Below, piece after piece: positions 1 through 36,570 of a DNA stretch of 36,570 bases. Made by a program: the position numbers and the translations under genes. This DNA comes from an uncultured Acidobacteriota bacterium (lineage in GTDB: Bacteria; Acidobacteriota; Thermoanaerobaculia; Multivoradales; SZUA-115): positions 1 through 36,570 of the forward strand of contig CALMKX010000116.1 of NCBI GenBank assembly GCA_937867335.1, given 5' to 3'. The notes below the pieces were generated by a model. The model ran no database searches and was not told the origin of the DNA. It was given only the letters and a program-made list of their open reading frames with translations. Within the stretch, counting starts at the first letter, position 1. The number at the start of each line of letters is the position of its first letter.

Positions 1-590
1 GGGTCCGCACGAGCGGCTCGGTCTGGAAGTGTCGCGGGAAACCAGGCGCCTTGGCGGTGGTGCGCGAGGGGCCGCCGGGGCCGCCGGCGAGCTTCAGGAG
101 GAGCTGCATCTCCTCGTACAGCGCCTGCCGCGTCTCGGGCGCCATCGGCTGGCGCCACCAGCGCTCGAGGACGTACGCGGCGTCGGTCTCGCCGGGGCCC
201 TTGAGGCGATCGATCCAGCCGCGGACGCCGAGGTCGTAGTCCTCGAGGCCGGCCTTCTCCCCGTGGGTCGCGAACAAGTCGAGCCGCGCCCCGAGCCGGG
301 AGTCGTCCGCCAGGTAGTCCCACGCGATGGTGAGTCTTTCGGGATAGTGGGTCGCGAGCCACCGGGCGGTGTCGGCGAAGAACGTGTAGTAGATGTCGGT
401 GCCGGCGATGCCGGTGTCGTCGAGCTCGGCGCGGAAGCGACGGAGGTCGGCGCGCCGCTCGAAGCGCTCGAGGGCAGCCTCGACCCGCGCGAGGAGCGCG
501 GCGTCGTCGGGGTACGCGCGGAGGAAGCAGAGCACCTCGTGCAGCTCGGACACGGCGCGCGCCGTCGGCATCGCCGCGCGATCGAGCCCC
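1..590 (-). CDS. Unrecognised protein fragment, fused in frame to DUF1501 piece
   Basis: An open minus-strand frame runs off the left edge and continues in frame into the DUF1501 sequence at about 575-600. I do not recognise the family. The visible part is acidic and helical-looking, with patches such as SELHEVLCFLRAYPDD, GIAGTDIYYTFFADTARWL and VLERWWRQPMAPETRQALYE. It has no signal peptide or membrane segment and looks like a cytosolic protein. Its GC content is clearly higher (about 70%) and its codon use more GC-biased than the DUF1501 part. Together with the abrupt loss of DUF1501 character, this suggests a different source genome. Both ends are missing: one off the window, the other replaced at the join. 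The coding call is well supported by codon bias and an uninterrupted frame of nearly 200 codons; the function is unknown. Confidence 0.55.
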
Positions 591-602
591 TCCACGAGTT
601 TG
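570..602. other. Putative chimeric junction: DUF1501 / unknown protein
   Basis: On the minus strand the DUF1501 protein follows its family as far as LVEGLDR and then changes at once to an unrelated acidic helical protein, with a jump in GC content. The frame happens to stay open. No insertion-sequence ends, direct repeats or tRNA are visible here. An assembly or amplification join at a short shared stretch around CTCGATCGCG is the simplest reading. Confidence 0.55.
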
Positions 603-1273
603 CTGCTCGCTTTGAATTCGTCGAGGCCTGTATCTAGTTTTCCCAGCAGTTGATTTCTCGCGGCGAACTTCTCCGCAGTCTGTCCATTGCCAAGCGAGAT
701 GCCGCGGACGCTGTAAGGCTGGCCCGCTGTCGGTGCGTTGTTCGTTTGCAGCGGTGCGTATTGCACGCCGAGATAGCCGGATCGCTGTGGAGTATTCGGA
801 ATCGCCACGAAGTGCGGCAGATCGTTCGCACCCTGAAGCTCGCGACTGATCACCGCGCCGTAGCCCGGATAGACGAGTGACGGAACCGGCCGGCTGCCAG
901 TGTTGACATAGCTCGTCCCCAGTTCGTGACCGGCGAGTGTATGACCGATGCCACGGAGCACTGCGTACTTATCCGCACACTGCGCGAGCTTCGGCAGATG
1001 TTCGCAGATCGCGAGGCCAGCGACGTTCGTCGCAATCGGATTGAACTCGCCGCGAAACTCGGCCGGAGCGTCCGGCTTCAAGTCGAACGTATCCATGTGG
1101 GGCGGCCCGCCACCGAGATAAACAAAAATCGCCGCCTGACCTTTTGCCAGTTGCACTTCGCCAGCACTCGCGAGACGCAAGTAGCTCCCCAGCGTGATTC
1201 CCGCGGACCCAAGGGCACCCACGTGCAGAAAATCCCGCCGCCGCAGGCCGTCGCAGTAACGATGCACAGACAT
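590..1273 (-). CDS. DUF1501 family protein, N-terminal part (Planctomycete-like), truncated
   Basis: The start is ATG at 1273, preceded by a good Shine-Dalgarno (AAGGAACG). The N-terminus carries a twin-arginine-type signal (CDGLRRRDFLHVGALGSAG), so export by Tat is likely. The typical DUF1501 opening follows: AIFVYLGGGPPHMDTFDLKP, then ICEHLPKLAQCADKYAVLRG and a GHELG segment. DUF1501 proteins have a sulfatase/alkaline-phosphatase-like fold and in Planctomycetes are usually encoded next to DUF1549/DUF1553 cytochrome-like partners; their reaction is not established. About 228 residues are present against a usual 430-480. The family sequence stops after LVEGLDR, where the frame passes into unrelated high-GC sequence. 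GC here is much lower than in the rest of the window. I infer a foreign fragment joined to its neighbours artificially. Confidence 0.8.
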
Positions 1274-1539
1274 ATCAGCCGTTCCTTTTGATCGCAGGAC
1301 CCCCGCGGAAGTCCGTTTGCGTAGCGTAAGCGACCCACCCACGGAAATCCAGCGAAACGTGAGCGGCGAAAAAACGCTGTCCGGGACTCCCTTTCGGGGG
1401 AGGGATCAGTCCGAACCTGACAAACCCGCAAAACGCATCAGGATTGCTTGACATGATCGATGGGGCCAGTAGGCTAAATGGCTGCAGTCCCGCTTTATCA
1501 CTCGCCAACGATTGTGCGCGGTTGCACACGGTTCGAACT

Positions 1540-1572
1540 TGGGTAACTCGCTCGGCGCTCCCCGCGCGACGA
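1540..1572. other. Putative chimeric junction: DUF1501 upstream region / core contig
   Basis: Sequence from 1274 to about 1545 is the moderate-GC region upstream of the DUF1501 gene and shows no gene. From about 1550 the composition becomes very GC-rich, and an Ig-like coding frame begins without start codon, ribosome-binding site or signal peptide. The last in-frame stop is TAA at 1544-1546. A gene entering mid-domain next to a foreign promoter region points to a join rather than a natural 5' end. Confidence 0.5.
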
Positions 1573-3562
1573 GCCGGCCCGCGAGCTCCAGGTGCCCACC
1601 GACGGCGCCGGCCGGGCCTCGGTGCGCTTCACGCTCGGCGAGGTGATCGGCGTGGGCAACAGCCGGGTGAGCGCTTCGGTGCTGGGAGTGGAGGGCGAGG
1701 TGGAGCTCTACGCCACGGCCCTGCCGATCGGCCCGGAGCGCGTGCTGATGTCGATGGGAGACAACCAGCAGGGCGAGGTGGGGCAGCCCCTGCCCCGGGC
1801 CTTCGACGCCCTGGTGGCGGACCGTTTCGGCAACCCGATCGCCGGCATCCCGGTGACCTTCACGGTGGTGACCGGCGGCGGGCGCCTGGGTGGGGGCGGC
1901 GAGAGCCTGGTGCGGGTGAGCGACGGCAAGGGCATCGCCCGCGCGGTGCTCACCCTGGGCAACGAGGCCGGGGAAGCGAACAACGTGGTTTCGGCGAGTT
2001 ATCCGGGCGGAGAGAAGTCCGCGTACTTCACGGCCACCGCCCTCGCCCCGGGAGATCCGGCCCGCACCGCCCTCTCCGGCGTGGTGGTCGACAACGCCTT
2101 CACGCCCATCCCCGGTGCCGTGGTGAGCATCGCCGGCAGCCTGGTCTCGGCCACCACGGACGCCCAAGGCCGCTTCCGCCTGATGGGCGTGCCGCCCGGG
2201 CACGTGCACATCCACATCGACCCGTCGGCGAGCCCGCGCACCGAGGTGCTGCCGCCCCTGGCCTTCGAGGCAGTGATGGTGGCCGGGGCGGAGAACACCC
2301 TGCGCCAGCCGCTCTCGCTGCCGTTCCTGGAGACTGCGAGCGCCCGCGTCGTGGGCGGAGACCAGGACGTGGACCTCACCATGCCCGGGGTGGAGGGCTT
2401 CAAGCTCAAGGTCTTCGCCCACTCCGTGACCTTCCCGGACGGCTCCCACGAGGGCGTGATCACGGTTTCCCAGGTGCAGCTCGACAAGGTGCCGATGGCG
2501 CCGCCGAACGGTACGTTCTTCATGCCGCCGGCCTGGACCATCCAGCCCCACGGCGTGGTCTTCGATCCGCCGGCCCAGATCACCATCCCCAACGATGGCC
2601 TGCGCCCCGGGCGCGTGATCGCCATCTACCAGTTCGACCACGAGCTCAACCAGTTCATCAACGTCGGCCCGGGCACCACCACGGACGACGCCTCGGTGAT
2701 TACCTCGGACCCTGGCTACGGCATCACCCGGGCCGGCTGGGGCGGCTGCGGCCAGCCGCCGCCGCCAGATACCTGTGCCACCGGCTGCAACGACAACAAT
2801 CAGTGCACGGACGACTCCTGCCAGGGCAACGCCTGCCGGCGCATCCCGGTGACCGGCCGGGCCTGCGACGACCATCGCTTCTGCACCAACCCGGACACCT
2901 GCAAGGACGGCCAATGCACCGGCGACGAGAAACCGGACCGCACCGGCGACTCCGGCACCCTCTCTTTGAACATCGACCAAGCCATCGCACCGGCGAAGAA
3001 CTTCCTGCGCCTGCTGGCCGGCCCCAATGCGCCGGACTTCGAGCTCAACATCGGCGTCACCTACGGCACGGTGATCTCCTGCTGCGACCAAACCCAGAGC
3101 GATGTCCGCAACCCGATGTTCTCCATCCAGGGTGCGGCCGGCATCTCGGGAACCTTCCCCACGCCGTGGTCCGTGCCGGTGCCGGGCGGCGAGCCCCAGG
3201 GCCTGGTGATCGATCTCTCGCTCACCGCCAGCCTGAGCGGCTCGGTGACCCTCAACAAATGCGACAACTCGGCGAGCGGCCAGGCCCTGGGCCAGCTCAC
3301 TTTCACCGTGGGCGGCGCCCTCCAGGTGGGAGATCCGCGCATCATCAAAGCGGCTCTCGCTCTCACCAGCGGCTTGACCGCGGCGATCGTGGGCGACGCC
3401 TCCCCGGGCATGGTGGACTGGGACGTGGACGGCGGCCACCTGGGGCTCACCGTGTCGGTGACCTTCGAGCTCGCCAACGGCATCATCGAACTCACCGGCA
3501 GCAGCGTGCTGATCGAGCCGTCGTCGATCTCCGGCCATGCCTCGACGGCCCTGACCATCTGA
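1547..3562 (+). CDS. Secreted Ig-like / Cys-rich multidomain protein, 5'-truncated
   Basis: The frame is open from 1547; the first possible internal start is GTG at 1592, which lies inside a domain, so the N-terminus is missing. In order one sees: the end of a bacterial Ig-like (Big_1/invasin type) domain to about 1720; a second such domain at about 1738-2040 (DRFGNPIAGIPVTFTVVTGG); a carboxypeptidase-regulatory-like domain at about 2068-2230 (SGVVVDNAFTPIPGAVVSI); a ZU5-like beta region at about 2395-2600; a Cys-rich stretch at about 2740-2935 with CNDNNQCTDDSC and CTNPDTCKDGQC; and a C-terminal beta-rich part with no clear family. The Cys-rich repeats resemble those of myxobacterial and acidobacterial surface proteins. 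It is probably extracellular, structural or adhesive. The small secreted protein gene follows 31 bp downstream, in the same direction. Confidence 0.75.
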   Translation, partial: LARRSPRDEPARELQVPTDGAGRASVRFTLGEVIGVGNSRVSASVLGVEGEVELYATALPIGPERVLMSMGDNQQGEVGQPLPRAFDALVADRFGNPIAGIPVTFTVVTGGGRLGGGGESLVRVSDGKGIARAVLTLGNEAGEANNVVSASYPGGEKSAYFTATALAPGDPARTALSGVVVDNAFTPIPGAVVSIAGSLVSATTDAQGRFRLMGVPPGHVHIHIDPSASPRTEVLPPLAFEAVMVAGAENTLRQPLSLPFLETASARVVGGDQDVDLTMPGVEGFKLKVFAHSVTFPDGSHEGVITVSQVQLDKVPMAPPNGTFFMPPAWTIQPHGVVFDPPAQITIPNDGLRPGRVIAIYQFDHELNQFINVGPGTTTDDASVITSDPGYGITRAGWGGCGQPPPPDTCATGCNDNNQCTDDSCQGNACRRIPVTGRACDDHRFCTNPDTCKDGQCTGDEKPDRTGDSGTLSLNIDQAIAPAKNFLRLLAGPNAPDFELNIGVTYGTVISCCDQTQSDVRNPMFSIQGAAGISGTFPTPWSVPVPGGEPQGLVIDLSLTASLSGSVTLNKCDNSASGQALGQLTFTVGGALQVGDPRIIKAALALTSGLTAAIVGDASPGMVDWDVDGGHLGLTVSVTFELANGIIELTGSSVLIEPSSISGHASTALTI

Positions 3563-3593
3563 GCCGAGATCCTGAACCTGGAGACCTGAGTCC

Positions 3594-4253
3594 ATGAAAA
3601 GGTTTTTCTCGAGACCCGGAACGGCCGCCTGGGCGCTTGTCGCCCTGCTGGCGTTCCCGGCTGCTGCCTCGGCCGCCGAGGGGACCGGCAACCCGCGCCC
3701 CAAGTCGCCCTTTCCCACCGGCGCGCCCCAGGTGCAGAAAGTGGTGGAGGAGAACGCCTACTTCTACCGCACGCTGCTCTACCAGCCGGCGGTCGAAGTG
3801 CGAGCCATCACCCACGACAAGGCTTCCTACGCCACGCCGGAAGAGGCGACCATCGCGGCGATCTCGGCCATGCTCTCGGCGGACTATGGCTGGTTCCTCG
3901 AAACCTGGACGGCCGATTCCCGTCGCCAGCTGGAGGCCCGCAACCAGGCTCTGGGCAGGAGCCCGGAGTTCTGGCAGGAGGGCTGGAAGAAGGCTTTCGG
4001 GGGGATGCGCGTAGAGCTCGTCACGCGGATCGAAACCGGCCCCTACGTGCTGATCGCCTACTCGCTGACGCCCCAGAACGAGGCGGCAGGGGCTCCTGGG
4101 GCCAAGAAGAAGCCTTTTCTCACCAGTGTGCTGAAGAACGATGGCGGGCGCTGGCTGGCGACGCAGGAGATGGCCGCCGACCCGGTGCTGATGTTCTGGG
4201 ACCAGCCCGGCTATCACGTGCAGAAAATGGCTCGAAACGTCGACCCCCAGTAG
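3594..4253 (+). CDS. Small secreted protein of unknown function
   Basis: The 219-residue product starts with a clear Sec signal peptide (MKRFFSRPGT, then a hydrophobic run ending in AAASAAEG, cleavage near residue 27). GGAGACC lies upstream of the ATG. The mature protein is soluble, with a mixed alpha/beta pattern (VVEENAYFYRTLLYQPAVEV, AAISAMLSADYGWFLETW), and resembles an SnoaL/NTF2-like fold only in overall look. I do not recognise a family, and it has no lipobox or membrane anchor. It lies 31 bp after the Ig-like protein and 35 bp before the membrane PH-like protein, so the four genes from 1547 to 13746 are probably one transcript. A role in handling the large exported neighbours is possible but is only a contextual guess. 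Confidence 0.75.
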   Translation: MKRFFSRPGTAAWALVALLAFPAAASAAEGTGNPRPKSPFPTGAPQVQKVVEENAYFYRTLLYQPAVEVRAITHDKASYATPEEATIAAISAMLSADYGWFLETWTADSRRQLEARNQALGRSPEFWQEGWKKAFGGMRVELVTRIETGPYVLIAYSLTPQNEAAGAPGAKKKPFLTSVLKNDGGRWLATQEMAADPVLMFWDQPGYHVQKMARNVDPQ

Positions 4254-4288
4254 GCAGCGGATCAACAGGAAAGGTTTTCGCCGAAGTC

Positions 4289-4840
4289 ATGAGCTTGCCC
4301 GCAGAGATCGTGCTCCTGCCCGACGAACGGCTGGTGTGGTCCGGCCGGCCGGAGCGGCTGCCGTACGCGCTCTCCGGCCTGGCGCTGTCGCTCATCGGTG
4401 CCGCCTGGCTGGTGCTGCCTCTGCTCACCTGGCGAGACCTCCGAGCCGGCAAGCCGGTGGCCTCGGCGGTGCCCCGGCAGGCGCTCGAGCTGGCGCTGCT
4501 GGCAGCGATTCTCTTCGGCTTGCTGCTCGTGGCGACGCCGCTCTACCGGGCCTGGCGGCAAGGCCGGGTGTTCTATGCCCTGTCCGACCGCCGGGTGTTC
4601 CTGCTCGAGGGCCCGGCGGGGCTGGCTGTGCTGCGTTTGTCGCAGGTCAAGGGTGTGGCGCTCGAGCAGCGCTGGTTCGAGCGGATTTTCGGCACCGCCA
4701 CGATTCATTTCTGGTGCGGCGAGATGATCGTGCGGCGCTTCGTGGGGCCGCGCTACCACAGCTTTCGATTCCTCGCCCAGGCACCGCAGGTTTTCGCTCA
4801 GATCGAAGAACTCTTAGAGAGAACGGGTGTGCGTCCATGA
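4289..4840 (+). CDS. Membrane protein with bacterial PH-like domain
   Basis: This 183-residue protein begins with a short cytosolic segment containing LLPDERLVWSGRPERLPYAL, a pattern typical of bacterial PH-domain membrane proteins. Two transmembrane segments follow at about residues 27-48 and 64-88. A C-terminal beta-rich domain then begins with VFYALSDRRVFLLEG and continues through the VLRLSQVKGVALEQRWFERI region, as in the bPH_1/YdbS-like families. Such proteins are membrane-bound and mostly uncharacterised. The stop codon overlaps the start of the giant secreted protein as ATGA, so the two are probably translationally coupled. No catalytic residues are evident. The family assignment rests on pattern only. 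Confidence 0.7.
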   Translation: MSLPAEIVLLPDERLVWSGRPERLPYALSGLALSLIGAAWLVLPLLTWRDLRAGKPVASAVPRQALELALLAAILFGLLLVATPLYRAWRQGRVFYALSDRRVFLLEGPAGLAVLRLSQVKGVALEQRWFERIFGTATIHFWCGEMIVRRFVGPRYHSFRFLAQAPQVFAQIEELLERTGVRP

Positions 4841-7800
4841 TCAGAAGAGTGCCCTCCGTCACCAGGTGGAGCTTTGCCGTTGCCGCGCTGGCCGGGACGT
4901 TGGCTTTCGCCAGTCCGGCCGCCCAGGCCCAACCGCTCAACCAGGAATGCACCGCGAGCGTGCTCAACCGCTACACGCGGGTGGCACCGGACGGCACCTT
5001 CGCCCTGGCCAACGTGCCGGTGCCGCTCGGCGCCTTCCGGGTGCGCATGGTCTGCGAGCGAGCCTCGGGCGCCACCGAGCGGGGCAACTCGGACTACACC
5101 TTCGGCGTGCCGAACGGCGAGACGCCGGTGCTGCCGATCGGCTTCGGGCCCGAGGAAGACCCGATTCCGGTGCGCCTGCTGATCACCTCGCCGGCCACCG
5201 TGTTCACACCGGCCCGGCCGGGAGCCCAGCTGGTGACCACGGGCTATCTGGTCAACGGCGTCGGCGTGGACCTCACTCTCGCCGACACCGGCACCCGCTA
5301 CATCTCCTCGAACACGGCGATCGCCACGGTGACTCCGGATGGGCTGGTCTCGTCCACCCGCAGCGGCACCTTCCTGGTCACCGCCGCCCGCGAGGGGCTG
5401 ATCGCCACCATCGTGCTGCGCGCCGAGCTCACCACCGATGCCGACGGCGACGGCATTCCGGACGACTTCGAGCGCGGCCACGACCGGGATCCGGGAGGCG
5501 TGCTGCTGAGTCGCCAGCCGGGCGTGACGGTGGTGGCGAGTTCGGCCGTGGAGGCTCCGGAGCGAGTGATCGACGGTTCGCTCAACACCTCCTGGACCTC
5601 GCGCAACCGCGACGCCGTGAATCGCGGCGGCGCGCCGTTCATCGAGCTCGTGCTGCCGCAGGAATCGCGCCTGGCGCAGATCCGCCTGTTCGGCGACCGC
5701 GAGCGCCGGCTGAGCCCCTACCGGGTGACCGCCGGCCGCTTCCAGGCCTGGAACGCCGCCGGGGCGCTGCTCTACGACTCCGGCCCGCGTACCCTGTCGG
5801 CCCTGGGGGATCTCGCCCTGGGAGTGGACCTCGCTGCCGCCAAGCGCGTGCGCTTCACGCCCACCGGCGACCTCGGGCCGATGGACTCGATCGGCGAGAT
5901 CCAGCTCTACTCCGGCCCCGGCGGCGGCGGTCTCGACGCCAACAACGCCGCCGACGCCGCTCTCGACTTCGACGGCGACGGCCTCACCAACCTGCAGGAG
6001 TTCCTTCGCGGCACCGACCTCTTCGCCGCCGACTCGGACGCCGACGGCGCGAGCGACGGCGCGGAGGTGGCTCTCGGCTCGAGCCCGCTCCTGCCGGACA
6101 CCGATCGCGACGGCCTCGCCGACGGCGCCGAGCCGAACCCCGGCGGCGATTTCGACGGCGACCAGATCATCAATGTCCTGGACCCGGACGCCGACAACGA
6201 CGGCCTCCCGGACGGGCTCGAAGTGCGCCTGCGCCTCGACCCTCAGGACGCCGATACCGACAACGATTTCGTGACCGACCAGGCCGAGGACAGCGACGGC
6301 GATCGCTTCCCGAACTTCGAGGAGCTCGCCGCCGGCACCGATCCGGGCAATCCCGACAGCGACGGCGATGGCGCGGTGGACGGCGCCGAGTTGTTCTTCG
6401 GCTGCAACCCGCGCGAGGCCGAGCAGACCACGCTCGCCGGCCGGGTGACGGACGCGGCGGGAAACCCTCTCGCCGGCGCCCGGGTGTACCTCGCCGGTCA
6501 GCTGCGCTCCACCCTGACAGACGCCGCCGGTGCCTTCCAATTCGGCACCGTCTCGGCCTGCCCGGCGGCCCTGCGCCTGGTGGCGGAGCAGCGCACAGGT
6601 GCCAGCCTCTTGCGCGGCGAGGGCGCGGTCACCGCGGTGGTGGGCGGTGCCACGGACGCCAGCACCCTGGTGCTGCGGCCCTTCAACGGCCCGGCGTTCG
6701 CCAACGCGCGGCTCACGGTGGGTAGCGGCCCGGCGGCGGTCGAAGCCGGAGACCTCGACGGCGACGGCGTGCCCGAGCTGGTGGTGGCGCTCGAAGGCCA
6801 GAACCAGGTGGCGGTGTTCACCGGCGCCGCCGATCGCGGCTACGGTGCGCCGCGCCTCTTCGCCACCGGCACCGGCCCGAAGGACCTCGCCCTGCTGGAC
6901 CTCGACGCCGACGGCCGGCTGGACGTGGTGACCGCCAACGCCGGCTCGAACGACCTCACGGTGCTCCGGGGCCTAGGTGACGGCAGTTTCGCGGCGGCCT
7001 CGACCGTGGCCCTGCCGGCGGGGGCGCTCAGCCTCTCCTTCGGCCTGCTCGACCGCGACCTCTACCCGGACCTGGTGGTGGCCGGCGCGGTATCGCTTTC
7101 GGTGCTCCTGTCGCGGGGGGACGGCACCTTCCAGCCGCTTCACAATTGCGCCCTGGCGGGCCCGCCTCGGTCGATCGCCGTGGCCGACTGGAACGGCGAC
7201 GGCCTGGGTGATGTGGCGGTGGCCCAGGACCAGGGCCTGGTGTTCCTCGCCGGCCGTGGCGACGGCAGCTTCGACCCGGCCCGGTCCGCGTCGTCGCTGC
7301 CGCGGCTTCAGTCCCTGGTGGCCGTCGACGTCGACCAGGATGGCCTGGTGGACCTCCTGGCCACCCAGCGCTTCGCGAGCATCCTGATCTTCCTGCTGGG
7401 CAACGGCGATGGCAGCTTCCAGCAGCCGGTGACCTTCCCGGCGGCGGCCAACTCGAAGTGGCTCTCCACCGGCGACTTCGACCACGACGGCCGGGTGGAC
7501 GCAGCCCTCGCCTCGGAGGACTCCTCGGGCGCCACGCTCTTCTACGGCACCGGGGACTTCCACTACTTCACCGACGGGTTGCGGGTGGCAACCGGCACTC
7601 CGGCACGGGCGCTCGCGGTGGCGGATTTCGACCTCGACGGCCGGGCGGACCTGGCCAGCGCCCAGGCCGATCCCGCGGACTCGTTGACGCTCACCTATGG
7701 CTCCGGGCTGCGCTCCTTCTTCGACCAGAACCGGCTCACCCAGGTGGGCGGCCCTACTGCGCTCGCCGCCGGCCGGATGAATGCGGATCCCCAGCTCGAC

Positions 7801-10800
7801 CTGCTGTTCGCTTCGGACGGCGCCTTCAGTGCCTTCGGCCTGGTGTCGTTCCTGGCCAACCCGGATGGCAGCTACGGCCGACAGACCTTCCAGAGCGGGC
7901 CGGCGGTGGACTTCGCCTGGGTTGACTTCGACTCCGACGGCATCCGCGACGCCCTGGTGGCCAACTCCGTCAACAACTCCGTCACCCGCTTCGCCGGCCA
8001 GCCGGATGGCGGCTTCGTGAACCTGGGTGCGGTGAGCGTGGGCTCCGAGCCGGTGGCGCTCGCGGCCGGAGACTTCGACGGCGACGGTGTGGTGGATGCC
8101 GCCACCACGAGCACCGTGGGCAACGACGTCTCGCTGCTCCTGGGTCGCCTCACCGGCGGCTTCGAGCCCGTTCAGCGGCTCCCTCTCGGCGCCGCCCCGA
8201 CGGACATCGCGGCCGGAGATCTCGACGGCGACGGCAACGACGACCTCGCGGTCACCGTTGCGGCCGGAGTGGCCCTGCTGCACTCGAACGGCGACGGCAC
8301 TTTCGCCGCGCCGGTGGTGGTGGCGGCCGGCACGGGCCCCACCTCTTTGCTCCTTGCCGACCTCGACGGCGACGGCCATCTGGACCTCGCCGTGGCCAAT
8401 GCCGGCAGCCGCAGTCTCACGGTGCTCCTGGGCAACGGCACGGGAAGCTTCCTCACCGCTCGAACCAGCGGCGGCGGTGGAGGGGCGGAGATCGCCCTGC
8501 CCACGGCGCCGCGGTCGGTTTCGACCGGCGATGCCAACGGCGACGGGCTCCCGGACCTCCTGGTGGCGAGCCGCGACAGCGGCGACGTCACCGTGCTGGT
8601 CGGCGACGGCGCCGGCAACTTCACCGAGTCCGGGCGCTTCGCCGCCGCTCCGGGGACCTTAGCGGCGCTTGTCGGCGATGCCGATGGCGACGGCCTTCCC
8701 GACCTGGTGGCCGCCAACCGGAGCGATGCCAGCCTTTCCGTGGTGCCCCAGCTCGCGGCCCTGCCGACCTCGTTGATTTCGGGCGACTCCGAGCCGCCGG
8801 TGGTGGCCCTCACCGCGCCGGCCGCCGGCACCGTGATCTATGCCGGGGAGGCTCAGGTGCTCGCGGCCACAGCCAGGGACAACCTCGCCGTGCGCTCGGT
8901 GAGCTTCTCGGTCGACGGCCAGGCCCTCTCGAGCGATACCTCGGCTCCCTACCAGGCGCGCCTTTCCGGCCTCGCCGCCGGCACCTACCGGCTGCTGGCC
9001 CGGGCCGTGGACACCGCCGGCAACAGCACGGACTCCCCGGAGATCACCCTCGAGGTACGAGACAACCAGGCGCCGCAGGTGGCGATCCTGAGCCCGGCGG
9101 AAGGTACGCAGCTGCAAGAGGGCACTTCGGCCACCCTCGAGGCCAGCGCCAGCGACGACGGCGCGGTGGCTTCCGTGGCCTTCCGGCTCGATGGCGCGCT
9201 GCTCGCCACGGCGACGGCTCCGCCCTATCGCTTCACCTTCACGGTGCCCACCGGAGCGAGCTCCACGCTCGCCGAGGTGGTGGCGACCGACGACCGTGGC
9301 GCCCAGAGCACCGCCTCGCGCAGCTATCCGGTGGTGGCTGATCCGCTGACCACCGTCACCGGCCGGGTGGTGGACACCCAGGGAGTGCCGGTCGAGGGTG
9401 TGGCGGTGAGCGTCTTCGACACCTTCACTTCGGTCTCCGACGCCAGCGGCAACTTCAGCATCCCGAGCGTGCCCACGGTGCGCGGGGCGATCGTGGTCCT
9501 GGCCAGCAAGAACCTGCCCACGGGCCTGCTCTTCGGCCGCTCGGCGCCGTTCGCGCCGGTGCCGGGAGGCACCACCGCAGTGGGCAACGTGGTGGTGCGG
9601 GACGACTTCACCTTCACCGACCCGCAGGGCGACCAGCAGGACTTCGCGGGGCCGGACTTCGATATCCGCTCGGTGGTGGTGGATCCCGACGGCGCCAATG
9701 TGCGGATCACCGTCGAGGTGGGCGACCCGATGATCGTCTCCCGCACCTCGGCGCTGCTCAGCTTCGACCTCGACCAGAACCCGGCCACCGGCACCGCCTC
9801 GCCGATCGACGCCCGTTCGCCCTACGGCACGACCGGCCTCGGCAGCGAGCTCGAGCTGGCCATCGTCCGCGGCCGGGCCGCGGACGGCGAGACTCCGATC
9901 AGCTGGTTCCCCGACGCCAGCAGCCCGACCTCGTTCACGCTCACGGTGCCGCTCGCCCGGCTGGGCGGCGACATCCAGCTCAACTTGGCCGTGGCGATCT
10001 ACAACGACTTCGCGCCGACGCAGATCGACGTCGCCCCCAACGGCAGCTTCTTCTCGATTCCGCCGGACCTCGACAGCGACGGCGATGGCCTGCCCGATGC
10101 GGTCGAAGTGCGGCTCGATCTCGACCGCTTCAACCCGGACACCGACGGCGACGGCGAGGGCGACGCCCTCGAGGACTTCGACCACGATGCCCTGGCCAAC
10201 GGTCGTGAGCTGGCCCTGGGCACCGACCCCACTCTGCCGGACAGTGACTTGGACGGCCTCGCCGACGGCGCCGAGGTGGACATCCACCACACCCTGCCCC
10301 TGGTGCGCGACACCGACGGCGGTGGCCGCGGGGATGGCGTGGAGGTGCTCTTCGACGGCACCAACCCACTCGACCCGGGCGACGACCGCCACCGGGTGCA
10401 GGTGAACGAGCAGTCGAGCGCCTTCGACCCGGCCCTGGCCCTCGACGCCGCCGGCCGCGTGCACGCCGCCTGGAGCTTCGCCTGCTCGGTGTACTACGCC
10501 CTGCTCACCCCGGGGGGCGAGAAGCTGATCGGCGAGACGCCGATTCTCGACAGCTGCAGCAACAACGACGACCTCAGCTTGGCGGTCGACTCGAGCGGCC
10601 GAGTCCACCTGCTGTGGAACGACCCCGCCCGCGGTGTGGTCTACTCGGTGCTCGATCCCAGCCGGGACGACCAGGACGGCTCGCCGGCCGATCTGGGTAG
10701 CCTCGAAGTGGTCGCCCCGCTGGTTCTCGCGGCTCCCTCGCAGGGTCTCGAACGGACCTCGATCTCCGAAGCCCGGATGGCTCTGGACCCGGCCGACCGG

Positions 10801-13746
10801 GTGCACGTGATCTGGCTGCAGCAGCTGGAAGTGGAGACCCCGGCCGAGCAGCGGCTGCCGGTGACGCCCACCCTCGTCCGCCGCTCCCTCGGCGAGGCCC
10901 AGCCCGGATTGCACTATCTGCAGCTCGGCGCCAACGGGGAAGAGCGGGTGCGCGATCGCTTGCTCGCCGACAGCTCCCGGATCTATGTCACCAAGATCAA
11001 CAGCAACGGTGATACCGGCGCCCGCATGGCCATCGCGGCCGACACTCTGGGCGTCCACGTGGTGGCGACCGACGGCGGCTACGGCGGCAACGGGGCGAAG
11101 CTGTTCTACCTCGAGCTGGCTCCAGCCGACGGCGCCGTGCGCATCGACGCCACCGATTTGCTGAGCGGCGCGGCGGTGTCCCCGGCCAACCCCAGCCTGG
11201 GCCTGGCGCGGGACGGCAAAGTGAGCCTGGTGTATCAGGACTACGCCAACGAGGCCGCCGAGGTCTTCTCCCTCCAGCTCGACCCGGGCCTCGACGACCG
11301 CGACGGCAGCCCGGCCGTGCCGGCGCAGATCTTCACCGTCACGCCGCACTTCCTCACCTTCCCGGATGGCATCCATTCGCTGGTGCCGAGGGCGGCCTTC
11401 GACCGCGACGGCAACCCCTTCTTCACCTACTACGAGGGCTACTCGTTCGGCTCGTTTGGGGACCTCTTCGCCCGCGGGGCGACGCCTCTCGGCCTCACCC
11501 TGCTGCCGCGACAGGCGGTCACCGAGAACCAAAGCGTGATCATCCCCGGGCGCAACGGCGCCGCGGTGGCCTACCGGCAGCCCTCGATGTACTTGATGTT
11601 CAACGACCGCAGTACCGCCGGCGACGGCGTGATCTCCTTCTTCGTGGTCAACCCGGACCGCGACGGCGACGGCCTGGGGGATGCCGAGGAAGTGGCCGCC
11701 GGTCTCGCTCTCGACGATCCGGATACCGACAACGATGGCCTCTCGGACGGCTTCGAGGTGCGCTACGGCTTCGATCCCCACCAGGCGGGCGAGGAGCTCG
11801 CCGACGGCGACGGCGATGGCCTCAACAACCTCGAGGAGCAGGCGGCCGGCAGCGATCCGCTGCGTGCCGACACCGACGGCGACGGCCTCTCGGACGGTAC
11901 CGAGGTGCACAGCCTCTCGAGCTCGCCGAACGACCGCGACAGCGATCGAGATGGCCTGGCCGACGGCGATGAGGTGAATCAGTACGGCTCGAGCCCGACC
12001 CGCGAGGACACCGACAGCGACGGCCTGCCGGACGGCTACGAAGTGGCCCACGGCCTGGCTCCGAGCGACCCGGCCGACGGCACCGCCGACCTCGACGGGG
12101 ATGGCCTCACCGGCGGCCAGGAGTACCAGCTCGGCTCCGACCCCACGCTGGCCGACAGCGACGGCGACGGCCTGCTCGACGGCGCCGAGGTGGCGGCTGG
12201 CACCAGCCCCATCGCCGCCGACACCGACGGCGACTTCCTCTCGGACGGCTTCGAGGCGACGCTGGGCAGCTCGGGCTCCACTTTCGACAGCGACGGCGGC
12301 GGCCGGGGCGACGGTGGCGAGTACTTCGACGGCAGCGATCCCAACCAGCCGGCGGACGACCGCCCCGCCGTCGAGCTCACCGCGCTTGGCTCCAGCGTGA
12401 ACCAGGGTGCTGCCAGCGTGGTGGACTCGAGCGGCAACCTCCACCTGGTGTGGGCGAGCTACTCCCCGGACGACTTCTGCTCCGAGCTCTACTACAGCCT
12501 GCGCGCGCCCTCGGGGGCGACGTTGATCGCCGCGACGCCGTTGACTTTCGACTGCTCCGAGGTGGCTTCCCCCTCGCTCGCGATCGGCGCCGCCGGAAGG
12601 GTGGAGGTGGTGTTCAACTCCAGCCGAGACCAGGGCATCGAGGTCTATCTGCTGGTGCTCGATCCGGCTCTGGACGACCAGGACGGTTCGGCGGCCGATC
12701 CGGGCACGCTCGAACTGGCTCCGCCGGCGTTGCTCTCGGACCCGGATTTCCACGAGAGCCGGTCGCCCCGTTTCGCGGTGGACGGCAACGGGGACTTGCA
12801 CGTGGTGTGGGTGGACCGCTACCTCGAGGCCGGCCCGGACTTCGGCCGGGTGACGTTCGACCACATCTTCTACACCAAGGTGAATTCGCTCGGGGGCTCC
12901 CTGCTGTTCTCGCAGATCGTGGCCCAGGGGCCGGAATTCCAGGCCAACGGCGGGATCCAGCCGGCGGTGGCCGTGGACTCGGCGGGCAACCCCCACATCG
13001 CCTGGACCGGTACCCTCGGAACCGAGACCGGCCTCTACTATGCGATGCTCGACGGGGCGACCGGCGACGTGCGCATCGCTCCGACGCGGCTGGTGGCCGG
13101 AGCCGGGGCGCTCGGCTATGCCTCGCTCGGCTTCGACGCCAACCAGGAGCTCTCGGCCGTCTACCAGAACGTGGGCAGCGCAGGAGCGAGGGAGGTCTTC
13201 TCGCTCGGCCTCGATCCGAGCCTGGACGACCAGAACGGCGACGCCGCCAGTCCGGCGTTGATCGTCAACCTGGGGCCCGCGATCCTTTCGGCGGACGACG
13301 GCCGCTTCTCCTGCAACCCCACGGCAGTGGTGGCGGCGGACGGTTCCCTGGGAGTGAGCTTCTTCGAGCAAGCCTCCGAAGTGGGTGGCCTGGGCAGGCT
13401 GGTCGCCGCGGCCTGGAGCCAGGCCGGCACTCTCGCCGTGCCCATCCAGCCGATCGCCGACGGCGCGCCCTTCCGCGTGGATGCCGGTCGCCAGGCCCCG
13501 TTGAGCTGGCGCGGAGTGGAGCTCGCGGTCAGCTGGGGCGAGGAGGACGTCACGACCTTCGAAACCCGGGTGCTGTTCCGCCTGGCCAACCCGGACGACG
13601 ACCACGACGGCCTGGCCAACTGGGAGGAGCGGGTGAACGGCACCAACCCCAACCAACCCGACACCGACGGCGGCGGTGCCAGCGATGGCAAGGAAGTGAA
13701 AGTCGACGGCACCGACCCGCTCGACCCGGGGGACGATCTGCCGTAG
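4837..13746 (+). CDS. Giant secreted protein (2,969 aa) with TSP3-like, FG-GAP and Ig-like modules
   Basis: The start is ATG at 4837, overlapping the preceding stop as ATGA, and it opens a clear signal peptide (cleavage after FASPAAQAQ). Approximate order by residue: Big_2-like segment 100-195; F5/8 type C-like segment 215-365; calcium-binding TSP3-like block 377-525 (repeated DxDxDG); carboxypeptidase-regulatory-like domain 530-610; about a dozen FG-GAP/VCBS repeats 627-1298, expected to form a beta-propeller; two Ig-like domains 1321-1498; another regulatory-like domain 1507-1595; a DOMON-like beta region to 1742; TSP3 block 1745-1838; propeller-like module 1852-2255; TSP3 block 2273-2498; a second copy of that propeller-like module 2509-2918; a final short TSP3 block. 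There is no PEP-CTERM, sortase or autotransporter signal. The protein is probably calcium-stabilised and extracellular or cell-surface; adhesion or polymer binding is inferred. Confidence 0.88.
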   Translation: MIRRVPSVTRWSFAVAALAGTLAFASPAAQAQPLNQECTASVLNRYTRVAPDGTFALANVPVPLGAFRVRMVCERASGATERGNSDYTFGVPNGETPVLPIGFGPEEDPIPVRLLITSPATVFTPARPGAQLVTTGYLVNGVGVDLTLADTGTRYISSNTAIATVTPDGLVSSTRSGTFLVTAAREGLIATIVLRAELTTDADGDGIPDDFERGHDRDPGGVLLSRQPGVTVVASSAVEAPERVIDGSLNTSWTSRNRDAVNRGGAPFIELVLPQESRLAQIRLFGDRERRLSPYRVTAGRFQAWNAAGALLYDSGPRTLSALGDLALGVDLAAAKRVRFTPTGDLGPMDSIGEIQLYSGPGGGGLDANNAADAALDFDGDGLTNLQEFLRGTDLFAADSDADGASDGAEVALGSSPLLPDTDRDGLADGAEPNPGGDFDGDQIINVLDPDADNDGLPDGLEVRLRLDPQDADTDNDFVTDQAEDSDGDRFPNFEELAAGTDPGNPDSDGDGAVDGAELFFGCNPREAEQTTLAGRVTDAAGNPLAGARVYLAGQLRSTLTDAAGAFQFGTVSACPAALRLVAEQRTGASLLRGEGAVTAVVGGATDASTLVLRPFNGPAFANARLTVGSGPAAVEAGDLDGDGVPELVVALEGQNQVAVFTGAADRGYGAPRLFATGTGPKDLALLDLDADGRLDVVTANAGSNDLTVLRGLGDGSFAAASTVALPAGALSLSFGLLDRDLYPDLVVAGAVSLSVLLSRGDGTFQPLHNCALAGPPRSIAVADWNGDGLGDVAVAQDQGLVFLAGRGDGSFDPARSASSLPRLQSLVAVDVDQDGLVDLLATQRFASILIFLLGNGDGSFQQPVTFPAAANSKWLSTGDFDHDGRVDAALASEDSSGATLFYGTGDFHYFTDGLRVATGTPARALAVADFDLDGRADLASAQADPADSLTLTYGSGLRSFFDQNRLTQVGGPTALAAGRMNADPQLDLLFASDGAFSAFGLVSFLANPDGSYGRQTFQSGPAVDFAWVDFDSDGIRDALVANSVNNSVTRFAGQPDGGFVNLGAVSVGSEPVALAAGDFDGDGVVDAATTSTVGNDVSLLLGRLTGGFEPVQRLPLGAAPTDIAAGDLDGDGNDDLAVTVAAGVALLHSNGDGTFAAPVVVAAGTGPTSLLLADLDGDGHLDLAVANAGSRSLTVLLGNGTGSFLTARTSGGGGGAEIALPTAPRSVSTGDANGDGLPDLLVASRDSGDVTVLVGDGAGNFTESGRFAAAPGTLAALVGDADGDGLPDLVAANRSDASLSVVPQLAALPTSLISGDSEPPVVALTAPAAGTVIYAGEAQVLAATARDNLAVRSVSFSVDGQALSSDTSAPYQARLSGLAAGTYRLLARAVDTAGNSTDSPEITLEVRDNQAPQVAILSPAEGTQLQEGTSATLEASASDDGAVASVAFRLDGALLATATAPPYRFTFTVPTGASSTLAEVVATDDRGAQSTASRSYPVVADPLTTVTGRVVDTQGVPVEGVAVSVFDTFTSVSDASGNFSIPSVPTVRGAIVVLASKNLPTGLLFGRSAPFAPVPGGTTAVGNVVVRDDFTFTDPQGDQQDFAGPDFDIRSVVVDPDGANVRITVEVGDPMIVSRTSALLSFDLDQNPATGTASPIDARSPYGTTGLGSELELAIVRGRAADGETPISWFPDASSPTSFTLTVPLARLGGDIQLNLAVAIYNDFAPTQIDVAPNGSFFSIPPDLDSDGDGLPDAVEVRLDLDRFNPDTDGDGEGDALEDFDHDALANGRELALGTDPTLPDSDLDGLADGAEVDIHHTLPLVRDTDGGGRGDGVEVLFDGTNPLDPGDDRHRVQVNEQSSAFDPALALDAAGRVHAAWSFACSVYYALLTPGGEKLIGETPILDSCSNNDDLSLAVDSSGRVHLLWNDPARGVVYSVLDPSRDDQDGSPADLGSLEVVAPLVLAAPSQGLERTSISEARMALDPADRVHVIWLQQLEVETPAEQRLPVTPTLVRRSLGEAQPGLHYLQLGANGEERVRDRLLADSSRIYVTKINSNGDTGARMAIAADTLGVHVVATDGGYGGNGAKLFYLELAPADGAVRIDATDLLSGAAVSPANPSLGLARDGKVSLVYQDYANEAAEVFSLQLDPGLDDRDGSPAVPAQIFTVTPHFLTFPDGIHSLVPRAAFDRDGNPFFTYYEGYSFGSFGDLFARGATPLGLTLLPRQAVTENQSVIIPGRNGAAVAYRQPSMYLMFNDRSTAGDGVISFFVVNPDRDGDGLGDAEEVAAGLALDDPDTDNDGLSDGFEVRYGFDPHQAGEELADGDGDGLNNLEEQAAGSDPLRADTDGDGLSDGTEVHSLSSSPNDRDSDRDGLADGDEVNQYGSSPTREDTDSDGLPDGYEVAHGLAPSDPADGTADLDGDGLTGGQEYQLGSDPTLADSDGDGLLDGAEVAAGTSPIAADTDGDFLSDGFEATLGSSGSTFDSDGGGRGDGGEYFDGSDPNQPADDRPAVELTALGSSVNQGAASVVDSSGNLHLVWASYSPDDFCSELYYSLRAPSGATLIAATPLTFDCSEVASPSLAIGAAGRVEVVFNSSRDQGIEVYLLVLDPALDDQDGSAADPGTLELAPPALLSDPDFHESRSPRFAVDGNGDLHVVWVDRYLEAGPDFGRVTFDHIFYTKVNSLGGSLLFSQIVAQGPEFQANGGIQPAVAVDSAGNPHIAWTGTLGTETGLYYAMLDGATGDVRIAPTRLVAGAGALGYASLGFDANQELSAVYQNVGSAGAREVFSLGLDPSLDDQNGDAASPALIVNLGPAILSADDGRFSCNPTAVVAADGSLGVSFFEQASEVGGLGRLVAAAWSQAGTLAVPIQPIADGAPFRVDAGRQAPLSWRGVELAVSWGEEDVTTFETRVLFRLANPDDDHDGLANWEERVNGTNPNQPDTDGGGASDGKEVKVDGTDPLDPGDDLP
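5965..6405 (+). repeat. TSP3-like calcium-binding repeat block 1
   Basis: This run of short acidic repeats of the form DxDxDGxxDGxE is encoded in the giant protein (for example DFDGDGLTNLQEF, DTDRDGLADGAE, DADNDGLPDGLE). Such repeats bind calcium in thrombospondin type 3 and OmpA-linked proteins. The DNA is correspondingly repetitive (gacggcgacggcctc variants). Confidence 0.8.
10300..13740 (+). repeat. Internal module duplication in the giant protein
   Basis: A module of a TSP3 block, then a GGGRGDG...DGTNPLDPGDDR linker, then a propeller-like region occurs twice, at about 10300-11600 and 12290-13590. The corresponding linkers are DTDGGGRGDGVEVLFDGTNP and DSDGGGRGDGGEYFDGSDPN. Matching later segments include LDPSRDDQDGSPADLG and LDPALDDQDGSAADPG. 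The protein ends with a third linker copy (GGGASDGKEVKVDGTDPLDP), as if a third module had been lost or never added. Confidence 0.8.
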
Positions 13747-13828
13747 GCGGCGAGGCCGGCTCTGGGGCCTGCTCCCGCTGCCGGCCGGCCGCGAGTTGTT
13801 GTTGGGAGTGAGTTGAGAAAGACGGGTG

Positions 13829-13853
13829 GTGGCCGGCGCGGAGACCCGGCCAC
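13829..13853 (+). terminator. Candidate terminator after the giant gene
   Basis: There is a perfect 8-bp inverted repeat, GTGGCCGG (13829-13836) and CCGGCCAC (13846-13853), with a 9-nt loop, followed by TGTTTCT. It lies between the giant gene and the convergent small minus-strand gene. The T-run is weak, so this is moderate evidence. Confidence 0.45.
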
Positions 13854-13920
13854 TGTTTCTGGTTGCAAGTCCCTGCGTTCGGTAGAGCTTCGAACGCTGA
13901 AGCTATGTGGCGCCGGGTCG

Positions 13921-14151
13921 CTACTGGCGCCGAATCTGCCCGACGACCTCGAACACCACCGGTACGCCGTCGATCTCCTGAGGGATCGCTGCCTCGTTGT
14001 CCGGCTCTGTTTCGAAGTTGACCTTCACAGCGTAGTGTCCTTCCCGCTGCGTGAGCCCGATGCCGCTGAAGCTCGCAAGCGAGCCGAGAAGCTGCTTCCC
14101 CTTCTCCTTGGCTCGCCGCGCGCGTTCCAGATCCAGAAGAGTGCTTGCCAT
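13921..14151 (-). CDS. Small protein resembling the N-terminal domain of the adjacent protease
   Basis: The 76-residue product begins MASTLLDLERARRAKEKGKQ and continues with a predicted beta domain containing GIGLTQREGHYAVKV and GVPVVFEVVGQI. The same pattern (AIGVSGSDGDYRLAIRV, then VGIQLVGSV) occurs at about residues 49-95 of the upstream protease, suggesting a stand-alone copy of that domain. Similar small domains precede trypsin-like cores in other bacterial proteins. The gene follows the protease by 33 bp on the same strand and is probably cotranscribed. It has no signal peptide. A chaperone-like or inhibitory role toward the protease would fit but is speculative. Confidence 0.7.
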   Translation of the reverse strand: MASTLLDLERARRAKEKGKQLLGSLASFSGIGLTQREGHYAVKVNFETEPDNEAAIPQEIDGVPVVFEVVGQIRRQ

Positions 14152-14184
14152 GGTGCCTTCAGTCTAGCACTGCCGCTGCAGGGC

Positions 14185-15171
14185 TCAGGCCAGAGTCACC
14201 TGAAGGGCCGAGAGCACAGGGCCGATCGGATTGGCGTAGGTCTTGTCGAAGTCGTTGCCGGCGAAGAGGAGGCCGACGGCTCGAAGGTCTTGGTCCACGA
14301 TGAGGGATCCGCTATCTCCGCCCAGGCTGAAGGGTCCACCCTCTTCGGGATCCGGCTCGATCTCGATCTGGTCGTTGAACACGAGATGGCCCATGTCGTA
14401 ACGCACGCGGACGCCATCGAGCTCGAAAGCACTGATTCGCCCCTTTCTGCGGCCTGTAGTTCGGCCGATCTTGAAAACGGGTTCCAGGTCCGTGAGCGGG
14501 GTCTCGCGAACGCCTCCAAGCTGGCCGAGGTCGGTCAGGAGACCCGGCTGCGCCAGGGCCCCGTTGGCCAGTCGGGCGACCGCCGCATCGACGAGATTCA
14601 GCCGGTTGGCGTAGAGCGGAACGAAGCTGTGGAGTTCGGCGACGACGTCCACCGGGGCTTGCCCGCCATCCAGGGTCCCCTGCTGCACGATGTCGCTCCC
14701 GATCGGCAGCCGGTTCTCGTCGGCGAGAACGTGGTTGTTCGACAAGATCATGAAGCCGTCGCCGTTCGCAGAAAGGACGAAAGCGCCGAGCGTCCCTGCC
14801 ATCGTGTATCCCGCGGGCACGAATCCAACGGAGCCGCCGATCCGCAGTGGCCGGTTCTGCTGCTGATGCCAGGGTTGCTGTTTCACCACGGAGCCTACGA
14901 GCTGGATTCCGACCTCTCCTGCCGCGGCTTCCGAGATCCTGTCCAGTGTGGCCTGGATTCCCGGCGTCAAGGCGAAGACCCGAATCGCCAGCCGGTAGTC
15001 GCCGTCGCTGCCGCTGACTCCGATCGCAAGAGGACTCACCGGTTGCGAGTTCGGTAGCGCCGAAGGCGTGGCGGAACCGGCCTTCGCGCTGGCGGCGCTC
15101 AAGGGGAACGAACTGAGTTCACCCCGGGCAATGAGTTCTTGCTTCAGCGACCGTACAGAGTCCAGCTTCAT
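14185..15171 (-). CDS. Trypsin-like serine peptidase (NAL1-like), possibly cytosolic
   Basis: The start chosen is ATG at 15171, preceded by GGAGGG at good spacing; longer starts at 15183 or 15213 lack this. The 328-residue protein has an N-terminal beta domain (about 49-95) and then a chymotrypsin-fold core with a recognisable triad: His147 in ILSNNHVLA, Asp195 in LNLVDAAVARL and Ser287 in FSLGGDSGSL. The layout, with a late GGDSGS, an FKIGRTTGRRKG segment and a C-terminal GPVLSALQV, resembles the bacterial trypsin-like proteins related to plant NARROW LEAF 1. No signal peptide is visible, so it may act inside the cell. Its substrate is unknown. It is divergent from the RidA gene and forms a two-gene unit with the small downstream protein. 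Confidence 0.8.
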   Translation of the reverse strand: MKLDSVRSLKQELIARGELSSFPLSAASAKAGSATPSALPNSQPVSPLAIGVSGSDGDYRLAIRVFALTPGIQATLDRISEAAAGEVGIQLVGSVVKQQPWHQQQNRPLRIGGSVGFVPAGYTMAGTLGAFVLSANGDGFMILSNNHVLADENRLPIGSDIVQQGTLDGGQAPVDVVAELHSFVPLYANRLNLVDAAVARLANGALAQPGLLTDLGQLGGVRETPLTDLEPVFKIGRTTGRRKGRISAFELDGVRVRYDMGHLVFNDQIEIEPDPEEGGPFSLGGDSGSLIVDQDLRAVGLLFAGNDFDKTYANPIGPVLSALQVTLA

Positions 15172-15420
15172 GGCACCCTCCATCAGGTGGCGTGAGCACG
15201 GAAGTGGAAGCACCCCGCGCTACCTATAGGAGACGGAAAAGGGTCGCAGATTCTCGCAAACCGACGGAGAATGGCGAGAAGCGGCATGGTGCGCATCCCC
15301 AGAAGCCCACCCGAGAGATCGGCGGCGGAGGCTATGCTGTGCCGGGGCTTCCGGGACTCGGGCGGCGCCGTGCTTTCGCGCAGGCAGCTCTTGCAGTGAC
15401 TTCCAAGGAGACCTCGAGTG

Positions 15421-15804
15421 ATGACCGGTCGGTCGATCAATTCGGCAGCAGCGCCCGCCCCGGTTGGGGGGTATTCGCAGGCTTTCGAAGTGGCGGGGGC
15501 CCGGCGGTTGCTCTTTGTCAGCGGGCAGGTGCCGGAGTCTCGGGATGGTGAGGTGCCGGCGGACTTCCGGGGGCAGGCGCGGCTGGCGTGGGCGAATCTG
15601 CTGGCCCAGCTCGATGCGGCTTCGATGTCGGTCGAGAACCTGGTCAAGGTGACGATCTTCCTCTCTTCTCGGGACTATGCAGAGGCCAACGGGGAGCTGA
15701 GGGCGGAGGTGCTGGGGAGCCACTGCCCGGCCCTGACGGTGATCATCACCGGCATCTTCGACGAGCGGTGGCTGCTCGAGATCGAGGCCTTTGCGGTGGC
15801 TTGA
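15421..15804 (+). CDS. RidA/YjgF/UK114 family protein
   Basis: This product of about 127 residues has the RidA family pattern: PAPVGGYSQAFEVAGARRLL near the start, FVSGQVPESRDG, a central DFRGQARLAWANLLAQL helix, VKVTIFLSSRDYAEAN, and a C-terminal PALTVIITGIFDERWLLEIE. RidA proteins are trimers that hydrolyse reactive enamine/imine intermediates formed by PLP enzymes. The catalytic arginine of true RidA, normally in an R-PA motif before the last strand, is not evident (here SHCPALTV), so this belongs to one of the other Rid subfamilies and may not have deaminase activity. AAGGAG precedes both GTG 15418 and ATG 15421. It is followed after 146 bp by the large glutamate dehydrogenase. Confidence 0.85.
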   Translation: MTGRSINSAAAPAPVGGYSQAFEVAGARRLLFVSGQVPESRDGEVPADFRGQARLAWANLLAQLDAASMSVENLVKVTIFLSSRDYAEANGELRAEVLGSHCPALTVIITGIFDERWLLEIEAFAVA

Positions 15805-15950
15805 GGGTGGTGCCGCCATGGCTCCGTCACCCGCCGCCTCGGTTCGCCCACCCGTTCGATCTGGCTCAGGCTCAGGCGGTCTGGGATAGGCTAATCCTGC
15901 TCGGAAAAGGGGCGGTTCGCCGCGTCTCGATAGGCCTTGCGAGGAGAGCC

Positions 15951-18900
15951 ATGGCTTCGACCGATGATCTGCGGAAGTCGGATGTGCTGGACAAAGTTGC
16001 CAACGAAGTTCGCGAGCGGCTGGGCGGGCCGGCGGGGCAGGCGGCGGAGGCCTTCACCCGGCGCTACTACGCCGGGGTGGCGGTAGACGACCTGCGCAGC
16101 CGCAGCACCCAGGATCTGGTGGGCGGCGCCCTCTCGCTGTGGATGCTGGCCCGGACCCGGCAGCCGGACGAGATCCTCGTCCGGGTGTTCAACCCCGAGC
16201 TCGAGAACGACGGCTGGACCTGCCGCCACACGGTGGTGGAGATGGTCAACACCGACCGCCCCTTCCTGGTGGACTCGGTGACCGCCGAGCTCCACCGCCA
16301 GGGCTTCGAGGTGCGGCTGGTGATCCACCCCGTGGTGCGGGTGGAGCGCAACGCCGCCGGAGAGGTGGTGGGGGTGGTGGACGAGGCGGCTCCCACGGCC
16401 GACGAGGTGCCGGTCGAGTCTCTGATGCACTTCGAGATCGATCGCATCGGCACCGCGGCCGAGCGGGAGAGCCTGCGCCAGGAGCTGCTGCACGTGCTCG
16501 CCACGGTGCGGGCGGCGGTGGACGACTGGATTCCCATGACCAACCGCCTGCAGTCGATCCTCGATGAGCTCCGGGACCGCCCGTTGCCGCCCGGGGTGGC
16601 CCAGGAGGAGCTGGACGAGACGGTGGCCTTCCTCGAGTGGCTGGTGGACGACCACATCACCTTCCTGGGCTTCCGGGACTACGAGCTGGTGCCCGGGGAG
16701 CGGGGCGAGGTGCTCCGGGCGGTGGACGGCTCCGGCCTCGGCATCCTGCGCGACGAGCTGCGTCTGTCTTCCACCCGCTCGCGCGAGCTCACGCCAGAGA
16801 TGAGCGCCTTCGCCCGCCGGCCGGAGCTGGTGTTCGTCACCAAAACCAACCGGCCCTCCCAGGTGCACCGCCCGGCGCACATGGACTACATCGGCATCAA
16901 GCGCTTCGACGCCGCCGGCAAAGTGGTGGGAGAGCACCGCTTCCAGGGCCTCTTCACCTCCCTGGCCTACCGCGAGCTGGCCGAGGAGATTCCGCTGCTG
17001 CGCCGCAAGGTGAAGTTGGTGATGCAGCGCGCCGGCTTCCGCCCCAAGGGCCACGACGCCAAGGCCCTGGCGCACATCCTCGAGACCTTCCCCAGGGACG
17101 AGCTTTTCCAGATCTCCCCCGGCGAGCTCTACGACACCGCGATGGGCATCCTGCAGCTCCAGGAGCGCCGGCGCCTGGCGGTGTTCATCCGCAAGGACAC
17201 CTTCGAGCGCTTCATCGCCTGCATGGTCTTCGTGCCCAGGGATCGCTACTCCACGGATCTACGCGAGCGCATAGAGGGCATCCTCGAGCGGGCCTTCGAC
17301 GGCAAGATCGGGGCGGTCTACACCCAGGTGGGCGTGGAGCCGCTGGCGCGGATCCAGTTCTTCCTTTCCGTGACCCCGGGCAAAGTGCCGGCCTACAACC
17401 CCCGCGACATCGAGGCCACCCTGGCCGAGAACGTGCGCGGCTGGAGCGATAGCCTGGCCGAGGTGCTGCGGGCCAAGGAGAGCGAGGAGCGGGCCGGCGA
17501 GCTGCTGCGCAAGTTCAGCGGTGCCTTCCCGATCGCCTACCAGGTGGCCAACCGCCCGGAGCAGGCGAGCTTCGACCTCGAGCGCATCGAGGAGGTGCTG
17601 GCCTCCGGTGGCCTCTCGTTGCACCTCTACCGGCCGGTGGGCATGGCCCGCAACCGGGCCCGCTTCAAGGTCTACGACGCCGACGACCCGCTACCGCTCT
17701 CAGAAGTGGTGCCGCTGTTCGAGAACCTCGGCTTCAAGGTGGTGGCCGAGCAGCCTTACCAGGTGCAGCCGCCGGGAGGGCGGGTGGTGTGGGTGCGGGA
17801 CTTCGACCTGGTCTCTCTCGACGGCAGCGACTTCGACCCTGCCGACGTGCGCGACGGCCTGCAGGAGACCTTCGCCCGGGTGCGTTCCGGCGAGGCCGAG
17901 AGCGACGGCCTCAACCGCCTGGTGCTCGCGGCACGGCTGTCATGGCGAGAGGTGGCGATCCTACGGGCCTACTTGAAGTACCTGCGCCAGGCCCGAATCC
18001 CCTTCGGCCAGGAGTACATGATCCAGACCCTGACTCGCAACGCCCCGGTGGCTCGCCTCTTGGTAGAGCTCTTCCGGGCGAGCTTCGACCCGGACCTTGC
18101 GGGCGACCGCGGGGCCCAGGTGGCGGGGATCCAGGAGCAGCTCGCCGAGGCGATGAACCGGGTGGCCAACGCCGAGGAGGACCGCGTGCTGCGCCGGTTC
18201 TCGAACGCTCTGCAGTCCACCCTGCGCACCAACTACTTCCAGCAAGGAGAAGGCGGCGGCCCGAAGCCTTACCTCTCCTTCAAGCTCAACTCCCACGAGC
18301 TGGTAGGCCTGCCCTCGCCTCGACCGCTCTACGAGATCTGGGTCTATTCGCCGCGGGTGGAGGCCATCCACCTGCGGGGCGGCAAGGTGGCCCGGGGTGG
18401 CATCCGCTGGTCCGACCGGCCGGAAGATTTCCGCACCGAGATCCTCGACTTGATGAAGACCCAGATGGTGAAGAACGCGGTGATCGTGCCGGTGGGCGCC
18501 AAGGGCGGCTTCGTGGTGAAGCGGCCGCCGGCCGACCGCCAGGCGTTCCAGGAAGAGGGCGTGGCCTGCTACAAGATGCTGGTACGCGGCCTGCTCGACA
18601 TCACCGACAACTACCGGGGCAACGAGATCGTGCCGCCGCCGCGGGTGGTGCGCCGCGATGAAGGAGACCCCTACCTGGTGGTGGCGGCGGACAAGGGTAC
18701 CGCCACCTTCTCGGACATCGCCAACGGTCTCTCGGCCGAGTATTCCTTCTGGCTGCGGGACGCCTTCGCCTCCGGCGGCTCGGCGGGCTACGACCACAAG
18801 AAGATGGCGATCACCTCCCGCGGTGCCTGGGAGTCGGTGAAACGCCACTTCCGCGAGATGGGCAAGGACACCCAGAGCCAGGATTTCACCGTGGTGGGCG

Positions 18901-20777
18901 TTGGGGACATGTCCGGAGACGTCTTCGGCAACGGCCTGCTGCGCTCGCACCATACCCGGCTGCTCGCCGCCTTCAACCACCTGCACATCTTCCTCGACCC
19001 CGACCCGGACCCGGCCGCGAGCTTCGAGGAGCGCCAGCGCCTGTTCGACCTGCCCCGCTCGACCTGGATGGACTACGACCCGGCGAAGATCTCCCAGGGC
19101 GGTGGCGTCTTCGATCGCAAGGCGCGCAGCCTCGAGCTCTCCCCCGAGGCCGCCGAAGTGCTCGGCTTGAAAGCCGGGCCGATCGCTCCGGACGAGCTGA
19201 TCCAGGGCCTGCTGCGGGCGAGCGTCGACCTGCTCTGGCTGGGCGGCATCGGCACCTACGTCAAGGCCTCCACCGAAAGCCACGAGCAGGCCAAGGACCA
19301 CGCCAACGACAGCCTGCGCATCGACGCCACCGAGCTGCGGGCGAAGGTGATCGGCGAGGGTGCGAACCTCGGCATGACCCAGCGAGCGCGGGTGGAATTC
19401 GCGCTCCGCGGCGGGCGGCTCAATACCGATGCCATCGACAACTCGGGCGGCGTGGACTGCTCGGACCACGAGGTCAACATCAAGATCCTCTTGAACGAGG
19501 TGGTGGGCAACGGCGACCTCACCTTGAAGCAGCGGGACCAGCTGCTCGAGAGCATGACCGACGAGGTGGCCGAACTGGTGCTGCGCGACAACTACCAGCA
19601 GACCCAGGCGATCACCGTGGCCCAGGCCCAGGGGGCGGCCGGGCTCGACCGCCAGGCGCGGATGATCCGCGAGCTCGAACGCGCCGGCAAGCTCGATCGC
19701 AAGCAGGAGGCCCTACCGGACGACGACACCCTGGCCGATCGCCAGGCGAGCAACCAGGGACTCACCCGCCCCGAACTCGCCGTGCTCCTCGCCTACAGCA
19801 AGATCACCCTCTACGACGAATTGCTGGGCTCCGACCTGCCGGACGATGCGCTGGTGGCCGAGGACCTGGTGGTCTACTTCCCGAAGCCGCTCCGCGATGG
19901 CTTCGGCGAGGCCATCCATCGCCACCGGCTGCGCCGGGAGATCACCGCCACCCACGTCACCAACAGCATGGTGAACCGCGTGGGCCCCACCTTCGTCATC
20001 CGCATGAAGACGGCGAGCGGCGCCTCGGCGGCGGACGTCGCCCGGGCCTATGTGGTGGTGCGCGACGCCTTCGAGCTGCGGCCGCTGTGGGCCCAGATCG
20101 AGGCGCTCGACACCCAGGTGCCGGCGGATGTGCAAAGCGCCATGATCCTCGCCAGCAAGGAGCTGATCGAGCGGGCCACGCTCTGGCTGCTGCGCCGCCG
20201 ATTCCGCGAGATCGGCCTGACTGCCACGGCCCTGCGCACCTCGATCCACGCCCTGGCGGAGAATGCCGAGCAGATCCTGCCTTCCTCGGACGTCACCGCC
20301 TGGAAGCGAAAGGAGCGCCGCATGGTGCGGGCCGGGGTGCCGGAAGACCTGGCCACCCGGGTGGCCAGCCTGGACTTCCTGGCCTCGGCGCTCGATATCG
20401 CCGAGATCGCCGGCGAGCGCCAGCGACCGGTCGAAGAGGTGGGGCAGGTCTTCTACCATGCCGGCGCCCGCTTCGGCTTCGACTGGCTGCGCGAGCAGAC
20501 CGAGAAGCTGCCGGCGGACACGCCGTGGCAGCGTGAGGTACGCGCCGAGCTCGCCGAGGAGCTGTTCCGCCAGCAGAGCCGGCTCACCGCCCAGGTGGTG
20601 GCCGGCACTGCCGACAGTGGCGGCGCCAGGAGCGCCATCGACAGCTGGGCCGAGGGGCGCGAGGAGAGCGTGCGCCGCTGCCATGAGCGGATCTCCGAGC
20701 TCAAGGCCGTGGGCTCGGCCGACCTGGCGATGATCTCCGTGGCCCGCAGCCGGCTGGCCGAGTTGGTGGGAGGCTGA
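15951..20777 (+). CDS. Large NAD-specific glutamate dehydrogenase (about 180 kDa class)
   Basis: ATG 15951 follows GAGGAGAGCC. The 1,608-residue product matches the usual 1,600 residues of the large bacterial NAD-GDH class known from Pseudomonas and Caulobacter, which oxidatively deaminates glutamate to 2-oxoglutarate in the cytosol. A long N-terminal regulatory region with ACT-like segments (about 1-700) precedes the catalytic core. The core includes RGGIRWSDRPEDFRTEILDL and VPVGAKGGFVVK, with catalytic Lys851, then the NAD-binding TVVGVGDMSGDVFGNGLL (Gly983 onward), and GEGANLGMTQRARVEF. The C-terminal helical part is also complete. It stands alone between RidA and the convergent copper operon, so it is probably a single-gene transcript used for glutamate catabolism. 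Confidence 0.95.
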   Translation: MASTDDLRKSDVLDKVANEVRERLGGPAGQAAEAFTRRYYAGVAVDDLRSRSTQDLVGGALSLWMLARTRQPDEILVRVFNPELENDGWTCRHTVVEMVNTDRPFLVDSVTAELHRQGFEVRLVIHPVVRVERNAAGEVVGVVDEAAPTADEVPVESLMHFEIDRIGTAAERESLRQELLHVLATVRAAVDDWIPMTNRLQSILDELRDRPLPPGVAQEELDETVAFLEWLVDDHITFLGFRDYELVPGERGEVLRAVDGSGLGILRDELRLSSTRSRELTPEMSAFARRPELVFVTKTNRPSQVHRPAHMDYIGIKRFDAAGKVVGEHRFQGLFTSLAYRELAEEIPLLRRKVKLVMQRAGFRPKGHDAKALAHILETFPRDELFQISPGELYDTAMGILQLQERRRLAVFIRKDTFERFIACMVFVPRDRYSTDLRERIEGILERAFDGKIGAVYTQVGVEPLARIQFFLSVTPGKVPAYNPRDIEATLAENVRGWSDSLAEVLRAKESEERAGELLRKFSGAFPIAYQVANRPEQASFDLERIEEVLASGGLSLHLYRPVGMARNRARFKVYDADDPLPLSEVVPLFENLGFKVVAEQPYQVQPPGGRVVWVRDFDLVSLDGSDFDPADVRDGLQETFARVRSGEAESDGLNRLVLAARLSWREVAILRAYLKYLRQARIPFGQEYMIQTLTRNAPVARLLVELFRASFDPDLAGDRGAQVAGIQEQLAEAMNRVANAEEDRVLRRFSNALQSTLRTNYFQQGEGGGPKPYLSFKLNSHELVGLPSPRPLYEIWVYSPRVEAIHLRGGKVARGGIRWSDRPEDFRTEILDLMKTQMVKNAVIVPVGAKGGFVVKRPPADRQAFQEEGVACYKMLVRGLLDITDNYRGNEIVPPPRVVRRDEGDPYLVVAADKGTATFSDIANGLSAEYSFWLRDAFASGGSAGYDHKKMAITSRGAWESVKRHFREMGKDTQSQDFTVVGVGDMSGDVFGNGLLRSHHTRLLAAFNHLHIFLDPDPDPAASFEERQRLFDLPRSTWMDYDPAKISQGGGVFDRKARSLELSPEAAEVLGLKAGPIAPDELIQGLLRASVDLLWLGGIGTYVKASTESHEQAKDHANDSLRIDATELRAKVIGEGANLGMTQRARVEFALRGGRLNTDAIDNSGGVDCSDHEVNIKILLNEVVGNGDLTLKQRDQLLESMTDEVAELVLRDNYQQTQAITVAQAQGAAGLDRQARMIRELERAGKLDRKQEALPDDDTLADRQASNQGLTRPELAVLLAYSKITLYDELLGSDLPDDALVAEDLVVYFPKPLRDGFGEAIHRHRLRREITATHVTNSMVNRVGPTFVIRMKTASGASAADVARAYVVVRDAFELRPLWAQIEALDTQVPADVQSAMILASKELIERATLWLLRRRFREIGLTATALRTSIHALAENAEQILPSSDVTAWKRKERRMVRAGVPEDLATRVASLDFLASALDIAEIAGERQRPVEEVGQVFYHAGARFGFDWLREQTEKLPADTPWQREVRAELAEELFRQQSRLTAQVVAGTADSGGARSAIDSWAEGREESVRRCHERISELKAVGSADLAMISVARSRLAELVGG

Positions 20778-20792
20778 GGGGAGCCGCGGCGA

Positions 20793-20818
20793 CCCCGGAG
20801 ACGATCCGCTCTCCGGGG
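20793..20818. terminator. Candidate bidirectional terminator between NAD-GDH and the copper operon
   Basis: There is a perfect 8-bp inverted repeat, CCCCGGAG (20793-20800) and CTCCGGGG (20811-20818), with a 10-nt loop, midway between two convergent genes. No T-run follows on either strand, so intrinsic termination is uncertain. Confidence 0.4.
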
Positions 20819-20837
20819 CCACCGTGGCGAAGTCGCA

Positions 20838-21479
20838 TCAGGGGGCTTGGGCCTTCCGGTCGGCCGGTGGCTGGCAGCAGTCCTCGGCCAGCACCCGTTC
20901 CACGCCCTCGGCGATCCGCTCCGGCCCATCCTCGTGGCGGAAGAGGTGGCGTACCCGCCCGAGAGGGTCGATCAAGTACAGATAGGTGGAGTGGTTCATC
21001 AGGTAGCCGCCGGCGGACTTCGCCTCCACTCGCTCGAAGCTCGCCCCGTAGCGGCGGGCCACCTCGCTCACCTCGGCGACCGTGCCGGTGAGCCCCACGG
21101 TCGGCAGATGGAAATAGCCTAGGTACTCGGCCAGGCGCGCCGGAGTGTCCCGCTCCGGGTCCACCGAAACGAAGACGATCTCCAGGCGATCCGCGACCCC
21201 CTCCTCGACCAGGCGCGCGTGGACCTGGGCGAGCCGGGAGAGGGTGGTGGGGCAGACATCCGGGCAGGCGGTGTAGCCGAAGAACAGCAGCACCGCCTTG
21301 CCGCGCAGACTGCTCAGGGCGAAAGGCAGGCCGGTCGAGGCGGTGAGGCGGATCTCGCCGCCGAGCTCGAGGGGGGCGAAGTCCTCGGCCGGCTGGGCCT
21401 TCTGGCAGCCGAGGGCCAGGCCGAGCCAGGCGAGGGCCCTCAGGGCGAGAACGGACCGTCGCTCAATGATGGTGGCCAT
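20838..21479 (-). CDS. SCO1/SenC family copper-binding protein
   Basis: The 213-residue protein has an N-terminal hydrophobic segment ending in GLALGCQ, either a signal anchor or an atypical lipoprotein signal. A thioredoxin-like SCO domain follows with the copper-binding CPDVCP motif (Cys72, Cys76) and the distal His163 in YLMNHSTYLY. SCO proteins deliver copper to the CuA centre of cytochrome c oxidase or act as thiol reductants in the periplasm. The reading frame overlaps the end of the PCu(A)C gene by 17 bp. It is the last gene of a five-gene minus-strand copper/cytochrome unit. The C-terminus ends in CCQPPADRK, an extra Cys pair that could bind metal. Confidence 0.92.
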   Translation of the reverse strand: MATIIERRSVLALRALAWLGLALGCQKAQPAEDFAPLELGGEIRLTASTGLPFALSSLRGKAVLLFFGYTACPDVCPTTLSRLAQVHARLVEEGVADRLEIVFVSVDPERDTPARLAEYLGYFHLPTVGLTGTVAEVSEVARRYGASFERVEAKSAGGYLMNHSTYLYLIDPLGRVRHLFRHEDGPERIAEGVERVLAEDCCQPPADRKAQAP

Positions 21480-21927
21480 GAGCGTTCGCCTCGGGAGCCC
21501 GTACCGTGGCCTGGACGGTGCGCTTGCCGGTTTCGAACTGGAGCACCAGTTCCACCCTCTGGCCAGCCGAGAGCGGCTTCGCCAGGCCGAAGAGCATCAC
21601 GTGATAGCCCCCCGGCTCGAGCTTCACCTGGGCTCCGGCCGGGATCGGGATGCGCTCCACCTTCTCCATTCTCATCTGCTCGTCGACGGTCACCATGCGA
21701 TGGAGCTCGGCCGTCTTGGCGCAGCTGCAGGAGACGGCGAGGAGGGCGTCGGCCTCGTGGTCGTCGCTCGTGAGGGTGAAGTAGGCGGCGCTCACGTCCT
21801 GTCCGGGGATCGATTCCCGAACCCAGGCGTCAGCCGCCGTGATGCCTTGGCCGGTGTGGTGGGCGAGAACGCTCGGGCCGGCGAGCAGCGCCAGGCCGAG
21901 AGAGGCTGCGGTGAGGAGTCTTGTCAT
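21463..21927 (-). CDS. PCu(A)C copper chaperone
   Basis: This 154-residue secreted protein has a signal peptide ending near LAHHTGQG and the complete metal-binding signature H-x10-M-x21-H-x-M, seen as His76, Met87, His109 and Met111. This periplasmic family binds Cu(I) and passes it to SCO or directly to cytochrome c oxidase CuA. It also has a CSCAKTAELH segment with two extra cysteines and a His-rich tail (HGHHH). Its ATG overlaps the stop of the cytochrome c gene upstream by 4 bp, and its end overlaps the SCO gene, so translation is coupled along the operon. All family residues are present. Confidence 0.92.
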   Translation of the reverse strand: MTRLLTAASLGLALLAGPSVLAHHTGQGITAADAWVRESIPGQDVSAAYFTLTSDDHEADALLAVSCSCAKTAELHRMVTVDEQMRMEKVERIPIPAGAQVKLEPGGYHVMLFGLAKPLSAGQRVELVLQFETGKRTVQATVRAPEANAHGHHH

Positions 21928-22325
21928 GGGGATTTTCCAGGCGGGCTCGAGCAGGAATCGCCCGAGCCGAGCGAAAGGATATAGGCCGCCACCAGGCGGC
22001 GATCTTTTTGGGAAAGGAACGGATACGCGGGCATGGCACCGCCGGCCGTGGCCGTGCCCGTTGCGATCACCCAGGCGATCGACTCCTGGGTGTAGCCGAA
22101 GCGGAAGGAGGCAGGGTCGAGGAAGTTGCGGGGCGGCATCGCCAGGGTGGCGGCCACCGGCCCGTCTCCTCGGCCGCTCGGGCCGTGGCAGGCGGCACAG
22201 CCGTTGGTGAGGTAGAGCCGCTGCCCCGAGGCGATCTCTTGCGGCGAAGCGCTGGAATTGCAGCCTTGGGCAACCCAGCAGGCAGCCGCCAGCAGCAGCG
22301 CCGTTCTTACTCGGGGCAGGTTCAT
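21924..22325 (-). CDS. Monohaem cytochrome c, probable lipoprotein
   Basis: The 133-residue product starts with a lipoprotein-type signal ending VAQGC, with Cys22 as the likely lipidated residue. A class I cytochrome c domain follows: haem-binding CAACH (43-47) in YLTNGCAACHGPSGRGDGP, and a distal methionine Met98 in TAGGAMPAYPFLSQ. It is likely anchored to the membrane and faces the periplasm. Position between a barrel-like protein and the PCu(A)C/SCO pair suggests a role in copper or oxidase maturation, or as an electron donor in this small respiratory operon. It lies 10 bp downstream of the barrel-like gene and overlaps the next gene by 4 bp. Confidence 0.9.
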   Translation of the reverse strand: MNLPRVRTALLLAAACWVAQGCNSSASPQEIASGQRLYLTNGCAACHGPSGRGDGPVAATLAMPPRNFLDPASFRFGYTQESIAWVIATGTATAGGAMPAYPFLSQKDRRLVAAYILSLGSGDSCSSPPGKSP

Positions 22326-22335
22326 GGCTTCCCTC

Positions 22336-23298
22336 CTAGAAACGCCAAGTGCCGCCCAGGCGGGCGCGGGTGTCAGGAACGATCTGCAAGGCCGTGGTTT
22401 TCTGGCGCACGGGGAAGTCCACCGCCAGCTGGCCGTAGAAACGCCCGCCTTGGGAGTAGGTGAGGCTGGGGCCGAGGTAGACGGCGTCGAGGCCGGTATC
22501 TTCGGCCTTCACGCCGTCGAGCTCGTCCTGCCCCTTCTTCTCGCCGAACGCCTCCACGCCCAAGGAGAGAGCGCGGCCGTGCTGGAGCCACACGAACCAG
22601 GAAGGGGAGAGGCTCCAGGAGAGGTCGTTGGCATAGCGGTACTGGAAGTCTCCCTCTCGGCGCAGGGCGTACTGCAGCTCGAAGGCGACGAAGAAGCGGC
22701 CGCGGCCCACGAAGCCCGAGCTGCCCAGGATGCCGTCCACCGAGCCGCTGCCGAGGGCGAGGTCGTGGCCGTGGACGCCACTGGCATGCTCGGCCTCATG
22801 GGCCCCGGCGTGGTCCTCCTCGAGCTCCTCGGCCAGGCGGTCGGAGTCTCCGGTGGGCAGCTTCACGCCGCCGAGCAGGCTCAGCGCGTAGGTGGTGCCC
22901 TCGCCGAACCGCTCGAAGGCCCGCCAATGCACCACGGCCGAGACATCCCCCAGCCCGGATTCGCTGCCGCTCGAAAGGTTCTCGCCCTCCAGGCGGTGGA
23001 AGGAGCGGTCGATCAGGGGCACGTTGAGCTGCACGCCCCAGCGACGGTTGAACTGATAGCCGGCCAGCACCTGGGAGATCGAGCTCGAGACGGATTCATC
23101 CCCCGGATTGGCCACCTTGTCGCCGTCATCGCGCAGGGTGGAGAAGTCACTGTACTGCTCGGAGAGGCCGGCATACCAGCCGGGCTGGGTCTCCTGGGTA
23201 TCGAAGTTGGTGAACAGAGAACAGAGGTCGCAGGCGCTCGCGGGAGCGGCCAGCAGGGCCAGTCCCAGGAGCCAGCCGCCAAGCCTGTGGCGAAGCAT
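22336..23298 (-). CDS. Putative outer-membrane beta-barrel with His-rich loop (metal transport-like)
   Basis: The 320-residue protein has a signal peptide (LGLALLAAPASACDLC) followed by a short CDLCSLF motif. Alternating hydrophobic strands rich in aromatic residues run to a terminal Phe (RARLGGTWRF), typical of outer-membrane beta-barrels. In the middle lies a His/Glu-rich segment (EEDHAGAHEAEHASGVHGHD, about residues 160-180) that could bind copper or another metal. Similar proteins are often labelled as transporter or phenol-degradation-like (MetA-type) barrels and occur beside SCO and cytochrome genes. Transport across the outer membrane is inferred from fold and context. It implies a diderm host. 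It is the second gene of the copper operon, 112 bp after the Cys/His-rich protein gene. Confidence 0.75.
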   Translation of the reverse strand: MLRHRLGGWLLGLALLAAPASACDLCSLFTNFDTQETQPGWYAGLSEQYSDFSTLRDDGDKVANPGDESVSSSISQVLAGYQFNRRWGVQLNVPLIDRSFHRLEGENLSSGSESGLGDVSAVVHWRAFERFGEGTTYALSLLGGVKLPTGDSDRLAEELEEDHAGAHEAEHASGVHGHDLALGSGSVDGILGSSGFVGRGRFFVAFELQYALRREGDFQYRYANDLSWSLSPSWFVWLQHGRALSLGVEAFGEKKGQDELDGVKAEDTGLDAVYLGPSLTYSQGGRFYGQLAVDFPVRQKTTALQIVPDTRARLGGTWRF

Positions 23299-23410
23299 GG
23301 AAATTCCTTTCTCGGCAAAGGCTCTCCGGCCGAATCAGGGCCGAACCGGGGAGCCCGAAGCTCCATCGATGGAAAGCGGGGCCGCAAGGCTCCGGCTTTC
23401 CGGCAAGGGC

Positions 23411-23821
23411 TCAGGCGCCGAGGGGCAGGCGGGGTGGTGGGGTGGGGGGAGGAGTGGTGCGCCAGCGGGGAGCAGCTGTTTCGGGTGCTGCCAGGAGCTC
23501 CGGTCGCTCTGCCTCGGCCAGGAGGGTGAGGCCGGTCGCCACGGCAGGCGTGGAGTCGCCGGCCCATTCTCGCGTGTGGTTCTGGCAGCAGGCCGAGGTG
23601 AGGGCGCAGCCGACAGCCGGCACCTCCGTTCCGGCCATCCCGTGGCAGCTTGCGCCGCCGCGGTGAGGTTGGGCAGCGCCGGCGGGCATCGGGCGAGCGC
23701 AGGCCGAAGCGTGGGTGCAGTGGCAGGCTCGGCCGCCCCGGCTGACTTCCACCGGCAGAGTGGCGGCCACCACGGCCAGGGCCCAGAAACCCACCAGCCT
23801 TCGCCCCAGGATGTGCATCAC
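23411..23821 (-). CDS. Small secreted Cys/His-rich protein, copper-operon leader gene
   Basis: This 136-residue protein has an N-terminal signal (MMHILGRRLVGFWALAVVAA). Next comes a segment with an unusual density of Cys, His and Met: ACHCTHASACARPMP, SCHGMAG and CALTSACCQNH. The tail is Pro-rich (RTTPPPTPPPRLPLG). No named family comes to mind, but short proteins of this kind open copper-related operons in Acidobacteriota and related groups. The spacing of Cys, His and Met suggests periplasmic copper binding, either as buffer or sensor. It is the first gene of the five-gene unit and starts 54 bp after the end of the glycosyltransferase-like gene, so it has only a short promoter region unless it is read through. 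Confidence 0.65.
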   Translation of the reverse strand: MMHILGRRLVGFWALAVVAATLPVEVSRGGRACHCTHASACARPMPAGAAQPHRGGASCHGMAGTEVPAVGCALTSACCQNHTREWAGDSTPAVATGLTLLAEAERPELLAAPETAAPRWRTTPPPTPPPRLPLGA

Positions 23822-23875
23822 CCGGAGGCTAGCACGAAGGGGCCGGAGCCCAGCGCCGCCCCGGCGGGCGGGGCC

Positions 23876-24973
23876 TCAGGCTCGACGGCCTCGGGCCTTC
23901 CGCTCCAGGGCTTTCGCGAGCGCCCGGTCGAGGTTGTCGCGGTTCTGCCTCTCGAGGCTCGCGAGCAAGCAACCGAGCTCGGCTCCACCGAACAGGCGCC
24001 GGTAGTGCTCGCCGTGGTGCTCGAGGGCGCGGCGAGCGGTGTCGACAAGGTTCTCGTAGCTCGACCAGAGCAGGAACGGCGCGTAGGGGATGTGTTGTCG
24101 CAGGGGCGCTTCCTCGCTCACTACCACCACGCCCGAGAGCAGGGCCGGCAGCACCCGCAGCTCCTCGAGGGTGTCGTGGTGATCGGTCTGGTGCACATTC
24201 ACCAGCACTCGAGTCGAGTGGTAGAGGTTGCGGAGCGCCTGGCGGTCGAAGCAGCCCTTGATGTTCACCAGCGGCAGGCCGGCCCTCCGGGCTTGCTCGA
24301 AGAAGCGGCGGCGGCGCGGCTGGTCGAGGTCCCCGAAAAGAGTGATCAGCGGCGTGGCGCGGGCTTCGGAGCCGAAGTCGGGAGGGTCGAGGAGGGGGGC
24401 CACGTGCACTGTCTTCTCGAGGTAGCCGGCGAGCTCGGGAGTGGTGGCCACATTCACCAGGTTGGGTCGGCTGTAGTCCACCACCAGGTCTAGGCGCAGC
24501 AGGCGGGCCAGCCGCGCTACCCGCACCTGATAGCACTCGGGCCCGGGACCGATCGGAATCCGCCCCGGCAGAGCTGCCGCGCTGTCGCGGCCCCCCGAGC
24601 GCACCAGGGTGTGCTCGGTCTGGAAACCCACCCGGAGCGTGGGCAGGGAGTTGCCGAACTCCGCCCGGGCATCGCCGAAGCTCACGTTGAGCCGCGCGCC
24701 GAGGGCCTCCAGCCGCTCGGCGATCCGCTCGCGGCAGTAGGCCTGGTAGGCCCGGAGGAACACCGGGGGTTTCGCCTCGTAGGCGAGCCAGAGCTCGCCG
24801 CGGCGCTCGAGAATCGTCGCCCTGCGCCTCAGCCGGGAGCGCAGGCCGGCCAGCAGAGTGCGGGCCTGAGAGCGCCAGGTGCCGGCCGCCTCGCTCCGGA
24901 GGCCTGGCACCGCGAGGGCTCTGCGAGCCTCGGCCGGCGGTTCCTGGCTGGGCGGCTGTTCGCGATTCGGCAT
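23876..24973 (-). CDS. Glycosyltransferase-like protein (GT-B C-terminal pattern)
   Basis: The 365-residue protein has no signal peptide. The N-terminal part is basic (LRSRLRRRATILERRG) and the middle contains LRVGFQTEHTLVRSGGRD. The C-terminal half carries TPLITLFGDLDQPRRRRFFE, then LVNIKGCFDRQALRNLYHST, VLVNVHQTDHHDTLEELRVL and GVVVVSEEAPLRQHIPY. The Glu-rich LEELRVLPAL followed by a VVVSEEAPL turn is like the nucleotide-sugar-binding C-terminal domain of GT-B enzymes. It is probably cytosolic or peripherally membrane-bound and acts in surface polysaccharide synthesis; the substrate is unknown. It is divergent from the TPR/hydrolase gene, with 171 bp between them. The family call is tentative. 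Confidence 0.6.
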   Translation of the reverse strand: MPNREQPPSQEPPAEARRALAVPGLRSEAAGTWRSQARTLLAGLRSRLRRRATILERRGELWLAYEAKPPVFLRAYQAYCRERIAERLEALGARLNVSFGDARAEFGNSLPTLRVGFQTEHTLVRSGGRDSAAALPGRIPIGPGPECYQVRVARLARLLRLDLVVDYSRPNLVNVATTPELAGYLEKTVHVAPLLDPPDFGSEARATPLITLFGDLDQPRRRRFFEQARRAGLPLVNIKGCFDRQALRNLYHSTRVLVNVHQTDHHDTLEELRVLPALLSGVVVVSEEAPLRQHIPYAPFLLWSSYENLVDTARRALEHHGEHYRRLFGGAELGCLLASLERQNRDNLDRALAKALERKARGRRA

Positions 24974-25144
24974 CGATCCGGGTCGACCTCGCTCCTCGGC
25001 GGCGTCGCTCCTCCCTTCGGGTCGGGCTCCCAGAAGGGAGTTCTAGCGCTGATGGGCGCTCGGCGGCAAGTCGCCCGTCGAGGCGGCTCGGGGTGCTCCT
25101 GCGAGGGCCCGCGAACTCGCGCCCCTCTTGGCCGTATACCGGGC

Positions 25145-28976
<3,832 letters not shown>

Positions 28977-28983
28977 GCCGCGC

Positions 28984-29022
28984 GGCTCTCCCGTTCCCGC
29001 GACAGACGGGGGCGGGAGAGCC
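28984..29022 (+). terminator. Candidate terminator after the Lys-C-like protease
   Basis: A perfect 10-bp inverted repeat, GGCTCTCCCG (28984-28993) and CGGGAGAGCC (29013-29022), lies 8 bp after the stop codon. A CTTCCTCACCTTTCGC stretch and a TTTTTT run follow at about 29043-29048. The T-run is about 20 nt late for a classic intrinsic terminator, but the position and the stem strength fit transcription ending here. Confidence 0.55.
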
Positions 29023-29398
29023 CTTCCTCACCTTTCGCAACGTTTTTTCAATCGTCCCAGCAAAGAGACTCGCAAGCTGCACTCGGGCGTCTGCTGAGCG
29101 CCGGCAATTGTGCAGTTTCTGGGTCGAGCGTTCGCCCTTCGATCCGCACTGAAAGAAGCGCGCGGAGGGTTGTTCGTGCAGCCACACCGTCGCTTCGGTG
29201 TGCTACCGATCGCTCGCAGAGCGCTGGATCGAGTAGGTAAGAGCCGACTTGTTGAGCTTTCTATTCCACCTTTCGGCAGGGGAAAGTGCGGTCCTCTCAA
29301 CTGGGCAAGTCCTGCGTTATGAGAACTCACACCGCAGGTCTTGCGAGTCTCGTGAGGCAGTGTTATAGAAAACCAGAGTTCACATGCACATATACGAC

Positions 29399-29428
29399 TT
29401 GCCAAGTTTTTTATCCTTCGGCTAGACT
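29399..29428 (+). promoter_or_regulatory. Candidate sigma-70 promoter of the hydrazine-type operon
   Basis: TTGCCA at 29399-29404 (5 of 6 to TTGACA) and TAGACT at 29423-29428 (4 of 6 to TATAAT) are separated by 18 bp, within the AT-richer part of the leader. No other pair of this quality was noticed between the protease and the FAD oxidoreductase gene. Confidence 0.4.
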
Positions 29429-29517
29429 GATATTGGGTTCTGCGGAGCTTGTCCGGGTTATCGCTCCGAACGAAGGTAGAACCTTTCCAAACCGAGTTGG
29501 GCAGGAGATCTCACTTC

Positions 29518-30897
29518 ATGAAGATGCTCGCGGCTGCTCGCCTGGAGGGAAGGATCTCGGCGAAATGGTCTTCGAACGGACACCGGTGGCGAGTAGAACC
29601 CCGAGCCTTGCCGGTCGACGACGGTCGCAGTGGGTGGCTCAGGTGGCTCGAGCCTCCCGGGGCGTATCGAGCGCTCGCCGGCAAGGTTCGTGTGGACTGT
29701 GCCGTGGTGGGCGCCGGCTTCACCGGCCTGGCCCTCGCCCGGCGGCTCCATGAGCTGCGGCCGGGCTGGCGAATCGCCGTGGTGGACGCCCAGCGAGCGG
29801 GAACCGGCGCTTCGGGCCGCGCCTCTGGCTTCGTGGTCGATCTGGTGGATTTCACCGCGGCGCTCGACGCCGAGGACCGCGCCCGCTACGTGCGGGTGGC
29901 GCGTGCCGGTATCGCGGAGCTGCGCCGGCTGGTGGCCGAACTCGGCATCGATTGCTGGTGGGACGAGACGGGCTGGATGCGCGCCGCCCGCGGGCCTCGA
30001 GGCATGCGCTTCCTGTCGAGCTGGCCACGCCTGCTCGAGGATTTCGAGATCGCCTATCGCTGGCTCGACTCCGCCGAGCTCTCTCAGGTGATCGGCTCGG
30101 AGTTCTATCAAGCCGCCGTGAGGCTGCCCGGCTCGATCTTGATCCATCCGGGACGCCTGGTCCGGGGCCTCGCGGCGGCGCTGCCGCCGGCGGTCGATCT
30201 CTACGAGTGCTCGCCGGTGCTCGCGATCGAGCGCGGAGCGAGTTTCGAGCTCACCACACCGGGGGGGCGCCTCGTCGCGGACAAGCTCTTTGTGACCGCC
30301 AACGGCTACTCGCAGGCGCTGGGCTTCGGCGCGCGGCAGATTTTTCCGGTCTTCACCTTCGGCAGCTTCACTCGACCGCTGAGCGAAGCGGAGCAGGCGT
30401 CGATCGGTGGCGAGCGCGAGTGGGGCATCCTGGCGATGGATCCCATGGGCTCCACCGTCCGTCGCCTGCGCGACGGGCGCCTGCTGATCCGCAACACAGT
30501 GCACTACACACGGGGGCTCAGGCTTCCGGAAGCGGTGCTGGAGAAGGCGCGCCGCGAGCATCGCAGGGCGCTTCTGGCACGCTTCCCGAGCCTGGCCGAG
30601 GTGGGCTTCGAGTCCACCTGGAGCGGGCTGATGGGCACTTCTCGAACTCGTCTCTATACCTTCGGCGAGCTCGAGCCGGGGCTTTTCCTGGCCGGCGGCT
30701 TCACCGGCGCCGGCATTGCCCAGGGCGCCATCGTGGGCCGGCTGCTCGCCGAGCTCGCCCTCGGCGAGGACTCGGCCCTGCTGCGGGACCAACTCGCTTT
30801 GCCTTCACCTTTTCGAATGCCAGTGGAACCGTTGCGCAGCATGGGCGGGTGGTGGCTGGTTCAGCGCATGAACCATGCCGCTGGAGACTGCCTATGA
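29518..30897 (+). CDS. DAO-family FAD-dependent oxidoreductase (Spb39/Tri27-like hydrazine pathway oxidase)
   Basis: ATG 29518 follows AGGAGA at good spacing; an in-frame TTG at 29449 lacks support. The 459-residue protein has a 55-residue leading segment. The FAD-binding fold follows, VDCAVVGAGFTGLALARRL (Gly65-x-Gly67-x2-Gly70), then RAGTGASGRASGF, and the C-terminal FAD-contacting GLFLAGGFTGAGIAQGA. This is the glycine oxidase / gamma-glutamylputrescine oxidase type of the DAO family. In s56-p1 and triacsin biosynthesis such an enzyme oxidises the N6-(carboxymethylamino)lysine intermediate to release hydrazinoacetic acid and 2-aminoadipate semialdehyde. The role here is inferred from the two partner genes directly downstream. 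The stop overlaps the next small ORF as ATGA. It is the first gene of the operon. An unrelated amine oxidase is the main alternative. Confidence 0.85.
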   Translation: MKMLAAARLEGRISAKWSSNGHRWRVEPRALPVDDGRSGWLRWLEPPGAYRALAGKVRVDCAVVGAGFTGLALARRLHELRPGWRIAVVDAQRAGTGASGRASGFVVDLVDFTAALDAEDRARYVRVARAGIAELRRLVAELGIDCWWDETGWMRAARGPRGMRFLSSWPRLLEDFEIAYRWLDSAELSQVIGSEFYQAAVRLPGSILIHPGRLVRGLAAALPPAVDLYECSPVLAIERGASFELTTPGGRLVADKLFVTANGYSQALGFGARQIFPVFTFGSFTRPLSEAEQASIGGEREWGILAMDPMGSTVRRLRDGRLLIRNTVHYTRGLRLPEAVLEKARREHRRALLARFPSLAEVGFESTWSGLMGTSRTRLYTFGELEPGLFLAGGFTGAGIAQGAIVGRLLAELALGEDSALLRDQLALPSPFRMPVEPLRSMGGWWLVQRMNHAAGDCL

Positions 30898-30983
30898 GCG
30901 AGCCCGAATCACCGTTCGCGCCGCCGGGCGCGGGCGCTCCCTTCAATTCGATCGTTCAGGAGCCAGCCGGGGCGAAACCATGA
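30894..30983 (+). CDS. 29-residue ORF, translationally coupled between oxidase and hydroxylase
   Basis: ATG 30894 overlaps the stop of the oxidoreductase as ATGA, and the TGA at 30981-30983 overlaps the ATG of the hydroxylase in the same way. A good Shine-Dalgarno (GGAG, 30882-30885) sits 8 nt before it, while the hydroxylase ATG at 30980 has only a distant one (AGGAG at 30958-30962). The peptide is Pro/Ala-rich (starting MSEPESPFAPPGAGAP, ending EPAGAKP) and matches nothing I know. It may be a coupling leader whose translation lets ribosomes reinitiate on the hydroxylase, or a true small protein. It was found by frame inspection, and the coding evidence is its geometry. Confidence 0.45.
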   Translation: MSEPESPFAPPGAGAPFNSIVQEPAGAKP

Positions 30984-32314
30984 ACAATGCGGAAGCAAAG
31001 ATTTACGGCCTGATTGGAGTCGGATTCGGCCCTTCGAACTTGGCCCTGGCCGCGGCCCTCCACGAACAGGGGCCGGCTTCGCTCGGAACGAAAGGGCCCA
31101 CGCTCTTTCTCGAGCAGAAGGAGGAGTTCGCCTGGCATCCCGGGATGATGCTGCCCGGAGCGCGGGTGCAGCTTTCCTTTCTCAAGGATCTGGTGACTCT
31201 GCGCAATCCGTGCAGCCGTTTTTCCTTTCTTTGCTACCTTCAGCACAAGAAGCGGCTGGACCGCTTTATCAATCGGCGCACTTTCTTTCCCACGCGGCAG
31301 GAGTTCAACGACTATTACCGCTGGGTCGCCGGGGAGCTCAGGGATTACGTGCGCTACGGCGCGCGGGTGCGGGCCATCCGGCCGGGCCGCGCAGGGGCCT
31401 CGGGCACGGTGCCGCTGCTCGAAGTGGAGCTCGAGGACCGCGCGACCGGCGAATGGGCGCGGCTTCTCACCCGCAACGTGGTGCTGGCGCTCGGCGGGCA
31501 GCCCGTGCTGCCCCCGGGGGTCCAGCTGAGCCCGGACGGGCGGGTGTTCCACGCCCAGGACTTCCTCGAGGCGGTGCCGGCCCGCTTCCCGGATCGCCAG
31601 GCCCCCCACCGCTTCGTGGTGGTGGGCTCGGGGCAGACGGCCGCCGAGGTCTTCCAATACCTCCTGCACCAGTATCCCCAGGCGACGGTGACCCTCGCCT
31701 TCCGCCGGCTGGCCTTGAAGCCGGCGGACGACAGCCACTTCGTCAACGAGATCTTCTTCCCGGAGATGGTGGACCGCTTCTACGGCCTGTCGCCGGCCCG
31801 CCGGCGAATGCTCCTCGCCATGCACCTCGACACCAACTACTCGGCGGTGGACACGGACCTGATCGCCGAGCTCTACGAGGAGCTCTACGAGCAGGAAGTG
31901 GCCGGAAGGCAGCGGGGGCGCATCTTGAACCTCTGCGAGCTCTTGAGCCTCGAAGAGGGGCCGGAGGGGGTGACCACGCGGCTCCGCGGCGGTTTCGAGG
32001 AGCAAGAACAGCGGCTGCAGTCGGACGCTGTGATCCTCGCCACCGGCTTCGAGCGCTGCCAGCGCCCGGCCCTGCTCGAGGAGCTGCGGCCGTATCTGCT
32101 GCTCGACGAGACCGGTGCCTACCGGGTGCTGCGCAACTTCCGGGTGGACGCCCGGCCGGAGCTGGTGCCCGGCGTGTTTCTCCAGGGCTCGAACGAGCGC
32201 ACCCACGGCCTTTCCGACACCCTGTTGTCCACCCTGGCGGTGCGCTCGGCGGAGATCCTCCAGGCGGTGGCCACGGCGGAACCGGCGTTCGCCGCCGCCC
32301 TCCAGGAGCCCTGA
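30980..32314 (+). CDS. L-lysine/L-ornithine N-hydroxylase (flavin monooxygenase, Spb38/Tri26-like)
   Basis: The 444-residue protein belongs to the IucD/PvdA/SidA family, which uses FAD, NADPH and O2 to hydroxylate the side-chain amine of lysine or ornithine. Visible motifs: FAD-binding GVGFGPSNLALAAAL (13 on), substrate-region GARVQLSFLKDLVTLRNPCS, NADPH-binding VVVGSGQTAAEV (Gly216-Ser-Gly-Gln-Thr), and the family's ATGF (354-357). Length is normal for the family. ATG 30980 is chosen because the longer in-frame start at 30875 would overlap the oxidoreductase and lacks a ribosome-binding site. In siderophore clusters this enzyme prepares hydroxamates. Here the cupin-MetRS gene 56 bp downstream points to N-N bond formation instead. 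Lysine is the expected substrate by analogy with Spb38, but lysine versus ornithine cannot be decided by eye. Confidence 0.92.
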   Translation: MNNAEAKIYGLIGVGFGPSNLALAAALHEQGPASLGTKGPTLFLEQKEEFAWHPGMMLPGARVQLSFLKDLVTLRNPCSRFSFLCYLQHKKRLDRFINRRTFFPTRQEFNDYYRWVAGELRDYVRYGARVRAIRPGRAGASGTVPLLEVELEDRATGEWARLLTRNVVLALGGQPVLPPGVQLSPDGRVFHAQDFLEAVPARFPDRQAPHRFVVVGSGQTAAEVFQYLLHQYPQATVTLAFRRLALKPADDSHFVNEIFFPEMVDRFYGLSPARRRMLLAMHLDTNYSAVDTDLIAELYEELYEQEVAGRQRGRILNLCELLSLEEGPEGVTTRLRGGFEEQEQRLQSDAVILATGFERCQRPALLEELRPYLLLDETGAYRVLRNFRVDARPELVPGVFLQGSNERTHGLSDTLLSTLAVRSAEILQAVATAEPAFAAALQEP

Positions 32315-32357
32315 CCGCCCTTGCCGGGTTCCTCAACTTTCACGATGCGCTCGCCCT

Positions 32358-32362
32358 GGAGG
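32358..32362 (+). promoter_or_regulatory. Ribosome-binding site deciding the start of the cupin-MetRS gene
   Basis: GGAGG lies 8 nt before ATG 32371. It fixes the start at the beginning of the cupin domain although the frame is open for more than 1 kb upstream. Confidence 0.7.
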
Positions 32363-32370
32363 TTCTGCCC

Positions 32371-34410
32371 ATGCGAACGTTGAAGCTCAGTGCCGAGCAG
32401 TGGCATTCCGCCTACGACATCCTCTGCCAGGGGCTGCTGCCGGCCGAGGTGGCCGAGCAGGCCCCCTTCTATCCCTCCTGGTGCCGGGTGCCGCCTGGCG
32501 GCAGGGCCCGGGTTCACCGCCACCACGAGCACGAGGTCTTCCTCATTCTCCAGGGCCGCGGCTCGATGCGGGTGGAAGCGGAGAGTCAGGAACTCGGGCC
32601 CGGCGAGGCGGTGGCCATGGGCCCCTTCGAAGATCACGAGCTCGCGAACCTCTCGGAGACCGAGGAGCTGCACTTCCTGGCCCTGGTGTGGGAGCAGCTG
32701 CCGGAAGCCTTCGGCGCCAACCGGAGCCGACTCGCCGCGGAGCCTCGAGCGCGCCGGGTGCTGCTCACCGCCACTCCGCCCACGCCCAACGGGGACCTCC
32801 ACGTGGGCCACCTCTCGGGCCCCTACCTGGGAGCGGACATCCATCGTCGTTACCTGAAGATGAGGGGCGTCGAGGCGCTCTACCTCTCGGGCGTCGACGA
32901 CCACCAGACCTACGTCGAGCTCAAGGCTCGCCAGCAGGGGCTCGGCAACACCGAGGTGGCCGAGCGCTTCGGCCGGGCCATGGCGGCCACCCTCGCGGGC
33001 ATGGAGATCGAGCCCGATCTGTTCGCCCAGCCCTCGCGCTCGGCCCACCATGTCTCGCTCACCCAGGAGGTTTTCCTGCGCCTGTGGCAGAGCGGGTCGA
33101 TCGTCGCCCGGGAGGCGCCCACGCTTTACTGCGAGAGCTGCCAGCGCTTCCTCTTCGAGGCCCATGTGCGGGGCCGCTGCCCGTTCTGCGGCGCTGGCTG
33201 CGACGGCAACGCCTGCGAGGAATGCGGCCGGCCGAATGATTGCGTGGAGATTCTCGAGCCGCGCTGCCGCAGCTGTGGCGGCGAGCCGGTGGCCCGGCCT
33301 CTCGAGCGGCTCTATCTGCCGCTCGCGCCCCACGAGGCGACGGTGCGCGAGGTGCTGGCGAGCGCCAGCATGAACCCGCACCTCGCCAGCCTCGGCGAGC
33401 GCATGCTCGAGGCGGGCTTGCCGGAGATCGCGGTGAGCCAGCTCGGCAGCTGGGGCATCCCGGTGCCGATCGAGCGCTTCGCCGAGCAGAAGATCTACGT
33501 CTGGTTCGAGATGGCCCCGGGCTACCTCGCCGCCATCCAGGAACTGCTCGAGGCCCGCGGCAGCCGGGAGAGCTGGCGGGATCTGCTCACCGATGCCGGC
33601 ACCGAACTCGTGCAGTTCTTCGGCTTCGACAACGGCTACTACCACTCGGTGCTCTTCCCGGTGATCTTCCGCGCCCTCGACCCGGCTCTGCGCCTGCCTT
33701 CGGCTTTCGTGGTCAACGAGTTCTATCGCTACGAGGGCTCCAAGTTCTCCACCAGCAGGAACCATGCGATGTGGGGCCAGCAGCTGCTGGCGCGGGTGGC
33801 GCCGGATGTGGCGCGCTTCTACCTCGCCTGGGACGGGCCGGAGCGGGTGCAGAGCAATTTCCGCTTCGTGGACCTCGAGGCCACCGTGGAGCGCGAGCTG
33901 GTCGAAGGCTGGAACGGCTGGCTGCTCGAGCTGGGGGAGAGGCTGCGCTCGGAGTTCGCCGGCGTGGTGCCCTCGGCCGGCGCCTGGAGCGAGGACCACC
34001 AGCGCTTCTACCAGGACCTCGAAGCCACCGTGGCGGAGCTCGCCGGCTGCTACGAGGCCGCGGGCTTCTCGCCCCAGCGGGCGGCTCGGGGGCTGTCGGA
34101 GCTGGTGCGGCGCAGCCGCCGGTTCGCCAGCGCCGAGCGCCACTGGCAGGGCATCGCCGGCCGCTTCGAGGAGCGCCGCACTTCGATCGCCCTCGAGCTG
34201 CTGGCGGCGAAGACTCTCGCCCTCGCCGCGGCGCCCATCCTGCCTGGCTTCTCGGCGCGGCTCCTAGCCGAGCTGGGCTATGAACCCGGCCAGGACGGCC
34301 CGCGCTGGGAGAGCCTGCCCGCCTTCGTGCCGCCCGGCCAGCGCATCACGGGTCTCGCGGAGCCCTTCTTCGCCTTCGAACGGGAAGCCGTGGCGGGTGG
34401 CTCACCGTGA
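32371..34410 (+). CDS. Cupin-methionyl-tRNA synthetase-like fusion: probable hydrazine synthetase (Spb40/Tri28-like)
   Basis: This 679-residue protein joins an N-terminal cupin (about 1-115) to a class I MetRS-like domain. The cupin motif reads G43-x5-H49-x-H51-x3-E55-x6-G62 and a second motif supplies H89-x3-N93, so all four usual metal-ligand positions are present. The synthetase part has HIGH as HVGH (144-147), KMSKS as KFSTS (458-462), and a zinc-knuckle insert with CESC (254-257), CPFC (270-273), CEEC (282-285) and CRSC (299-302). A helical C-terminal domain is retained. In Spb40, Tri28 and the Rhodococcus homologue, the MetRS-like domain activates an amino acid and esterifies it to N-hydroxylysine, and the zinc-bound cupin rearranges this to the N-N bond. 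The same role is inferred here. The second amino acid is unknown (glycine in s56-p1). Its stop overlaps the NRPS start as GTGA. Confidence 0.92.
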   Translation: MRTLKLSAEQWHSAYDILCQGLLPAEVAEQAPFYPSWCRVPPGGRARVHRHHEHEVFLILQGRGSMRVEAESQELGPGEAVAMGPFEDHELANLSETEELHFLALVWEQLPEAFGANRSRLAAEPRARRVLLTATPPTPNGDLHVGHLSGPYLGADIHRRYLKMRGVEALYLSGVDDHQTYVELKARQQGLGNTEVAERFGRAMAATLAGMEIEPDLFAQPSRSAHHVSLTQEVFLRLWQSGSIVAREAPTLYCESCQRFLFEAHVRGRCPFCGAGCDGNACEECGRPNDCVEILEPRCRSCGGEPVARPLERLYLPLAPHEATVREVLASASMNPHLASLGERMLEAGLPEIAVSQLGSWGIPVPIERFAEQKIYVWFEMAPGYLAAIQELLEARGSRESWRDLLTDAGTELVQFFGFDNGYYHSVLFPVIFRALDPALRLPSAFVVNEFYRYEGSKFSTSRNHAMWGQQLLARVAPDVARFYLAWDGPERVQSNFRFVDLEATVERELVEGWNGWLLELGERLRSEFAGVVPSAGAWSEDHQRFYQDLEATVAELAGCYEAAGFSPQRAARGLSELVRRSRRFASAERHWQGIAGRFEERRTSIALELLAAKTLALAAAPILPGFSARLLAELGYEPGQDGPRWESLPAFVPPGQRITGLAEPFFAFEREAVAGGSP

Positions 34411-34900
34411 CCGAGCCGAGCTTCGAGGAGCTGCCGCTGTCCTGGGGCCAGAGCGGCCTCTGGGTGGTGGAGCAGCTGGAGCCGGGCAATCCGGCGTCGG
34501 TGATCGCCGCCGCCGGGCGGCTGCTATCCCCTCTGGAACCGGAGCGGCTCCGCGGAGCGCTACGCTGGCTGGTGGCTCGCCATGGGGCGCTGCGCACCAC
34601 CTTCGGCCTCTCCGGGGGCGAGCCTCGGCAGCGGGTGTGGAGCTGGCTGGAGCCGGAGTTCGTCGAGCGCTCGCTCGCCGAGGCGAGCCCTGCCGAGCTG
34701 CGCGCGGCCCTGCAGCACGAAGCCTTCCGGCCTTTCGACCTCGAACGCGGCCCACTGCTGCGGATGGCACTGGTGGAGCGCAGCCTCGAGCAAGGCGGCC
34801 GGGAGACCTTCTTGGTGGTGGCGATCCACCACCTGGTGGCGGATTTCTGGTCCCTCGGCCTGCTGGTCGAGGAGCTCGGCCGTCTCCTCGCCGGAGAGTC
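34407..34900 (+). CDS. NRPS condensation domain, N-terminal part, truncated
   Basis: GTG 34407 overlaps the stop of the cupin-MetRS gene (GTGA), so the gene is part of the same operon. About 165 residues are seen: LPLSWGQSGLWVVEQLEPGN (the condensation-domain C1 motif region), RHGALRTTFGL (C2), FDLERGPLLRMALV, and the active-site motif HHLVADFWSLGLLVEEL (HHxxxD with His, His, Asp intact; Phe replaces the usual Gly after Asp). A domain opening directly at the start codon suggests a starter condensation domain or a module accepting a substrate from another protein. The family sequence ends near LLAGES, and the DNA then becomes antisense to an ECF sigma factor. The real gene is presumably much longer and lost at a join. 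Confidence 0.85.
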
Positions 34901-34905
34901 CCTGC
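34884..34905. other. Putative chimeric junction: NRPS / ECF sigma factor
   Basis: The plus-strand condensation domain reads correctly up to about 34895, and the minus-strand sigma factor reads correctly from the right down to the same place (GLSGEE on the minus strand). The shared stretch, about 20 bases starting CTCCTCGCCGGAGAG, makes sense in both genes, as expected when a short common sequence mediates a wrong join. Confidence 0.6.
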
Positions 34906-35182
34906 ATGTCCCGCAAGACAACGGGGAGCCGGTGGACCGCGGGCAATGCCGCGAGTTCGCGCTCCACCAGCGCCAGGCACTCCGTTCGCGAGTAGATCGA
35001 CTCGGGATCGTCGCACCAGCGCTGCGCGGGTCTTGGCCGCAGCCCCGCTTCCTCGAAGGCCGGTTCGAGAGCCGGATCGACGCTTTCGAGCCTACGGTCT
35101 CGCCGCATCACTTGGAGCGCCTCGTTGATTGCGATCCGCGTGAGCCAGGTCGAGAACCGCGCGTCGCCCCGAAACTCGGCGA
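34890..35182 (-). CDS. ECF-type RNA polymerase sigma factor, internal fragment
   Basis: About 97 codons on the minus strand encode region 2 of an extracytoplasmic-function sigma factor (FRGDARFSTWLTRIAINEAL, then MRRDRR) and the start of region 4 (ELAALPAVHRLPVVLRDMQG, LSGEE). Both ends are missing: no region 2.1/2.2 upstream and no helix-turn-helix downstream. It is flanked by exonuclease III in frame on one side and by antisense NRPS on the other. A working sigma factor is therefore not encoded. Source organism unclear; the GC content is high. Confidence 0.8.
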
Positions 35183-35186
35183 TGTG
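35172..35186. other. Putative chimeric junction: sigma factor / exonuclease III
   Basis: On the minus strand exonuclease III reads properly to GYEHIA, where the family normally continues into a GQKGYHGVA-type segment. Instead the sequence passes in frame into sigma factor EFRGDARFSTW. The bases coding IAE fit both genes. Confidence 0.6.
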
Positions 35187-35351
35187 CTCGTAGCCCGCCT
35201 CGCGGATCGCCGCGGAGGGAAACTGGCCCTGCGGGCACTTGGTTTCCTGCAGGCAGAGCACGTCAGGCTGGTAAGACCGCAGGAATCGCTCGACCAGCGG
35301 CATCCTGAGGCGGACCGAATTGATGTTCCAGGTGGCAAGGGTGAAAGTCAT
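35180..35351 (-). CDS. xthA: Exodeoxyribonuclease III, N-terminal fragment (Rhizobiales-type)
   Basis: ATG 35351 opens MTFTLATWNINSVRLRMPLV, with the AP-endonuclease/EEP-fold Asn of WNINS, and continues through PDVLCLQETKCP, which carries the metal-binding Glu of the QET motif. About 57 of roughly 260 residues are present before the join to sigma factor sequence. The full-length enzyme is a DNA-repair AP endonuclease and 3'-5' exonuclease. It lies 29 bp after lolA on the same strand; ftsK-lolA-xthA is a conserved order in alphaproteobacteria such as Bradyrhizobium. The missing C-terminal catalytic residues make this copy non-functional as it stands. Confidence 0.88.
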
Positions 35352-35380
35352 GCGGGATCTGGTCGCAAGCGGGGCTCGCG

Positions 35381-36055
35381 CTATTTCTGGCTCTGCTTCT
35401 GGTTGATCTCGCGATTGCGCTGGTAGTTGATCTCGAACATCGACTGGTCGAGCTTCACGCCGTTCTGGACGTTCGAGATCATCACAGTCGTATCCTTGCC
35501 CTTGGCGTCGGTGATCGTCCATTCCAGCAATTCGCTGGTCTGCGGATTGAACTTCATGGTGATGGTCGAATTGCCGAACACGGATTTGTCGGCCAGCTGG
35601 ATGGTCGTCAAATCGTCCTCTTCCTTGACGCTTTTGACGCGGCCGCCGGTGAGGTCGATCGTGTCGTCCAGCAACAGCTTCAGCGGCGTCTTCGACAGCG
35701 GATAGAGGTCCGAGGTGCGCAGCTTCATATTCTCGATCACCACTGACTTGCCGTCCGCGATGACGCGGTAGTTGGACGGCGCATCGTAGTTGAAGCGGAT
35801 CTTGCCGGGACGCTGAATGTAGAACTTGCCGCCGGTCTGCTCGCCGCGCGGCCCGAACTGCACGAAATCGCCGCTCATCGTGCGGATCGAGCCGAAGTGC
35901 TCGGCGATCTGCTGGACGGTCTGCGTCGCTTCGGCCCGCGCGGAGCCGGGCGATCCGCCCACGACGGCGAAAGCCGCTCCGGCGAAGGCTATCGCCAGAG
36001 CCGCGCGACGCGTGCTGGCAATGGGTTTTTCCCTGTTCGTCATTTCAAAAAACAT
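35381..36055 (-). CDS. lolA: LolA-family outer-membrane lipoprotein carrier protein
   Basis: The 224-residue protein has a signal peptide with a Thr-Arg-Arg stretch (ASTRRAALAIAFAGAAFAVV), cleaved near SARAEA. A complete LolA-like beta domain follows: TMSGDFVQFGPRGEQTGGKF, then IQRPGKIRFNYDAPSNYRVI, and the C-terminal LLEWTITDAKGKDTTVMIS. LolA shuttles lipoproteins through the periplasm from LolCDE to the outer membrane. The start could be ATG 36055 or ATG 36043; the former is nearer a GGAAG. Base use and sequence are those of Rhizobiales and differ from the core contig. It is preceded by ftsK (96 bp gap) and followed by xthA. Confidence 0.92.
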   Translation of the reverse strand: MFFEMTNREKPIASTRRAALAIAFAGAAFAVVGGSPGSARAEATQTVQQIAEHFGSIRTMSGDFVQFGPRGEQTGGKFYIQRPGKIRFNYDAPSNYRVIADGKSVVIENMKLRTSDLYPLSKTPLKLLLDDTIDLTGGRVKSVKEEDDLTTIQLADKSVFGNSTITMKFNPQTSELLEWTITDAKGKDTTVMISNVQNGVKLDQSMFEINYQRNREINQKQSQK

Positions 36056-36151
36056 CCACTTCCGGGCCGGCGATTCGTTCTCCTGAACGATACGTCCCCT
36101 ACCCCTCCAGTTAGGCCGAACTTTGGCCCGTTCAAGGCCGGACTGCTGGAC

Positions 36152-36570
36152 CTACATCTTGTCCTGATCGGTCGGCACGAGGATCTCGCGCTTTCCGGCA
36201 TGATTGGCCGGGCCGACGATTCCCTCCTGCTCCATGCGCTCGATGATCGACGCCGCCTTGTTGTAGCCGACGCCGAGCCGGCGCTGGATATAGCTGGTCG
36301 ACGCCTTGCCGTCGCGCAGGACGACTGCAACGGCCTGATCGTAGGGATCCTCGGAATCGTCGAAATTGCCGCCGCCGCCACCGCCACGCGAGGGCTGGTC
36401 GTCGTCGTCTTCCTCGTCGTCCGCCGTGATGGCGTCGAGATATTCCGGCGCGCCTTGCGTCTTGAGGTGACGCACGATCTTCTCCACCTCGTCGTCGGAG
36501 ACGAACGGCCCGTGCACGCGCTGGATGCGGCCGCCGCCGGCCATGTAGAGCATGTCGCCCATGCCGAGCA
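36152..36570 (-). CDS. ftsK: DNA translocase FtsK, C-terminal part (gamma domain), runs off the window
   Basis: The last 139 or so codons are visible. They contain the end of the RecA-like motor (LGMGDMLYMAGGGRIQRVHG, FVSDDEVEKIVRHLKTQG), an acidic/Gly-rich linker (DDEEDDDDQPSRGGGGGG), and the winged-helix gamma domain that reads KOPS sequences (DPYDQAVAVVLRDGKASTSY, IQRRLGVGYNKAA). FtsK pumps DNA at the division septum and activates XerCD recombination at dif. Sequence details are those of alphaproteobacteria. The 5' portion lies beyond the window edge. Confidence 0.95.
   Translation of the reverse strand, partial: LGMGDMLYMAGGGRIQRVHGPFVSDDEVEKIVRHLKTQGAPEYLDAITADDEEDDDDQPSRGGGGGGNFDDSEDPYDQAVAVVLRDGKASTSYIQRRLGVGYNKAASIIERMEQEGIVGPANHAGKREILVPTDQDKM

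What the first reader, a model, noticed from the sequence alone, without database searches (positions are those of the whole stretch)
29518..34900. Hydrazine (N-N bond) biosynthesis operon leading into an NRPS, in an Acidobacteriota-like genome
Seen: FAD oxidoreductase, lysine/ornithine N-hydroxylase and cupin-MetRS fusion on one strand with short or overlapping spacing, followed by a condensation domain overlapping by GTGA. Known: hydroxylase + cupin-MetRS + FAD oxidoreductase is the Spb38/Spb40/Spb39 set (s56-p1) and the Tri26/28/27 set (triacsin), forming an N-N bond between N-hydroxylysine and an amino acid and releasing hydrazinoacetic acid. Inferred: this operon makes a hydrazino building block for a nonribosomal peptide. 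The characterised examples are actinobacterial, so a diderm, Acidobacteriota-like host and this gene order would be a new setting for the chemistry.
Basis: partly seen in the sequence, partly recalled or inferred. Interest (0 to 1): 0.92.

Follow-up and report, generated by a model that had tools for sequence, protein, structure and literature searches.

The report
Hydrazine-making operon beside a peptide synthetase
A bacterium of unknown name carries genes that look able to join two nitrogen atoms into a hydrazine next to a peptide-assembly gene; the bond-forming enzyme belongs to a known family, but its two partner enzymes do not match the best-known sets, so the product is uncertain.

Summary
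Window 29518-34410 encodes an FAD oxidoreductase, a lysine/ornithine-type N-hydroxylase and a cupin-MetRS protein on one strand. An NRPS condensation domain starts at 34407 (4-base overlap) and is cut near 34.9 kb by what looks like a chimeric assembly join.

The cupin-MetRS protein is a hydrazine synthetase by sequence: outside canonical MetRS (100/99), PyrN is its best solved relative, and the zinc-site positions of RHS1/PyrN and the KFSTS lysine are kept.

The "Spb38/39/40 set releasing hydrazinoacetic acid" reading is not supported. The hydroxylase falls with SidA, not with the azaserine-type cassette hydroxylases; the oxidoreductase is a different DAO subfamily (nearest to PuuB among three E. 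coli enzymes compared). Yet in the host's order its strong matches occur only with the synthetase: 12 of 13 genomes with it, 0 of 59 without.

A SpeD-like decarboxylase co-occurs too (10 of 13, 0 of 59), and the genome has a second synthetase locus. The chemistry is not new in diderms. Best reading: a new variant of a hydrazine-synthetase pathway with another cleavage enzyme, feeding NRPS(-PKS) lines. Product and host phylum are not shown.

The parts
28977..29517 (+). upstream intergenic region; one sigma-70-like site at 29399-29428
   Evidence: GC 0.55 at 29000-29499; 1 promoter-like site in 28900-29700 against a mean of 0.1 in shuffles, 0 terminator-like sites
29518..30897 (+). FAD-dependent oxidoreductase (DAO fold; branch of PuuB / L-pipecolate oxidase / aminophosphonate oxidoreductase), proposed hydrazine C-N cleavage enzyme
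   Evidence: PF01266 E 3.7e-51; TIGR03329 and AmaA 129.4 and 117.2 bits, both far below cut-off; apart from the cassette type; co-occurs with the synthetase in the order
30980..32314 (+). flavin-dependent L-ornithine/L-lysine N-hydroxylase, SidA/MbtG/PvdA/KtzI type
   Evidence: PF13434 E 3.4e-108; best solved relatives MbtG, SidA, PvdA, KtzI; SidA Lys107, Asn293, Asn323 and Ser469 positions kept (roles read)
32371..34410 (+). cupin-MetRS didomain hydrazine synthetase (679 aa); zinc-site positions H49, H51, E55, H89; HVGH at 144-147; KFSTS lysine K458
   Evidence: PF07883 and PF09334; best solved match PyrN by sequence and fold; tree; residues
34407..34905 (+). N-terminal third of an NRPS condensation domain, overlapping the synthetase stop by 4 bases; cut by the assembly
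   Evidence: PF00668 profile 4-170 of 456; HHLVADF motif
34875..34913 (.). first chimeric join (inferred): DNA that reads as C-domain on + and as ECF sigma factor on -
   Evidence: overlap of the two homologies
34905..36570 (-). foreign or misassembled DNA: ECF sigma fragment, XthA N-terminus (second join about 35178-35195), LolA, FtsK C-terminus; not part of the operon
   Evidence: besides itself only short 73-87% matches in this genome

Best explanation
A hydrazine-synthetase operon that supplies an N-N building block to a nonribosomal peptide line. The SidA-type hydroxylase N-hydroxylates the side-chain amine of L-ornithine or L-lysine (inferred). The MetRS-like domain adenylates a second amino acid and esterifies it onto the N-OH; the zinc cupin domain rearranges the unstable ester into an N-N bond (shown by others for PyrN/RHS1; inferred here from family membership and kept residues). 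The FAD oxidoreductase, a PuuB-branch DAO enzyme rather than the Spb39/Tri27/AzsM type, probably then oxidises a C-N bond of the adduct and frees a hydrazino acid (inferred from co-occurrence and enzyme class). The NRPS uses it (inferred from the gene overlap and from the operons of relatives). Second substrate and product are unknown. A second pathway in the same genome probably adds a SpeD-like pyruvoyl decarboxylase.
For: Synthetase: 30 hydrazine-synthetase-type rows separate from 5 canonical MetRS at 100/99; PyrN (9l8v, E 6.8e-93; 9vq4, whose aligned letters look the same, 1.1e-93) is best in the PDB by sequence, ahead of the first true MetRS (4.7e-71), and by fold; it scores below the canonical MetRS cut-off (313 of 587 bits) while a true MetRS exceeds it (695.5); window H49, H51, E55 and H89 align with RHS1 Asp63, His65, Glu69 and His103. 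Oxidoreductase: strong match (E 1e-114 or better) in 12 of 13 synthetase genomes and 0 of 59 others (Fisher 8e-13); same gene order FAD-hydroxylase-synthetase in G438 and G439; hydroxylase, synthetase, AMD and oxidoreductase together in G442. NRPS link: synthetase precedes NRPS-PKS genes in G428, G238 and G426.
Against: The NRPS piece is only about 166 residues before the chimeric join, so its use of a hydrazine is untested. No enzyme was assayed. The oxidoreductase could act on another amine; in G238, G246, G399, G424, G425, G426 and G428 it is not next to a synthetase gene. The best plasmid homologue of the hydroxylase lies beside an acetyltransferase, with an MbtH gene near, a siderophore-like context. 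Related genomes share ancestry, so the Fisher value overstates independence; G397 has the synthetase without the oxidoreductase. The strong/weak line was drawn after seeing the result: counting the two weak matches (G318, G405, E about 1e-37) gives 12/1/2/57.
Confidence: 0.72

Rival explanations
1. One reading: an Spb38/39/40-type cassette that joins N6-hydroxylysine to glycine and frees hydrazinoacetic acid.
For: Same three enzyme classes, didomain synthetase, DDxQ(S/T)YV motif shared with azaserine-type synthetases, NRPS directly downstream as in the S. lavendulae azaserine-like cluster.
Against: Hydroxylase and oxidoreductase both fall outside the cassette groups; gene order differs (FAD first, against hydroxylase-FAD-synthetase); no GNAT, AMP ligase or C45 peptidase among the 16 window proteins scanned, though the contig breaks early. 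Genuine Spb/Tri sequences were not in hand.
Confidence: 0.15
2. The oxidoreductase does not cleave the hydrazine; it feeds or drains an amine precursor (diamine or cyclic imino acid), and the intact hydrazine adduct is loaded onto the NRPS.
For: Nearest named enzyme compared is PuuB (27%, E 7e-23) and the AmaA/TIGR03329 models score best; plasmid relatives of about 40% identity sit in catabolic-looking operons in the three that I opened.
Against: Co-occurrence with the synthetase in the order and adjacency in the window, G438, G439, G442 and G396; known pathways often cleave the adduct.
Confidence: 0.25
3. A hydroxamate siderophore locus with an unrelated tRNA-ligase-like gene.
For: Hydroxylase best matches are MbtG, SidA and PvdA and a plasmid gene beside an acetyltransferase.
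Against: The synthetase is firm by family and residues, lies beside a hydroxylase gene in 12 other loci of the order, and the four operon proteins include no acyltransferase.
Confidence: 0.05

Closest known systems
PyrN (pyrazomycin) and RHS1 with its MetRS-like partner (Rhodococcus jostii RHA1)
   Same: Cupin plus MetRS-like architecture; best solved relative; zinc-site and KFSTS-lysine positions kept
   Different: About 34% identity to PyrN; PyrN and the RHA1 set use N6-hydroxylysine and L-Glu; window keeps the DD motif that the RHA1 protein and PyrN lack; no saccharopine dehydrogenase (the PyrL-type step) among the window proteins scanned
Hydrazinoacetic-acid cassettes Spb38/39/40, Tri26/27/28, AzsL/M/N
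   Same: Three enzyme classes in one operon, NRPS directly downstream in the azaserine type
   Different: Hydroxylase and oxidoreductase fall outside the cassette groups; FAD gene comes first; no carrier domain found on the window synthetase
Por9/Por11 of Pseudomonas orientalis
   Same: Diderm host; the synthetase accepts N5-hydroxyornithine, one of the two substrates possible here
   Different: Sequences not in hand, so relation untested
E. coli PuuB and TIGR03329 / AmaA oxidoreductases
   Same: Same DAO branch as the window oxidoreductase
   Different: 27% identity to PuuB; scores far below both family cut-offs

Membership tests
Cupin-MetRS hydrazine synthetase | Cupin and MetRS-like domains in one protein or adjacent | tested here: met
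   PF07883 at 37-104 and PF09334 at 131-514
Cupin-MetRS hydrazine synthetase | Outside canonical MetRS, inside the synthetase group | tested here: met
   100/99 split in a 35-row tree; PyrN best in PDB by sequence and fold
Cupin-MetRS hydrazine synthetase | Zinc-site residues (RHS1 D63, H65, E69, H103; PyrN H50, E56, H90) | tested here: met
   H49, H51, E55, H89 (residues read)
Cupin-MetRS hydrazine synthetase | HIGH-like and KMSKS-like adenylation motifs | tested here: met
   HVGH and KFSTS; the 30 synthetase-type rows keep H(L/V/I)GH and KFST(S/T)
Cupin-MetRS hydrazine synthetase | Forms an N-N bond | not testable with these tools
   needs an assay
Hydrazinoacetic-acid cassette (Spb/Tri/Azs) | Oxidoreductase of the Spb39/Tri27/AzsM type | tested here: not met
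   Window protein in another group; the reference is the protein in the AzsM position of an azaserine-like cluster and five relatives, not Spb39 itself
Hydrazinoacetic-acid cassette (Spb/Tri/Azs) | Lysine hydroxylase of the cassette group | tested here: not met
   Window with SidA (41%) on the other side of a 100/100 split; the eight cassette-side hydroxylases are 28-34% identical. Hydroxylases of Deinococcus, Pantoea and Rhodobacteraceae hydrazine loci lie on the window's side
Hydrazinoacetic-acid cassette (Spb/Tri/Azs) | Glycine as second substrate, hydrazinoacetic acid as product | not testable with these tools
   no specificity table in hand
Lysine/ornithine N-hydroxylase | Family match and substrate-binding residues | tested here: met
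   PF13434; SidA K107, N293, N323, S469 positions kept; lysine or ornithine not resolved
NRPS | C-A-PCP module | tested here: inconclusive
   Only the first third of a C domain before the chimeric join

The most novel reading that the evidence does not exclude
In this order of bacteria the hydrazine-synthetase pathway has its own enzyme set: a PuuB-branch oxidase that replaces the Spb39-type and saccharopine-dehydrogenase-type cleavage enzymes and, in a sister pathway, a SpeD-derived pyruvoyl decarboxylase that acts on the ornithine/lysine part (precursor or hydrazine adduct). That would be another way to free a hydrazine unit and, as far as my searches show, the first SpeD relative in N-N chemistry, feeding long lipopeptide-polyketide lines.
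Probability: 0.35. Interest if true: 0.7.

Novelty: new variant of a known kind. Interest (0 to 1): 0.55.

Why it matters
Hydrazine natural products are rare and reactive, and the enzyme that frees the hydrazine unit decides which product forms. A set of genomes in which a different oxidase and a SpeD-like decarboxylase travel with hydrazine synthetase points to untested chemistry and to large NRPS-PKS clusters whose products may hold N-N bonds. It also corrects the idea that this chemistry is confined to actinobacteria.

Tried and rejected
Rejected: (a) whole-set identity with Spb/Tri cassettes. (b) The other 16 of the 19 matching genomes in the 396-genome phylum search as synthetases: the matches cover the MetRS part only; one (L058, G037) passes the canonical MetRS cut-off, it and three more group with canonical MetRS, the other 12 were not tested one by one. 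(c) AMD as housekeeping SpeD: G397 and G426 hold a separate, higher-scoring SpeD besides it, though the host itself has no other AdoMet_dc match. Other low-scoring SpeD-like proteins exist in seven synthetase-free genomes but do not match AMD at 1e-6.

Led nowhere: joining the NRPS to other contigs. C368 (C-A-PCP-TE, then an ABC transporter 44% identical to the one beside the G238 synthetase) and C285 both begin inside a C domain past the window's break; no fetched locus outside this contig shares a 21-base word with window 34840-34960. Structure of the oxidoreductase: single-sequence model useless (pLDDT 33), not searched. Host phylum: the last genome search told no kinship. AMD has no plasmid match at 1e-8. 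Amino acid specificity of the MetRS domain: not attempted for lack of a code table.

Rows left out or changed: I dropped six rows (Pantoea, Deinococcus, L076, L077, SolA, DadA) and added four plasmid oxidases; long open frames were trimmed to their last 460 residues; the cupin alignment leaves out Terriglobia L075, whose protein holds only the MetRS part.

Literature: PMC11705231 (section 15 whole, passages); PMC8664883, PMC10445470, PMC7347517 and PMC10407285 (passages; start of abstract in listings); others only as search listings. 'Not found in print' is limited to the searches; the mining papers that the review cites as refs 82 and 125 did not appear in them.
Full report
WHAT IS THERE. On the + strand the window holds an FAD oxidoreductase (29518-30897), a PF13434 hydroxylase (30980-32314), a cupin-MetRS fusion (32371-34410) and the start of an NRPS condensation domain (from GTG 34407, sharing GTGA with the stop). 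Gaps are 82 and 56 bases, then a 4-base overlap. GC drops to 0.55 in the 500 bases before the operon, with one promoter-like site.

THE CONTIG BREAKS. At about 34.9 kb the C-domain frame runs into DNA that reads on the other strand as an ECF sigma factor; near 35.18 kb this joins an XthA N-terminus, and LolA and an FtsK C-terminus follow. GC falls from 0.70 through 0.66 to 0.62, and besides itself this stretch has only short partial matches in the genome. I read this as a chimeric assembly with joins at short shared words (inference). The C domain is thus cut at profile position 170 of 456 for technical reasons. Own contigs C368 and C285 start inside a C domain past that point and could continue it; C368 ends in TE, followed by an ABC transporter 44% identical to the one beside the G238 synthetase. 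This is a lead, not a join.

THE SYNTHETASE. In a 35-row tree the window protein lies among 30 hydrazine-synthetase-type rows, apart from 5 canonical MetRS (100/99), and nearest to G238 and G428 copies (97/81). PyrN, a characterised hydrazine synthetase, is its best PDB relative by sequence (9l8v 6.8e-93, 9vq4 1.1e-93, against 4.7e-71 for the first true MetRS) and by fold (model of moderate quality, pLDDT 70.8). It scores 313 bits where canonical MetRS needs 587; a true MetRS of the phylum scores 695.5. RHS1 binds zinc with Asp63, His65, Glu69 and His103, all needed for activity, and PyrN has His50, Glu56 and His90 (PMC8664883, passages); the window has H49, H51, E55, H89. HVGH and KFSTS are kept. 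Membership is as firm as sequence can make it.

THE HYDROXYLASE. Best solved relatives are MbtG (Lys), SidA, PvdA and KtzI (Orn). Positions of SidA Lys107, Asn293, Asn323 and Ser469, whose role in ornithine binding is described in PMC7347517 (passages), are kept. In a 25-row tree the window lies on one side of a 100/100 split with SidA, 11 hydroxylases of its own order (the 12 together 89/94, not a strong group) and the hydroxylases of Rhodobacteraceae, Deinococcus and Pantoea hydrazine loci; the other side holds those of Streptomyces, Rhizobium, Sinorhizobium, Mesorhizobium, RHA1 and Terriglobia L075 (28-34% identity to the window). So this hydroxylase type is not unique to the order among hydrazine loci, but it is not the azaserine-cassette type. 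Lysine or ornithine cannot be decided, because MbtG is a lysine enzyme. The kept carboxylate-binding lysine favours an amino acid over a free diamine (inference).

THE OXIDOREDUCTASE. The S. lavendulae plasmid cluster has the gene order given for azaserine in PMC10445470 (passages), so its oxidoreductase stands in the AzsM (Tri27/Spb39) position. Window oxidoreductase and this type share only short matches (E 1.9e-5 to it, best 6.7e-6 to the NBC_00868 relative) and form groups separated at 99-100%. Window relatives are PuuB (27%, E 7e-23) and the TIGR03329 and AmaA models, both below cut-off. The oxidoreductases of the Rhodobacteraceae, Deinococcus and Pantoea hydrazine loci are again unlike it (E 1.6e-4 or worse), so cleavage enzymes may have been recruited more than once. 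Its family is not shown to be closed against plasmid oxidases of about 40% identity, three of which sit in catabolic-looking operons. Genuine Spb39 and Apy10 were not in hand.

CO-OCCURRENCE IN THE ORDER. Of 72 genomes of the order, 13 have the synthetase (E 1e-80 or better), 12 a strong oxidoreductase match, all 12 among the 13, and 10 a SpeD-like protein, AMD, all among the 13. Fisher 8e-13 and 5e-10, inflated by shared ancestry. Two weak oxidoreductase matches (E about 1e-37) lie in synthetase-free genomes and were left out; G397 has the synthetase but no oxidoreductase. The carriers lie in families f1, f4, f5, f7 and f90, and f5, f7 and f90 also hold genomes without the set. The hydroxylase gene adjoins the synthetase gene in 12 other loci of the order; it was not found beside G238a, G238b, G397a, G426a and the G399 copies. 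G442 has hydroxylase, synthetase, AMD and oxidoreductase on one 6.8-kb contig; G438 and G439 (same family as the host) have FAD-hydroxylase-synthetase in the window's order; in G396 the oxidoreductase follows the synthetase. In G238, G246, G399, G424, G425, G426 and G428 the oxidoreductase is not next to a synthetase gene, though in G238 it lies with AMD and a hydroxylase. AMD lies among hydrazine genes in 7 of its 10 genomes (host C65, G238, G246, G397, G424, G426, G442) and on another contig than the synthetase in G396, G425 and G428.

TWO PATHWAYS IN ONE GENOME. Besides the window set, C14 holds hydroxylase, synthetase and a gene with two P450 regions, and C65 an oxidoreductase copy, AMD and an NRPS piece. 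In the oxidoreductase tree the window groups with G399, G438 and G439 (95/98; 92/95 in the second tree), the three synthetase genomes that lack AMD. Hydroxylases of the AMD-linked type share other pocket-side residues (SDFTN, DVNYA) than window-type ones (SHFVN, DTNYS). I infer two pathway types.

AMD. It passes the Pfam AdoMet_dc cut-off (57.1 bits against 25) but not the SpeD equivalog cut-off (43.4 against 75.65). Its Ser, His and Cys align with SpeD positions known for processing and catalysis, but HTW is changed to HTS (E 0.0077; residue roles recalled). SpeD relatives can decarboxylate ornithine or arginine (PMC10407285, start of abstract and passages). PuuB-like and SpeD-like partners both hint at aminoalkyl substrates; this is a guess.

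NRPS LINK. In G428 the order is ABC, hydroxylase, synthetase, then FAAL-like-C-A-PCP-KS-AT-KR-PCP, KS-AT-PCP-C-A-PCP-C-A-PCP and a further long NRPS; G238 is alike without the hydroxylase, and in G426 the synthetase precedes a FAAL-like-KS-AT-NRPS gene (own domain scan; the FAAL label is recalled, from the G238 hit). That is 3 of the 18 other synthetase matches; I did not scan the surroundings of all of them for NRPS domains. So a synthetase opening an assembly-line operon recurs, though the window NRPS starts with a C domain instead.

SETTING. Not new for diderms: Pseudomonas, Ralstonia, Corallococcus, Colwellia, Microcystis and Mesorhizobium are listed in PMC11705231 (section 15), and I saw cassettes on Rhizobium and Sinorhizobium plasmids and in a Terriglobia MAG (L075). 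Host phylum is not told by the tools; an ADOP-family permease on C65 is consistent with Acidobacteriota (link recalled). On hydrazine synthetase and this phylum one search listed two papers (on anammox and on wheat seeds) and one on metallophores, none opened; on hydrazine synthetase and SpeD one search found none.

VERDICT. Real operon, known enzyme family, new variant of the surrounding pathway. Interest 0.55.

Noticed in passing
window 34905-36570: Chimeric contig end: ECF sigma, XthA, LolA and FtsK fragments joined to the NRPS, apparently at short shared words; may mark contamination of this assembly.
   Followed up: partly
L037 (G000:C14) 1615-4464 -: Gene with two P450 regions in one protein (950 aa) directly after the second hydroxylase-synthetase pair.
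   Followed up: partly
L037 (G000:C14) 8100-9266 -: FGGY kinase fused in frame to a D-Ala-D-Ala ligase C-terminus, probably another chimeric join.
   Followed up: no
L128 650-3109 and L129 5931-8387: Hydrazine synthetases of G438 and G439 carry two tandem cupin regions (about 820 aa).
   Followed up: partly
L081 1603-3636, L123 2647-4707, L127 7629-9404, L043 8046-8903: FG-GAP/ASPIC-UnbV protein repeatedly near the AMD-type hydrazine loci.
   Followed up: no
L159 (Mesorhizobium plasmid) 2736-7908: Hydroxylase and hydrazine synthetase with a phytanoyl-CoA dioxygenase-family gene between them, near nif-type ferredoxin and ACC deaminase genes on a plasmid of a Lotus isolate.
   Followed up: no
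window 15951-20774: Large NAD-specific glutamate dehydrogenase (PF05088 and GDH domains, 1608 aa).
   Followed up: no
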